DNA from: Rhodococcus sp. G-MC3
GTDB taxonomy: Bacteria; Actinomycetota; Actinomycetes; Mycobacteriales; Mycobacteriaceae
Length of the DNA stretch: 64,000 nucleotides
Direction: 5' to 3'
Assembly (NCBI RefSeq): GCF_030063335.1
Contig: NZ_JASISW010000002.1
Span: 62,001-126,000, forward strand
Each line of letters opens with the position of its first letter. The stretch's first letter is position 1. A program made the translations under genes and the position numbers. Below the pieces are notes generated by a model. The model was not told where the DNA came from, made no database searches, and worked only from the letters and a program-made list of their open reading frames with translations. Below are positions 1 to 64,000 of this stretch, piece by piece.

Positions 1-52
1 GGCATCTCTCTGTCGCTGCTCATACCGGGTTGTATTGCCGGAAACCGCGGAA

Positions 53-1189
53 TCAAATCAGCTTGGTGACCACTCTGTTGCCGCCGGCCGACTTCGCCTT
101 GTACATCATCGAATCTGCAATACGGGACGCGGTTTGCATGGTGTCTGCGCTGCTGTACCACAGGTTGGACTCGGCGTAGAGGATGGCTGCTCCCACACTC
201 ACCGTCACCGGGACGGTGTCGTTGTCGCCGTGCAGCGCCCGCCGAATTCCGTGGATGAGGGCGTCGATGTGAAGCCGCGACGTCACTATCGCAGCCAGGT
301 ACTCCTCACCGCCGGTCCGTCCCAGTACGCCGTACTGCGAGATATGGGCGACGAGGCGGTCCGCGACGCGGCAGATGACGGCGTCACCCTCGTCGTGGCC
401 GTAAACGTCGTTGACGGACTTGAAATTATCGATGTCGACTACAACCACGGTGGCGCACTGCCCGTCGAGCCGGCCCCTCGCCCACAAGTCGTCGAGCGCG
501 GCGTCGAGTCCTCGCCGGTTGAGTAGACCGGTCAGCGGGTCGAGTACCGAGCTGCGTGCGTCGTCGGACAGCGTCGTCAAGAAGATGTGCGAGGTGACCG
601 GGATACTGACGATTCCAAGCAGAACCACGTTCGTTTGCACGATCAGCGTGATTGTGTCGACGTCACCGCGAAAGTACAGCAGTGCGCCGAACGTCAGCGT
701 CACCGTCGATGCGAACGCCAGATGCATCATCACCCAGCGCGGGCTTACGAAGAACGTGACGAACGCACCGACTACGGCAAACAGAACGCACCCGAGCAGT
801 GAATTGCGAAGGTCGAGCATCGACAGTGCCGCTGTCACTCCCACGTCGGAATACACTGCGAACGATACGACCCCGAGACGACCGGGGAACGGTCGTAGAG
901 CCCACAGTGCCGCGATGATCAGGTTGGTCGTGCACAGCGTCAGCGTCAACCACGTGGCGCCGGGGCCGGTAGGACCACCGACGGCAAAGATGGACATGAA
1001 CGACATGATGGCGATGTTGATCGTCGACATTGCCACGATGAGCCGGATGACTTTTCCCGACGGGTGAGTGTTCTGGAACTCCGTCATCCACTCGTAGTCG
1101 TGCGGCTGCACGAGCCAGCCGGCGGCGGCGGACCACGCGCTGTCGGGCGCGTGCCGCCGACGCCTCAGAGGATTTCGAGAGATCGACAT
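53..1189 (-). CDS. Membrane-anchored GGDEF-domain protein (putative diguanylate cyclase)
   Basis: Likely makes the second messenger cyclic di-GMP from two GTP at the inner membrane. The 378-residue product has a cytosolic N-terminus, about six hydrophobic segments between residues 48 and 205, and a C-terminal GGDEF domain from about residue 214 (DPLTGLLNRRG). The active-site motif is GGEEY at 293-297, a conservative variant of GGEEF, and the metal-binding aspartate lies in VDIDNFKSVND near residue 252. The RxxD inhibitory site expected just before the motif is not seen, so product inhibition may be absent. The membrane part is not a sensor domain I recognise. The gene ends 10 bp upstream-strand of menB and is read in the same direction, so it could be co-transcribed from the menB side. 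Confidence 0.85.
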   Translation of the reverse strand: MSISRNPLRRRRHAPDSAWSAAAGWLVQPHDYEWMTEFQNTHPSGKVIRLIVAMSTINIAIMSFMSIFAVGGPTGPGATWLTLTLCTTNLIIAALWALRPFPGRLGVVSFAVYSDVGVTAALSMLDLRNSLLGCVLFAVVGAFVTFFVSPRWVMMHLAFASTVTLTFGALLYFRGDVDTITLIVQTNVVLLGIVSIPVTSHIFLTTLSDDARSSVLDPLTGLLNRRGLDAALDDLWARGRLDGQCATVVVVDIDNFKSVNDVYGHDEGDAVICRVADRLVAHISQYGVLGRTGGEEYLAAIVTSRLHIDALIHGIRRALHGDNDTVPVTVSVGAAILYAESNLWYSSADTMQTASRIADSMMYKAKSAGGNRVVTKLI

Positions 1190-1198
1190 GAATCCTAA

Positions 1199-2119
1199 TC
1201 AGAAATATCGAGGAAACGGGGACCAGTCAGGTTCGCGCTTCTCGAGGAACGAGTCACGTCCCTCGACTGCTTCGTCGGTCATGTATGCCAGGCGCGTGGC
1301 CTCGCCGGCGAACAGCTGCTGACCGACCAAGCCGTCGTCTTGAAGGTTGAAGGCGTATTTCAACATCCGTTGCGCCTGCGGAGATTTAGCATTGATCTTC
1401 GCGGCCCACTCGATGGCCACGTTCTCCAACTCGTCGTGATCGACGACGCGGTTGACTGCGCCCATTCGATGCATCTCCTCGGCCGTGTACGTTTCGCCGA
1501 GGAAGAATATCTCGCGAGCGAACTTCTGTCCCACCATCTTCGCCAGATACGCACTGCCATAACCGCCGTCGAAGCTGCCGACATCGGCATCGGTCTGCTT
1601 GAACTTGGCGTGCTCACGGCTCGCGAGGGTCAGATCGCACACGACGTGCAGGCTGTGTCCGCCGCCCGCGGCCCAGCCGTTGACCAGGCAGATGACCACC
1701 TTGGGCATGAAGCGGATCAGTCGCTGTACCTCGAGGATGTGCAGGCGCCCGGCACGTGCCCTGTCGACAGTCTCGGCTGTCTCACCCTCGGCGTACTGGT
1801 AGCCGCTGCGGCCGCGAATACGCTGGTCGCCGCCCGAGCAGAACGCCCAGCCGCCGTCCTTCGAGCTGGGACCGTTACCGGTGAGCAGAACCGTGCCGAC
1901 GTTCGAGCTCATCCGAGCGTGTTCGAGCGTCCGATACAACTCGTCGACCGTGTGCGGCCGAAATGCATTCCTGATGTCGGGACGATCGAACGCGATGCGG
2001 ACCGTGTCGTCGGTGATGTGACGGTGGTACGTGATGTCGGTCAGGTCGTCGAAACCGGGAACGCTCTGCCAGAGGGAAGGAGTGAAGGTCACCGTTGCCA
2101 CGATAGATTGCCCAGACAT
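1199..2119 (-). CDS. menB: 1,4-dihydroxy-2-naphthoyl-CoA synthase
   Basis: Closes the second ring of the naphthoquinone by converting o-succinylbenzoyl-CoA to 1,4-dihydroxy-2-naphthoyl-CoA in menaquinone synthesis. The 306-residue length fits actinobacterial MenB, which carries an N-terminal extension relative to E. coli. Crotonase-fold motifs are visible: the acyl-CoA/oxyanion segment FCSGGDQ, the glycine-rich NGWAAGGGH, and the MenB-specific DVGSFDGGYGS containing the catalytic aspartate region. The C-terminus ends in SPFPRYF, typical of the family. It is divergent from the thioesterase-menC pair, with 47 bp between the starts that must hold both promoters. The menB/menC/menD/menG order matches M. 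tuberculosis, which strongly supports the assignment. Confidence 0.97.
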   Translation of the reverse strand: MSGQSIVATVTFTPSLWQSVPGFDDLTDITYHRHITDDTVRIAFDRPDIRNAFRPHTVDELYRTLEHARMSSNVGTVLLTGNGPSSKDGGWAFCSGGDQRIRGRSGYQYAEGETAETVDRARAGRLHILEVQRLIRFMPKVVICLVNGWAAGGGHSLHVVCDLTLASREHAKFKQTDADVGSFDGGYGSAYLAKMVGQKFAREIFFLGETYTAEEMHRMGAVNRVVDHDELENVAIEWAAKINAKSPQAQRMLKYAFNLQDDGLVGQQLFAGEATRLAYMTDEAVEGRDSFLEKREPDWSPFPRYF

Positions 2120-2166
2120 CGATGGTGCGAAGACCTTGGAGCACGTGAAACGGTTACGGTGCTGGG

Positions 2167-2796
2167 ATGAGCGAAAACGCAGGCCAGGACGAGTACGAGC
2201 ACCACGGCGGGTTCCCCAAGTACACCCCGGCCGACGTCGGGCCAGAGTATGGACGGCTCATCGAAGCGCTCCGAACCCTGCAGGATCTCGCGGTCAGCAC
2301 CGCACCGACGCCCGAGGTGACCGCCGAACTGGCGGAACGAGTGGAAGCTCTGAATGCGGAATTGGCGCCGTTCACGGTGCCCGAGGGGGCGTCGCCGGCA
2401 GGGCGAGCCATAAAACTCCCCGGGCGCGGATCGCTGCTGATGCTGCCGTGGACCATCGAGAAGTTCGACGCCGAAGGCGTGCGCAGCCGCGGCGTGTTCC
2501 GTCGGTTCCATCTCGGAGGTAACGGTGCCGCGCACGGAGGCACTTTGCCGCTGCTGTTCGACGACATGTTCGGAATGATCCAGCACGCCTACGGCCGCCC
2601 GATCAGCCGCACGGCATACCTGCACATCAACTACCGAAAGGTCACCCCACTCGATACCGAGCTCGTGGTCGAGGGCAGCGTGGACCGTGTCGAGGGTCGA
2701 AAAACCTTCATCAGCGCGGTGCTGAAGGACACCGAGGGCAATGTGCTCGCCGACAGCGATGCGCTCATGCTCCAACTGCTCCCGGGCCAGCAGTGA
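2167..2796 (+). CDS. PaaI-family hotdog thioesterase, candidate DHNA-CoA thioesterase
   Basis: A 209-residue protein whose C-terminal half is a hotdog fold of the PaaI/MenI type. The diagnostic stretch is AHGGTLPLLFDDMFG (around residues 120-134), where the HGG and the downstream acidic residue correspond to the thioesterase active site, followed by YLHINYRKVTPLDTELVVEG. The N-terminal 80 residues are variable and probably helical. It overlaps menC by 4 bp (GTGA) and is divergent from menB, so it is translationally coupled to a menaquinone gene. E. coli MenI, which hydrolyses 1,4-dihydroxy-2-naphthoyl-CoA, belongs to the same superfamily, so that reaction is a reasonable inference. A general acyl-CoA thioesterase remains possible. 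Confidence 0.8.
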   Translation: MSENAGQDEYEHHGGFPKYTPADVGPEYGRLIEALRTLQDLAVSTAPTPEVTAELAERVEALNAELAPFTVPEGASPAGRAIKLPGRGSLLMLPWTIEKFDAEGVRSRGVFRRFHLGGNGAAHGGTLPLLFDDMFGMIQHAYGRPISRTAYLHINYRKVTPLDTELVVEGSVDRVEGRKTFISAVLKDTEGNVLADSDALMLQLLPGQQ

Positions 2797-3800
2797 CGTC
2801 GGGGGAGATGCCGACCGTCGACGAGCTGTTGGGAAACTCGCACGTCCTCTCGCTCCCGATGCGTACCAAGTTTCGAGGCATCACCACCCGCGAGGTCGTG
2901 CTCTTCCGTGGACCAGCAGGCTGGGGAGAATTCTCGCCGTTCACCGAATACGACGACCAAGAGTCGGCGGCGTGGCTGCGTGCGGGCGTCGAAGCGGCTT
3001 GGGACGGGCCGCCCGCGCCGTACCGCGAACGAGTCCGCGTCAACGCAACGGTGCCTGCCGTCTCCGCCGACGAAGTGCCCGGGATCCTGGCCTTGTACCC
3101 AGGCGTCGATACCGCGAAGGTCAAAGTCGCCGAGAAGGGCCAGAGCAGCTTCGAGAAGAGCATGGCCGACGACGTGGCCCGCGTCCGTGCCGTCCGCGCA
3201 CTCGTGCCGAGGGTGAGAGTCGATGCGAACGGCGGCTGGACCGTCGAACAAGCAGTTCGGGCGCTCACCATGTTGAGCGAGGACGGCCCGTTGGAGTACG
3301 CCGAACAACCGTGCGCGAGCGTGCCCGAACTCGTCGAGGTTCGGCGGAGACTGCCGGGGGTGCGCATCGCAGCCGACGAGAGCATCCGCCGCGCCGAGGA
3401 TCCGCTGCGAGTGGTCCGAGCCGGGGGCGCCGACGTCGCCGTCGTCAAGGTTGCACCGCTCGGCGGTATGCGGGCGCTACTCGAGCTTGCCGGTGAACTC
3501 GGTGAGTACGGCGTCCCCGTCGTGGTGTCGAGCGCGTTGGATTCCGCGGTGGGAATGTCGGCGGGCCTCGCCGCCGCCGCCGCCATCCCGAAACTCGAAT
3601 TCGCCTGCGGACTCGGTACGGGAACGCTGTTCGTCGACGACGTCTGCGAGCGTCCGGGACTTCTCGACGGCACTCTGGCGGCAGGGGCCGTCGAGCCCGA
3701 TCCCGAGCGTCTGACGGCGCTCGCGGCCCCGCCGGACCGTGTCGAATGGTGGCACGATCGTGTGCGCCGGGTTCACCCGCTCATGAAACCGGTGACGTGA
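2793..3800 (+). CDS. menC: o-Succinylbenzoate synthase
   Basis: Dehydrates SHCHC to o-succinylbenzoate in menaquinone synthesis. The 335-residue product belongs to the enolase superfamily. The N-terminal capping domain runs to about residue 100 and a TIM barrel follows. Barrel residues can be read directly: the lysine pair in AKVKVAEKG, metal ligands in RVDANGGW, EYAEQPC and AADESIRR, and the second catalytic lysine in VAVVKVAPLGG. Start is GTG at 2793, overlapping the TGA of the thioesterase. Orthologues sit in the same position in mycobacteria (Rv0553). In M. tuberculosis a hydrolase gene (bpoC) lies between menC and menD; here DUF6918, DUF2252 and flavin-reductase genes lie there instead. 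Confidence 0.95.
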   Translation: MTSGEMPTVDELLGNSHVLSLPMRTKFRGITTREVVLFRGPAGWGEFSPFTEYDDQESAAWLRAGVEAAWDGPPAPYRERVRVNATVPAVSADEVPGILALYPGVDTAKVKVAEKGQSSFEKSMADDVARVRAVRALVPRVRVDANGGWTVEQAVRALTMLSEDGPLEYAEQPCASVPELVEVRRRLPGVRIAADESIRRAEDPLRVVRAGGADVAVVKVAPLGGMRALLELAGELGEYGVPVVVSSALDSAVGMSAGLAAAAAIPKLEFACGLGTGTLFVDDVCERPGLLDGTLAAGAVEPDPERLTALAAPPDRVEWWHDRVRRVHPLMKPVT

Positions 3801-3873
3801 CCGGAAAACGGCCGTCTGGGGTACTCTCCGGCGGTCACACGCCATAAGTGAAACTGTGGGAGGAATTGAACAA

Positions 3874-4320
3874 GTGGTTGCTGCACTCAAGGAATCGTTG
3901 CTCGACGAGTCGAAGCGCGATGTTCTGCTGCCCGACGTCCTGGCCCTGATCGACGCCGAGGTCTCGGACAAGAAGGGCGCCAGCGGCCTGGCTGTCAAGG
4001 CAGGCTACGGCGCGGTAAAGAAGGTCGGACCGTCGTACATCGAGAAGGCCGTCGAGCAGTTGTGGCCGGAGTTCGTGGATCAGCTCGATCCGTTCTGGCA
4101 GTCCTACAACGCCGCCCCGAGCGGAACGTTCTCCGAGTACCTAATCGCGAACTCCGACCAAGCGTCCAACGCACTGCTGTCGGTCACCGACTCGCGCATC
4201 GAGGACACGGACAAGAACGTCGTCAAGAAGTTCTACGGCAGTCTGCGTGGTTCGGCTCAGAAGAACGTCGCCGAGGCGCTCCCGCGTCTGGGCGCGCTGG
4301 TCACCAAGTACGCCGGGTAG
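3874..4320 (+). CDS. DUF6918 family protein, function unknown
   Basis: A 148-residue, mostly helical soluble protein with no signal peptide. It resembles the actinobacterial DUF6918 family, whose hallmarks are an N-terminal LLDESKRDVLLPDVLALIDAEVSDK-like segment, AVKAGYGAVKKV and a C-terminal EALPRLGALV. I chose GTG 3874 because a strong ribosome site (GGGAGGA, 3858-3864) lies about nine bases upstream. The in-frame GTG at 3856 overlaps that site and is less likely. It is monocistronic: 73 bp separate it from menC, and it converges on the DUF2252 gene across a long inverted repeat. No enzymatic motif is visible. Confidence 0.8.
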   Translation: MVAALKESLLDESKRDVLLPDVLALIDAEVSDKKGASGLAVKAGYGAVKKVGPSYIEKAVEQLWPEFVDQLDPFWQSYNAAPSGTFSEYLIANSDQASNALLSVTDSRIEDTDKNVVKKFYGSLRGSAQKNVAEALPRLGALVTKYAG

Positions 4321-4330
4321 GCGCTGCGCG

Positions 4331-4376
4331 CACGTGAGTGGAAATACGTCCCAGGCGACGTACTTTCACTCACGTG
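4331..4376. terminator. Long inverted repeat between convergent genes (family copy 1)
   Basis: A 20-base left arm (4331-4350) and right arm (4357-4376) pair with two mismatches around a 6-base loop. The inner ends read TACGTC and GACGTA. It begins 10 bp after the DUF6918 stop and overlaps the TGA of the DUF2252 gene, which fits a two-way terminator. There is no U-tract. The core recurs at 14852-14899 and 63030-63073, both also between convergent genes. Confidence 0.75.
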
Positions 4377-5788
4377 GTCGCGAAGCGACCTTTCTTCACA
4401 GCCTTCACCAGCAGCGCGTGATCGGCCTCGGTCTGATCCGCGTACAGCCGCGCGAAGCGGCACAGCGCGGTGTCGAGCGCATCGGAGTCGCCGACGTAAC
4501 CCGCGATCATCGAGGCCCCGCTCGTGCGGGCGTGCCCCTTGGCCAGGAGTCGGCCCACCACCCCCGCATAGTCCACCAGCGCGGGCGCGTTGATCGACCC
4601 GAGGTCGATGGTTCCCTTCATGTTTCTGAACTGCCGGACGTAATACTGGCGCCCGTCGATGGTCGTCCATCCCAGCAGCGGATCGCTGACGGTCTGCAGA
4701 TCCTGCTGGTACTCCACGACGCGCTGCCCCTGGTGCGAGTGCCACGCGGATTCGCCGTGCACGTACGGCGCCAACACCGAACGCCGAGCCTGCTTGAGTT
4801 GGAGGAACACCACATCGTCGGGACTGCTGCCCTCTAACAGCGCCACGTAGGCCCGCAGCCCGACGCTGCCGACTCCGACCACTCGGTGCGCCACGTCGAT
4901 CAACGTGTACCCACCGAGCACCCGACGCCAGTGCGGGGAGAGCGTCGTCAAGTATTCGTCGAGTCCCACCGCGAGCATTTCCTCGTCGCGTGCACCGATC
5001 CGAGTGGTGATCGGCGGTTCCTCGACGAGTCTGCGTTTGCCCTCGTGTTCCTCGGTCAACCGGGGCAGCACGCGGTCATTCGTCCGCGTGCGGGCCTTCT
5101 TGGTGGCGCGTTTGATCTCCTTGCGGAGTGAGCCCTCCGTCGCGTCGGCCTGCAACTTCTCCGCCGTGAGTCGCTGGAACGAGCGAGACATCAGCGGCTC
5201 GTCGGCCAGCCGCGAGACCTCGATTCGATACGCCCTCACACACGCTGTGACGGCTTCCTCACACTGCGCCTCGGTGCGTCCGTTCTGCCGGCCGGCCACC
5301 CAGATGCTCGCGGCGAGGCGTCGTAGATCCCACTCCCATCCGCCGGGGTGTGCTTCGTCGAAATCGTTGAGGTCGATCACCAGATCCCGCTCAGGGGATG
5401 CGTAGAACCCGAAGTTTCCGAGGTGCGAGTCGCCGCTGATCACCGGGGTGATGCCTGTCGACGGCAGGAGTGCGACATCACGAGCCATGACGATCGCGGT
5501 GCCGCGCAGGAACCCGTACGGGGACTCCGCCATCCGTTCGACCCGAACCGGGATCAGCCAGTCGATCCGGCCGTCGTGCGAGAACTCGATCTGGCGAATC
5601 GGATCGGGGCGGTCGGAGGGAGGTGCCCAGTCGCCCATGGATTCACGGGAGACTTTCTCGCGCAGACTCTTGCCCAGCAGGTATCGCTCGGCGCGCGGGG
5701 TCGGCCGCGCGCGGAACGTGGCAAAGGATTTGCGGTCCGCGTCGCCGAACTCGGGTATTACGGCATGGCCTAGGCGAGCATCGGGCAT
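4370..5788 (-). CDS. DUF2252 domain protein
   Basis: A 472-residue soluble protein of the DUF2252 family, which has a protein-kinase-like fold by family knowledge but no proven role. Visible family signatures are SGDSHLGNFGFY followed by DLNDFDEAHPGGWEWDLRRLAAS (around residues 140-175), which resemble the HxGDxxxxN and DxxD motifs of phosphotransferases, and a later VVGVGSVGLRAYVALLEG. I took ATG 5788 (MPDARLGH) rather than an upstream start that would overlap the flavin reductase gene. It lies 35 bp downstream of that gene in the same direction, so the two are probably one operon. The 3' end lies inside the inverted repeat. Confidence 0.85.
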   Translation of the reverse strand: MPDARLGHAVIPEFGDADRKSFATFRARPTPRAERYLLGKSLREKVSRESMGDWAPPSDRPDPIRQIEFSHDGRIDWLIPVRVERMAESPYGFLRGTAIVMARDVALLPSTGITPVISGDSHLGNFGFYASPERDLVIDLNDFDEAHPGGWEWDLRRLAASIWVAGRQNGRTEAQCEEAVTACVRAYRIEVSRLADEPLMSRSFQRLTAEKLQADATEGSLRKEIKRATKKARTRTNDRVLPRLTEEHEGKRRLVEEPPITTRIGARDEEMLAVGLDEYLTTLSPHWRRVLGGYTLIDVAHRVVGVGSVGLRAYVALLEGSSPDDVVFLQLKQARRSVLAPYVHGESAWHSHQGQRVVEYQQDLQTVSDPLLGWTTIDGRQYYVRQFRNMKGTIDLGSINAPALVDYAGVVGRLLAKGHARTSGASMIAGYVGDSDALDTALCRFARLYADQTEADHALLVKAVKKGRFATT

Positions 5789-5823
5789 AGGTGAACTGTA
5801 TGACCTGCGACTTCCGAACGTGG

Positions 5824-6420
5824 TCAGGAGGGACGTGCCGGGCGCTCGAGGACGCGCACCTGCGGCGGCAGGCCCCACTCGGCGCGCCCGAGGCGGCTCA
5901 GCGGCGCGATCGCCTCGAACGAGGGGAGGCCGTCCTCAGCGAGAAATTCGGGACGAACAGCAAGGGCTACGACCAGGCCCATGACGACGAACGAATTTCC
6001 TACCTCGACGACCCGGTGCAGCGTGGCCTCGATCGCGATGGGGGATTCGGCGACGCGAGGAGCGGCGACCTTCTCGGACGGCTCGCTCGCGATTCCGAGT
6101 TCTTCCAGCTCGCTGACCCCGTGGTCGTAGGTTGCCGACGAGAGATTGACCTTCTCGATCAGCGACTCGGTCGCAAGATTGATGACGAATTCGCCCGTTG
6201 CCTCGATGTTCTTCAGGCTGTCCTTGCGTCCTACCGAGGTGAATTGCACTACAGGCGGATTGGACGAGGACACCGAAAAGAAGCTGTAGGGCGCGAGATT
6301 GGCCACACCGTCTGCGGACACCGTGGACACCCAGGCAATGGGCCGTGGCACCACCGATGCGGTGAGCAGGGAATAGAAGCCGTTCGGCGGCATTTCGGAC
6401 GGATCGAAGACAGTACGCAC
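5824..6420 (-). CDS. Flavin reductase-like FMN-binding protein
   Basis: A 198-residue protein of the flavin reductase-like / DIM6-NTAB family, small split-barrel oxidoreductases that bind FMN. Family features are the N-terminal FYSLLTASVVPRPIAWVST, then VANLAPYSFFSVSSSNPPVV and the FVINLATE segment. Members reduce flavin with NAD(P)H or act as FMN proteins in their own right; the substrate cannot be told from sequence. It is divergent from menD with 73 bp between starts, and heads the pair with the DUF2252 gene. A link with quinone metabolism is possible from position only. Confidence 0.85.
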   Translation of the reverse strand: MRTVFDPSEMPPNGFYSLLTASVVPRPIAWVSTVSADGVANLAPYSFFSVSSSNPPVVQFTSVGRKDSLKNIEATGEFVINLATESLIEKVNLSSATYDHGVSELEELGIASEPSEKVAAPRVAESPIAIEATLHRVVEVGNSFVVMGLVVALAVRPEFLAEDGLPSFEAIAPLSRLGRAEWGLPPQVRVLERPARPS

Positions 6421-6493
6421 ATCTCTATCGTGCCAAACATCTCTTCAGCAGGGCGGCTGGGCTGCTGCGCTCGTGTTCTGACAATCTGGAGTA

Positions 6494-8104
6494 GTGAATC
6501 CGTCCAGTGCTCAGGCCGCAGCCGTCGTCGACGAAATGGTTCGTGGTGGTGTTCGCGACGTCGTGCTCTGCCCTGGATCTCGAAACGCGCCGTTGGCGTT
6601 CGCGTTGCAGCAAGCCGATGTCGAAGGCCGAGTCCGGCTGCACATGCGCATCGACGAGCGAACGGCGGGCTTCCTGGCCATCGGTTTGATTCTCGGAAGT
6701 GGACGTCCGGTACCGGTGGTGATGACATCGGGAACTGCCGTAGCAAACCTCGGCCCCTCGGTGTTGGAAGCGAACTATGCGCGTATGCCGCTGGTGGTTT
6801 TGAGCGCGAACCGTCCGTACGAGATGCTGGGGACGGGTGCGAATCAGACCGTCGAGCAGCTAGGTCTGTTCGGTAGTCAGGTGCGCGCGACCATCAGCCT
6901 CGGTCTCGCCGAGGACGGCGATGGTCAGAACAGTCAGTGGCGCAGCGCCGTCTGCCGAGTGCTCGCGGCTGCACGCGGCACCCGTTCCGGCAATGCAGGT
7001 CCTGTGCACTTCGATATTCCCCTGCGTGAACCTCTTGTCCCCGATCTCTCGGATAGGACGCCTGCGCCGCCGGGACGGCCCAACGACGCCGCCTGGACCA
7101 CTACGCAGCGTGCCACCCTCGACGTTCCCGTCGACATCGATCTGACGGTCGACACGATCGTGGTGTCCGGCCACGGCGCGGCGCTCCGACCGGAGTTGGC
7201 CGGCTTGCCGACGGTTGCCGAGCCGACAGCTCCACTACACGGGATGCCGCTGCATCCGATGGCGCTCTCGCAGCTGAAGCCGCGGCAGGCGATCATCACC
7301 GGCAGGCCGACGCTCCACCGGCAGGTGTCGTCGTTGCTCGCCGATCCGGCAGTCGACGTCATTGCGCTCACCACCGGTCCGCGGTGGCCCGATGTCTCCG
7401 GCAACGTGCTCGCGACGGGGACCAGGGCGGTGGCGTCGGGAAGCCCTCGCGCGCAGTGGCTGAACCGCTGCGCGTCGTTGTCGGCCGCCGCCGACCGTGC
7501 CGTGCGTGATCAACTCGCCGCCCACCCCAAGCCCACCGGGCTGCACGTGGCAGCGACGGTGATGTCCTCTCTGCGTGACGGTGATCAGCTGCTCCTCGGA
7601 GCGTCCAACCCCGTCCGCGACGCGGCCCTCGTCAGCTATCCGACGCGGGGGGTGCGTGTGCTCTCCAACCGCGGCGTCGCGGGCATCGACGGAACCGTCT
7701 CGACGGCAGTGGGAGCTGCTCTGGCGGCCGAAGGCCGAACCATTGCGCTGATGGGCGACCTGACGTTTCTGCACGACGCCTCCGGCCTGCTGATCGGGCC
7801 CGGCGAACCACGGCCGAAAGACCTGACGATCGTCGTTGCCAACGATGACGGCGGAGGCATCTTCGAGCTTCTGGAGCAAGGCGATCCGCAGTATGCCGGA
7901 GCGTTCGAGCGAGTGTTCGGCACCCCACACGGCATGGATCTGGCGGCGCTCTGCGCCGCGTATCGGATCTCGCATCGCAGCGTCACCACGAGCGAACTCA
8001 CAGAAGCTCTGCTCGGTAACGCCGATGGAATCAGAGTGCTCGAAGTGAGTACCGAACGCTCGGGGCTACGCGAACTCCACGCCGGGATCAAGGCCAGGCT
8101 CTAG
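6494..8104 (+). CDS. menD: 2-Succinyl-5-enolpyruvyl-6-hydroxy-3-cyclohexene-1-carboxylate synthase
   Basis: Thiamine-diphosphate enzyme that joins isochorismate and 2-oxoglutarate, the first committed step of menaquinone synthesis. At 536 residues it has the usual three ThDP-enzyme domains. Visible are the N-terminal [13 protein letters not shown], the [13 protein letters not shown] segment carrying the cofactor-activating glutamate region, [15 protein letters not shown], and the C-terminal ThDP/Mg site [13 protein letters not shown] with [14 protein letters not shown]. Start is GTG at 6494. The end overlaps the convergent DUF2505 gene by 4 bp, so there is no room for a terminator between them. 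Confidence 0.96.
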
Positions 8105-8607
8105 GACTGTTCCTGTTCCTCGGCCCATTCGACGGTCTCGCGCGTTTCCTGATCCACCATGTCGCGGATCATGTCATTGATCAGCGACTCGATCTTGCCG
8201 CCGATCAGCGGGATCTTCACAGTCGACTGGCCTGCCACCGTCAGGACTGCGCCGTCGCCGTCGGGCCGCAGCGCCATGGTGCCCACGACCTTCGCCGAGA
8301 CGGCCGACGCGCCGCCGGTGAGAGTGCCGTCGGCGGTGTCGCCGTTCAGCGGGCCCCAGTGATCGGTCCGCGTGATCATCAGTTTTCCCTTGATGACTTT
8401 CTTGACGAACCCCGGCAGCTCGGACGTGCCGACTTCCTCGGAGATGTCGACGGTGAACGCGCCGTCCTCGTGCGCGATCAGCTCGTAGCCCTCGGTCTTC
8501 TTCGCCTTGGCGAACCGGGCCATCCACTGGTCCTCGCTCGTCAAAGCCTCGTGAACCTCGGCCGGAGTGTGGGTGGAGTTGATCGTGAACTGGAAGTCGC
8601 GAGACAT
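8101..8607 (-). CDS. DUF2505 domain protein (SRPBCC-like fold)
   Basis: A 168-residue soluble protein of the actinobacterial DUF2505 family, related to START/SRPBCC hydrophobic-ligand-binding proteins. It opens with [18 protein letters not shown], typical of the helix-grip fold, and ends with an amphipathic helix ([25 protein letters not shown]). No catalytic residue is recognisable, so lipid or small-ligand binding is the most that can be inferred. It is convergent with and overlaps menD by 4 bp, and is divergent from the DUF3592 gene with 56 bp between them. Confidence 0.85.
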
Positions 8608-8663
8608 AGCAGCAGAGGCTACCCGAGCCGAGATGCTGCAGACGCACAGTAACGTCTAACGGC

Positions 8664-9107
8664 GTGAGCACCCCCGACACCCGCAAGGGCACCTCGAAAG
8701 GTTGGCATCGCGCGCGGATCTCGGTTCTCGTCGTCGCGATCGGGATTTCGGTGCTGTCGTTTCTGCTCGTCGTCGCGGCCTGGCAGAACGACAGCACCAT
8801 CACCTCCGACGAGGGAACTGCCACCGCAGAGGTACTGTCGGCAGGCAAGTTGAGGTCGGCGGTCAGCTTCGTCACGCCCGACGGCATCACGCACAATCCG
8901 CAGCTCGGTGTGCTCTACCCCACCAACTTGATTGCCGGACAACGCATCGACGTCGAGTACTCACGGGCCGATCCGGATCTGGTTCGGGTGTCCGGGCGTA
9001 ATGCCAAGGTCGCGATCATCCCGGCCGCGTCGGTCATCGTCGGGACCTGGCTCGTCGCCGGGCCGACGCTGTACCTACTTCGTCGACGGGAGAACTCCGG
9101 TGAGTAA
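8664..9107 (+). CDS. DUF3592 membrane protein
   Basis: A 147-residue protein with two transmembrane helices, at about residues 19-41 and 115-137, flanking an extracytoplasmic beta-rich domain of DUF3592 type (TATAEVLSAGKLRSAVSFVTPDG and later GQRIDVEYSRADPDLVRV). It occupies the place of the conserved membrane protein Rv0556 in M. tuberculosis, between menD and the mannosyltransferase. Function is unknown. It overlaps the next small membrane gene by 8 bp and appears to be the first gene of a run of four in the same direction leading to menG. Confidence 0.85.
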   Translation: MSTPDTRKGTSKGWHRARISVLVVAIGISVLSFLLVVAAWQNDSTITSDEGTATAEVLSAGKLRSAVSFVTPDGITHNPQLGVLYPTNLIAGQRIDVEYSRADPDLVRVSGRNAKVAIIPAASVIVGTWLVAGPTLYLLRRRENSGE

Positions 9108-9378
9108 GTGGGTGCTTGCAGGACTTGCTGCAGTCTGCGGATTCGCTCTCGTGACGTTCGGAAACGTCGTGACGTCTGCCGTGTTGGCGGCACTGGTGGT
9201 GCTCTTCGTTCTCGGACTGTCGACGACGGCAACGAGACGGTCCCGACGGTGTTCCGCGGTACCGAACATCGCAGCAACCCAAGCCCGACGTGGGTGGCCT
9301 CCCGTCGACCATTCGTGTGAACTTCGCCCGCTCGTAACTCTGCCGCTGCCCGGTGGCCGGAGTGCAACTTCACACTGA
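9100..9378 (+). CDS. Small membrane protein, hypothetical
   Basis: A 92-residue reading frame starting at GTG 9100 inside the 3' end of the DUF3592 gene and ending 5 bp before the mannosyltransferase start. Residues 4-47 are hydrophobic and could form one or two membrane helices ([17 protein letters not shown], then [13 protein letters not shown]). A basic, low-complexity C-terminus follows. The close packing on both sides and the hydrophobic N-terminus favour a real gene. The tail has no recognisable family, and the C-terminal half may not be meaningful. I do not recognise it. Confidence 0.5.
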
Positions 9379-9383
9379 GGATC

Positions 9384-10553
9384 GTGCGAGTAGCCATCGT
9401 TGCGGAATCCTTCCTGCCCAACATGAACGGCGTCACGGGCTCGGTCCTCCGAGTTCTCGAGCACCTCGAACGAACCGGGCACGACGCCATGGTCGTCGCT
9501 CCCGACACCCCTGCCGGAAGCCCGCGCGCAGCCGTCGAACACGGGCGAATTCCGGTTCACCGCGTCCCGGCCGTCATGGTCCCGAAGGTCAGTTCACTGC
9601 CCGTCGGCGTTCCAGGCCCGGGACTGACGGCAACGATCCGTGAGTTCGGGCCCGACGTCGTGCATCTTGCGTCGCCGTTTCTGCTCGGGGCAGGCGGGCT
9701 GGCTTCGGCACACCGCCTCGGAGTGCCTGCAGTCGCGGTTTACCAGACCGATGTCGCCGGTTTCGCCGAAAGCTACGGTCTCGGCCTGACTTCCCGCGCC
9801 GCGTGGCGCTGGACTCGTCGCGTACACCGAGGGGCGGCTCGCACCCTCGCGCCGTCGTCCTCGGCGGTCGATGCGCTGGAGGCGCACGGTGTCCCTCGCG
9901 TCCACCGCTGGGCCCGGGGTGTCGACGCCATCCGATTCGCGCCGTCGGCGCGGCGCCTGTCGCTCCGTCAGAGCTGGTCGCCCGAGGGCAAGCTGATCGT
10001 CGGCTTCGTCGGCCGGCTGGCACCGGAAAAGCACGTCGAACGACTCGCGTCACTCGGTGAGCACATCCAACTGGTGGTCGTCGGCGACGGACCCGATCGC
10101 GCCGCCCTGCAGGCGCTGATGCCTCACGCGATCTTCACCGGCCAACTCGGCGGCAACGAACTCGCGCAGGCCTATGCAAGCTTCGACGTCTTCGTCCACC
10201 CCGGCGAGCACGAAACCTTCTGCCAAGCCGTCCAAGAAGCTCTCGCCAGCGGTGTCCCGGTGATCGGACCGGACGCGGGCGGCCCACGCGACCTCGTCTC
10301 GCATTGCCGCAACGGCTACCTGCTGCCCGTCGACAGATTCTCCGAGCTGCTGCCGAGTGCAGTGGCCGCGCTTGCCTCGCCTGTCACCCGTGCCCGGTTC
10401 GGCGAAGCTGCGCGGCGGTCGGTGTTGCACCGAACCTGGCCCGCCATCTGCGATGAGCTGCTCGGGCACTACGGCGACGTCCTCGGCGGGAGCGGAGCCC
10501 GCGGAGCGACCCGGCGGGGTTGGGACAACGGTCGATCGCTACGAACGGCCTGA
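9384..10553 (+). CDS. mgtA: GDP-mannose-dependent glycosyltransferase, MgtA/PimB-like (GT4)
   Basis: A 389-residue GT-B glycosyltransferase. Its N-terminus [20 protein letters not shown] is the acceptor-domain signature of the mycobacterial and corynebacterial alpha-mannosyltransferases. The donor domain shows [15 protein letters not shown] and the EX7E motif in [21 protein letters not shown]. The M. tuberculosis orthologue at this position (Rv0557) mannosylates a glycolipid for lipomannan-type products; PimB activity has also been attributed to it. No membrane helix is seen, so it acts at the cytosolic face. Start is GTG. It sits just upstream of menG, as in mycobacteria, although the two pathways differ. 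Confidence 0.9.
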
Positions 10554-10566
10554 GTAGTCTTGAGCA

Positions 10567-11259
10567 GTGCCTACAAGTTCGCGTGCAACTCTCGACAAGG
10601 AACCGCACGAGGTCGCGTCGATGTTCGACGGCGTCGCTCGTCGTTACGACCTCACCAACACCGTGCTCTCCTTCGGGCAGGACCGTAGCTGGCGCAAGCT
10701 GACCCGCGCGGCGCTGAACCTGAAACCGGGGGAGAAGGTTCTCGACCTCGCAGCAGGTACCGGCGTCTCCACCGTCGAACTTGCGCGAAGCGGGGCGTGG
10801 TGCGTGGCCACCGACTTCTCCAAGGGCATGCTGCAGGCAGGTGCCAATCGACCCGTGCCGATGGTCGCAGGCGATGCCATGCGCCTTCCGTATGCGGACG
10901 CGAGTTTCGATGCCGCGACCATCTCCTTCGGCCTCCGCAACGTCTCCGACTTCCAGGCAGGCCTGCGTGAGATCGCGCGTGTGACCAAACCCGGTGGACG
11001 CCTCGTCGTCTGTGAATTCTCGACGCCGGTTCTTGCGCCGTTCCGGACGGTGTACATGGAGTACCTGATGAAGATGCTGCCCGCCGTGGCGAGCGCAGTC
11101 TCCAGCAACCCCGACGCCTACGTCTACCTCGCCGAGTCCATCCGTGCGTGGCCGACTCAGCAACAGTTGGCCGGCACTATCGCCGAGTGCGGTTGGTCGG
11201 ACGTGCAGTGGCGCAACCTCACTGGCGGAGTTGTCGCGCTGCATCGCGCGCGTCGCTGA
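10567..11259 (+). CDS. menG: Demethylmenaquinone methyltransferase
   Basis: SAM-dependent C-methyltransferase for the last step of menaquinone synthesis (UbiE/MenG family, 230 residues). Motif I for SAM binding is [16 protein letters not shown]. The family blocks [16 protein letters not shown] near the N-terminus and [25 protein letters not shown] in the middle are clear. Start is GTG 10567, 13 bp after the mannosyltransferase stop, so the two are probably co-transcribed. It converges on menJ with 66 bp between them, where I see no strong terminator hairpin. Confidence 0.95.
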
Positions 11260-11325
11260 CCAGCCCGTGCGTGTTCAGGCGCGCCCCCGTGTCACAAAGC
11301 GCTCACGGGCGGCGAAGCCGCACTC

Positions 11326-12549
11326 TCAGGTGAACGGCGGCCGGGAATCCACCTTGAGTGAGGCGCTTCCCGACGCCCGCCACGCCCGCGCGACAACGTC
11401 CGAATCGGCCTCGGTGACAAGGTTTCCCATCACTCGAACAGCGATGGTCATCAGTGCGCGTGAGCGCATCCCGATCGGACCCGTCGCGGGCAGGAACCGG
11501 GGGACCGTCAAGAGCCCGGACAGGCGTCGGGCGATGGAGAACGCCTGCCCGTAGTGCTCGCGTAGCACCGTCGGCCACGCGTCGGTGAGGTCTTTCGCAT
11601 CGAGCATGTCCGCGATCATTCGGCCGCCTTCGAGACCGTAGTCGATGCCTTCGCCGTTGAGCGGGTTCACGCACGCCGCTGCATCGCCGATGATCGCCCA
11701 GTTCTCGCCTGCCACGTTCGACACCGCGCCGCCCATCGGCAACAGCGCCGACGCCACCGCGCGAAGATCGCCGGTGAGCGCCCAATCGCGACGACGCTGC
11801 GAGGTGTAGAGATCCAGCAACGGCCGCAGCGCTCCCGGCCCCGGACGCTTGGCCGTCGCGAGAGTCCCGACGCCGATGTTCACCTCGCCGGTGCCGAGCG
11901 GGAAGATCCAGCCGTAACCGGGCTGCAGTGCGCCCGCGCCGTCGCGCAGTTCCAGGTGCGACGAGATCCACGGGTCGTCGGAGCGATCGGAGCCGATGTA
12001 CGCCCGAGCGGCCACCCCGAAGGTGGTGTCGCGGTGCCACTCACGGCCAAGTTTCTTACCGAGCGTGGAGCGAACGCCGTCGGCGACGATCAGCTTCTCG
12101 CAGGCGATCTCGGTGCCGTCGGCGAAGGTCACCGAGGTGACCCTGTTGCCGTTCCTGGTGACCTCCGCTGCCTTGTACCCCTCCAGCATCGTTGCGCCGG
12201 ATTCGATTGCTGCGCGCCGTAATCCGTCGTCCAGCTCGGTACGCGGTACTGCACTGCCGACGGAGGGGAGCGATCCGCCCGGCCATTCGAGTTGCAATTC
12301 CTGGCCGAAGCCGGACAGGCGCAGTCCGCGATTTTCGGCGCGACCGCGCACCCAGTCGCCGAGGCCGAGGCGGTCGAGTTCTGCGATTGCGCGCGGAGTG
12401 AGGCCGTCGCCACACGTCTTGTCCCGGGGGAACGTCGCGGAGTCTGCGAGGACGACCTCGCGCCCGGCCCGCGCGGCCCAGGCAGCGGCAGCAGACCCGG
12501 CCGGACCAGCGCCGATGACGAGCACGTCGGTGGATCGTTCGGCAGTCAC
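11326..12549 (-). CDS. menJ: Menaquinone reductase (geranylgeranyl reductase family)
   Basis: FAD flavoprotein of the geranylgeranyl reductase family, 407 residues. The N-terminal dinucleotide fold DVLVIGAGPAGSAAAAWAAR is followed by CGDGLTPRAIAELDRLGL, and the C-terminal FAD site is IIGDAAACVNPLNGEGIDYGLEGG. In M. tuberculosis the syntenic Rv0561c (MenJ) saturates one isoprene unit of menaquinone-9. The same role is likely here, because the gene lies between menG and the polyprenyl diphosphate synthase. It is read divergently from the latter across 287 bp. Confidence 0.9.
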   Translation of the reverse strand: MTAERSTDVLVIGAGPAGSAAAAWAARAGREVVLADSATFPRDKTCGDGLTPRAIAELDRLGLGDWVRGRAENRGLRLSGFGQELQLEWPGGSLPSVGSAVPRTELDDGLRRAAIESGATMLEGYKAAEVTRNGNRVTSVTFADGTEIACEKLIVADGVRSTLGKKLGREWHRDTTFGVAARAYIGSDRSDDPWISSHLELRDGAGALQPGYGWIFPLGTGEVNIGVGTLATAKRPGPGALRPLLDLYTSQRRRDWALTGDLRAVASALLPMGGAVSNVAGENWAIIGDAAACVNPLNGEGIDYGLEGGRMIADMLDAKDLTDAWPTVLREHYGQAFSIARRLSGLLTVPRFLPATGPIGMRSRALMTIAVRVMGNLVTEADSDVVARAWRASGSASLKVDSRPPFT

Positions 12550-12836
12550 CTCTCCAGTAAAGCAGCGGTGGGCACTGTGACCTCGGTCCTGTCCCGAAGT
12601 TGACGCCTCGTGACCGTCGGTGGTGCGGACGTGTCAGAGTCTCCGATTCACCGACCGCCGCGCTGGAAGCGACATTCGACGTGATCAGCGGCAGTCTGTC
12701 CGCCTTCTCCCGGCCTCCTCCGCCGTGCTCTACGGCACCTTCCGACCCTGCGCTGCATCCGGTTCACTACGGTAGGAGCGAGTAAGTCGGGATTGTCGGA
12801 CAAACGCCGAAGCCGAAGAGGACAGGACGAACAATC

Positions 12837-13889
12837 GTGAGCACAGACGACGTGGGAGTGGAGCCCGCGGAACGAACCGATTGGCCAGTCGGATCGACGG
12901 TCGTAGCCGGGGTGGATCTCGTGGATCCGGAGCTTGCACGAATCGTCGCGACCGGTCTGGAGAACGTCGAGCAATTGATGATCTCCGAGCTGTCCGACGG
13001 GGAGGACTTCCTCACCGAAGCTGCACTTCATCTCGCCAAAGCCGGAGGCAAGCGCTTCCGCCCGCTCTTCACTGTCCTGACAGGCCAGCTCGGACCGGAT
13101 CCGACGGCAGACTCCATCGTCACCGCGGCGACCGTCGTCGAACTCGTTCATCTTGCGACGCTCTATCACGACGACGTGATGGACGAGGCAAGCATGCGCC
13201 GCGGAGCCGAGAGCGCGAATGCACGGTGGGGCAACAGCGTTGCGATCCTGGCGGGCGACTACCTCTTCGCTCACGCCTCGCGGCTGGTGTCGACCCTCGG
13301 GCCCGAGGCGGTACGCATCATCGCCGAGACGTTCGCCGAGCTTGTCACCGGCCAGATGCGCGAGACCATCGGCGTCAAGAAGGACGAGGATCCCGTCGCG
13401 CACTACCTGCGGGTGGTGTGGGAGAAGACCGGTTCGCTCATCGCCGCATGTGGCCGATTCGGCGGGACCTTCTCCGGCGGGGATTCCGATCATGTCGCCG
13501 CGCTCGAACGACTCGGCGACGCCGTCGGCACCGCATTCCAGATATCCGACGACATCATCGACATCTCGTCGGCGTCCGAGCAGTCGGGCAAGACACCTGG
13601 CACCGACCTTCGTGAGGGCGTGCACACCCTGCCCGTTCTCTACGCGCTGACAGACTCGGGTCCCGACGGCGACCGCTTGCGCGTTCTGCTCGACGGCCCG
13701 GTCACCGATGACGCAGCCGTCGACGAGGCATTGAAGCTGCTGGAACGTTCGCCGGGAATGGCGAAGGCGAAAACCACACTCGGTGAGTTCGCGGCAAAGG
13801 CACACGCCGAGCTCGAAAAGCTCCCTCAGGGTGCAGCCAACCAGGCGTTGGGACGGCTCGTCGACTACACGGTCGAGCGGGTGGGCTGA
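12837..13889 (+). CDS. grcC1: All-trans polyprenyl diphosphate synthase for the menaquinone side chain
   Basis: Trans-prenyltransferase that elongates an allylic diphosphate with isopentenyl diphosphate. The 350-residue product has the first aspartate-rich motif in LYHDDVMDEASMRRG and the second in FQISDDIIDISS, with the usual GGKRFRP near residue 75 for IPP binding. Residues just before the first motif are moderately small, which fits a long-chain (C40-C45) product, but the exact length cannot be read. Context (menJ upstream, htpX downstream) matches Rv0562 grcC1, so the product most likely becomes the menaquinone tail. Start is GTG 12837. Confidence 0.92.
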   Translation: MSTDDVGVEPAERTDWPVGSTVVAGVDLVDPELARIVATGLENVEQLMISELSDGEDFLTEAALHLAKAGGKRFRPLFTVLTGQLGPDPTADSIVTAATVVELVHLATLYHDDVMDEASMRRGAESANARWGNSVAILAGDYLFAHASRLVSTLGPEAVRIIAETFAELVTGQMRETIGVKKDEDPVAHYLRVVWEKTGSLIAACGRFGGTFSGGDSDHVAALERLGDAVGTAFQISDDIIDISSASEQSGKTPGTDLREGVHTLPVLYALTDSGPDGDRLRVLLDGPVTDDAAVDEALKLLERSPGMAKAKTTLGEFAAKAHAELEKLPQGAANQALGRLVDYTVERVG

Positions 13890-13894
13890 CACTC

Positions 13895-13922
13895 GGGAAC
13901 CTTGATGGGGGATGCGCTCGTT
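13895..13922 (+). promoter_or_regulatory. Sigma-E/sigma-H-like promoter of htpX
   Basis: GGGAAC (13895-13900) and CGTT (13919-13922) are separated by 18 bp. This matches the GGAAC...GTT pattern of actinobacterial envelope and heat stress ECF sigma factors. It lies 64 bp upstream of the htpX start. The match is by eye only. Confidence 0.45.
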
Positions 13923-13985
13923 CTTCGGTAGGAGAGAACAACGAATCCCCCACGGTCCGCGGGGCAAGGCTGGAAGAGGCTCGAC

Positions 13986-14846
13986 GTGAGTTACGCGAAC
14001 GGTGCAAAGACATTCGGCCTGCTTGTGGGGATGTCGGCGATCATCGTCTTCATCGGCTCGCTGTTCAACAGCTCGGCCATTCTGTTTCTATCGGTCGCAC
14101 TTGCCATCGGCGTCAACGGATACGCGTACTTCAACAGCGCCAAGATGGCACTGCGGTCGATGCATGCGCAGCCCGTGACCGAGGTCGAGCAACCGGCGAT
14201 GTACCGGATCGTCCGTGAACTCGCGACCATCGCTCACCAGCCGATGCCTGCGTTGTACATCAGCCCGACCCACAATCCGAACGCATTCGCCACCGGACGA
14301 AACCCGCGTAATGCCGCCGTGTGCTGCACAAGCGGGATTCTGCAGATTCTCGACGAACGAGAACTTCGAGCCGTCCTCGGCCACGAACTGTCCCATGTCT
14401 ACAACCGGGACATCTTGATCTCGTCGGTCGCGGGCGCTATGGCCGCGGTCATCTCTGGCCTGGCGAACTTCGCGATGTTCGCCTCGATGTTCGGTGGGCG
14501 AGGAAACAACGGGGCCAACCCGGTCGCGCTTCTGCTGGTGTCACTGCTGGGGCCGATCGCTGCGACGGTCGTCAAGCTCGCAGTCTCACGGTCACGCGAA
14601 TATCAGGCCGACCAGTCGGGAGCCGAGCTCACGGGTGATCCACTCGCGCTTGCATCGGCCCTGGCGAAGTTGGAGAGGGGCGTACAGCTCGCCCCACTGC
14701 CTCCTGAGCCTCGTATCGCCGCCGAGTCGCACCTGATGATCGCCAGCCCGTTTCGGGCAGGGGAGAAGGTCGGCAGGCTGTTCGCCTCGCACCCGCCGAT
14801 GGCGGATCGGATCGAGCGGTTGGAGCGGATGGCGAGGGGCGGCTGA
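13986..14846 (+). CDS. htpX: Membrane zinc metalloprotease HtpX
   Basis: Integral-membrane M48 protease that removes misfolded membrane proteins. The 286-residue protein has two N-terminal membrane helices (about residues 9-50), the zinc motif HELSH in [15 protein letters not shown] near residue 135, two further hydrophobic segments at about 145-200, and the third zinc ligand in [13 protein letters not shown]. The start is GTG 13986. A stress-type promoter is visible upstream. It follows the polyprenyl synthase as Rv0563 does in M. tuberculosis, and converges on yajQ across a long inverted repeat. Confidence 0.95.
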
Positions 14847-14851
14847 CGCCG

Positions 14852-14899
14852 CATGTGCGCGGAAATACGTCCCAGGGGACGTAATTCCGCGCACATGCC
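14852..14899. terminator. Long inverted repeat between convergent genes (family copy 2)
   Basis: Arms of 23 bases (14852-14874 and 14877-14899) pair with a single mismatch around a 2-base loop. The inner core TACGTCCC / GGGACGTA matches the copies at 4331 and 63030, whereas the outer arm differs but remains self-complementary. It sits 5 bp after the htpX stop and 8 bp before the yajQ 3' end. Confidence 0.75.
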
Positions 14900-14907
14900 C
14901 GAAGCGC

Positions 14908-15408
14908 CTAGCGGTAATTGACAAACTGCAGCGCAAGCCCGAAATCTTCGGACTTCAAGAGTTGCTGGACGGCCTGGAGGTCGTCGCGCTTCTTGCTGCT
15001 GATGCGAAGTTCGTCACCCTGGATTTGTGCTTTGACGCCTTTGGGGCCGTCGTCGCGGATCTTTTTGGTGAGCTTCTTTGCGTTCTCGGTCGAGATGCCC
15101 TGAACGAGCTTGCCGGTGACCTTGTAAACCTTGCCCGACGCTGCCGGGTCGTTGGCTTCGAAAGCCTTCAGCGATACGTCGCGTCGGATCAGCTTTTCCT
15201 TGAAGACGTCGAGTGCGGCTTTCACCTTCTCCTCGGTTTCGGAGGTAATGACGATCACCTCGGCCTCGCCACTTCCGGACCACTCGATGACGGTGCCGGA
15301 TCCGCGGAAGTCGAAGCGCGTCGACAGCTCCTTCGCAGCCTGTCCGAGAGCGTTGTCCACCTCTTGACGGTCGACCTTGCTCACCACATCGAAGGAAGAA
15401 TCAGCCAC
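14908..15408 (-). CDS. yajQ: YajQ-family nucleotide-binding protein
   Basis: A 166-residue protein of the YajQ family, two RNP-like ferredoxin folds. The N-terminus [18 protein letters not shown] and the block [10 protein letters not shown] are diagnostic, and the C-terminus ends in [12 protein letters not shown]. Xanthomonas members bind cyclic di-GMP and E. coli YajQ binds nucleotides; which applies here is unknown. A GGDEF protein is encoded in the same window but not nearby. Monocistronic. Confidence 0.92.
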
Positions 15409-15489
15409 TTAGAACTCCTGTGTCGAATCGATTGTTCACGGTCTGCACACCCGACGTTAGCCCCCGCGCACCCCCGCTATCCACCCGGT

Positions 15490-15520
15490 TTGCGTCAAGG
15501 GGGCACGTTCGTTGTATTCT
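15490..15520 (+). promoter_or_regulatory. Probable housekeeping promoter of tRNA-Tyr
   Basis: TTGCGT at 15490-15495 and TGTATT at 15513-15518 are separated by 17 bp, and lie about 45 bp upstream of the mature tRNA-Tyr. TATTCT at 15515-15520 is an alternative -10. Confidence 0.45.
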
Positions 15521-15562
15521 TCTCACCGCGTCGAAGAGAGAGAATCTCTTCGGAGCGATCAC

Positions 15563-15645
15563 GGCAGATTGCCCGAGCGGCCAATGGGAGCGGACTGTAA
15601 ATCCGTCGGCTTATGCCTACGTAGGTTCGAATCCTACATCTGCCA
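15563..15645 (+). tRNA. tRNA-Tyr (anticodon GTA)
   Basis: An 83-base class II tRNA. The acceptor arms GGCAGAT and ATCTGCC pair, the anticodon GTA lies in GGACTGTAAATCC, a long variable arm is present (CGGCTTATGCCTACG region), and the T-arm reads GTAGGTTCGAATCCTAC. The discriminator is A. A full CCA end is not encoded. Confidence 0.95.
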
Positions 15646-15797
15646 CACAGGAGCCCCAGCGAAACTATTTCTCGCTGGGGTTTCTACTGTGAGGGACACA
15701 CGCGAAGACGTGCTGAGCATGCAATTTGGTACTCGGCGCTCAGAATGTGTAACCTCTTGAAGGCTTCAGCGCACGGTTCGCCGCGCGCAGTCGCTGC

Positions 15798-15870
15798 GCC
15801 CCCTTAGCTCAGTCGGTAGAGCGTTTCCATGGTAAGGAAAAGGTCAACGGTTCGATTCCGTTAGGGGGCT
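15798..15870 (+). tRNA. tRNA-Thr (anticodon GGT)
   Basis: A 73-base cloverleaf with acceptor arms GCCCCCT and AGGGGGC, D-arm AGCTCAGTCGGTAGAGC, anticodon GGT within TTTCCATGGTAAGGAAA, and T-loop GGTTCGATTCC. CCA is not encoded. Same order (Thr, Met, rpmG, hadA) as in mycobacteria. Confidence 0.95.
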
Positions 15871-15951
15871 CGCTGGATTGGATGGTTCGCCTGACAACCC
15901 TCGTGGACGAGACTGCTTCGTCAATGAGAAGGTGTAGGGGTGAGCACCTGA

Positions 15952-16024
15952 GGCGGTGTAGCTCAGTTGGTAGAGCAAACGACTCATAATCGTTGCGTCG
16001 CCGGTTCAAGTCCGGTCACCGCTA
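15952..16024 (+). tRNA. tRNA-Met, elongator type (anticodon CAT)
   Basis: A 73-base cloverleaf with acceptor arms GGCGGTG and CACCGCT (one G-U), anticodon CAT within ACGACTCATAATCGT, and T-loop GGTTCAAGTCC. The paired first base and the position before rpmG fit the elongator rather than the initiator tRNA. A CAT anticodon could also be a lysidine-modified tRNA-Ile, which I consider less likely here. Confidence 0.9.
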
Positions 16025-16084
16025 CACAAGAAAAATGCACAGTCCTGATTAACCGGATCAGATTTACCCGAAAGTAGGCATCCA

Positions 16085-16252
16085 GTGGCCTCCTCCACCG
16101 ATGTGCGGCCCAAGATCACCTTGGCCTGCGACGTTTGCAAGCACCGTAACTACATCACGAAGAAGAACCGTCGCAACGATCCCGACCGCCTCGAGCTGAA
16201 GAAGTTCTGCTCGAACTGCGGAACGCATCGCGCGCACCGCGAGTCTCGCTAG
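16085..16252 (+). CDS. rpmG: 50S ribosomal protein L33, zinc-binding form
   Basis: A 55-residue protein too short for most ORF callers. It begins at GTG 16085 ([18 protein letters not shown]) and ends at TAG 16252. Two CxxC pairs (CDVC near residue 15 and CSNC near residue 42) mark the zinc-containing C+ form. The central [22 protein letters not shown] is typical L33. It follows tRNA-Met by 60 bp and precedes hadA, the same arrangement as mycobacterial rpmG2. Many actinobacteria also carry a zinc-free paralogue elsewhere, not visible in this window. Confidence 0.95.
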
Positions 16253-16280
16253 TAGCGGGCCTTTTCGGCTGCTGGTTTTT
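16251..16280 (+). terminator. Possible weak terminator after rpmG
   Basis: AGTAGC (16251-16256) can pair with GCTGCT (16268-16273) with one G-U pair, and a run of five T follows at 16276-16280. The stem is short and starts inside the stop codon, so confidence is limited. Confidence 0.35.
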
Positions 16281-16364
16281 GTTCGGAGTCGACGCCACGC
16301 GTTAGGCTTACTTTTCTTGCCCTAACCGCATACGCGTCCTGGGTAGAAAAGGTTCACTGAACGC

Positions 16365-16892
16365 GTGACTGATTCATTGCAGGACCCCGCGGTACACGCG
16401 GCCTCGATGGTGGGGCACCACTACAAAGTGGAGCATCCCTATGATGTGGGCCGCGAAAAGGTGCGTGAGTACGCGCGAGCCGTTCAAGATTGGCATCCCG
16501 CTCACCACGACGAAGCGGCCGCGAGAGGCCTCGGTTACGACGGCCTCGTCGCGCCGCTGACGTTCATTTCTTTGGTCGGCATCATCGCGCAGTCGCGGAT
16601 GTTCAAGGAATTCATCACCGGATACGATCCGAGCCAGATCCTGCAGACCGATCAGCGTCTTCAGTTTCACAAGGCGATCTCGGTGGGTGACGAACTGTCG
16701 TGCGAGGTGTACCTGGATTCCTTCCGCCAGATGAGCGGCAGTGACATCATCACCACCAAGAACATCGTGACCGATCAGAACGGTGAGCTCGTTCAGACCA
16801 CCTGGACCACGCTCGTTGCACGCACCGGCGGCGAAGTCGACGAAAACATCGCCCACGCAGTCAAGGACGTGATCATGCATGGCGCTTCGTAG
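16365..16892 (+). CDS. hadA: (3R)-hydroxyacyl-ACP dehydratase subunit HadA
   Basis: Non-catalytic, substrate-binding partner of the FAS-II dehydratase HadAB, which acts in mycolic acid chain elongation. The 175-residue hotdog protein shows MVGHHYKVEHPYDVGREKVREYARAVQDW at the N-terminus and YDGLVAPLTFISLVGI in the region corresponding to the hot-dog helix. The catalytic Asp/His pair of HadB is not present in this subunit, as expected. Start is GTG 16365. It overlaps hadB by 14 bp, implying coupled translation of the two subunits. Confidence 0.93.
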   Translation: MTDSLQDPAVHAASMVGHHYKVEHPYDVGREKVREYARAVQDWHPAHHDEAAARGLGYDGLVAPLTFISLVGIIAQSRMFKEFITGYDPSQILQTDQRLQFHKAISVGDELSCEVYLDSFRQMSGSDIITTKNIVTDQNGELVQTTWTTLVARTGGEVDENIAHAVKDVIMHGAS

Positions 16893-17304
16893 TTTTGCGG
16901 ATGTTGTTGTCGGCGAGGAACTGCCCGAGCGGATCGTGAAGCTCACTCGCGGTGACCTCGTCAACTATGCGGGCGTATCCGGCGACCCCAATCCGATTCA
17001 TTGGAGCGACGAGGTCGTCAAGCTCGCGGGTCTGGACAACGTGATTGCTCACGGCATGCTCACGATGGGGCTTGGTGCAGGCTTCGTCACGTCGTGGCTG
17101 GGCGACCCGGGTGCGGTCACCGAATACAACGTGCGATTCACTAGCTCCGTGTACGTCCCCGCCGACGCTGCGGCATCAGTGGAGTACACCGGCAAAATCA
17201 AGTCGCTGGATCCGGAAACCAAGTCGGCAGTCATCGCGATCACCGCGAAATCCGAAGGCAAGAAGATCTTCGGTCGTGCAACAGCGACCGTCCGCCTGGC
17301 CTGA
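16879..17304 (+). CDS. hadB: (3R)-hydroxyacyl-ACP dehydratase subunit HadB
   Basis: Catalytic subunit of the FAS-II dehydratase. The 141-residue MaoC-like hotdog carries the hydratase 2 motif in GVSGDPNPIHWSDEVVKLAGL, giving the catalytic aspartate and histidine, followed by IAHGMLTMGLGAGFVTSW. In M. tuberculosis HadB pairs with HadA for shorter chains and with HadC for longer meromycolate chains. Here no hadC follows: the next gene is tRNA-Trp, 212 bp later. The hadAB gene order otherwise matches Rv0635-Rv0636. Confidence 0.95.
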   Translation: MALRSFADVVVGEELPERIVKLTRGDLVNYAGVSGDPNPIHWSDEVVKLAGLDNVIAHGMLTMGLGAGFVTSWLGDPGAVTEYNVRFTSSVYVPADAAASVEYTGKIKSLDPETKSAVIAITAKSEGKKIFGRATATVRLA

Positions 17305-17346
17305 TTACTGGTATCCATCGTGCCTGCTGTTTCCGGACGGCGGGAT

Positions 17347-17376
17347 TTCAAGGTTCCACACCCTGTGCAGTACACT
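17347..17376 (+). promoter_or_regulatory. Possible promoter for tRNA-Trp / secE-nusG
   Basis: TTCAAG (17347-17352) and TACACT (17371-17376) are separated by 18 bp, about 140 bp upstream of tRNA-Trp. The -10 fits the actinobacterial TANNNT pattern; the -35 is weak. Confidence 0.35.
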
Positions 17377-17516
17377 GAGATTTCTGGGGTTGCTCAGCGC
17401 TGCGCGCTGCCGACGCTCTCTGTAGGAGAGTTCGACGCTCTCTGCAAGAGGGTGCGAGGTAGCGCGTATGTTGTGTGACCGCAGGACGGACCGATTGCGA
17501 CGACGGATCGGACCGA

Positions 17517-17589
<73 letters not shown>

Positions 17590-17657
17590 CCCATGTTGCC
17601 AATGCCTCGTCGATCGGCGAGGTGAGGCGACGGTGTCAGCTACTGAGAGGAACGACG

Positions 17658-18113
17658 GTGAGCGAGGAGCGCGGTAAGCGCGACGAGACGTCCGAGGGCG
17701 TCGACGCGTCAGACTCGGCGACGTCCGAGGATGCTGCAGCCCGCACCGACGACGCCTCTTCTTCGGAGACTTCTGCACGGCCGTCCGGCAAGCGAGCAGC
17801 ACGCCGATCACGATCAGCCACGTCGCCGAGCACTTCAGCCGGCACGGTGTCGATGACCAAGTCGTCAGGATCTGGCAAGTCTGCAGTGGCTACTCGCGAG
17901 AAGTCGCGCGAGCCGAAGCGGATGAACATCTTCAAGCGCCTTCGCAAGTTTCTACGCGAGGTCATCGCGGAGCTGCGCAAGGTCATCTGGCCGAACAGGA
18001 AACAGATGGTCACCTACACCAGCGTCGTGCTCGTGTTCGTGGCGTTCATGGTCGCCTTCATCAGTGGACTGGACCTGGCGTTCATCAAGGGTGTCGGCTG
18101 GCTGTTCGGCTGA
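17658..18113 (+). CDS. secE: Preprotein translocase subunit SecE
   Basis: Essential small subunit of the SecYEG channel. The 151-residue form has a long acidic and serine-rich cytosolic N-terminus (about 90 residues), typical of actinobacteria. The conserved SecE core follows: [30 protein letters not shown], with a single membrane helix at about residues 121-143. I chose GTG 17658 because GAGAGG lies about seven bases upstream; an upstream start at 17622 would have no such site. It is followed by nusG after 82 bp. Confidence 0.93.
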
Positions 18114-18156
18114 CGCTTCTCGTCTACCGGAATCGGTGAATTTTCGACATGGATGA

Positions 18157-19032
<876 letters not shown>

Positions 19033-19093
19033 AGCCCGCACAGAACTTGCAGTAGTAACCGCAAGAAACCCGAGCGAATACAAGGAAAAAGAA

Positions 19094-19528
19094 ATGCCCC
19101 CGAAGAAGAAGAAGCTAGCCGGGATCATCAAGCTTCAGATCCAGGCCGGTGCCGCAAACCCGGCACCACCCGTCGGCCCAGCACTGGGTCAGCACGGCGT
19201 CAACATCATGGAGTTCTGCAAGGCGTACAACGCCGCGACCGAGTCGCAGCGCGGAAACGTCGTGCCGGTCGAGATCTCGGTCTACGAGGACCGTACGTTC
19301 GACTTCAAGCTGAAGACTCCTCCGGCCGCCAAGCTGCTCCTCAAGGCTGCAGGCGTTGCCAAGGGCTCCGGCGAGCCGCACAAGACCAAGGTCGCCAAGG
19401 TGACCATGGATCAGGTCCGCGAGATCGCCAAGACCAAGGCAGAAGACCTCAACGCCAACGACATCGATCAGGCCGCGAAGATCATCGCCGGTACTGCTCG
19501 TTCGATGGGCATCACGATCGAAGGCTGA
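19094..19528 (+). CDS. rplK: 50S ribosomal protein L11
   Basis: Part of the GTPase-associated stalk base. The 144-residue protein begins [19 protein letters not shown] at ATG 19094, with an AAGGAAAAAG ribosome site just upstream, and carries the classic [23 protein letters not shown]. The C-terminal RNA-binding half ends with [12 protein letters not shown]. It lies in the secE-nusG-rplK-rplA order conserved across bacteria and is followed by rplA after 79 bp. Confidence 0.97.
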
Positions 19529-19607
19529 TTCAGCCACCACATGCACGACGTGGGAGGGCCCGCCTGGCCCGTCAACCACACTGAACTCACAAAAAGGACA
19601 GCAACAC

Positions 19608-20327
19608 ATGGCAAAGCGCAGCAAGGCCTACCTCGAGCAGGCCGCAAAGATCAACGCCGACAACCTGTACTCGCCGCTCGAAGCAGCGAAGTTGGCCAAG
19701 GACACCGCGTCGAGCAAGTTCGACGCAACCGTCGAGATCGCAGTGCGACTCGGCGTCGATCCTCGCAAGGCAGATCAGATGGTGCGCGGCACCGTCAACC
19801 TTCCCCACGGCACCGGCAAGACCGCTCGGGTCATCGTTTTCGCCGCTGGTGAGAAGGCTGCCGAAGCTGAGGCAGCAGGAGCCGACGTCGTCGGCGCAGA
19901 AGATCTGATCGAGCGCATCCAGGGCGGCTTCCTGGACTTCGACGCTGCGATCGCCACCCCCGACCAGATGGCCAAGGTCGGCCGGATCGCCCGCGTCCTC
20001 GGACCGCGTGGCCTGATGCCGAACCCGAAGACGGGCACCGTCACCAACGATGTGACCAAGGCCGTCAACGATATCAAGGGCGGAAAGATCAACTTCCGTG
20101 TCGACAAGCAGTCCAACCTGCACTTTGTCATCGGCAAGGCATCGTTCGACGACACCAAGCTGGTGGAGAACTACGGCGCAGCGCTGGACGAGATCCTGCG
20201 TGCGAAGCCGTCTTCGGCCAAGGGCCGCTACGTCAAGAAGGTCACCGTCTCGACGACGACCGGACCCGGAATCCAGATCGATCCGAACCGCACCCGTAAC
20301 CTCCTAGAGGACGACGCGGACGCGTAA
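19608..20327 (+). CDS. rplA: 50S ribosomal protein L1
   Basis: Forms the L1 stalk and in many bacteria represses its own operon by binding its mRNA. The 239-residue sequence begins [22 protein letters not shown]. It includes the L1 signature around [19 protein letters not shown] and ends [22 protein letters not shown]. The 79-bp gap before it may contain the autoregulatory site, but I see no clear L1-binding hairpin. A strong intrinsic terminator follows. Confidence 0.97.
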
Positions 20328-20345
20328 GCAACAGGTAACAGACAC

Positions 20346-20376
20346 GGCCGGCGCCCCGGGGAGCCGGCCTTTTCTG
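20346..20376 (+). terminator. Intrinsic terminator after rplA
   Basis: GGCCGGC (20346-20352) pairs with GCCGGCC (20363-20369), with a GC-rich loop. TTTTCTGTTGT follows directly. It ends the secE-nusG-rplK-rplA transcript. Confidence 0.85.
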
Positions 20377-20442
20377 TTGTGTGCGGATGCCCGAGCCCCT
20401 GACCGAATCCCCCATCCGGTCACCCGCCCGGGAACCTCAACC

Positions 20443-21345
20443 TCACGCTCGTGCGAAGTTCGACCCCAACTCGCCGAGGATTTCGTCCCACAGCGGCCGC
20501 GGGAGATCGTGGCCCATGCCGCCGATGAGGTGCAGTGAAGATCCCTTTACCGCTCGTGCGATCGCCTTGCCTCCGGACGGGCGCATCAGACGGTCCGCGC
20601 GGCCGTGGATCACAACGGTAGGCGACGCGATCTGCGCCGCGATGCGACGAAGACTTCCTGTGCCTGTCACCGCAGCCATCTGGCGGAGCGAACCGGCGGG
20701 GTTGTAGTTCCTGTCGTACATTTCGCCCGCGGTGACGAGTAGTTCGTCCATCGGTGTCGGATACGCGGGACTGCCGATGATGCGTCGAGTGTTGGCCGAG
20801 TGCGCGACGATCTGTTCTCGCGTCGCCGTCGGGCCCGGTCCCTTCATCAGGGGCAGCAGCGCCCGTGGATCGGGCGGCGGCAGAAATGCTTCGTTGGTGC
20901 TGGAGAAGATGACGGCAGTGCTCAGCACGCGCTCGGGGTACAGCCCAGCGAAGATTTGGGCGATCATTCCGCCCATCGACGCGCCGACGACGTGGACCTG
21001 CGGAATCTCCAGATAGTCGAGGAGTCCCTTGGTGTCGAGGGCCATGTCCTCCAGGGTGTACGGAACCCTGCTCGACGCCCCGAGTCCGGTTCGGAGCAGC
21101 CGCAGTAGCGACGAGCCTTCGATGCGTTGACCGTCCATCTTTGTCGACAATCCGATGTCTCGGTTGTCGAATCTGATGACACGGAAACCCTGTTCGACGA
21201 TCCGTTCGCAGAACTCCCGCGGCCACAGTGTCATCTGGGCGCTCAGACCCATGATCATCAGAACCACCGGATCTTCGGGGTTGCCCATGTCCTCGTAGGC
21301 GAGTTCGATATCGTTCGACGGCGCGAAGCCCGTGCGTGACTGCAT
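20443..21345 (-). CDS. Alpha/beta-fold hydrolase
   Basis: A 300-residue single-domain serine hydrolase. The nucleophile elbow is GASMGG (VHVVGASMGGMIAQ), the acid is probably in VIHGRADRLMRPSGG, and the histidine lies in LIGGMGHDLP. The oxyanion region MIMGLSAQMTLWP and the D-R-D-x-G-L-S segment (RFDNRDIGLSTKMDG) are common in actinobacterial hydrolases of the 3-oxoadipate enol-lactonase/esterase type. The substrate cannot be assigned. I chose ATG 21345, preceded by GAGGAG, over an earlier GTG. It starts 8 bp after the stop of the CocE-type hydrolase, so the two form an operon. Confidence 0.85.
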   Translation of the reverse strand: MQSRTGFAPSNDIELAYEDMGNPEDPVVLMIMGLSAQMTLWPREFCERIVEQGFRVIRFDNRDIGLSTKMDGQRIEGSSLLRLLRTGLGASSRVPYTLEDMALDTKGLLDYLEIPQVHVVGASMGGMIAQIFAGLYPERVLSTAVIFSSTNEAFLPPPDPRALLPLMKGPGPTATREQIVAHSANTRRIIGSPAYPTPMDELLVTAGEMYDRNYNPAGSLRQMAAVTGTGSLRRIAAQIASPTVVIHGRADRLMRPSGGKAIARAVKGSSLHLIGGMGHDLPRPLWDEILGELGSNFARA

Positions 21346-21353
21346 TTTTCTCC

Positions 21354-23300
21354 TCACCAGCCCGGATCGCCGACCAGAGGTGCGACGAGGTAGCTGGGGT
21401 TCTCGGTGTCGATATCGATATCCTGCCTACGCCCGCGAGTGCGCAGCAAGTCAGGAAGGATGGGCATGAAACGCGGTGCGTCGGTGGCGAATATGTCGAC
21501 TCGCAGTCGATGGCCTATCTCGAACACTGCTTCCGTGGTGAGCAGGTCGATGTCGAGTTCGATGGGTTCGCCCAGTGGCACCGACTCGAGCGACTCTTCG
21601 GTCAGCGGGTGGTACGGACGGGTGTAGTCCCCGTTCGGGGCGAAGAGAGACAGTTCGTCGTCGACTGCCCGCCGAGTGGCGAGAAGTGCACCGTTCGTCA
21701 GTACGGTCGACTTACCTTCTGGAGCTACGTCGCACACCATGATCGCCCAAAGCGCCTCGGGTGCATGGCAAATCACTCTCAGATGCAGATTCATCGGACC
21801 GGAGAGGACAGTAGGCGAGTGCGCAGGTCCGGTGGTGAAGCTGACCGCGCCTTTCTCGGCGAAGCGGTTGTCGTAGGTGAAGCCGCCGCCCAACACTGCA
21901 GGCAGCCCCGCGAGGACCTGCGTCGTATCGCGAGAGACGACCGACCGCAACGTCGGGCGTACCGAGAGGTGGCCGCTGGACCCGTCGTTCTGGGTCTCGA
22001 GGCTTCCGTCTGCAACGGCGTGGCGAGCTGTACCCGACGATGCCGCCGACAGATACAAACGGGTTGGCTCCGCTTGCGGCGCGGGGAATCGGCCGTGCGC
22101 AGTCCAACCGCCGCCCTGCCTCCTCAACGTCACCGGGCCGTAGTTCTCGATTCCGTTGTCCTCGTCGCGAAGCCAGCGATCGAACCATGCGCGCTCGAGG
22201 ACGTCGAGCCGAGGGGGGAACCCAGGGTCGCCAAATCCGATTCCTGGATTTCCATGGTAGCCATCGCCTACAAGGAGTTGCTTGTGGCCACGCTCGAGGG
22301 ACAGGCGGTTGTAGATATCGGGGGCCGAACCACCGAAAATGTCGTGCCAGCATCCGTACACGAACGTGGGAGCTGTGATCTCCTCGATCTCGGCGTCGAT
22401 CTCGGCGTAGTAGGGATCGTCGTAGATCCTCCGATCACCGCCGGTGACAAAGCCTTTGGCGAGATCGAGGAGGTTGGTGGCGGGGGAGGAGAGGCGGTCG
22501 CGCAGCCAGGTCGCAACGTCGAGATCCCGAAGGGAGGGAACCCATTTGAGACCGTTGACCGCCGTGAGCCACAGCGGAATGAACAACGAGGGTGCGCCGC
22601 CGGTCGCGAAGATCTCGCGAACGATGTCGACCGAACCTTCGACGGCGAACACGGCGTCGAGACCATCAGGGCGCTTCGCTGCGGTCTGTAGTGCGTTTAT
22701 TGCCGAGTACGAGATGCCGGACATGCCGATGCGGCCGTTGCACCACGGTTGGGAGGCCGCCCACTCGATCACCTCCAACGAATCCTGTTGCTCACGTGGT
22801 CCGAGAACATTCCAGGTTCCGGTGGAAGAACCGGTGCCTCGGACGTCGACCAACAGCTGTACGTAGCCACTGCGTACAAGGTGCCTGTTGACTGCCAGGA
22901 GATCGGCGGCACCGCCCGCGACGACCCGGGTGATCTCGGTGATCCCATCGAACGGCGTCCCCGACAGATCGAAGCGCCGCGAGAGGACTCGGAGCAGCGG
23001 CCCGACGACGGGGGCATTGAGGATCGTGTCGACGCTCTTGATCAGCAGTTTGTTGTAGGGCGTGATGTTGAGGACTGTCGGAAAGTCGCCCGCGATTGCT
23101 CGGCCGGACGCGTCGGCGGGACGAATCACGTATGCCCGAAGAATCACACCGTCACTCATCGGAATCCGGACGTCGGCCGCGACCAGTACTTTCGGGTAGC
23201 GCGGCTGTTCTCGGGCTATGTTGCTCCAGCTCAGCGCTGCCTCACCGCCGCTCGGGTCACGCCCCGGACGCAGGAGAGGGTGTGGCTGCGCTGCCGTCAT
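21354..23300 (-). CDS. CocE/NonD family hydrolase (X-Pro dipeptidyl-peptidase-like)
   Basis: A 648-residue hydrolase of the CocE/NonD family, which includes cocaine esterase and Xaa-Pro dipeptidases. The N-terminal alpha/beta domain begins with VAADVRIPMSDGVILRAYVIRP. The nucleophile is in GMSGISYSAINALQ, preceded by DVRGTGSSTGTW, and a later histidine is in YHGNPGIGFGDPG. The C-terminal third is the beta jelly-roll of the family (PVTLRRQGGGWTAHGRFP to the end). I see no signal peptide when starting at ATG 23298-23300. The natural substrate is unknown. It is the first gene of a two-gene operon with the alpha/beta hydrolase. Confidence 0.87.
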   Translation of the reverse strand: MTAAQPHPLLRPGRDPSGGEAALSWSNIAREQPRYPKVLVAADVRIPMSDGVILRAYVIRPADASGRAIAGDFPTVLNITPYNKLLIKSVDTILNAPVVGPLLRVLSRRFDLSGTPFDGITEITRVVAGGAADLLAVNRHLVRSGYVQLLVDVRGTGSSTGTWNVLGPREQQDSLEVIEWAASQPWCNGRIGMSGISYSAINALQTAAKRPDGLDAVFAVEGSVDIVREIFATGGAPSLFIPLWLTAVNGLKWVPSLRDLDVATWLRDRLSSPATNLLDLAKGFVTGGDRRIYDDPYYAEIDAEIEEITAPTFVYGCWHDIFGGSAPDIYNRLSLERGHKQLLVGDGYHGNPGIGFGDPGFPPRLDVLERAWFDRWLRDEDNGIENYGPVTLRRQGGGWTAHGRFPAPQAEPTRLYLSAASSGTARHAVADGSLETQNDGSSGHLSVRPTLRSVVSRDTTQVLAGLPAVLGGGFTYDNRFAEKGAVSFTTGPAHSPTVLSGPMNLHLRVICHAPEALWAIMVCDVAPEGKSTVLTNGALLATRRAVDDELSLFAPNGDYTRPYHPLTEESLESVPLGEPIELDIDLLTTEAVFEIGHRLRVDIFATDAPRFMPILPDLLRTRGRRQDIDIDTENPSYLVAPLVGDPGW

Positions 23301-23401
23301 ACATCTAATTGAACAGTCATCGAGGCTTGTTTGTCCGGTGGGACACGATTGTTGTCCCACCTGACAGGAGGCGGCGCTACATTTCGTGGTCGGTCACACC
23401 G

Positions 23402-23800
23402 TCACAGTGCGTCCGGGACGTCTGCGAATGCCAAGACGGAACCATCGGCATTCCGGATTTCGATGCCGTCCACGTTCTCGCGCATCACTGCGGCGTTCAT
23501 TCGGCAGTCGATGGCGACGGCACTGCCGAAGAAGGTGCCGGACGCGCGCTCGACTCCGGAGCCATCGACGACGTACACCTCGTAGGTACCGGCGACCGGA
23601 ACACCGTCCATTTCGAGGACGGTCTCGGTACCCCATGTGTGTGCGACGAGTCCACCTTCGATGTCGGTCCCTGCCGGCGTGCCGATGAATTCGATCTGTT
23701 CGAATGCGCCGAGGGTGCCGGGAGGTCCGGTTGCGGGACGGTCGGTAGCGGCGTCGACGCCTAGAACCGTTCCAGCTCCCACTGCAGATGGAAGTCCCAT
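23402..23800 (-). pseudogene. Remnant of an anti-sigma factor (RskA-like C-terminal domain only)
   Basis: An open frame of up to 132 codons whose last 95 or so look like the extracytoplasmic domain of RskA-type anti-sigma factors: GLVAHTWGTETVLEMDGVPVAG, YEVYVVDGSGVERASGTFFG and IDCRMNAAVMREN. The zinc-finger domain that binds the sigma factor and the membrane helix are missing. Upstream of about 23800 the sequence becomes the sense strand of the sortase remnant. The simplest reading is a deletion that removed the 5' ends of both genes. No sigma factor gene is nearby. A short functional protein cannot be excluded, but it would lack the known anti-sigma function. Confidence 0.65.
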
Positions 23801-24142
23801 CGGATTTCGGACGTGGGCTGGTTCAGTGAAGGAGGACGGCCGGGGGGAATCGGCCCCACAGTTCTTGCGGGCCATGTCGATTCGGTTACCGGCCCAGCCG
23901 TGTTCGACAAGCTGCGTCAACTGAACGCCGGGGACGTGGTGACGGTGACGAGCAGCGCGGGAGATTCCGCGCACTATCGTGTGGAAACGCTGGGGGATCT
24001 CTCCAAGAGTGACTTTCCCACGGTGGACGTCTTCGGAGCTACGTCGGCCGACCGAATCCGACTGATCACGTGTTCCGGCGACTTCGATTCTGCCGTGGGA
24101 AGTTACAGCCGGAATCTTGTGGCGTTCGGTTCCCGCATCTGA
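23765..24142 (+). pseudogene. Remnant of a class F-like sortase, 5' end missing
   Basis: The open frame reads QMEVPSDFGR, then GWFSEGGRPGGIGPTVLAGHVDS, ending with RIRLITCSGDFDS and YSRNLVAFG. These are the central and C-terminal parts of actinobacterial class F-type sortases. The catalytic histidine (AGHVDS), cysteine (LITCSG) and arginine (YSRN) are all present. About the first half of the family length is lost: no membrane anchor or N-terminal strands occur, and an in-frame TAG stands at 23762-23764. The only internal start is GTG 23813, giving 109 residues. Thus it is probably inactive. Confidence 0.7.
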
Positions 24143-24164
24143 GACGTTTTGGAATTCTCTGTAG

Positions 24165-24480
24165 GCCTGGGGTACGGTACTCCACGGCTCTGAATCGGAA
24201 GTTCGGTTCGGAACCGCCCAATCAAGTTCTACCCAAGACCGTTGGTCACCGCAATTTCGAGGGTCTCCTGTTAGCAGGAAGTCCCGACAGGTATGCGGTT
24301 GAAGGTTCGAGAAGTGTTCGGACGGCCCACGCAGGAGAACGAGGTAAGGGACCTGTTCGACGCCTATCGGTGCTTAATCAGACCAGCGGTTGTCATCCAT
24401 GTCTACGCCCCGTGTGCTTCTGCACCGGGGCGTTTGTCGTTTTTCAGGACCTCTCGCGATCGACATAACTTCCCACGAGA
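24165..24480 (+). promoter_or_regulatory. Ribosomal protein L10-type mRNA leader of rplJ-rplL
   Basis: The 349 bp between the sortase remnant and rplJ hold no convincing gene. A long structured leader is expected here by analogy with other rplJL operons, in which L10(L12) binds the mRNA and represses the operon. Sequence features that fit are GC-rich complementary segments at 24215-24330 (for example CCTGTTAGCAGG at 24270-24281) and a terminator-like hairpin at 24405-24433. I could not derive the full fold by eye. Confidence 0.55.
24405..24444 (+). terminator. Attenuator-like hairpin in the rplJ leader
   Basis: ACGCCCC (24405-24411) pairs with GGGGCGT (24427-24433), extended by a few pairs inside, and TTGTCGTTTTT follows. 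It stands 47 bp before the rplJ start, which is the place expected for regulated premature termination. Confidence 0.65.
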
Positions 24481-24491
24481 GGAGGCGAAGT

Positions 24492-25073
24492 ATGGCAAAG
24501 CCCGAAAAGATCTCCGCAGTTGCGGAGATCACCGAACAGTTCAAAGGATCGACGGCTGCCGTCGTCACGGAATACCGCGGACTGTCGGTGTCCGGTCTGA
24601 CACAGCTCCGGCGTGCGCTCGGAGACAGTGCAACCTACTCCGTCGCCAAGAACACCCTGGTCAAGCGCGCTGCTGCCGAAGCCGGCATCACCGGGCTGGA
24701 CGAGTTGTTCGTCGGACCCACCGCCATTGCATTCATCAAGGGCGAGCCGGTCGACGCTGCGAAGGCCATCAAGGCTTTCGCTAAGGACAACAAGGCCTTG
24801 GTCGTCAAGGGCGGCTACATGGACGGCTTGACGCTGTCCGTGGACGAGATCAACAAGATCGCGGACCTCGAGTCCCGCGAGATCTTGCTGGCAAAGCTCG
24901 CAGGCGCCATGAAGGGCAACTTGTCGAAGGCTGCAGGCCTGTTCAATGCTCCCGCATCGCAGTTCGCCCGTTTGGCGTTTGCATTGCAGGAGAAGAAGGC
25001 TGCTGGCGCTCCCGCCGCAGCCGAGGCGCCTGCAGAAGCAGAAGCACCGGCGGAAGCTCCCGCCGAAAGCTGA
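24492..25073 (+). CDS. rplJ: 50S ribosomal protein L10
   Basis: Anchors L7/L12 dimers to the ribosome stalk and represses its own operon in well studied bacteria. The 193-residue protein starts at ATG 24492 ([17 protein letters not shown]) with GGAGGCGAAG upstream. It contains [19 protein letters not shown] and [13 protein letters not shown], and ends with an alanine- and glutamate-rich tail ([15 protein letters not shown]) typical of actinobacterial L10. It is followed by rplL after 82 bp. Confidence 0.97.
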
Positions 25074-25155
25074 TCCGCTGGCATTAGCGAACAGCTCAAC
25101 CCCACACCATGTCGCGGATCAGCGACTGGAGTACTTATAGGAAGGACCCGCCACC

Positions 25156-25542
25156 ATGGCGAAGCTCAGCACCGATGAATTGCTCGACCAGTTCAAGGAG
25201 CTCACACTCCTCGAGCTCAGCGAGTTCGTGAAGGCATTCGAGGAGACCTTCGAGGTCACCGCGGCTGCTCCCGTCGCCGTTGCCGCAGCAGGCGGAGCAG
25301 GCGCTCCGGCTGAGGCAGCCGAAGAGCAGGACGAGTTCGACGTCGTCCTCGAGTCGGCCGGCGACAAGAAGATCCAGGTCATCAAGGTCGTCCGTGAGGT
25401 CGTTTCCGGCCTGGGCCTGAAGGAAGCCAAGGATCTCGTCGAGAGCGCTCCGAAGGCAATCCTCGAGAAGGTCGCCAAGGACGCAGCCGAGGCTGCCAAG
25501 GAGAAGCTGGAAGCAGCCGGCGCGAAGGTCTCCGTCAAGTAA
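25156..25542 (+). CDS. rplL: 50S ribosomal protein L7/L12
   Basis: Stalk protein that recruits translation GTPases. The 128-residue sequence has the N-terminal dimerisation domain ([24 protein letters not shown]), an alanine- and glycine-rich hinge (residues about 38-55), and the C-terminal domain with [25 protein letters not shown]. An AGGAAGGA ribosome site precedes ATG 25156. It is followed by a strong hairpin. Here rplL is separated from rpoB by about 28 kb. Confidence 0.97.
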
Positions 25543-25583
25543 TTCTTGCCGGACCGATTTCGGTCAGTTCTTCTGTTCTACCG

Positions 25584-25618
25584 CGAAGGGCCATCCCCGC
25601 TTTGGGGGTGGCCCTTCG
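25584..25618 (+). terminator. Hairpin terminator after rplL
   Basis: CGAAGGGCCATCCCC (25584-25598) pairs with GGGGGTGGCCCTTCG (25604-25618) with one G-U pair. Only a weak T-rich stretch (TGTGTTCT) follows. It closes the rplJL transcript. Confidence 0.8.
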
Positions 25619-25878
25619 TGTGTTCTCGGGAGCGTGAAACTTCTATGTTCGAGGTTTTTTTCGTGCCGGTTCACAGCATTCGAAGATTGGGTTCTGTCAC
25701 AAATCGGGCGAGTCCTACGCGTGTCGCGGTGAAATGCGCCACACTGTGTCCAGGACCGCAGCCCGGGTCGGGGGACTTCTTACCGGGCAGTAAGCTCCTA
25801 TGTCGGAGCGGACACTCGTGTGCGATAGAGTGACCCAACCCACATCCGGGTCGATGTGTACGAACTGTGGAGGTCAGC
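25619..25878 (+). promoter_or_regulatory. Intergenic region expected to hold the mceG/mce operon promoter
   Basis: With the terminator, 336 bp separate rplL from mceG. No gene is supported here. A G/C-rich direct sequence (CGGGTCGGGGGACTTCTTACCGGGCAGTAAG, 25767-25797 region) and TATGTCGG near 25799 may belong to a promoter. I cannot name an operator. No match to the KstR cholesterol-regulon motif is seen. Confidence 0.3.
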
Positions 25879-27054
25879 GTGGGAGTCGAGGTTTCGGTCG
25901 AGGGATTGACCAAGTCTTTCGGAGTTCAGAAGATTTGGCAGGATGTCTCTCTGACGTTGCCCTCGGGGGAGGTCAGCGCATTGCTCGGGCCTTCGGGTAC
26001 GGGCAAGTCGGTGTTTTTGAAGTCGTTGATCGGGCTACTGCGTCCAGAGCAGGGCAAGATCTTCATCGACGGCACAGACATCCTCGAGTGCTCCTCGCGT
26101 GATCTCTATGAGATCCGCAAATTGTTCGGAGTGTTGTTCCAGGATGGCGCACTGTTCGGCTCGATGAACTTGTACGACAACGTCGCGTTCCCACTTCGTG
26201 AGCACACGAAGAAATCGGAATCCGATGTTCGCAAGATCGTCATGGAGAAGCTCGAGCTCACCGGTCTGATCGGTGCCGAGACCAAACTTCCCGGTGAGAT
26301 CTCCGGCGGTATGCGTAAGCGCGCCGGGTTGGCCCGTGCGCTGGTGCTCGATCCGGAGATCATCCTGGTGGACGAGCCCGACTCCGGTCTGGATCCTGTT
26401 CGCACCACGTACATTTCGCAGACGTTGATCGACATCAACGCCGAGATCGACGCGACGATTCTGATCGTGTCCCACAACATCAATCTGGCGCGCACAGTGC
26501 CGGACAACATCGGGATGCTCTTCCGTCGCCAGTTGGTGATGTTCGGTCCTCGTGAGGTGTTGTTGACCAGTGACGAGCCTGTGGTCAAGCAGTTCTTGAA
26601 CGGCACGATGATCGGGCCGATCGGTATGTCGGAGGAGAAGGACGAGGCGCAGATGGCGCACGAACAGGCCCTCGTCGATGCAGGTCACCATGCGGGTGGC
26701 GTCGAGGACGTCGAGGGGATCGTGCCGCAGATGAAGGCGACGCCCGGTACTCCGGTTCGTCAGGCTGTGGGTCGTCGGCAGGAGCGGGTGCGTCAGATCA
26801 TGCACACGCTGCCGCAGAATGCACAGGTCGCTATTCAGGAAAGCCTTGATTCGACCGACCCGGGTCACCACACTCCGGCCTACAGTGATGCCGGCCAGCA
26901 GGAGCAGGACAACTCGGGCCACACCAACTCCGGTTACGACAACTCCGGTTACGACAATTCGGGGTACGACAACTCCGGCCACGACAACTCCGGCTATGAC
27001 AATTCGGGATATAGCGACCAGGGCCACGGCCCTTCGCAAGGGCGGGGACAGTAA
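25879..27054 (+). CDS. mceG: Mce transporter ATPase MceG (Mkl)
   Basis: ATP-binding subunit that powers Mce lipid importers. The 391-residue protein has Walker A GPSGTGKSVFLKSL, the signature SGGMRKRAGLARAL and Walker B IILVDEPDSGLDP, and ends with a long C-terminal extension after about residue 250. The last 35 residues are a low-complexity NSGYD repeat. I chose GTG 25879 because GGAGGT lies just upstream (short spacing). In M. tuberculosis mkl (Rv0655) also lies downstream of rplL but stands apart from its mce operons; here it is 5 bp from yrbE-A and heads the operon. Confidence 0.94.
   Translation: MGVEVSVEGLTKSFGVQKIWQDVSLTLPSGEVSALLGPSGTGKSVFLKSLIGLLRPEQGKIFIDGTDILECSSRDLYEIRKLFGVLFQDGALFGSMNLYDNVAFPLREHTKKSESDVRKIVMEKLELTGLIGAETKLPGEISGGMRKRAGLARALVLDPEIILVDEPDSGLDPVRTTYISQTLIDINAEIDATILIVSHNINLARTVPDNIGMLFRRQLVMFGPREVLLTSDEPVVKQFLNGTMIGPIGMSEEKDEAQMAHEQALVDAGHHAGGVEDVEGIVPQMKATPGTPVRQAVGRRQERVRQIMHTLPQNAQVAIQESLDSTDPGHHTPAYSDAGQQEQDNSGHTNSGYDNSGYDNSGYDNSGHDNSGYDNSGYSDQGHGPSQGRGQ
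26908..27013 (+). repeat. 15-bp tandem repeat encoding the MceG C-terminal tail
   Basis: Seven imperfect in-frame units encode DNSGH, TNSGY, DNSGY, DNSGY, DNSGH, DNSGY and DNSGY. The unit is close to GACAACTCCGGTTAC. Synonymous differences between units show the repeat is not brand new, but length change by slippage is likely. Confidence 0.85.
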
Positions 27055-27059
27055 GGGCT

Positions 27060-27854
27060 ATGGGAGGTTCCAAGAAATCCGCTCTCGCACCGGCGAGCGC
27101 AGCACTTTCGCAAGCCGGAAATATCGTCGAACTACTGGTAGAGGTCGCGCGGGCAACGTTCCGTCGTCCATTCCAGTTCCGTGAGTTCATCGAGCAGGCC
27201 TGGTTCATTGCCAGCGTCACGATTCTGCCGACGGCGCTGGTCGCCATTCCTTTCGGTGCTGTCGTGTCGCTACAGACCGGTTCGTTGATCAAGCAACTCG
27301 GCGCCGAATCGTTCACCGGTGCAGCCAGCGTGCTCGCTGTCATTCAACAGGGCAGCCCAATCGTGACTGCACTGTTGATTGCAGGCGCCGCAGGCTCTGC
27401 TGTGACCGCCGACCTCGGATCGCGCACCATCCGCGAGGAAATAGACGCCATGCGCGTGCTGGGTATCGACCCGGTGCATCGCCTCGTCGTTCCGCGCGTT
27501 CTCGCGATGATCCTCATCGCACTGTTGCTCAACGGCCTCGTGTCCGTCGTCGGTATTGCGGGTGGCTACTTCTTCAACGTCGTGCTTCAAGGCGGTACGC
27601 CCGGTGCCTACCTGGCGTCGTTCTCGGCGCTGGCGCAGCTGCCCGACCTGTATGTCGCAGAACTCAAAGCCGCGATCTTTGGTGTGATCGCCGGAATCAT
27701 CGCGTCCTACAAGGGACTCAATCCCAACCCGGGACCCAAGGGCGTCGGTGAAGCGGTGAACCAGACGGTTGTCATCACCTTCCTGCTGCTGTTTTTCGCG
27801 AACCTCATTCTCACCCTGGTGTACCTCCAGGTTGTGCCAGCGAAGGGAAGCTGA
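27060..27854 (+). CDS. YrbE/MlaE-family permease A of the mce operon
   Basis: Integral membrane permease of the Mce lipid-import complex. The 264-residue protein shows five or six hydrophobic segments and the family blocks FREFIEQAWFIASVTILPTALVAIPFGAVVSLQTG, AAGSAVTADLGSRTIREEIDAMRVLGIDPVHRLVVPRV. The EEIDAMRVLGIDP segment is the likely coupling helix for the ATPase. It follows mceG by 5 bp and precedes the partner permease by 6 bp, so all are co-transcribed. Confidence 0.94.
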   Translation: MGGSKKSALAPASAALSQAGNIVELLVEVARATFRRPFQFREFIEQAWFIASVTILPTALVAIPFGAVVSLQTGSLIKQLGAESFTGAASVLAVIQQGSPIVTALLIAGAAGSAVTADLGSRTIREEIDAMRVLGIDPVHRLVVPRVLAMILIALLLNGLVSVVGIAGGYFFNVVLQGGTPGAYLASFSALAQLPDLYVAELKAAIFGVIAGIIASYKGLNPNPGPKGVGEAVNQTVVITFLLLFFANLILTLVYLQVVPAKGS

Positions 27855-27860
27855 CCCGCA

Positions 27861-28721
27861 ATGACCATCGCCAAAAGTCGTGGCGACCGTACTCTGATGC
27901 GCGCCAAGCGCATTGTGAGTGCTCCGCTGACCGTGCTCGACACCGCGGGCGAGCAGATGTCCTTCTATGTGCGCGCCATCGGGTGGATCCCGCGCACTCT
28001 GGTCCACTACAAGAAGGAAGTACTACGGCTACTCGCCGAAGTCACCTTCGGTAGCGGCGCTCTCGCAGTCATCGGCGGCACCATCGGCGTCATCGTGATG
28101 CTTTCCGGCGCAACCGGTGTGGTCGTCGGTCTACAGGGCTACGCGGCGCTCGAGCAGCTCGGCAGCTCGGTTCTCACGGGCTTCCTGTCGGCATACATCA
28201 ACACCCGGGAGATCGCGCCCGTCGTGGCTGGTCTTGCGCTGTCGGCCACCGTCGGAGCGGGGTTCACGGCGCAGCTCGGTGCTATGCGAATTTCGGAGGA
28301 GATCGACGCCCTGGAGGTCATGGCAGTGCCCAGCGTGCCGTTCCTGGTAACGACTCGCATGATCGCAGGCTTCGTTGCCGTCATCCCGCTCTATATCGTC
28401 GGTCTGCTCGCGTCGTACATCGCCTCACGGGGAATCAGCACGATTTTCAACGGGCAGTCCAGCGGGTCATATGACCACTACTTCAACCTCTTCCTGCCAC
28501 CGGAAGACGTTCTCTATTCGTTCCTCAAGGTGTTGATCTTCGCTTTTGTATTGATCATGATCCATTGCTACTACGGATTTCACGCCTCCGGCGGACCCGC
28601 AGGTGTGGGTGTGGCCGTGGGTAGTGCCGTGCGAACAGCCATCGTGACGGTAGCTGTTCTGGACTTCTTCCTCAGCCTCGCAATTTGGGGGACCACCACC
28701 ACAGTGAGGGTTGCTGGATGA
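27861..28721 (+). CDS. YrbE/MlaE-family permease B of the mce operon
   Basis: Second permease of the Mce importer, 286 residues. The conserved coupling segment SEEIDALEVMAVPSVPFLVTTRM matches its partner, and hydrophobic segments occupy about 60-95, 120-150, 170-210, 225-245 and 255-280. It ends in ATGA shared with mceA. Heterodimerisation with YrbE-A is the expected arrangement from family knowledge. Confidence 0.94.
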   Translation: MTIAKSRGDRTLMRAKRIVSAPLTVLDTAGEQMSFYVRAIGWIPRTLVHYKKEVLRLLAEVTFGSGALAVIGGTIGVIVMLSGATGVVVGLQGYAALEQLGSSVLTGFLSAYINTREIAPVVAGLALSATVGAGFTAQLGAMRISEEIDALEVMAVPSVPFLVTTRMIAGFVAVIPLYIVGLLASYIASRGISTIFNGQSSGSYDHYFNLFLPPEDVLYSFLKVLIFAFVLIMIHCYYGFHASGGPAGVGVAVGSAVRTAIVTVAVLDFFLSLAIWGTTTTVRVAG

Positions 28722-30067
28722 TCGACTCGACGTCGCGATTGAGGAGACTGCTGCTCGGTCTTGCGTTCTTCCTGGTGCTGATCCTCTTTCTAGGATGGTC
28801 GATCACCTCGTTCAACAAGACCTTCAAGAAGGTTGTCAGCATCGACCTGATCACGGACACGGTGGGAAATGCGTTGCCGTCCAATGCCGATGTGAAAGTG
28901 CGCGGTCTGATCGTCGGTGAGGTTCGCTCTGCCTCGACCGACGACGGTGTCGTTACCGCCCATCTGGCCATCGAGCCGGACAAGGCGGAACTTATTCCGT
29001 CGAACGCCACGGCGCGGTTGCTGCCGAAGACGCTGTTCGGTGAGCGCTATGTGGCGTTGATGATTCCCGAGAACAACACCGCGTCGCCGATCGTCAACGG
29101 CACCGTACTGAAGCAGGACACCAGCGGCAGTGCCATCGAGGTCGGCGAACTGCTGGACAACCTGCTTCCGCTTCTGGAGGCGATTCCGCCGCAGGACCTG
29201 GCGAATACGCTTGGCGCGCTGGCGCAGGGAGTCAGCGGCCGCGGTCAGGAATTGGGGCTGACGATCGATCGGCTCGACAACATATTCAAGGGACTGAACA
29301 CCGAGTTGCCGAACATCCAGGAGGATCTGCGTGGTCTAGCCGACTTCTCGCAAACATACGCCGACGCCGGTCCGCAGTTGATCGACGCGTTGGACAACCT
29401 TTCCGTCACCGGAAATACGTTGGTGGAGCAGCGTCCTGCAGTGGACACGTTGATTTCGTCCCTGACGGCGACGAGCAGCTCGACGGCGGATTTCCTGCAG
29501 GCCAACTCGAACAATTTGATTCGTATCTCGGCCGATTCACGAGAGACTCTGGAGTTGTTGGCGCAGTACTCACCGTCGTTCGGGTGCGCCTTTGCTCAGT
29601 TCGTTCCGGTCGTGGAACGTGCACAGGAGGTCATCGGTGTCGGCGACGAATACCGAGCCATCAACGTGACGGCATCGTTTGTCAATCCCAAGGGACGCTA
29701 CTTGCCCAATCAGGACGAGCCGCGACTGTTCGACAATCGCGGGCCTCGGTGCTACACCCCGGCCAACACCGATGCCGGGGAGTACTTCCCTCAGTATCCG
29801 GGTGGTTCGGCAAACGACGGCTCGTACCAGGTTCCGTCCAGAAACCCAGGGCCGCAGGATATTCCGGACCTTCCGGCGCCGCAGTACTCGCCGTTGCCCG
29901 GGATAACAGAGTCGACGCCTGTAAATTACGAGGGTTCGGATTTCGAGCGTGACACTCTTGCCGTGATCTACGGCGAGGCAACAGGAACTTCGCCCGATGA
30001 TGTTCCTTCCTGGTTGACGTCCGTCGGTGCGCCGGCGCTCAGGGGTGCGGAGGTAACCATCAAATGA
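28718..30067 (+). CDS. mceA: Mce family protein A
   Basis: First of six paralogous cell-envelope lipid-transport proteins. The 449-residue protein has an N-terminal signal-anchor (about 10-31), then the MCE/MlaD domain (VSIDLITDTVGNALPSNADVKVRGLIVGEVRSAS...), a long helical region (about 130-300) and a proline-rich tail. It begins at ATG 28718, overlapping the permease stop; an earlier in-frame start lacks support. MCE proteins form a hexameric tunnel for lipids across the periplasm. The substrate of this system is unknown. Confidence 0.93.
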   Translation: MIDSTSRLRRLLLGLAFFLVLILFLGWSITSFNKTFKKVVSIDLITDTVGNALPSNADVKVRGLIVGEVRSASTDDGVVTAHLAIEPDKAELIPSNATARLLPKTLFGERYVALMIPENNTASPIVNGTVLKQDTSGSAIEVGELLDNLLPLLEAIPPQDLANTLGALAQGVSGRGQELGLTIDRLDNIFKGLNTELPNIQEDLRGLADFSQTYADAGPQLIDALDNLSVTGNTLVEQRPAVDTLISSLTATSSSTADFLQANSNNLIRISADSRETLELLAQYSPSFGCAFAQFVPVVERAQEVIGVGDEYRAINVTASFVNPKGRYLPNQDEPRLFDNRGPRCYTPANTDAGEYFPQYPGGSANDGSYQVPSRNPGPQDIPDLPAPQYSPLPGITESTPVNYEGSDFERDTLAVIYGEATGTSPDDVPSWLTSVGAPALRGAEVTIK

Positions 30068-31131
30068 GGGGACTAATCGCTCCGCTCGTCAAGCTGATCG
30101 TGTTCGCAGTAATAACAATTCTCGCTACCGCGACGCTGGCGTTCTCCATCGCGAACATCAGTGGCGGTGGCGGCAAGACGTACAGCGCGATCTTCAGTGA
30201 TGTCGCCTCGCTCAACAAAGGCGACGAGGTTCGAATCGCAGGCGTTCGTGTCGGAGACGTGAAGAACATCGAGATCGTCAACGAGCGCGAGGCCAAGATC
30301 GAATTCTCGGTCGACGGCCGCGACTACCTTCCATCGACCGTCACCGCGAACCTGCGGTACCGAAATCTCGTCGGCCAGCGGTACGTTGCCATCGAGCAAG
30401 GTGTCGGAGAGCAGGGCGGCAAGATCAATCCCGGTGACACGATTCCACTGTCGCAGACCAAGCCCGCAGTCAATCTCACTACCCTGTTCGACGGTTTCCG
30501 TCCGCTCTTCCAGACGCTCAGCGCCGACGACGTGAATAAATTGTCGTACCAGATCATCCAGGTGTTTCAGGGGGAATCGGGAACTATCTCGGAGCTAGTG
30601 CGCAACACTGCGAGCCTCACCAACACGGTGGCCGACAAGGACGCTGTGATCGGGGCTGTCATCACCAACCTCAACACGGTGCTGCAAACGGTCAATCAGA
30701 ACGACGACCAGTTGGACTCGTTGATCGTCAACACTCAGCAGTTGGTCTCCGGTCTGTCCGCGGACCGCGACGTCGTCGGTTCTGCGGTCACCTCGCTGGC
30801 AGGTCTCACCGATGCCACAGCGGGCCTCCTGGAGCCGACGCGGCCGTCCATCCAGGGTTCGATCGCAGCTCTGAACACGTTGGCAACAACGTTGAACAGG
30901 CGTGAAGATGATGTCAACAAGGTCCTTCAGACATTGCCGAAGAAGCTGGACAAACTGGTGCGCACAGCGCAGCAGGGCTCGTGGTTCACGTTCTACATAT
31001 GCGGCATCGACATTGTGGCAGGACCTGGAACCTCGCCCAATCTCAATCTGCCGACGGGTTTGCCGACCGTGAATCAACCGCTGTACACGAATTCGGCTTC
31101 GCGTTGCAAAGCTGGGGGGATCAAAGAATGA
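30064..31131 (+). CDS. mceB: Mce family protein B
   Basis: A 355-residue MCE protein with an N-terminal membrane anchor (about 5-25, LIVFAVITILATATLAFSI) and an MlaD domain containing YSAIFSDVASLNKGDEVRIAGVRVGDV. Helical heptad-rich sequence follows to about 300. It overlaps mceA by 4 bp (ATGA) and mceC likewise, so the subunits are made in a fixed ratio. Two cysteines near the C-terminus (FYICGIDI and SRCKAGG) are typical of MceB. Confidence 0.93.
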   Translation: MRGLIAPLVKLIVFAVITILATATLAFSIANISGGGGKTYSAIFSDVASLNKGDEVRIAGVRVGDVKNIEIVNEREAKIEFSVDGRDYLPSTVTANLRYRNLVGQRYVAIEQGVGEQGGKINPGDTIPLSQTKPAVNLTTLFDGFRPLFQTLSADDVNKLSYQIIQVFQGESGTISELVRNTASLTNTVADKDAVIGAVITNLNTVLQTVNQNDDQLDSLIVNTQQLVSGLSADRDVVGSAVTSLAGLTDATAGLLEPTRPSIQGSIAALNTLATTLNRREDDVNKVLQTLPKKLDKLVRTAQQGSWFTFYICGIDIVAGPGTSPNLNLPTGLPTVNQPLYTNSASRCKAGGIKE

Positions 31132-32120
31132 AGAAGCGTAGCCCCGTGGTTCTCGGCGCACTCGGCATTGCCATCGTGCTGCTGGCCACGATATCGGTGT
31201 TCTTTCTCGACAAACTTCCGATCGTCGGTGCCGGATCGACCTTTACCGCTGAGTTCACCGAAGCCGCAGGTCTCAAGCCGGGCAACGAAGTTCGCATCGC
31301 AGGTGTCAAAGTCGGTCAGGTCAGCTCCGTGGAACTCGACGGGGACAAGGTCGATGTCGACTTTCGAGTACAGGACGCGTGGGTTGGCAACAACTCGACG
31401 GCGTCGATTCAGATCAAGACGCTGCTCGGACAGAAGTACCTCGCGATCGACCCTCGTGGTGACGATGTACTGAAGCCGAAGGAGCCGATCCCGGTGGAGC
31501 GCACCACATCTCCGTACGACGTCATCGATGCGTTCTCCGATGCCGCATCGACCATCGAAGACATCGACACCAACCAGCTGGCGTCGAGCTTCGAGACACT
31601 TTCGCAGGCGTTCTCGGAGACTCCGGCGGACATTCGCTCTTCCCTCGATGGAGTCAGCCGACTCTCCGAGAGCATCTCGAGCCGCGACGACGAACTGCAG
31701 AAGCTGTTCGAAGCAACCGGTAAGACGACGAAGGTGTTGGCGGACAGGAACGAGGAGTTCAATCGCCTGATTACCGACGCAGGGCCGCTGCTCGAAGAGT
31801 TGAACAATCGTCAGCAGTCGATCTCGCAGCTGCTGACAGGCGTGCAACGGCTCTCTCAGCAGCTCACAGGATTGGTTCGCGACAACGAGCAGCAGATCAC
31901 TCCGATGCTCGAGCAGTTGAACGGAGTCATCGACATTCTCAACAAGAACAACGACGCACTCTCGCGGGGCTTGGAGCTCTACGCGCCGTTCGTCCGGCTG
32001 TACTCCAACGTCGTCGGAAACGGCCGCTGGTTGGACATAACCTTGGCCAACCTCACACCCCCCGGTTTGCCATTGATTCCGGGCTATCGCCAACCTGCGC
32101 GTGACCTGGGAGGCAACTGA
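31128..32120 (+). CDS. mceC: Mce family protein C
   Basis: A 330-residue MCE protein. The N-terminal anchor is [22 protein letters not shown] (about 6-27) and the MlaD domain begins [27 protein letters not shown]. Residues about 140-270 are helical with coiled-coil character ([20 protein letters not shown]). I chose ATG 31128, which overlaps the mceB stop, over an upstream in-frame start. Its TGA shares one base with the mceD ATG. Confidence 0.93.
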
Positions 32121-33400
32121 TGAGTGATTCGGGAGAAACCGTGAAGAAGACCGGCGGCCGCCGTGCCGTCATCGCGGGTATCGTCATCGCCGCACTCGTC
32201 ATCGCCGGCGGACTGTGGTGGGTGTTCACCCGTGCGGGTGCAACCAATATCACCGCGTACTTCGACAAGTCCGTCGGTATCTACGAAGGATCCGATGTCC
32301 GCGTTCTCGGTGTGTCCGTCGGCAATGTGACCTCGGTGGTGCCCCAGGGTGACCAGGTCGAGGTCAAGATGCGCGTCCAGCGCGGCGTCGACATCCCCTC
32401 GGACGCCAAGGCCGCTCAGATCACCCCGTCACTCGTCTCCGATCGGTACGTGCAACTCGCTCCGGCCTACTCCGGCGGGGACAAGATGTCGGGCGATACC
32501 GTCATCCCGCGAGAACGAACGGCAACCCCGGTAGAGGTCGATCAGATCTACGCCAGTATCGACGAGCTCTCGACCGCGCTCGGGCCCAACGGTGCAAATG
32601 CCAACGGCGCACTCACCGACCTGGTGAACACCGGCGCTGCCAACCTCGATGGCAACGGTGCGGCTCTAGGCGACACCATCACCGAGCTGACTGCCGCCTC
32701 GCGCACGCTCAGTGACTCGCGCGGCGACCTGTTCGACACCGTCAAGAATTTGCAGACGTTCGTCTCTGCGCTCGCAGCGAACGATCAGCAGGTCAGGGAG
32801 TTCAACAACCAGCTGGCCGATCTGACGGGTTTCCTCAACGGGGAACGTGACGATTTGGGAGCGGCGCTCAACCAGCTGTCCATTTCGCTCGGTGATGTCG
32901 CCGGATTCGTGGCGGACAACCGAGATCAGTTGGTGCAGGCCGCAAACGGTCTGGTACAGCCGACTCAGACGCTGTCGGATCGAAAGGATTCCATCGTGGA
33001 AACTCTGACGATTCTTCCGCTCGCTATCAGCAACCTGGTGAACTCCTACGACGCAGAGTCCGGAACTCTCGCATCGCGGGCGAACCTGCAGAACGAAACT
33101 CAGGATCCGCTCGGAACAGTCTGCCGATTGATCGACCTCGGCAAACTGGTCCCGGGAGATCCGCGTTTCCAACAGCTCGGTGCGCAGATCCAACCCGTCA
33201 TCGATCGATGCGGCGAGATCACTTCGCTGATTCAGGGGCCGGTTCGCGACTCCGGACTGGTACTTCCGTTCGGTGTGCTGACGAACGAGACCCAGCAGGG
33301 CAACGTCGTCCCGGGCACGGTGCCCGGCAACGTCTCACCACGACTCGGCGAAAACAACAAGATGCCCGGTCTGCAGCAAACGCTTGGAGGGGGACAGTGA
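32120..33400 (+). CDS. mceD: Mce family protein D
   Basis: A 426-residue MCE protein with a membrane anchor at about residues 14-36 ([21 protein letters not shown]). Its MlaD domain shows [32 protein letters not shown] helical region follows and the C-terminal 60 residues are glycine-, asparagine- and proline-containing. Stop-start overlaps on both sides (TGATG and GTGA) place it firmly in the operon. Confidence 0.93.
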
Positions 33401-34740
33401 TCTTGTCGATCAGGACATCGCCGACGAGCAAAGCGGGTCGGGTTGCTCCGCAGGCCGCTGCGCGGCGGCGGCACTTGACCGCCATCGTCGGCGCCACGGT
33501 TATCGCACTGTCGGCCACCGCGTGTTCACAAGGTGTGTACGGCATTCCGCTCCCCGGCGGTGCCGACACCGGTAGCAATCCCCTTCGGTTGACGATTCAG
33601 TTTCAGGACGTTCTCGATCTCGTTCCGCAGTCGACAGTCAAGGTCGACGGTGTCGAGGTCGGTAGGGTCGACTCGATTTCGGTGCCCGACGGTGAATGGA
33701 CCGCGAACGTCGGTGTCATCGTCAACGACTCGGTGAACCTTCCGGCGAACGCCACCGCAGCCGTCGAACAGACCTCGATTCTGGGTGAGAAGTTCATCCA
33801 GTTGACGGTCCCGGAGGGTGATTCCGATCCGAAGAGGCTTGCCGACGGTGACACCATCCCGCTCGACCGCACGCGTGTAACCACCAATATCGAACAGGTG
33901 CTCGGTGCGCTCTCGTTGCTTCTCAACGGTGGTGGCGTCGGTCAGCTGGCTCCGATCGTCAAGGAGTTGAACGCTGCGTTCTCAGGCCGCGAGGGCACGA
34001 CTCGGAATCTGTTGGAGGAGGCCAACACTCTGATCGGCGGCCTCGAAGAGCAAAAGAACGACATCACACGGGCACTCGACGGACTCGACGTGTTGACCAC
34101 TCAGGTGAGCGCGCAGACGGACAAGATTGATCGCGTACTGCAGGATCTTCCGATCGCTACCGGTGTGCTGGAAGAACAGCGTCCGCAGTTGACTCAGATG
34201 CTCGGACAGCTCGACCGTCTGGGCGCAGTCGGCACCAACGTGATCGATCAGTCCAGAGACGATCTGATCGCCGATCTTCGCGCACTCCGGCCGACTCTGC
34301 AGGCGCTGGCAGCATCGGGTGACGACATCGTCACCACGTTGCCGCTGATTCCGACGCTCCCGTTCCCGGATGGCATCGAGGAGGTCACCCAGGGCGACTC
34401 GGCGAACCTCTTCCTCTCACTCGACCTGTCCATTGGTACTGCACTCCGTAACTTCGGTGTGGGAGAGGGCGATCCGGTCTACATTCCGCCGAAGTACGGT
34501 GACTCGTTGCCGCTGGTGGATCCGTCGAATCCCTACTACAACGGCAACGGACCGCGTCCGGGTTGGCCGACGATCTCGCTGCTGCCATTGCCGCCGATCA
34601 TTCCCAAACCGGTTCCGGCACCGGGCGTACCGGTCGCGCCGGGAGTCGAACCGGTCGCAGGCGAACCTGGGGCAGCTCCGGCTCCGACTCCGTTTGCACC
34701 TCTGAACGATCTACTCGAGCAACTCGGAGGTGGGCTGTGA
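33397..34740 (+). CDS. mceE: Mce family lipoprotein E
   Basis: MceE proteins are the lipoprotein members of Mce complexes. This 447-residue one starts at GTG 33397 and has a basic N-terminus (AARRR), a hydrophobic stretch and a lipobox LSATAC with the acylated cysteine at residue 43. The MlaD domain begins [29 protein letters not shown]. The C-terminus is rich in proline, alanine and valine ([19 protein letters not shown]). It overlaps mceD and mceF by 4 bp each. Confidence 0.94.
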
Positions 34741-35984
34741 GATCGCGGCTGGTCAAGATTCAGCTCATTGCATTCGTCATCGTTGCCATCGTGGGCATCG
34801 TGTACGTCGGCGGAAAATACGTTCGGCTCGACAATCTGCTCGGGTTCGGTCAGTATCGGGTCAACGCCGAGTTCGCCGATTCCGGTGGCATTTTCTCCAA
34901 CGCAGAGGTCACCTACCGCGGTGTGCCCGTCGGCACCGTCGGTGAGCTCTCGTTGACCCAGAGCGGCATCAACGTGGAACTGCTGTTGGACAGCGGTGGT
35001 CTGGACATTCCGGATTCGGCGAAAGCTGTCGTCGCCAACCGGTCTGCAATCGGTGAGCAGTACGTCGATCTGCAGCCGACAAGCGACGAGGGTCCGTACC
35101 TCGTCGACGGTTCGACGATCGCAACGGCAAACACCCAAACGCCTGTACCCGTCGAGGAAGTTCTCGCCAGTACCAATCAACTCGTGAAGACGGTTCCCCT
35201 GAAGAATCTGACCACGGTGGTTCAGGAACTTGGCGCTGCATTCGATGGTAAGGGCGACGATCTGCAGGTTCTGGTCGATTCGCTCGGGTCGCTGTCGGAG
35301 ACTGGCAACGAGGCGCTGCCAGAGACGCTTGCTCTGATCAGGGACAGCAGGACGGTGCTCGACACGCAATCCGAGCAATCTTCGGCCATCCGCCAGTTCA
35401 GTGCCGATCTGAACTCGGTGACGGCCCAGCTGCGCAACAGTGATCCGGATATCAGGCGGCTCATCAACACGGGCACTGCGGCCAGTGACCAGATCGGTGC
35501 ATTGATCGCCGAGGGTGGACCTGCACTGACGACCGATTTGACGAACATCAACTCGGTTACCGAGCTTGCTGCTCCGAGAGCGCTCGCGCTCAAGCCGCTG
35601 CTGATCTTCCTGCCTGCCCTTGCTGCCGGCGCAAGCACGCTCGTGCCGGGCGACGGAACGATTCACCAGGGACTGTTGCTGGAGACGAACAACCCGCCGC
35701 CGTGCACCGTCGGCTACGAAGGCTCGCAGGCGATTCTCGACGAGGAGAAGGCGAAGAACCCCAACTTCGATCTCACCGAGGAGAACTACCCGCTGAATCT
35801 TCAGGCCAACTGCGCAACACCCGAGGGCAGTGTGACGGGCGTTCGCAGCGCAAATCGCATCGTCTTCGCTGATCCGGAGACTCCGCAGCCGTGGGACAGC
35901 AAGCCCAAGGTAGATCCGGAGAAGCTCAACCTCAACCCGATCGCGTCGCAGCTTGCGCCGCTGCTCGGGGTGACTCCGAAGTAA
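34737..35984 (+). CDS. mceF: Mce family protein F
   Basis: Last MCE subunit, 415 residues. N-terminal anchor at about residues 7-25 (IQLIAFVIVAIVGIVYVGG), then the MlaD domain (YRVNAEFADSGGIFSNAEVTYRGVPVGTVG) and helical region. A CTVGY and LQANCAT pair of cysteines near the C-terminus is common in MceF. The gene is followed by a perfect hairpin, so the core operon may end here, with the two associated genes partly uncoupled. Confidence 0.93.
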   Translation: MRSRLVKIQLIAFVIVAIVGIVYVGGKYVRLDNLLGFGQYRVNAEFADSGGIFSNAEVTYRGVPVGTVGELSLTQSGINVELLLDSGGLDIPDSAKAVVANRSAIGEQYVDLQPTSDEGPYLVDGSTIATANTQTPVPVEEVLASTNQLVKTVPLKNLTTVVQELGAAFDGKGDDLQVLVDSLGSLSETGNEALPETLALIRDSRTVLDTQSEQSSAIRQFSADLNSVTAQLRNSDPDIRRLINTGTAASDQIGALIAEGGPALTTDLTNINSVTELAAPRALALKPLLIFLPALAAGASTLVPGDGTIHQGLLLETNNPPPCTVGYEGSQAILDEEKAKNPNFDLTEENYPLNLQANCATPEGSVTGVRSANRIVFADPETPQPWDSKPKVDPEKLNLNPIASQLAPLLGVTPK

Positions 35985-36015
35985 AGCTGATCCACGAACA
36001 GCACTGACTGTGCGG

Positions 36016-36054
36016 GTGGCGACAATCCTGGTCGAACGCGAGGATTGTCGCCAC
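36016..36054 (+). terminator. Perfect hairpin at the end of mceF
   Basis: GTGGCGACAATCCT (36016-36029) pairs perfectly over 14 bp with AGGATTGTCGCCAC (36041-36054), loop of 11. No U-tract follows, so it may act as a partial terminator or as a 3' RNA stabiliser. Confidence 0.65.
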
Positions 36055-36125
36055 TCGTCGTTCGAATAGAAGCTTCGGTCCTCGGACTCGAAAGTGCCCG
36101 TGTTACCGAAGAGTAAGGTTGTACT

Positions 36126-36881
36126 GTGACGTCAAACACCGAAGCTCGGGATCCGGAATTCACGGACCCAGAATCGAAGAAGAATCCAGCCAAACCAGTG
36201 TTGATCGGCGCTTCCATTGTTGCGGTGATCGCACTTGCCGCGAGCGTGTGGTTCGGCATCGGGTGGAAGTCCGCCGCCACCGACCAGAACATCGCCGATG
36301 TACGAGATTCAGCGTTGGCGGGAGCCCAGCAGGCAGCTATCAATCTGAGTTCGGTGGACTCTGCGAATCTCGACGGTTCGCTGGACACGATGATGTCGTC
36401 GGTCACCGGCGACGAGATGACCAACTACCTCGACGAGACTCGGTCGTCGATCAGCGACGAGCAACGTAACTCGGGGCGCAAGATCACCGCCGAGGTGATC
36501 GGATCCTCGCTCACCGAACTCAACGTCGACGACAAGACAGCTACGGCTGTGTTGATCGTCGCCAACCTCACCACGGGTCCCGACGACACAGCGCCCGAGC
36601 GGAGTCGCGCAGTGATGCGGATGTTCCTGCAGGACGTCGACGGCACGTGGAAGGTCAACAAGCTTCTCCCCGTGGGTGACCGGGCACCGATCGGTGACGA
36701 CAACGCCAGGGTCTACAACCAGCCTGCGGATGGTACTGCGACAGACCCGAATGCGACCGCTGACCCGAGCGCGCCCGCTGACCCGAGCGCGCCCGCTGAC
36801 CCGAGCGCGCCCGCTGACCCGAATGCGACCGCTGATCCGAGCGCCCCTGCCGCGGTTCCCGACACGTCCGCAGGCCCCTAG
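36126..36881 (+). CDS. Mce-associated membrane protein (Mam type), first copy
   Basis: A 251-residue protein with one membrane helix at about residues 20-43 (VLIGASIVAVIALAASVWFGIGW) and an extracytoplasmic domain resembling the mycobacterial Mce-associated proteins, such as those downstream of mce1. These are thought to stabilise or assist the Mce complex. The last 55 residues are a DPSAPA/DPNATA hexapeptide repeat. Start is GTG 36126. It is 141 bp after mceF, beyond a hairpin, and 86 bp before a second related gene. Confidence 0.85.
   Translation: MTSNTEARDPEFTDPESKKNPAKPVLIGASIVAVIALAASVWFGIGWKSAATDQNIADVRDSALAGAQQAAINLSSVDSANLDGSLDTMMSSVTGDEMTNYLDETRSSISDEQRNSGRKITAEVIGSSLTELNVDDKTATAVLIVANLTTGPDDTAPERSRAVMRMFLQDVDGTWKVNKLLPVGDRAPIGDDNARVYNQPADGTATDPNATADPSAPADPSAPADPSAPADPNATADPSAPAAVPDTSAGP
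36741..36850 (+). repeat. 18-bp tandem repeat encoding ADPSAP/ADPNAT hexapeptides
   Basis: Six hexapeptide units (TDPNAT, ADPSAP three times, ADPNAT, ADPSAP). The three middle units GCTGACCCGAGCGCGCCC are identical in sequence, which points to recent expansion. Confidence 0.9.
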
Positions 36882-36967
36882 AGGACCAGGCCGAGTCCCA
36901 GTTCAGCCATACGTGATTTTCTGACGCACCTCGGTGAGGTCGTCAGTAGCAACAGAGGAGTTCCGCA

Positions 36968-37750
36968 GTGCCCCCACAGCGCCGGAAAATCGTTCCCCCG
37001 AACACCACGAGCCAGTCTCGCAAGAAGATGGCGGGGTCGACGCGCAAACCGTCACCTGAAGCTGCAGGTGTCGACCCCGCGTCAGAGGCAGTCGATACCG
37101 GCGTCGAGCCGACGACAGAGTTTCCTGCCGCGCCCGACACAACCGAGCCTGCCGCTGTGTCTTCGGATGCGGCTGTGTCTTCGGATGGTACTGGGCCATC
37201 ACTGACGAAGAGCACGTCTTCGTCCCAGCCGGAGGCTGCTGCTCCTCGTGCGCACGCTCGCCGAATCGGTTGGGCTCCCGCGTTGCTGATGGTTTTCGTG
37301 GCGCTTGCCCTCGTCGTGTTCGCGGTGGTGGCTGCCCTGAAGCCCGGTACCGGGAACGACAATGAGGCGTGGGTCGATCAGGGCGCGACGTCGGAGGTGA
37401 CACGGTCGGCGACGGATGCATTGACTGCGATCTACGGCTACAGCTACGACACCGTGGATGATCAGTTCTCCGGCGTCGATGCTTTCCTGACCGAGAAAAT
37501 GGCTCAGGAGTTCGACAGCCAGGCCGAGACGATCAAGTCCTCGGCGCGTCAGACTCAGGCCGCGACCGAGGTCGACATGATGGATATCGGCGTCAGTCGG
37601 TTGGAGTCCGATAGTGCCGAGTTGATCATCAACATGAACGTCAGCACCACCCAGCAAGGCGTCGCTCGGGGAAGCGTCACTCTTCCGTTGATCGTGAATA
37701 TGGAGAAAGTCGACGGGAAATGGCTTCTGTCGGCGATCGATCCTCGCTGA
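36968..37750 (+). CDS. Mce-associated membrane protein (Mam type), second copy
   Basis: A 260-residue protein with an 95-residue Ser/Thr/Ala-rich cytosolic N-terminus that includes a short duplicated AAVSSD unit, one membrane helix at about 99-121 (ALLMVFVALALVVFAVVAAL), and an extracytoplasmic domain (VTRSATDALTAIYGYSYDTVDDQFSGVDAFLTEKMAQEF) of the Mce-associated family. Start is GTG 36968. Paired Mam proteins at the end of mce operons are the usual pattern. It is followed by 234 bp of AT-richer sequence before the next gene. Confidence 0.87.
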   Translation: MPPQRRKIVPPNTTSQSRKKMAGSTRKPSPEAAGVDPASEAVDTGVEPTTEFPAAPDTTEPAAVSSDAAVSSDGTGPSLTKSTSSSQPEAAAPRAHARRIGWAPALLMVFVALALVVFAVVAALKPGTGNDNEAWVDQGATSEVTRSATDALTAIYGYSYDTVDDQFSGVDAFLTEKMAQEFDSQAETIKSSARQTQAATEVDMMDIGVSRLESDSAELIINMNVSTTQQGVARGSVTLPLIVNMEKVDGKWLLSAIDPR

Positions 37751-37984
37751 TCGAAGTGTGATATCCGATACACCTCGTGAGGGTAAGAAACTATATAAAC
37801 CGACCGTAGGTGTGGTTTATTGCGCGTTATTCATAATGCGTAGTTGGTTCGTGCTCGGATAGCGGCCGATGTGGCAGTTAACATCGCGCTTGCGTCCCAC
37901 TGTGGGGCGAGCTCTGGTTGCGCGAGATCCGCCTCCTGGCCGCTCGCGTCGCCGGAGCCGGTTTCGCGAGAATACGGAGCACAC

Positions 37985-40552
37985 ATGACCGGCACCACTA
38001 TCGGAGACATCACAACTCGATTTTCGCCCGGCCGCGAGGGGTACGCGGAAAATGTCAATCCTGAATTGTTTCGGCTCCTCGGCGCGGTAGATCTGGACGT
38101 CGAATACGTCTCGGGAATGGGCACCGAGTTGTACGACGCCTTGGGGCGGACACATCTCGACTTCGCCGGTGCCTATGGCGCGCTTCCCTTCGGCCACAAT
38201 CCTCCGTGCGTCTGGCGTGCGATGGACGAGGTACGCGAACGTGGCGAAGCGGTGTTCGTTCAACCGTCGGTGCTGTTCCCGGCGGGGGAGTTGGCACGCA
38301 GACTGGTGGCGGTTGCACCGTCCGGGCTCGGGCGTGTGACGTTCGTGAACAGCGGCGCCGAGGCGATGGAGATCGCTATCAAGATCGCCAGGTCGGCCAC
38401 TGGCAGGCTCGGGGTTCTGAGTACGCGCAACAGTTTCCACGGCAAGACCCTCGGTGCACTGTCGGCGACCGGAAACAGCGTGTATCAAAACGGATTCGGG
38501 GCGCCCGTTGCCGGCTTCGAGAGCATTGCGTTCGGAGACAGCGGTGCGCTCGATGAGGCGTTGACCGCAGCCCCCGGGGAGTTCGCGGTCTTCGTCGTCG
38601 AGCCGATCCAGGGTGAAGGGGGAGTCGTGGCGCCGCCCGAGGGCTACCTCGCCCGCGTACGGGAAATCTGTACCGCCCACGGCGTTCTCCTGGCCGTCGA
38701 CGAGGTTCAGACCGGGCTTGGGCGGACTGGAAGACTGTTCGCATGTGAGCACGAAGATGTCGTGCCCGACATCCTGGCGTTGGCAAAGGCACTCGGCGGC
38801 GGTGTCCTGCCAAGCGGTGCCGTTCTCTGCAAACCGGAGCTGGTCGGCGAGAGTTTTGCATTGCGCCACACGTCCACGTTCGCGGGTAACGCGCTCACTG
38901 CCCGAGTCGGGATTGCAGTGCTCGACGAGCTCACCGCGAATGAGAGCGCTCTGGTCACTCGGGTGGCCGACGTCGGTGAGATGCTGAAGATGGAATTGCA
39001 GAAGCTTGCGCTGAAGTATCCGACCGTAGTCACCGACGTGCGGGGCAGGGGTCTGCTTCTCGGTGTCGAACTGACCGACGACATCAACTTCGTCGGCAGG
39101 CAAGCATTGCTGGGCTCCATTGCGGTTCAGTTGAATCTAGCCGCAATGATGTCCTCGTATCTATCTGCGGTCGAAGGCATCCGCATTGCGCCGACCTTGT
39201 TCGGTGCTCGTGTGCTTCGGGTCGAGCCGCCTCTCACGGTGACCGACTCCGAATGCCGTCGCCTGGTCGCGGCGCTCGACCGTGCACTCGGATTCGCGGC
39301 GGCGGGCGATCTCATCGGCCTGATCGGCCATCTCCTTGGGAAGGCGCCGAAAAATGCACCGAAGGCCGTGCCGACTACGCCGCGGAGGCGGCCACACGTA
39401 ACGCCGGTCGCGGGCGACCGCTTCTTCGCGTTCATCGCACACCCGTTGGACCTCGACGTGTTCGAGGCATTCGACCCCGAGCTGCGCGAGCTATCGCATT
39501 CCGAACGTGCGGAACTGTTGAACCGCTTCGCTTTCGGTACCTCCGAAGTCAATCCGTCGCCGCTCGTGATCGGCAGCGGCCGGACGGTGTCGGTGCGTGA
39601 CGGAAGTGCGCACGGCACACTGATCGGGCTTCCGTTCACGTCGAAGTCGCTGCTGATGCTCCCTGCCGAAGCAGCCGTCGCCGCGGTCACAGCGGCGGCG
39701 AACCTCGCGTTCGAGCGTGGCGCAGCTGTCGTGGGTCTCGGCGGATACTCGTCCGTGGTCACCGCAAACGGTCTTGCACTCGGTGAGATGGCAGGGGTCC
39801 TCACGACCGGCAACTCGTTCACGGCTGCGGCCAGCATCCGTGCGGTTCGACGAGTGTGCTCGGAGCGAGGAATGGATCTGAAGGACGTTCGGGTAACCAT
39901 CCTGGGTGCGGCCGGTGCCATCGGCCGGACCATCGCTCGGGCATTGGCACCGGACGTCGGCACGGTGACACTCGTCGGGCGTCCGGGCGAGCACGGGCAG
40001 ATAGCGCCCAAGTTGTGGGCTGCCGCAGGCGAAATCGTGGCCGCCGCCCGAGGCGGCTCCGGTGAATTCGCCGCTGCTGCCGAGCGTTCGGGGGGCTCCG
40101 TCGACGACCTGGTCGCCTCCGGGCATCTCGAATTCTTCGATGATCCGGCCGTGGGAGTGGCGCAGGCGCACGTTGTCATTGCCGCAACGTCCGCGCCACG
40201 CTCGCTGATCGATGCAACCGATCTGGCACCGAACGCCATCGTGTGCGATGTGGCGCAGCCGCCGAACATCCCGCACGATGTCGGTCGGATTCGCCGCGAC
40301 GTGACGGTGTTCGACGGCGGCATCGTCCGGTTGCCTGCAGGTTCGGACTTCGGGCTGGAATATGGTCTGGCTCCGGGTCTCACCTACGCCTGCATGGCCG
40401 AAACCATGTTGCTGTCACTGTCGGAGCGCTTCGAGCTGCGCAGTATCGGAACGGCACTCGACAGCTCCAACGTCGAGCAGCTCGGACTCCTTGCCGATCG
40501 CTACGGGTTCGAGTTGGCAGAGGCTACCCGTTGGCGCGAGGCTCAGCGCTAG
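37985..40552 (+). CDS. Class III aminotransferase fused to an acyl-ACP reductase-like domain
   Basis: An 855-residue two-domain protein. Residues about 30-440 are a fold-type I class III aminotransferase: FVNSGAEAMEIAIKIAR, EPIQGEGGV, LAVDEVQTGLGRTG and the PLP lysine at 268 in LALAKALGGG. Residues about 480-855 resemble cyanobacterial long-chain acyl-ACP reductase: VGLGGYSSVV, LTTGNSFTAAASIRAV, a nucleotide-binding ILGAAGAIGRTIA near 639, FDGGIV, and YACMAETMLL with Cys803 at the place of the acyl-accepting cysteine. The fusion could reduce an acyl thioester to the aldehyde and transaminate it to an amine. I chose ATG 37985 (CGGAG upstream). It ends 4 bp into the convergent GNAT gene. Confidence 0.85.
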   Translation: MTGTTIGDITTRFSPGREGYAENVNPELFRLLGAVDLDVEYVSGMGTELYDALGRTHLDFAGAYGALPFGHNPPCVWRAMDEVRERGEAVFVQPSVLFPAGELARRLVAVAPSGLGRVTFVNSGAEAMEIAIKIARSATGRLGVLSTRNSFHGKTLGALSATGNSVYQNGFGAPVAGFESIAFGDSGALDEALTAAPGEFAVFVVEPIQGEGGVVAPPEGYLARVREICTAHGVLLAVDEVQTGLGRTGRLFACEHEDVVPDILALAKALGGGVLPSGAVLCKPELVGESFALRHTSTFAGNALTARVGIAVLDELTANESALVTRVADVGEMLKMELQKLALKYPTVVTDVRGRGLLLGVELTDDINFVGRQALLGSIAVQLNLAAMMSSYLSAVEGIRIAPTLFGARVLRVEPPLTVTDSECRRLVAALDRALGFAAAGDLIGLIGHLLGKAPKNAPKAVPTTPRRRPHVTPVAGDRFFAFIAHPLDLDVFEAFDPELRELSHSERAELLNRFAFGTSEVNPSPLVIGSGRTVSVRDGSAHGTLIGLPFTSKSLLMLPAEAAVAAVTAAANLAFERGAAVVGLGGYSSVVTANGLALGEMAGVLTTGNSFTAAASIRAVRRVCSERGMDLKDVRVTILGAAGAIGRTIARALAPDVGTVTLVGRPGEHGQIAPKLWAAAGEIVAAARGGSGEFAAAAERSGGSVDDLVASGHLEFFDDPAVGVAQAHVVIAATSAPRSLIDATDLAPNAIVCDVAQPPNIPHDVGRIRRDVTVFDGGIVRLPAGSDFGLEYGLAPGLTYACMAETMLLSLSERFELRSIGTALDSSNVEQLGLLADRYGFELAEATRWREAQR

Positions 40553-41196
40553 ACCTGGGTACCGGTTCGTTCCGCCGGCCCGCCGCTCACGCGGGCCGGC
40601 GGGCGGTTCATGCGGTACACGTGTGGTCCTTTCGGTCCGATGGTCGCGGTTCCGGCCTCCTCGAATCCCATTGCGGTCCAGAACGGAATGTTGCCGTCCT
40701 TGCAAATGCCGTAAGTGGTTCGTCCCTGGCTGTCCATGCGATCGAAGATGGTTTTCGTCAACGCTGCGCCGACACCGGAGCGGTGCAGGCTCGGTTCCAC
40801 TCCCAGATAGACCCACAGCACGGCGTCCTCGTTCGGAGCGCCATCGTCCAGCATTCGATCCATCTGAATGCCGGCCCGAACACCGCGCTTCATCGCCCAC
40901 AGCAAATGTGGGCCTGCGACGAGCCCCCGCCACCACGGACCCTGACGCGCTCCGTGTGGATGCCACAGGCTGACGCCGACGATCCGTCCGGCCTGCAACG
41001 CCACATCTGCGCCGCCGACCGGTAGATAGCGGTGCCGAATGAGCGCAGCCATCATTCTCCGCTGCATGGTAGGCCTTCGTTTCTCCTTTGGAAAGAAATA
41101 TCCGCTGACAGGGTCGTCGGATTGGAAGGCGCGGGCCATCATCGCCGACATCTCTCGTATGTCTGCCTTGGTGGCAAGTCTGATATCAACCGACAT
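40549..41196 (-). CDS. GNAT family N-acetyltransferase
   Basis: A 215-residue acyl-CoA N-acyltransferase. The N-terminal SVDIRLATKADIREMSAMMARAF and the acetyl-CoA-binding motif A in WVYLGVEPSLHRSGVGAALTKTIF (RSGVGAAL is the pyrophosphate loop) are clear, with motif B in NIPFWTAMGFEEAG. The layout matches GNAT proteins that acetylate amines or aminoglycosides, and an amine made by the cluster is an attractive but unproven substrate. Start at ATG 41196 overlaps the 3' end of the MMPL gene by 11 bp, so the two are co-transcribed. Confidence 0.88.
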   Translation of the reverse strand: MSVDIRLATKADIREMSAMMARAFQSDDPVSGYFFPKEKRRPTMQRRMMAALIRHRYLPVGGADVALQAGRIVGVSLWHPHGARQGPWWRGLVAGPHLLWAMKRGVRAGIQMDRMLDDGAPNEDAVLWVYLGVEPSLHRSGVGAALTKTIFDRMDSQGRTTYGICKDGNIPFWTAMGFEEAGTATIGPKGPHVYRMNRPPARVSGGPAERTGTQV

Positions 41197-43339
41197 TCTG
41201 AGTGTCCTTGTCTCGGGCGGTGGTATCGGATTCGGGGACAGACTTTTTCGGGTGCAGCCACCAGTTGGCCTCACCCATCAGTGTCACGAGCGCCGGTACG
41301 AGCAGCATTCGGACCACCGTCGCGTCGAGGATCAGCCCAACGATGACGCCGATGCCGAGCAAGCGCATCATCGCCAACTCGGACAGTGAGAACGCCGCCG
41401 TGACGGTGATGAGCAGCAAAGCTGCAGCGGTGACCACGCGCCCTGTCCTGGAGGCGCCGATGCGGACGGCGTCGCGTGTACTCGCGCCTCGATCGTGTGC
41501 TTCGACGATCCGTGAGAGAAGGAAGATCTCGTAGTCGGTGGAGAGCCCGAACACCACTGCAAGTATCAGGATGCTCATCGTCGCTTGAAGTGGACCGCGC
41601 GTGATACCCACCGCACCGGCACCATGCCCGTCGACGAATATCCAGGTCAGTACTCCGAATGTTGCTGCAAGGCTGATCATTGCCATCACGATTGCCTTGA
41701 TGGACAACACGATCGACCGGAACGCAGCGGTGGTCACGACGAATGTTGCGGCGATCATGATGGCGAACATCCAGGGCACGGTGCCGTAGATGGAATCGAT
41801 TCCGTCCTGACTCAGCGCAGTGGGTCCACCGATCATGATGACGGTGCCCTCCGGTGGAGCGATCTCGCGTATCGAATCCACGGTGGCGAGCGCACCCTGC
41901 GTGCGGTCCGGTGATGTCAGAATTGCGCGTACGACGGCATAGTCGTCCGCAACTCCGCCCGGGGCCGCGGCCGCGATGCCGTCGACGTCGCTCACCTCGT
42001 CGACCACCAGTTGGACCGAACGCGAATCCGGCTGCCCGCCGTCGGTCGACTGAATCATCACGGTGACTCCGGAATTGGCGAGGGGAAAGTCCGAGAACAA
42101 TGTGTCCGTAGCGACTCGAGCCGGTGAATCTTGCGGAAGGCCCTTGTGGTCGAGGTCGCCCAGTGTTGCCCCGAACACGGGGGCGCTGAGCAAGGCCAGG
42201 AACGCGATGATCGCGACCGCGACGACGACCGGCCTCCGCATCACTGCCGAGGCCACCGAACCCCAGAATCGTTCTGCGCGTGCGTCACCGCGCTCGATGG
42301 CACCTGAGCGCCAGCTGAGCGAGTTGATTCTGGGGCCGAGCAGCGCAAGCGCAGCGGGAAGTGCTGTGAGAGAGACGAATGCTGCTGCGGCCACTGCTGC
42401 CATACCGCCGTAGCCGAGCGACCGGACCATCGCCTGCGGGAAGATGAGCATTCCGATGAACCCGCACACCAGCAGCAATCCGGAGAAGGCGACGGTTCGG
42501 CCTGCGGTTCTCATGGTGCGACGGACCGCGTCCGCTGTCGATGCACCGTCGCGGATTTCTTCTCGAAAGCGTGTGAGTACGAACAGGCTGTAGTCCACCG
42601 CCATGCCGAGACTGACGAGTGTGGCGATGTTGGTGGCGAAGACACTCACTTCGGTGAACATGGTGAGGACCCGCATCACGGCGAGCGAGCCGAGGATGCT
42701 GAGCCCGCCGATGCACAGCGGTATCGCCGCTGCGGTTACTCCGCCGAAGATCAGCAGCAGCAGCACCATCAACACCGGGAACGTGATGGTCTCGGCGCGA
42801 ATGAGGTCGGCGCGTGCTTCGGTGTTGTACGCGTTGGCGATCACGGAGAATCCGCCGAACTGCACGTCGATTCCGTCGATCGAACGAGCCTCTGCGATAT
42901 CGCGATACGCCTTGATGCGGGTGCCCTCGTCGCCGTTGAACGTCAGCACTGCAAGAGCGGAACGCCGGTCGAACGACACCAACCCCGTTGTGAACGCGGG
43001 TGGCACGTTCCAGTAGGTCGTCGGCGCACGCACGAGCAACCCCGGGTCGATCCGGGCGAGGTTGTCCGCGACGACATCACCGATGTCGTCGACGCCGCGG
43101 CCGTCGGTGGGGGTGTAAACGATGGCAACGTCCGGGACGGTGCGCCCGAATTGCGCGTCGACGATGTCATCGACCTGCGCGGCTTGACTATGGGGATCGG
43201 AGTATCCGCCGAGGCTGAGGGTCGAGACGACTTCGACGCCCCATATGCCCGCGGCGACAATGACCACCACGCATGTCGCGAGGACGTACCGGGCGTGCGT
43301 GATGATGGCGTCGACGACTCGGTCGCGTGCTGTGGACAA
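41186..43339 (-). CDS. MMPL/RND family lipid transporter
   Basis: A 717-residue inner-membrane exporter of the MMPL family, which move lipids and glycolipids to the mycobacterial outer layer. Family features are the first helix (about 19-39), the large external loop, and two blocks of five helices at about 180-350 and 530-690. The conserved GMAVDYSLFVLTRF and GLSTDYEIFLLSRIVE segments hold the paired Asp-Tyr sites that carry protons. The C-terminal cytosolic tail is short. The start is TTG 43339, supported by AAGAGGA upstream. Position beside PKS and GNAT genes suggests export of the cluster product. Confidence 0.92.
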   Translation of the reverse strand: MSTARDRVVDAIITHARYVLATCVVVIVAAGIWGVEVVSTLSLGGYSDPHSQAAQVDDIVDAQFGRTVPDVAIVYTPTDGRGVDDIGDVVADNLARIDPGLLVRAPTTYWNVPPAFTTGLVSFDRRSALAVLTFNGDEGTRIKAYRDIAEARSIDGIDVQFGGFSVIANAYNTEARADLIRAETITFPVLMVLLLLIFGGVTAAAIPLCIGGLSILGSLAVMRVLTMFTEVSVFATNIATLVSLGMAVDYSLFVLTRFREEIRDGASTADAVRRTMRTAGRTVAFSGLLLVCGFIGMLIFPQAMVRSLGYGGMAAVAAAAFVSLTALPAALALLGPRINSLSWRSGAIERGDARAERFWGSVASAVMRRPVVVAVAIIAFLALLSAPVFGATLGDLDHKGLPQDSPARVATDTLFSDFPLANSGVTVMIQSTDGGQPDSRSVQLVVDEVSDVDGIAAAAPGGVADDYAVVRAILTSPDRTQGALATVDSIREIAPPEGTVIMIGGPTALSQDGIDSIYGTVPWMFAIMIAATFVVTTAAFRSIVLSIKAIVMAMISLAATFGVLTWIFVDGHGAGAVGITRGPLQATMSILILAVVFGLSTDYEIFLLSRIVEAHDRGASTRDAVRIGASRTGRVVTAAALLLITVTAAFSLSELAMMRLLGIGVIVGLILDATVVRMLLVPALVTLMGEANWWLHPKKSVPESDTTARDKDTQNVG

Positions 43340-43597
43340 AGCAGAATCCTCTTCGGTCGACGAACGCAGATCTCTCGAATGGCATGCGAAGAATACGAAC
43401 CGTGACGTGGCCTGCCCGGCGGTGACGAACGAGCCCCCTGTGGCGCCGCTGAGCAGCCTCGACGCCGTGACATTACACCGATCTGTGCAGGGCGTCGAGG
43501 GTGCCGACCGGTACGAGGTTCGGCTACGCTATCGGCCACGGCTTGGTCCGGCCTCAGTGGTTGCAAGTCGTTCTCCTCCTTGGTTTTTCGGTCGTCT

Positions 43598-44626
43598 ATG
43601 GTCAACAATTCAACTGCTCCAGGATGGATACACGTGGATCGACATCGAACCCTCTCGTCTACCGCTCGATTCTTCGTCGACGCACTGCCTTCGAGAGTGG
43701 TGACCAACGAGGAGTTGTGCCGCGACCTCGATACGAACGAGAACTGGATCGAGACGAGGACTGGAATCTCGACCAGGCGATTCCTCGAACCGCAGCGTGC
43801 GGCGTCGGACCTTGCGCTCGAAGCCGCGAAACGCGTCCTCGACGAGAGCGGCACTGCTGCAATCGATATCGATGCAATCGTGCTTGCCACGGCGAATCCC
43901 GACCAACCGTTTCCGTCCACGGCCCTCACCGTCGCGCACGGCCTCGGTGCGAGCCGTGCGCTTCCCATCGACCTGACGCAGGCGGCCTGCGCCGGCGGAC
44001 TGTTGGCGTTGGAAGTGGCGTCCACGATGATCGGCAATCGATACAGGACCATCCTCGTGATCGCTGTCGAAGTGTTCTCGCGGCAGACCGATCCGCGAGA
44101 CAGGACCACCAGGGTTTTCTTCGGCGATGCAGCCGGAGCAGCGTTGGTTGTGCAGGAAACTCACGCAGACAGGGGGATTCGGTCGGTGGTGCTCGCCTCC
44201 GAGTTCGACATGTCCGTCGGAATCAGCGGCGGTGGATCGCGCAACCCCTTCACTGTCGATGCGGTCGCTCGCGGCGATCATTACATCTACATGGATGGCC
44301 CGCGCGTGTGGAAATTGGCGACCACATTGCTGCCGGAGGTGGTTCGTCAGTCCGCTGAGGATGCAGGATTGGTTGTGGACGAGATCGACAACTTCGTCTT
44401 TCACCAGGCGAACCGGAACATCATCGAGGATGTGATGGACACGCTCGGTCTCGATCGATCCCGCGCCCTCATCACGCTCGACAAACTTGGAAATACGGGA
44501 GCAGCGAGTATTTTCACAGTTCTCGCGCAGCTGTCGCGCGAGGGCAAGATCGGCGCAGGAAAAGTGACGGTGATCGCGGCAATCGGTGCAGGGTTCATCT
44601 GGGGTGCAATGGTGCTGGTTCACTGA
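43598..44626 (+). CDS. Ketosynthase III (FabH-like) condensing enzyme
   Basis: A 342-residue thiolase-fold enzyme of the FabH/KAS III group. The catalytic triad is visible: Cys in TQAACAGGLLAL, His in FVFHQANRNII and Asn in KLGNTGAAS. FabH normally condenses acyl-CoA with malonyl-ACP to start chains; homologues in secondary metabolism also transfer acyl groups or start polyketides. The usual fabH neighbours are absent. Start is uncertain: ATG 43598 is used here, but GTG 43634, with GGATGGAT upstream, would give a length closer to the family. It is divergent from the MMPL gene across about 260 bp that contains no gene. Confidence 0.88.
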   Translation: MVNNSTAPGWIHVDRHRTLSSTARFFVDALPSRVVTNEELCRDLDTNENWIETRTGISTRRFLEPQRAASDLALEAAKRVLDESGTAAIDIDAIVLATANPDQPFPSTALTVAHGLGASRALPIDLTQAACAGGLLALEVASTMIGNRYRTILVIAVEVFSRQTDPRDRTTRVFFGDAAGAALVVQETHADRGIRSVVLASEFDMSVGISGGGSRNPFTVDAVARGDHYIYMDGPRVWKLATTLLPEVVRQSAEDAGLVVDEIDNFVFHQANRNIIEDVMDTLGLDRSRALITLDKLGNTGAASIFTVLAQLSREGKIGAGKVTVIAAIGAGFIWGAMVLVH

Positions 44627-44655
44627 CCTGACCTGACCTGACCTGACCTGACCTG
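44626..44655. repeat. Six tandem ACCTG pentamers
   Basis: Six perfect ACCTG units follow the TGA of the ketosynthase III gene directly. This is the simplest tandem repeat in the window and lies between convergent genes. Confidence 0.95.
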
Positions 44656-44664
44656 AAACACCTG

Positions 44665-44705
44665 AATGGTCCATTCATGCTGTCGGGTAACATGAATGGA
44701 CCATT
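44665..44705. terminator. Perfect 15-bp inverted repeat between convergent genes
   Basis: AATGGTCCATTCATG (44665-44679) and CATGAATGGACCATT (44691-44705) are perfectly complementary with an 11-base spacer. A two-way terminator is the simplest role. Each arm also contains a TGAATGG-N-CCATT half-palindrome of the kind bound by TetR-type regulators. Confidence 0.7.
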
Positions 44706-44716
44706 ACAGCGGTGTG

Positions 44717-46060
44717 CTACAGCTGCTCCAATACCCCCGCCACCTCGGTGATCGCTCGATCGATCTGCTCGACCGTGTGCTCACTGGAGACGAACAGCCT
44801 CAACCGCTCCTCGCCCGCAGGCACCGACGGATACGTGATGGCATTGAGGTTGATCCCCGCATCGAGCAGAGTGACGGCCGCGATCACCGCTTTCTGGGTG
44901 TCCCCGACGATGATCGGCAGAATGGGGGTCCCCTCGGCCAATCCTGTGTGTAGACCGAGTGATTGCGCCTGAGCGAATGCCCGTTTCGCGTTGGATTGCA
45001 ACCGAGCAACGCGATCCGGTTCGGCATCGATGATGTCGAGTGCGGTGAGTGCAGCGGCGATCGACGCGGGCGCAGGGGCCGTTGCGAACATACTCAGCCC
45101 CGGCGCCGAATACTTGAACGCGCGGATCAACTCACGGCTACCGGCAACGAACCCCCCGACGCTGCCGAGTGCCTTCGACATGGTTCCCATCCATACGTCG
45201 ACGGCGTCACCGTCGAGGCCGTACAGATCGCGGATTCCGTGGCCGTGTTCGCCGAGCACACCGAAGGCATGGGCCTCGTCGATCATCACCGCGCAGTCGT
45301 ACTGGCGAGCGACTGCAATCAACTGCGGCAGCAGAGCGACGTCGCCGTCCATGCTGTAGTGACTTTCGAGAATTACGAGTGCACGCTTGAAGCTGCCGCG
45401 TGACATCTTGAGGATCGCTTCGAGCGCGGCCGGATCGTTGTGCCGGAACGTCACCCGGCGGCACCCTGCCCATTCGGTGCCGGAGACGATGCTGCTGTGC
45501 ACCAACGCGTCGCATACCGCAAGGTCACCCTGGCCGAGCAGGTATCCGACCGCCGCTGCGTTGGTGAGGTACCCACTCGTTGTGATCACTGCGTCGTCGA
45601 CGTCGTAAATTCCCGCGATTCGTGACTCGAAGTCCGCGTACAACGGGATCTCTCCCGACACGATGCGACTGGCGGAGACGGAGGTTCCGTATCGATCGAT
45701 CGCGTCCTTGGCGGCGTCGGCGAGGCGGGTGTCTGCGCTGAGCCCCAGGTAGTTGAAACTCCCGAAGTTGATCATGTCGCGATCGAGTTGCCTGATGATC
45801 GGGCCACTCTTGCCCTCGTGCGGCAGGTACAGCGGATTGGGTACACCCAAACCGCTGAACATCGCGTCCACACCGTCGAACTGCGCGACGGTCGAGACGA
45901 TATCCGGATGGTCCAGCAAACCGTGCGCTCCAGTCTTGGCAACCGTGACCGCAGGACTGGACGAAGCGACCGCCGCGGGACCCGGATCCTCGAGCGGAAC
46001 CGTCGAATACCCGGTCCTGGACAGAAGTCGCCTGGCTATCTCACGCGAGTCAGTGGTCAT
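44717..46060 (-). CDS. Alpha-oxoamine synthase (class I/II PLP enzyme, BioF/SPT-like)
   Basis: A 447-residue PLP enzyme that, by family, condenses an acyl thioester with an amino acid with loss of CO2 to give an alpha-amino ketone. Motifs: INFGSFNYLGLSADTRL, GTSVSASRIVSGEIPLY, DEAHAFGVLGEHGHG and the PLP lysine in GTMSKALGSVGGF. BioF itself uses pimeloyl-thioester and alanine; serine palmitoyltransferase uses serine. The specificity here cannot be read. ATG at 46058-46060 lies one base after the PKS stop, with GGAGG upstream, so expression is coupled. An N-terminal extension of 70 residues (TGYSTVPLEDPGPAAVASSS) is not in BioF. In biotin synthesis the neighbours would be bio genes, which are absent. 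Confidence 0.9.
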   Translation of the reverse strand: MTTDSREIARRLLSRTGYSTVPLEDPGPAAVASSSPAVTVAKTGAHGLLDHPDIVSTVAQFDGVDAMFSGLGVPNPLYLPHEGKSGPIIRQLDRDMINFGSFNYLGLSADTRLADAAKDAIDRYGTSVSASRIVSGEIPLYADFESRIAGIYDVDDAVITTSGYLTNAAAVGYLLGQGDLAVCDALVHSSIVSGTEWAGCRRVTFRHNDPAALEAILKMSRGSFKRALVILESHYSMDGDVALLPQLIAVARQYDCAVMIDEAHAFGVLGEHGHGIRDLYGLDGDAVDVWMGTMSKALGSVGGFVAGSRELIRAFKYSAPGLSMFATAPAPASIAAALTALDIIDAEPDRVARLQSNAKRAFAQAQSLGLHTGLAEGTPILPIIVGDTQKAVIAAVTLLDAGINLNAITYPSVPAGEERLRLFVSSEHTVEQIDRAITEVAGVLEQL

Positions 46061-46061
46061 C

Positions 46062-49000
46062 TCAATTGCCTCCCGCAGAGTCAGACGAGGACAAAGCGGG
46101 CACGCCGGAGGCAAGGATGGTGTCCGAGGCCGGAATCACCTCGACGGCAAGCAGTTCGCCTGCAGGTGCAGCGGCTGCCGGCGCGGCCGTCGCCGCGCCG
46201 TCGCCGCGTGCGGTGAGGCCCGCGGCCAGCTTCGCGCCGATTGCGGCGAGCCCATGTCCTCGCCCGAACTCGAGAACCGAGAGTTCGAGCCCGACGGTCT
46301 TGCCGACGCGGGCAGCGAACTCGACTGCCATGAGCGAGTCGAGACCCAGCTCGGGGAGAGGGGTCTGTACGTCGACGGCTTCTGCCTCGACGTCCATCAC
46401 CAGCGCAAGCTGTTCGGCCAGGATGAACGTGAGAACCTCGGCCCGCTGATCCTCTGGAAGCGCGAGGATCTCGGCGTGCAGTGCGGAGATTCCGGATCCG
46501 CCGGTGCTGGCGGCCGCGATGTGGGCCGCGAACCGTGGAATCGACGCGGACGCGGGGTTCGCGAGGCCCCACTGCTCCCAGTCGATGCCCACGAGCGCGA
46601 CATGTGGAATGTCGAGGGTGAGGCATTCGCGCAGGAAGCGCGTCGCCTCATCCATGTCGATATTCTTGAACCCCAGCATGTCCAGGTACCGGACCACTTG
46701 TTGTTTCGCCTCGGCCATGCCACCGCCCGACATGGAGCCCCAGCTGACCGTGAATGCAGCCTTGCCGCGCTGGCGCCGCGACCAGGCCAGCGCGTCGAGA
46801 ACCGAGTTGGCTGCCGAGTACGACACCTGGGGTGCGCCGCCGGTGAGGCTGCTCATCGAGGAGAACATCACGAAGATGTCCGAATCGATCCCCAGCTCGT
46901 CGAGTGCGCGGTCGAGGTGAACGGCACCGTCGACCTTGGGAAGGAATATGTTTCGCAGTGACTCGTCGGTGATGTCGTTGATGGCGAAGTTGTCCACCAG
47001 ACCGGCTGTATGGAAGATGCCGCGTACAGGGGCATTGCTGTCCTGCGCTCGGATGAGTAGCCCGCGGACCCCGTCGTAGTCGGAGATGTCGAGCAATTCC
47101 TGTACGACGGTCACTCCGGCTTCGGCGAACTCCGCGAGAGTCTGCCTTGCGCGGTCCGTGGTCGGTCCGCTCCTTCCGACCAGAACCAGGGTGCGAGCAC
47201 CTTCGTCGACGAGCCACTTGGCGATCGCGGTACCGAATGCTCCGAAACCTCCCGTGACGACATAGGTTGCCTCGGGGTCGATCTCGACGGTCGGAATTTC
47301 GGGGCGGACGACGGGGGAGTCCTCGGTGAAGCTCAGCACGACTCGTCCGGTGTGCGAGGACCGGATCACCGAGTCGAATGCCTCGCCGACGCGGTCGAGC
47401 GTGTACGTCGTGTACGGGAGATGCCGGTATGTGCCTGCCGACATCTTGTCGAGTACCTCGCGGGTGACCTGCCTAGCGAGATCGGGTTTGTGTTCGAACA
47501 TACGGTCCATGTCGACCGCATAGAAGGTGATGTTGCGGTCGAACGGCTTCAGGTCCATGACGCCGCCGAAATAGATGTCGGCTTTGCCGAGTTCGATGAT
47601 CCGCGCGAATTCGCCTGCCACGTGCAGGTTCTGGGCCATGATCTCTCCGGGCGACGAGTTGAAGACCACGTCGACGCCGCGGCCGTCGGTCAGCGCCATC
47701 ACCTCTTCGGAATAGTTGAGCGACCTCGACGCGAGCACCTCGTGTGCACCGGCCGCGCGTGCTACCTCTCGGCGCTCCTCGGTGCCTGCGGTTGCGATGA
47801 CCCGAGCGCCCATGAGCCGGGCAACCTGGACTGCAGCCAGACCCATGCCTCCTGCTGCGCCGTGAATCAACACCGTTTCACCCGGCTGCACGCGGGCCAG
47901 GTACACCAGTCCGTACTCCGCGCACAGGAACGGCAGAATCGAGGAGCACCAACCGGACTCCCAACGGGAAGGAATCTTCATGGTGCCGCCCTCGTCGACG
48001 CCGAGAGTGATGTAGCGGCGCATCATCTCGCGCGCGCACACCCCCATCTTGTCACCCACCGCGACATCGGTGACACCGTCTCCGATTCTGGTGACGGTGC
48101 CCGCGCCTTCCAATCCGAGAGTGGTACCGAAGTAGGTGCCCGACAGCTCCTTGTCGGTGAGCACGCCCATCACCTTGAGCGGATCTTTGTAGTTCAGCCC
48201 CACAGCTTCCATTCGCACCTCGATCTCGCCGTGTCCGGGAGCGCGGCGCGCGTGGACGCGAAATGCCAGATCGGACAGCAACTTCGTCGACGGTACCTCC
48301 ACCGCGAACGATTGCTCGGGGTCCTTCGACACGGTCGGCTGATCCCTGACGGCGAGGTGCTCACTCAGGTTGTTCTGCAGGATGACAACCCAGCGAGAGC
48401 CCTGACGGAGGGCGACCTCATCGACCACGTCGGACCCGAACGGTCCGAAGGCGAACGTCTCGGCGGCGATCTCGGACACCGCTGTCGAGGGTTCGGTGTC
48501 GATGAATCGCCATGCAGCGGGGGACTGTTCGTTGCGCAGTGACCGCCTGGCACCGACAAGACTCGCGTGTGCCAGGTCGGCTCCGTCGACGTCGCCCGGC
48601 ATGCAGAATGCTCGCTGAGTGACCACCACGGCCGAGACGCTGCCCGGCTCGGTGGCCGGCCCGGTGTCGTCGCCGTAGATGGCGACATGCACGGTGCGCG
48701 CGACGGTGAGGAGCGATAAGACTGCGCTCGCCGGGTCGGTGAAGGTACCCGCGACGGCGATCACCGTGGCCCGGTCGATGCCGTCGATGGCCATTCCTTC
48801 GCGCAGTGCTGCAACGAGTTCGGGCACCGTTGTGCCTTCGGCGTTCACAATGTTCGAGGCCGGCCGAGACGCTGCGATGGCCTCGGCACGCTGCTGTGCA
48901 CTCGGATCCGGTGTTCCGAGCGTCACGACGAGTGCGAAGTCGCGAGCTGCCTCGGTTCCGATCGCGTCTGCGTCACGATTGTCCCGAAGTTCCCAGGTCG

Positions 49001-52000
49001 GTTCGTAGAACACTGTGCCCAACCTGGTGTGCAGCGACTGCGGTGGCGCGATCGGCCGGAATTCGACGCTTCCGAGGGTGACTGCGGCACGTCCTTCGGC
49101 GTCGGTCACGGCGATGTCCGCTCGCATCGGGTAGGTGCTGGTCCGTCTGACGATCACGGTGGCGCGGCGCGGTATCGGCCCGAATCTGCGCACCGCTGCG
49201 ATGGAGAACGGAACGACCGCACCCGACACGGCGTTCGGCGAGGCCAACGTCGCAACACACTGGAGTGCGGTGTCGAGGACAGCGGGATGCACGAGGTGCC
49301 GACTGCCCGTGTGGCGTGAGCTGTCGATGGTGGCCACCACGACGTCTGCGCCGATTCGTGCTGTTTCGATGCCCTGGAACGCCGGTCCGTACTGCAGGCC
49401 CGCCGCGCTCAGCAGTGGATAGAGAATGTCTCCGGTGATATCGGTGATATCGGCGGTCATATCGGTCGTCGAAGAATCGACGAAGGGCGCATCGAAGTGG
49501 CCTTCGACGAGTCGGCCGATCGCGTTGGTGGTCCATACGGTGTCGGCGGCAGATCGAGAGCGGATGACGAAGCGTCGGGTGCTGTCCTCGACCGCGACCT
49601 GAAGAACCGGGACGTCGTGCTTGTCGACGACGAGCGGTGCAACGAACTCGACGTGCTCTAGCCCGACTTCGCCGCGACCCGACCGGACAGCTGCCGCGCT
49701 GAGTGCGGCATCGAGGTAGGCGGTGCCCGGGAGCAGTACGAGACCGTCGACGACGTGGTCCTGCAGCCAGGGCAACTGCGAAACAGCAAGTTCGGCTTGC
49801 CATTCCGATGCTGCTGCGCTTGTTCTGTCACCGAGCATCGGGTAGACGGTGTTCGAGCCCATCCGGTCGGCAATCGAGGCTGCATCCTCGGTCCAGACCC
49901 GAGTCTTCTGCCAGGGGTAGGCAGGCAACGACACGTGTGGCGATGCGAGTGCACTCTCGGCCGCGAAGACTCGGCCGTCGAAGGAACCGGCGCAGTACAG
50001 ATTCGACAGGGCGATGTTCAACGAGACCGCGTCGCTCTCTCGGCGGACCAATGTGCCGATCGAGGTGCCCGGATCGCCGGTGCGAATGATAATTTCGCGA
50101 ATGTTGCCGGACAGCACGGGGTGCGGTCCGATCTCGAGGAACACCCGATGTCCGCGTCCGATCAGTTCGCTGACGGTGTCGGCGAACCGCACCGGTTTGC
50201 GGACGTTGTCGCACCAGTAGGCCGCGCCCCAACTCGCATCGGTGACCTCGTGGGCGGTAACCGTCGAGAACAAGGCCAGTTTCGGAACGCGGGGATCGAG
50301 CTCGTTCAAGCTGGTTGCCACGTCCGCGAGAATCGGATCCATCAGGTGGCTGTGATACGGGACCTCGACCTGCAGCCGCTTGGCGAAGTAGCCGCCGTCG
50401 GTGAGTTTGTCGGCCAACACTGTGAGGTGCTCGACGTCACCCGCGAGTGTCACCGCCGTCGGACTGTTGATAGCGGCGACCGAAACGTGCGCGACCATGT
50501 CCTCGCCCGCCGCCGCCAGATATGCGACGGCGTCGGCTTCTGAGAGGCCCACGGCCAACATCGAACCACTGCCCGCCGTCCTCGCTTGCAAGCGTGCGCG
50601 ATGGCAACTGACAAGCAAGGCGTCGTGCAGACTCAATGCGCCGCTGACATAGGCTGCGCTGACCTCACCGACGCTGTGGCCGACGACCGTCTCGGGTTCG
50701 ATTCCCGCTGCTCGGAGTTCGGCGACGAGGGAAACCTGCACGAGAAAGTTGGCAGGCTGTGCCACTTCGGTGTTGGTGACACGTGAGTGTTCCTCGTCCC
50801 GGCACAGCTCTTCGATGATGGACCAGCCGGCAATCTCGATGAACGCGTCGTCGACGATCTGTGCGGTGCGAGCGAATTCGCCACCGGCGTGCAGGAGTTC
50901 ACGTGCCATTCCCCACCATTGGGGTCCCATTCCGCTGAAGACGAAGACCGGGGCCGCGCCCGCGGTATCCACCACGTGCGACGTCGTTCCGGTGCCGGCT
51001 GCGAAGTCACGGAGTTTCGACAGAAGATCAGTGCTGTCAGTGAAGCTCAGTGATGCGCGGACGGGGTGGTGGGCTCGCCTGGTCCATGCGGCCGCCGTGA
51101 AGCCCCTGAGAGTGCGGTCGACGTCGTCCGGTTCGACGTCGTCCGGTTCCGTCCCTGCCAGGAGCGAGTCGAGGGAGTCCGCCAACGAGGTCGCCAGTGT
51201 GCGCACCGCGGCATCGGTGCGGGCCGAGAGAGGGAACAGGCGCACGGGGAGTGGCCGGACTGCCGGCGACTCGGCTGCCGGTGCAGTCTCCATCACGACG
51301 TGTGCGTTGGTGCCGCCGTAGCCGAATCCGTTGATGGCAATGATCGGCCGGTCGTAGTGGTCGGGGAACGGTTCGACTTCGGTGGGAATGCGGATGGCCA
51401 GGTCGTCGAATGGAATCGCTGGGTTCAACGTGTCGAGCCACGCCTGCGGAGCGATGGTGCGGTGGTGGATGGACAGTGCGCTCTTGATGAGGCTCGCGAT
51501 GCCCGCTGCCGCTTCCGTATGCCCGATCGATGCCTTGATGGAGCCGACGATCAACGCACTCTCGCGGCCGTCGACGGCGCCGTAGGCGCCGCCGAGGGCC
51601 TCCAATTCGAGCGGATCGCCGACGGACGTGCCGGTGCCGTGGGCTTCGACGTATCCGACGTCCTTGGGGTTTATCCCTGCCTCGGCGCACACGCGCTCGG
51701 CGAGAGCTCGCTGCGACACCGGGTTGGGGACCGGGATGGCGATGGTGCGGCCGTCTTGGTTGACGCCGGAGCCGCGGATGACCGAGTAGATGCGATCGCC
51801 GTCGCGGATCGCGTCGGCAAGCGGACGCAGCAACACCATTCCAGCGCCTTCACCACGGCCGTATCCGTCGGCTGCGGCGTCGAAGGATTTGGACCGGCCG
51901 TCGAAGGCCAGGAAACGACCCTTGCACATCGAGATGAACGTCTCGGGCCTGATCATCGTGTTGGCGCCGCCGACGAGAGCCATTTCGCACTCGCCTCGCT

Positions 52001-52568
52001 CGAGCGCGCGCACTGCCTCGTGCACGGCAACCAGGGAGGACGAGCACGCGGTATCGATGGTCATCGACGGCCCGACGAGGTCGAGGCAGTAGGAGATTCG
52101 GTTGGACAGCAGAGTGTGCGAGCTGCTGGTTGCGCTGTGTGCGTTGATGAACGGGCGACCTGTCGACGACGCGCGCAGGCCTGCGGAGTCGTTGGTGAAT
52201 CCGCCGATGTAGACGCCGACGGGCTGGCCGGACACGCGTCCTGCATGGCCGCCGTCGTCGAGGGCTTCCCACGCAACTTCGAGCAGAAGCCGTTGCTGCG
52301 GATCGGTGACCGATGCTTCGCGCGGAGAAATTCCGAAGAACTCGGGGTCGAAGTCCCACAGCGACTGCGTCAGAAAGCCACCCTTGCGGGTGTACATGCG
52401 TCCTGGTGCGTCTGGGTCTGGATCGTAGAATCTGTCGGCGTTCCATCGGTCCTCGGGGATGTCGACAATTCCGTCACCCTTCGAGATCATGAACTCCCAG
52501 AAACTCTTCCCGTCGTGTACTCCGCCCGGGAACCGGCACCCGATACCGACTAGTGCAATCTCGACCAT
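46062..52568 (-). CDS. Type I polyketide synthase, single fully reducing module (KS-AT-DH-ER-KR-ACP)
   Basis: A 2168-residue modular enzyme. KS (about 3-430): Cys175 in TIDTACSSS, EAHGTGT and SIGHTEAAAG. AT (about 535-830): GHSVGE with Ser near 631 and VPYHSH. DH (about 910-1190): HVVDGLVLLPG (His near 938) and HPAVLDTALQ. ER (about 1450-1760): GAAGGMGLAAVQVA near 1569. KR (about 1770-1960): TGGFGAFG and VSYSAAN with Tyr near 1916. ACP: LGLDSLMAVE, phosphopantetheine Ser near 2078. There is no thioesterase. The order equals that of mycobacterial Mas-type synthases, which work iteratively. I chose ATG 52568, with AGGGGAGA upstream; the longer frame is an extension into the intergenic region. 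It is translationally coupled to the alpha-oxoamine synthase. Confidence 0.95.
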   Translation of the reverse strand: MVEIALVGIGCRFPGGVHDGKSFWEFMISKGDGIVDIPEDRWNADRFYDPDPDAPGRMYTRKGGFLTQSLWDFDPEFFGISPREASVTDPQQRLLLEVAWEALDDGGHAGRVSGQPVGVYIGGFTNDSAGLRASSTGRPFINAHSATSSSHTLLSNRISYCLDLVGPSMTIDTACSSSLVAVHEAVRALERGECEMALVGGANTMIRPETFISMCKGRFLAFDGRSKSFDAAADGYGRGEGAGMVLLRPLADAIRDGDRIYSVIRGSGVNQDGRTIAIPVPNPVSQRALAERVCAEAGINPKDVGYVEAHGTGTSVGDPLELEALGGAYGAVDGRESALIVGSIKASIGHTEAAAGIASLIKSALSIHHRTIAPQAWLDTLNPAIPFDDLAIRIPTEVEPFPDHYDRPIIAINGFGYGGTNAHVVMETAPAAESPAVRPLPVRLFPLSARTDAAVRTLATSLADSLDSLLAGTEPDDVEPDDVDRTLRGFTAAAWTRRAHHPVRASLSFTDSTDLLSKLRDFAAGTGTTSHVVDTAGAAPVFVFSGMGPQWWGMARELLHAGGEFARTAQIVDDAFIEIAGWSIIEELCRDEEHSRVTNTEVAQPANFLVQVSLVAELRAAGIEPETVVGHSVGEVSAAYVSGALSLHDALLVSCHRARLQARTAGSGSMLAVGLSEADAVAYLAAAGEDMVAHVSVAAINSPTAVTLAGDVEHLTVLADKLTDGGYFAKRLQVEVPYHSHLMDPILADVATSLNELDPRVPKLALFSTVTAHEVTDASWGAAYWCDNVRKPVRFADTVSELIGRGHRVFLEIGPHPVLSGNIREIIIRTGDPGTSIGTLVRRESDAVSLNIALSNLYCAGSFDGRVFAAESALASPHVSLPAYPWQKTRVWTEDAASIADRMGSNTVYPMLGDRTSAAASEWQAELAVSQLPWLQDHVVDGLVLLPGTAYLDAALSAAAVRSGRGEVGLEHVEFVAPLVVDKHDVPVLQVAVEDSTRRFVIRSRSAADTVWTTNAIGRLVEGHFDAPFVDSSTTDMTADITDITGDILYPLLSAAGLQYGPAFQGIETARIGADVVVATIDSSRHTGSRHLVHPAVLDTALQCVATLASPNAVSGAVVPFSIAAVRRFGPIPRRATVIVRRTSTYPMRADIAVTDAEGRAAVTLGSVEFRPIAPPQSLHTRLGTVFYEPTWELRDNRDADAIGTEAARDFALVVTLGTPDPSAQQRAEAIAASRPASNIVNAEGTTVPELVAALREGMAIDGIDRATVIAVAGTFTDPASAVLSLLTVARTVHVAIYGDDTGPATEPGSVSAVVVTQRAFCMPGDVDGADLAHASLVGARRSLRNEQSPAAWRFIDTEPSTAVSEIAAETFAFGPFGSDVVDEVALRQGSRWVVILQNNLSEHLAVRDQPTVSKDPEQSFAVEVPSTKLLSDLAFRVHARRAPGHGEIEVRMEAVGLNYKDPLKVMGVLTDKELSGTYFGTTLGLEGAGTVTRIGDGVTDVAVGDKMGVCAREMMRRYITLGVDEGGTMKIPSRWESGWCSSILPFLCAEYGLVYLARVQPGETVLIHGAAGGMGLAAVQVARLMGARVIATAGTEERREVARAAGAHEVLASRSLNYSEEVMALTDGRGVDVVFNSSPGEIMAQNLHVAGEFARIIELGKADIYFGGVMDLKPFDRNITFYAVDMDRMFEHKPDLARQVTREVLDKMSAGTYRHLPYTTYTLDRVGEAFDSVIRSSHTGRVVLSFTEDSPVVRPEIPTVEIDPEATYVVTGGFGAFGTAIAKWLVDEGARTLVLVGRSGPTTDRARQTLAEFAEAGVTVVQELLDISDYDGVRGLLIRAQDSNAPVRGIFHTAGLVDNFAINDITDESLRNIFLPKVDGAVHLDRALDELGIDSDIFVMFSSMSSLTGGAPQVSYSAANSVLDALAWSRRQRGKAAFTVSWGSMSGGGMAEAKQQVVRYLDMLGFKNIDMDEATRFLRECLTLDIPHVALVGIDWEQWGLANPASASIPRFAAHIAAASTGGSGISALHAEILALPEDQRAEVLTFILAEQLALVMDVEAEAVDVQTPLPELGLDSLMAVEFAARVGKTVGLELSVLEFGRGHGLAAIGAKLAAGLTARGDGAATAAPAAAAPAGELLAVEVIPASDTILASGVPALSSSDSAGGN

Positions 52569-53008
52569 GACTCTCCCCTGATCCTCCGCCGGCCTGATGA
52601 TTCGCGACCTCGGGCGGCCACAGATCGCCGACCGTGCGCTCTGTTCGAGCGGTCTGATCGTCGTGTTCCCCCCGAAACGCCGTGATGCGCGGAGGGCGCC
52701 GACCCAATCGACATCGACACGTGTGGCGAGATCTTGTGTTCGCGGAGCCCCCTGCGCTGAATGAATACAACCAGACTCGACCGCGAACCGCCATAGTGAA
52801 TTTCGATACTTGTCAGTCATTTTCGGTTGTTTCAACGAACGATGACAAGGTCAATTTTTCAATAGTTTTCGCAGTTATGCCGTGGTCCATGTCCAGCGCT
52901 CTGCTTGCCCGATGGATTCTGAGAGTGTTCGAAGGAGTTGCTGCACAGTATGTTTCGCATCCCAAAAGTCTTAGTTCAGCTGAATCGTCTGGTAGGCAGT
53001 ATATTTCG

Positions 53009-53067
53009 CGCACGTTGCAGCTGGCCGCGCAGACTGCAGACGGCGCGAACGCCTGGAACCTGCGCGG
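53009..53067. repeat. 59-bp element, copy A
   Basis: 55 of 59 bases match copy B at 53111-53169, and the last 33 are identical. It ends GAACGCCTGGAACCTGCGCGG. The palindrome is less perfect than in copy B (CCGCGCAGACT against AACCTGCGCGG). Confidence 0.85.
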
Positions 53068-53110
53068 TTGGAGGCTGGGGTAGTGAGGAGGCTGGGGCGG
53101 TTGGGTGCGG

Positions 53111-53169
53111 CGCACGTTCCAGCTGACCGCGCAGGTTGCAGACGGCGCGAACGCCTGGAACCTGCGCGG
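53111..53169. repeat. 59-bp element, copy B, with perfect inverted repeat
   Basis: CCGCGCAGGTT (53127-53137) pairs perfectly with AACCTGCGCGG (53159-53169). GTTCCAG and CTGGAAC inside the unit also pair, giving alternative folds. It lies 102 bp from copy A and about 300 bp before the rpoB promoter. Confidence 0.85.
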
Positions 53170-53466
53170 CCGGCGGCGGACGATGGCCTCAGGGGTCGCG
53201 CCGGCACGACCGTCGGGGGAGTGTGACTCGGGGGCGCGGGCACGCATCGAGGACCGACCGGTTCGGTGGTTTCGCTCAACCGCGGCAAACCGGCACGCCG
53301 CAGGAATTACCGGGCCTTCCCTCTTGACGCATGGGCGTGCAAGGTTCAGTCTTGTCCTCGGAAGGCACCCCCGCAGCGATCGTCACACTCGATCGCTCGA
53401 CCCGCGACACGCCGCTTTCGAAGGCGCCGCAGGTTCTGATCCCGGGTGCTACTTTTGATGCCCCTG

Positions 53467-53495
53467 TTGCCCCCTGTGCACATTTGGGGTATCTT
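53467..53495 (+). promoter_or_regulatory. Probable housekeeping promoter of rpoBC
   Basis: TTGCCC (53467-53472) and TATCTT (53490-53495) are separated by 17 bp. It gives an untranslated leader of about 180 bases before rpoB. Confidence 0.5.
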
Positions 53496-53682
53496 TGGAC
53501 GTTGCGCTGGCTGCCTCCTGTCCACCTCTCGATTGCCGTGTCTGTGAAGCGATTGCTTCGGAGAAATTGCGATGGGGATTCGGTCTGGTTGTAACCAGCG
53601 AATTCGCCCCACATTAAGCAAGCAGATATAGCGGCGGTCGCACTGCACGAGCGGCCCGCGTGAGGTGCTGGAAGGACGCATC

Positions 53683-56600
53683 TTGGCAGTCTCTAGCCAG
53701 ACCAAGGCAGTTGTCGGAACACCGGGAGCCCCGAGGAGGGTTTCGTTCGCGAACATTCGCGAACCGTTGGAGGTACCCGGTCTCCTCGATGTACAGACGG
53801 ATTCTTTTGCATGGCTGGTAGGTGCGCAGAGTTGGCGTGACCAAGCCGCCGCGCGCGGAGACAGCAATGTCTCCGGCGGTCTAGAAGACATCCTGACCGA
53901 GCTTTCCCCAATCGAGGACTTCTCGGGCTCGATGTCGCTCTCCTTCTCCGATCCACGGTTCGACGAGGTCAAGGCCTCGATGGACGAGTGCAAGGACAAG
54001 GACATGACGTACGCGGCGCCGCTCTTCGTCACCGCCGAGTTCATCAACAACAACACCGGTGAGATCAAGAGCCAGACGGTCTTCATGGGCGATTTCCCCA
54101 TGATGACCGGCAAGGGCACCTTCATCATCAACGGAACCGAGCGCGTAGTCGTCTCGCAGCTCGTTCGTTCTCCCGGCGTCTACTTCGATCATTCGGTCGA
54201 CAAGACGACGGAGAAGGATCTGCACAGCGTCAAGGTTATTCCTGGCCGCGGTGCATGGCTCGAGTTCGACGTCGACAAGCGCGACACCGTTGGTGTCCGT
54301 ATCGATCGCAAGCGTCGTCAGCCCGTCACGGTGCTGTTGAAGGCACTCGGCTGGACCACCGAGCAGATCACGGAACGCTTCGGCTTCTCCGAGATCCTCA
54401 TGGCCACGCTGGAGAAGGACAACACTGCCGGTACCGACGAGGCGCTCCTCGACATCTACCGCAAGTTGCGTCCAGGCGAGCCGCCGACCAAGGAGAGCGC
54501 GCAGACGCTCCTGGAGAACCTGTTCTTCAAGGACAAGCGTTACGACCTCGCCCGCGTGGGCCGCTACAAGATCAACAAGAAGCTCGGCCTGAACTCGGGC
54601 CAGCCGATCGTGGCGTCGACTCTCGCCGAAGAAGACATCGTCGCGACCATCGAGTACCTCGTGCGTCTGCATGCAGGTGAAACATCGATGACCGCGCCCA
54701 ACGGCGTCGAGGTTCCCGTCGAGGTCGACGACATCGACCACTTCGGTAACCGTCGTCTTCGTACTGTCGGCGAGCTGATCCAGAACCAGATCCGCGTGGG
54801 CCTGTCCCGCATGGAGCGCGTCGTTCGTGAACGCATGACCACTCAGGACGTCGAGGCCATCACGCCGCAGACCCTGATCAACATTCGTCCCGTCGTCGCC
54901 GCGATCAAGGAGTTCTTCGGAACCTCCCAGCTGTCGCAGTTCATGGACCAGAACAACCCGTTGTCGGGGCTGACGCACAAGCGTCGTCTGTCCGCCCTAG
55001 GCCCCGGTGGTCTTTCGCGTGAGCGTGCAGGCCTTGAGGTCCGCGACGTTCACCCGTCGCACTACGGCCGCATGTGCCCCATCGAGACCCCTGAAGGCCC
55101 GAACATCGGCCTGATCGGTTCGCTGTCGGTGTACGCGCGGGTCAACCCGTTCGGCTTCATCGAGACCCCGTACCGCAAGGTCGTCGACGGCCAGGTCACC
55201 GACGATGTCGATTACCTCACCGCCGACGAAGAGGATCGCCACACGCTCGCGCAGGCCAACTCGATCGTCGACGACGGTGGTCACTTCACCGAGGACAAGA
55301 TTCTCGTCCGTCGTAAGGGTGGAGAGGTCGAGTTCGTCTCGTCCTCCGACATCGACTACATGGACGTCTCGCCTCGTCAGATGGTCTCGGTCGCTACCGC
55401 GATGATTCCGTTCCTCGAGCACGACGATGCAAACCGTGCCCTCATGGGTGCCAACATGCAGCGTCAGGCTGTCCCGCTGGTGCGCAGCGAATCGCCGCTC
55501 GTCGGAACCGGCATGGAACTCCGTGCCGCTGTCGACGCCGGTGACGTCGTCATCAGCGAGAAGACTGGTGTCGTCGAAGAGGTTTCCGCCGACTACGTCA
55601 CGGTCATGGCCGACGACGGATCGCGCAAGACCTACCGGATGCGCAAGTTCGCTCGCTCGAACCAGGGCACGTGTGCCAACCAGCGTCCGATCGTGGACGA
55701 GGGTCAGCGCGTCGAGTCCGGCCAGGTACTCGCGGACGGCCCATGCACCGAAGACGGTGAAATGGCGCTCGGCAAGAACCTGCTCGTGGCAATCATGCCG
55801 TGGGAAGGTCACAACTACGAGGACGCGATCATTCTGTCGCAGCGCCTCGTGGAAGAGGACGTTCTCACCTCGATCCACATCGAGGAGCACGAGATCGATG
55901 CCCGCGACACCAAGCTCGGTGCCGAGGAAATCACTCGTGACATCCCGAACGTCTCCGACGAGGTCCTTGCCGACCTCGACGAGCGCGGCATTATCCGTAT
56001 CGGTGCCGAGGTTCGTGACGGCGACGTGCTGGTCGGAAAGGTCACGCCGAAGGGCGAGACCGAGCTGACCCCCGAAGAGCGCCTGCTGCGCGCCATCTTC
56101 GGTGAGAAGGCACGTGAGGTTCGCGATACGTCGCTCAAGGTTCCGCACGGCGAGAACGGAAAGGTCATCGGCATTCGCGTGTTCTCGCGCGACGACGACG
56201 ACGATCTGCCTCCCGGAGTCAACGAGCTCGTGCGCGTCTACGTCGCTCAGAAGCGAAAGATTCAGGACGGCGACAAGCTGGCCGGCCGCCACGGCAACAA
56301 GGGCGTCATCGGCAAGATCCTCCCGCAGGAGGACATGCCGTTCATGTCCGACGGCACCCCGATCGACATCATCCTGAACACCCACGGTGTTCCGCGTCGT
56401 ATGAACATCGGTCAGATCTTGGAGACCCACCTGGGGTGGATCGGCAAGACCGGCTGGAATGTTCAAGTCGCGACGGACGGCACGAGGCCTGATTGGGCCG
56501 AGCGTCTGCCGGAGGAAATGCTCTCGGCACCTGCGGACAGCAACATCGCCACCCCGGTGTTCGACGGCGCCAAGGAGAATCAGCTGACCGGCCTGCTGGC

Positions 56601-57171
56601 CAGCACGATTCCCAACCGCGACGGCGAGCAGATGGTCGGCACCGACGGAAAGGCCACGTTGTTCGACGGCCGCTCCGGCGAGCCGTTCCCGTACCCGGTT
56701 TCGGTGGGCTACATGTACATCATCAAGCTGCACCACTTGGTCGACGACAAGATCCACGCTCGTTCGACCGGGCCGTACTCGATGATCACGCAGCAGCCCC
56801 TCGGTGGTAAGGCTCAGTTCGGTGGACAGCGCTTCGGTGAGATGGAGTGCTGGGCCATGCAGGCGTACGGCGCTGCATACACGCTGCAGGAGCTCCTCAC
56901 CATCAAGTCGGACGACGTCGTCGGCCGCGTGAAGGTGTACGAGGCCATCGTCAAGGGCGAGAACATCCCGGAGCCCGGCATTCCCGAATCCTTCAAGGTG
57001 CTCCTCAAGGAGCTCCAGTCGCTGTGCCTCAACGTGGAGGTGCTGTCCTCGGACGGCGCAGCCATCACGATGGCCGACGGTGACGACGAGGATCTCGAGC
57101 GCGCCGCGGCGAACCTGGGTATCAACCTCTCCCGCAACGAGGCAGCAACCGTCGACGACTTGGCTCAGTGA
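53683..57171 (+). CDS. rpoB: RNA polymerase beta subunit
   Basis: Catalytic subunit of RNA polymerase. At about 1162 residues it matches actinobacterial RpoB, beginning with the conserved [25 protein letters not shown]. The rifampicin region reads [19 protein letters not shown] then [20 protein letters not shown], with the Asp, His and Ser positions of the susceptible form. Other signatures are [12 protein letters not shown] and the C-terminal [12 protein letters not shown]. Start: TTG 53683 has GGAAGGA six bases upstream; GTG 53665 ([11 protein letters not shown]) lacks such a site but is also possible. The gene is separated from rplL by about 28 kb. Confidence 0.97.
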
Positions 57172-57215
57172 GCGCAGTGAATGCGTTCATGAAGCCAGCT
57201 CAGTAGTACTACGGT

Positions 57216-57247
57216 CCCGGTGGCCTGCATCGCTGCAGGCCACCGGG
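57216..57247 (+). other. Perfect hairpin between rpoB and rpoC
   Basis: CCCGGTGGCCTGCA (57216-57229) pairs with TGCAGGCCACCGGG (57234-57247) around a TCGC loop. It is 14 bp, without mismatch. No U-tract follows directly, so it is likely an RNA processing or stability element, or a partial attenuator, rather than a full terminator. Confidence 0.75.
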
Positions 57248-57303
57248 GCGAGTAACTCTTGTTTTGATTCGGCACAACACCCATAACGGGGAAAGGAAGT
57301 TAC

Positions 57304-61260
<3,957 letters not shown>

Positions 61261-61274
61261 CCAGTAGCGCAAAG

Positions 61275-61310
61275 AGCCCCGCACCCACCTGGGTGCGGGG
61301 CTTTTTCGTG
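61275..61310 (+). terminator. Intrinsic terminator after rpoC
   Basis: AGCCCCGCACCC (61275-61286) pairs with GGGTGCGGGGCT (61291-61302) around a 4-base loop, followed by five T. Classic form. Confidence 0.93.
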
Positions 61311-61415
61311 TCGTCAGTTGGGGCAGACCGACCACCCTGCCCTAGCCGCACTCCGTTCATCCGAACTCCAGCCCCTCGACAAGTGCCGTTGGTACCGGCG
61401 CGAAAGTCTCGAAGA

Positions 61416-63029
61416 ATGGTGAGACGAGGCAACGACATACGAATCGGCGGCGACATTTCGTTGCGAGGGGGAAGCACTCGCAGACAGTTTCTGACGTGGA
61501 GTGCGCTGGTGGGTGCGCTGGCGTTCACTCCCGAACTGAGCGGTGCCGTCGCGCACGCACAATCTTCTGTTCCGCCGGACTATCCGTTCCGTCTCGGTGT
61601 TGCCTCGGGCGATCCGCTCCCGGATTCAGTGGTGCTGTGGACGCGGCTCGCGACCGACCCCTTCGCCCCTGCCGGCGGCATGAGACCCGGTGTGGTTCCG
61701 GTCCGGTGGCAGATCGCGCCCGACGAAAACTTCCGGTCCGTCACGGCTCAGGGGGTGGAACTGGCGACCGAGTTCGACGGCTGGTCCGTTCACGTCGACG
61801 CGGCGGGCCTCGAACCCGGCCGCGAGTACTTCTACCGCTTCCTCGTCGGCCCACACGCGAGCACGGTAGGCCGTACCAAGACAGCACCCGCTGTAGGAAA
61901 GCCGCTGCCGAAGTTGGATTTCGCGTGGGCGTCGTGCCAGAAATGGGAGGACGGATATTTCGGGGCCTACAAGGATCTCGCAGCGTCCGATCTGGACGTC
62001 GTGTTCTTTCTCGGCGATTACATCTACGAGTACGCAATCAAGGACGAGGGTGCCCGCAAAGGCCAGCCGAGGCCCGATGCGGCGAACCGGGAGACCATGG
62101 TGCTCGGCGACTATCGCGATCGCTACGCGATGTACAAGGCCGACGAGAATCTAGCGGCCGCGCATGCGTCGGCGCCGTGGATCTCGACGTTCGACGACCA
62201 TGAAGTCGACAACAACTGGGCATCGCAGATCAGCCAGGACGACGACGATCCACGAGAGTTCCTGCTGCGCAGAGCGGATGCCTTCAAGGCTTGGTGGGAA
62301 AATACACCGGTGCGCGGCAACCTGCGGCCGAAGGGCCCGGATATGTCGGTCTATCGCAGGTTCTCGTTCGGCGATCTCGTCGACTTCTCGGTGCTGGACA
62401 CCCGTCAGTACCGCAGCGATCAGGCGCACGGGGACGGCCAACACGCGCAGGACTCGGAGACGGCGGATCCGTCGCGGACCATCACCGGTCCCGAGCAGGA
62501 GAAGTGGATTCTCGACGGGTTCGATTCACCGTCGACGTGGAATTTCCTTGCGCACCAGACGGTCATCTCCGATCTGGCCCAGGGGCTGGAGGGCGATCGG
62601 AAGGTCGGGATGGATCCGTGGAGCGGCTACGAGGCGTCGCGCCACCGAATCCTGGACGGCGCGAGGGATCGAGGTGTCACCAACGTGGCGTCCATCGTCG
62701 GCGACATCCACCGCACGATCGTCTCGGAACTTCGGCGCGACTACCAGGATCAGGTGTCGCCGGTAGTGGGCGTCGAGATCGCGACGACGTCGATCGCGTC
62801 GGGTAAGGACGGGGCCGATGTCGACTCGGCGGGTGCAGCCATCGTGGCGGCGTCACCGCACGTGCAGTACGGCAACGCGCGCCGCGGATACCTGCGAGCA
62901 AGTCTCACTCCGAACGAATGGCGTTCAGAAGTAAGAGTTCTCGATGCAGTATCGACGCCGGGTGCGGCTGTCCGGACGGCGCAGACCGTCACCGTCCCGA
63001 GCGGACGCCCGGAAATCCAGCTGAGCTGA
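61416..63029 (+). CDS. Tat-exported alkaline phosphatase D (PhoD-like metallophosphoesterase)
   Basis: A secreted phosphodiesterase/phosphatase of the PhoD family, 537 residues. The N-terminus has a twin-arginine signal (STRRQFLTWSALVG) and an Ala-rich cleavage region near AVAHAQSSV (about 45-50). PhoD_N begins YPFRLGVASGDPLPDSVVLWTRLA. Metal-binding motifs are DVVFFLGDYIYEY, STFDDHEVDNNW and SIVGDIHRT. These proteins bind Fe3+ and Ca2+ by family knowledge and release phosphate from phosphodiesters, including teichoic acids in Gram-positives. ATG 61416 was chosen because it places the twin arginine near residue 23. The 3' end faces the GMC gene across an inverted repeat. Confidence 0.92.
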   Translation: MVRRGNDIRIGGDISLRGGSTRRQFLTWSALVGALAFTPELSGAVAHAQSSVPPDYPFRLGVASGDPLPDSVVLWTRLATDPFAPAGGMRPGVVPVRWQIAPDENFRSVTAQGVELATEFDGWSVHVDAAGLEPGREYFYRFLVGPHASTVGRTKTAPAVGKPLPKLDFAWASCQKWEDGYFGAYKDLAASDLDVVFFLGDYIYEYAIKDEGARKGQPRPDAANRETMVLGDYRDRYAMYKADENLAAAHASAPWISTFDDHEVDNNWASQISQDDDDPREFLLRRADAFKAWWENTPVRGNLRPKGPDMSVYRRFSFGDLVDFSVLDTRQYRSDQAHGDGQHAQDSETADPSRTITGPEQEKWILDGFDSPSTWNFLAHQTVISDLAQGLEGDRKVGMDPWSGYEASRHRILDGARDRGVTNVASIVGDIHRTIVSELRRDYQDQVSPVVGVEIATTSIASGKDGADVDSAGAAIVAASPHVQYGNARRGYLRASLTPNEWRSEVRVLDAVSTPGAAVRTAQTVTVPSGRPEIQLS

Positions 63030-63073
63030 CCGTGAGTGATTCGTTACGTCCCGACGTAACTGATCACTCACGG
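63030..63073. terminator. Long inverted repeat between convergent genes (family copy 3)
   Basis: Arms of 21 bases (63030-63050 and 63053-63073) pair with two mismatches and a 2-base loop. The core TACGTC/GACGTA equals the copies at 4331 and 14852. It starts at the base after the phosphatase stop codon and ends 4 bp before the 3' end of the GMC oxidoreductase. Confidence 0.75.
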
Positions 63074-63077
63074 TGCG

Positions 63078-64000
63078 CTACCGCCCCTGCGAAATGATCT
63101 GTGCGACGTTACGTTCGGCCAGCGCGGTGATGGTGAGCGACGGGTTGGCCGCGCCGGTGCTACCTGGAACGAGGGCACCGTCCATGACGTAGAGCCCCTC
63201 ATGACCCTTGACCCGGCCATAGGAGTCGGTGACGTCGCCGAGCACAGCACCGCCGAGGGGGTGCGCGGTGAAGGTGTCGTCGACGTCGCGAGTGAACGGT
63301 TCTGCGGCGACGACGGTTCCGCCCGCTGCGGCCATCTTGTTCTGCACGGCGCGCAGTGCCTCGACGGTGTCGCGGCTGCCGCCCTTCGGCCAACTGAGCG
63401 TGATGCCGTCGGTTCCCGCGTCGTAGCGGAAGTCGGCGCGGAGCGGATCGATGGTCATTCCGAGTGAGCCGAGGAAGCCGAGGTCCCAGGGAACGCCCGG
63501 CACGTACCAGTTCTCGACGGTCAGCGGGAGTCCCGATTCGTCGACGATGCGGGACGCACACGGCGCGCCCTGAGGGGTGCCGGCGGCGGGTCCGAGCGAG
63601 CGCGTCATCGAGGCGTCGCCGTTGGTTCCCCAACCGCGGCCGACGAACTCGTTGAGGTTCCCGAGAGCCCCGGTGGCCTGGGCGCGCAGCAGCAGCTCCG
63701 TGGTGCCGATGGAACCGGCACCGAGCACGAGCTTGTCGCACGTCAGGGTCCTGGTTTCGACGACGTTGCCTTCGGGATCGACGCGCCTGACTTCGACGCG
63801 GTAGCGCCCTCCGGACTCGGTTCCAATGGACGCCACTTCGTGGCTGTGGCATACCATCGCGCGACCGGTTGCTTCTGCCTGCGGGATGTAGTTCTGGGTG
63901 AGGTCGTGCTTCGCCCCGTTCGAGTTGCCGAAGGTGCTGGCACCGACAGTCGCGGACGGACGCGACCGTCCGGACATCTCGTCGCGCAGCACGTTCCAGT
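63078..64000 (-). CDS. GMC-type FAD oxidoreductase (cholesterol oxidase-like), partial
   Basis: C-terminal part (about 307 residues) of a flavin oxidoreductase whose 5' end lies beyond the window. The block LVLGAGSIGTTELLLRAQ and the C-terminal HPLGGAVLGDVTDSYGRVKGHEGLYVMDGALVPGSTGAANPSLTITALAERN are characteristic of the cholesterol-oxidase branch of the GMC family, in which the active-site His sits in the HPLGG segment and a later Asn lies in GAANPSLT. The substrate is probably a sterol or other alcohol. The remaining 5' part would show the FAD dinucleotide motif; it cannot be judged here. Confidence 0.85.
   Translation of the reverse strand, partial: WNVLRDEMSGRSRPSATVGASTFGNSNGAKHDLTQNYIPQAEATGRAMVCHSHEVASIGTESGGRYRVEVRRVDPEGNVVETRTLTCDKLVLGAGSIGTTELLLRAQATGALGNLNEFVGRGWGTNGDASMTRSLGPAAGTPQGAPCASRIVDESGLPLTVENWYVPGVPWDLGFLGSLGMTIDPLRADFRYDAGTDGITLSWPKGGSRDTVEALRAVQNKMAAAGGTVVAAEPFTRDVDDTFTAHPLGGAVLGDVTDSYGRVKGHEGLYVMDGALVPGSTGAANPSLTITALAERNVAQIISQGR

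Follow-up and report, generated by a model that had tools for sequence, protein, structure and literature searches.

Our results suggest that four genes in the window (the whole stretch of 64,000 nucleotides analyzed here) form one unit, a branch of the SgaAB-type sphingoid pathways that belongs to the Mycobacteriales. They encode a polyketide synthase (PKS), an alpha-oxoamine synthase (AOS), a GNAT acetyltransferase and an MMPL transporter. On balance, we lean towards the whole four-step reading, in which a chain is built, released, acetylated and exported.

The single-module PKS would presumably build a linear acyl chain on its ACP by iteration, probably from malonyl units and with full reduction; the domains and motifs for this are present. 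The AOS would then condense the chain with an amino acid under decarboxylation, most likely with L-serine, judging from its relatives. The condensation would also free the chain, and hence the AOS would do the work of a thioesterase. Its family, fold and active-site residues are those of an oxoamine synthase, and its product would be a 3-ketosphinganine-type amino ketone. The GNAT, which has the appropriate fold, would acetylate the free amine, and the MmpL3-like protein would move the lipid towards the envelope. Our guess is that a ketosynthase III-like enzyme (KSIII) primes the chain in some species. That the AOS releases the PKS chain as a long-chain amino ketone is very probable. A sphingoid-like product, which the original prediction had proposed, remains putative and fits the closest known pathway.

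The gene cluster and its setting

All six genes named in the original prediction (PKS, oxoamine synthase, KSIII-like enzyme, MMPL, GNAT and a fusion protein) are intact, and a check of open reading frames and domains in the window agrees with it on what they are and where they lie:

37985..40552, plus strand: TamH-type fusion of a class III transaminase and a thioester reductase; inside the span, judged to be outside the cluster
40549..41196, minus strand: GNAT of 215 aa, the putative N-acetyltransferase acting on the product
41186..43339, minus strand: MMPL transporter of 717 aa, the putative exporter; its closest solved structure is MmpL3
43598..44626, plus strand: FabH-like KSIII with Cys, His and Asn motifs; optional member
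44665..44705: perfect 15-nt inverted repeat (loop of 11 nt) in the gap where the AOS and KSIII genes converge
44717..46060, minus strand: AOS (PLP), 447 aa
46062..52568, minus strand: single-module PKS (by Pfam and motifs) with 2168 aa counted from its ATG; KS about 51171-52562, AT 50004-50948, DH 49041-49841, ER 47334-48233, KR 46728-47270, ACP 46266-46421

The predicted coupling of genes is real in both cases, with 1 nt between the PKS stop and the AOS ATG and an overlap of 11 nt between MMPL and GNAT. The KSIII gene separates AOS from MMPL and runs in the opposite direction, and hence PKS-AOS and MMPL-GNAT cannot share one transcription unit here. The inverted repeat is perhaps a two-way terminator. 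Ahead of it, within 44623-44705, the 5-nt unit CTGAC is repeated in a short tandem array. On the GNAT side, the fusion gene follows an mce operon and converges on GNAT; on the PKS side, the cluster is flanked by rpoB and rpoC on the plus strand. The intergenic region between PKS and rpoB (53008-53177) carries two 68-nt direct repeats, 90% alike and 102 nt apart; at up to 2 mismatches, the genome has only two copies of their 32-nt core. This genome comprises 5.6 Mb in 102 contigs.

Compared with up to eight genomes of the genus, the six genes have dN/dS values of 0.06-0.22, at dS values of 0.67-1.79 that are partly saturated. In the other ten cluster genomes, PKS, AOS, MMPL and GNAT are free of stops throughout the part that matches (the fetched contig of G018 holds the PKS only in part). 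Low dN/dS and the lack of internal stops in relatives indicate that the genes seen here are more than a product of chance.

Distribution in the genus

Of the 37 genomes of the genus, 11 have a close orthologue of the AOS (73-100% identity); other AOS matches, at about 35-37%, are different AOS enzymes. The same 11 genomes carry the PKS (72-100%) and the GNAT, one of them with a weak second GNAT match. The MMPL orthologue (65-100%) is found in all 11 and in six more, and MMPL paralogues at about 40-53% are present in all 37. A search for co-conservation, as the original prediction had proposed, thus finds PKS, AOS, GNAT and MMPL together in 11 of 11 cluster genomes, and also in G139, a genome of another genus. 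There the four genes share a strand and are flanked by mce genes and rpoB, with neither fusion nor KSIII.

Co-conservation of the predicted set is supported for these four genes and not for the other two. KSIII (66-100% identity) finds no support as a required part, being present in 7 of the 11 cluster genomes; two other genomes among the 37 have matches at 36-40%. The fusion is present in 29 of 37 genomes, 10 of the 11 with PKS and 19 of the 26 without, and this distribution sets it apart from the PKS cluster. The predicted alkylamine branch loses its support together with it. We judge the fusion to be a separate, TamH-like neighbor enzyme. It would be highly improbable that all six genes act together and the fusion turns the PKS chain into an alkylamine. 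The fusion does adjoin the cluster in 10 of 11 genomes (in G006 with a 7 kb insertion between), and PtTamH does such chemistry on acyl-ACP, converting acyl thioesters to fatty amines (PMC9594044). However, besides the 19 genomes that have the fusion and no PKS, there are two clusters, in G010 and G139, without a fusion.

The fusion combines an N-terminal class III transaminase with a C-terminal AAR-like thioester reductase that has GxxGxxG and Cys motifs. Compared by description and not by direct alignment, PtTamH has the same domain order and motifs (PMC9594044); the fusion studied here is placed after the mce operon, outside the PKS cluster. A swapped domain order holds against PigE only. 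With or without PKS, the TamH-type fusion would be a fatty-amine enzyme adjoining an mce lipid importer operon. In the G006 locus (L074, about 7500-14000), the roughly 7 kb between GNAT and fusion hold open reading frames that by eye resemble istA/istB of the IS21 type.

We retrieved the sites of the 10 remaining cluster genomes and the loci of the 19 fusion-bearing genomes without PKS. Both flanks, the mce operon and rpoB, are visible at 9 of the 11 cluster sites, window included (the G006 site was read over two overlapping loci); in G018 and G028, a contig end hides the rpoB flank. The 37 genomes comprise 11 with the full cluster, six with MMPL alone and 11 in which rpoB follows about 0.4-0.65 kb after the fusion; in two the contig ends first (G013 and G033), and seven, outside the fetched loci, have neither PKS nor fusion. 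On the fusion-protein tree (29 rows, 27 scored, as the contigs of G013 and G033 end before rpoB), both main branches contain the cluster, and at least three changes are needed to explain where it is present, which does not tell gain from loss. We infer an old cluster that has been lost several times, with MMPL at times kept.

In six genomes (L062-L065, L068 and L073), MMPL stands alone between fusion and rpoB. It is full length to the stop (717-722 aa) in five of the six and has an altered end in G025; the five full-length copies speak against a strict link of MMPL to the cluster. No remnants of PKS, AOS, GNAT or KSIII were found at E 0.01 in 11 loci (the six with MMPL only and five of the 11 empty ones).

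The polyketide synthase

Pfam assigns the PKS the order KS-AT-DH-ER-KR-ACP, with catalytic motifs present and no thioesterase among the matches. This bears out its earlier description as a single, fully reducing module without a thioesterase. One could argue that it is a Mas/Pks2-like synthase that makes methyl-branched acids for a cell-wall lipid, next to which the AOS is incidental. The domain order is the same, and the alignment to the NCBIfam Pks2 model runs almost from end to end, with 1052 bits against a cut-off of 2400. We nevertheless consider this very unlikely indeed, for the following reasons. First, in a KS-AT tree the Mycobacteriales PKSs are sister to the proteobacterial AOS-linked PKSs (SH-aLRT 98), and three Pks2-type synthases fall outside both clades. 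This tree comprises 59 chosen rows of 92, was made with a quick method with SH-aLRT as its only support, and represents PfSgaA through proteobacterial proxies. Second, the AT motif of the PKS is PYHSH and not the VASHS of the three Pks2-type proteins, a difference that we take to be telling for substrate specificity. Third, among the best 80 loci of a wider scan (see below), all 20 testable loci of the clade have the AOS gene directly after the PKS gene. Score and tree place the PKS outside the Mas/Pks2 type, and on tree and AT motif we reject methyl branching.

Three loci (L176, L177 and L178, in G042, G051 and G057) have a PKS from the KS-AT clade of the cluster PKS, and the 18-20 kb fetched for each contain no AOS match. 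These PKSs must release their chains in another way or through an unlinked AOS.

The oxoamine synthase

Serine palmitoyltransferase (SPT) is the best solved-structure match of the AOS by three methods, and the active-site set of PLP lysine and neighboring motifs is present. The enzyme of Sphingobacterium multivorum (3A2B/8GUH) is alike in fold over 392 residues, in the PLP lysine and in these motifs. The AOS differs from it in being coupled to a PKS, in an N-terminal extension of about 60-90 aa and in sequence (33% identity). Its scores against the NCBIfam SPT equivalogs (286, 273 and 210 bits) lie below the cut-offs of 640, 500 and 670.

If the same machinery used alanine or glycine, the product would be a 1-deoxy-type amino ketone instead of a true sphingoid base. 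The scores of BioF- and KBL-type enzymes come near that of SPT, and by our reading the active-site residues of the AOS do not decide the amino acid. Still, we think this outcome rather unlikely, given that SPT is the best match and that PfSgaB, the one characterized enzyme of a PKS-AOS pair, prefers serine almost exclusively (PMC12134224). By these analogies, serine is probably the amino acid used.

Both AOS trees contain a clade of Mycobacteriales only (100/100 in the first, 93 in the second). The first, built from 43 of the best 80 scan loci, gives this clade no clear sister. In the second, from which six rows had been dropped beforehand (three distant family rows, L121, L129 and L133), SgaB-like enzymes group with KS-AT-type and cyanobacterial AOSs. 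Descent from a common PKS-AOS ancestor is likely on the PKS side. At four loci from other genera of the family (L049, L050, L051 and L053), KS-AT and AOS apparently share one frame of about 1400-1600 aa, a different PKS-AOS arrangement in which we assume an ACP between KS-AT and AOS.

The transporter and the acetyltransferase

The best solved match of the MMPL is MmpL3, with 436 bits against 116 for the best MmpL5 or MmpL4, and it shares two DY motifs with MmpL3. Its score of 516.7 bits lies below the cut-off of 1400 for the NCBIfam MmpL3 equivalog (trehalose monomycolate exporter). At 717 aa it differs from MmpL3, and the same genomes have separate, longer MmpL3-like proteins. The GNAT is weakly recognized by Pfam, below all cut-offs, while its GNAT fold is clear. 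By sequence and fold, its nearest solved relative is puromycin N-acetyltransferase (7K09/7K0A), at an identity of only about 21%. Kinship with the GNATs of two proteobacterial clusters found no support (hhalign probability 0.1 and 7.4%).

The resemblance to a puromycin-acetylating enzyme suggests another use for the same genes: the product could be a bioactive amine, acetylated for self-protection, with the MMPL as an efflux pump instead of an envelope lipid exporter. The patchy occurrence of the cluster (11 of 37 genomes) is likewise reminiscent of secondary metabolism. We consider such a role unlikely, as the MMPL is so much nearer to the lipid flippase MmpL3 than to MmpL5 or MmpL4.

Spread beyond the genus

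At E 1e-105 or better, the AOS is found in 47 of 401 genomes of the family and in 5 of 31 genera; these genomes were assigned by score and not by tree, and the two weakest (45%) may be another kind. We also scanned named genomes with an AOS alignment and kept the best 80 loci. Among these, at least 21 Nocardia and Mycobacterium loci belong to the AOS clade, 18 assigned by tree and three (Nocardia L078, L080 and L084) by identity alone. In 16 of the 21, KS-AT-DH-ER-KR lies upstream of the AOS on the same strand; four hold the part that the contig allows, and one sits at the edge of its contig. Six of the 21 loci, and also G122, have a GNAT from the family of the cluster GNAT immediately upstream of the PKS. 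At one Mycobacterium locus (L091), a different MMPL (32% identical) directly follows the AOS. The other 59 of the best 80 loci divide into 35 with KS-AT-DH-ER-KR upstream, two partial ones, six incomplete ones with KS and 16 with none; for 10 of the latter, less than 3 kb separates the AOS start from the edge of the stretch.

Implications

It is possible, albeit doubtful, that some mycolic-acid bacteria (the genus, Nocardia and some Mycobacterium) make a polyketide-derived, N-acetylated sphingoid lipid, with linked MmpL3-like export to the envelope in at least two genera and with the KDSR and LTA-synthase partners known from the proteobacterial pathway replaced. If this is true, then strains of these groups can make sphingoid-type lipids by a PKS route, which in two genera is linked to an MmpL-type transporter, and mycolic-acid bacteria have a lipid class with its own export route. 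Whether they make sphingoid lipids of their own is now a question for a simple knock-out and lipidomics. Bacterial sphingolipids were previously thought to be limited to few phyla (PMC12134224).

Comparison with known systems

The PKS and AOS core is of a kind already described in 2025, and the Mycobacteriales set with GNAT and MMPL is probably its variant. The original prediction recognized no described pathway, which holds for the exact set and not for the core, which is that of PfSgaAB (PMC12134224). Among the titles listed in searches of open-access literature, we recognized none on a Mycobacteriales PKS-AOS pathway; the list of 6,101 homologous clusters in Supplementary Data 4 of PMC12134224 may include Mycobacteriales, and the main text of that paper does not contain “Gordonia”, “Mycobacteri” or “Rhodococcus”.

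In Pseudomonas fluorescens MYb115, the iterative PKS PfSgaA and the AOS PfSgaB, which acts as a serine palmitoyltransferase, together yield C24, C26 and C28 sphinganines and most likely phosphoglycerol sphingolipids, with SgaC as the presumed, unproven ketone reductase (PMC12134224). A Pseudomonas plasmid carries a pair probably of this kind, whose AOS is 43% and whose PKS is 30-36% identical to the cluster proteins, along with a dioxygenase, capsule-type genes, a GNAT, an LTA synthase family protein and an SDR. The locus-tag spacing from AOS to SDR is the same as in MYb115, so the layout is probably the same.

Two candidates for a cluster-specific ketone reductase were discarded. The SDR beside the AOS in Nocardia higoensis (L093) is present in all 37 genomes of the genus, as are SDRs at 29-39% identity to that of the plasmid cluster. 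At E 1e-5, neither a KDSR-type SDR (query: the plasmid SDR) nor an LTA synthase-like gene was found in the window or in ten loci of the genus; the SDR query matches weakly in a few Nocardia loci. Among 35 complete proteobacterial PKS-AOS loci, the plasmid-type SDR lies near 29 and an LTA synthase-like gene near 25.

Like PfSgaAB (PMC12134224), the cluster pairs a single-module reducing PKS with an AOS, which here comes directly after it on the same strand, and one proteobacterial PKS (L100) has the same domain set as the cluster PKS. The latter is about 330 aa shorter than the SgaA kind (2168 vs 2497 aa), mainly in the interval between DH and ER, where the Pfam scan of L100 shows no extra domain. 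Instead of the SDR and the LTA synthase, the cluster has an MMPL and a GNAT of another family.
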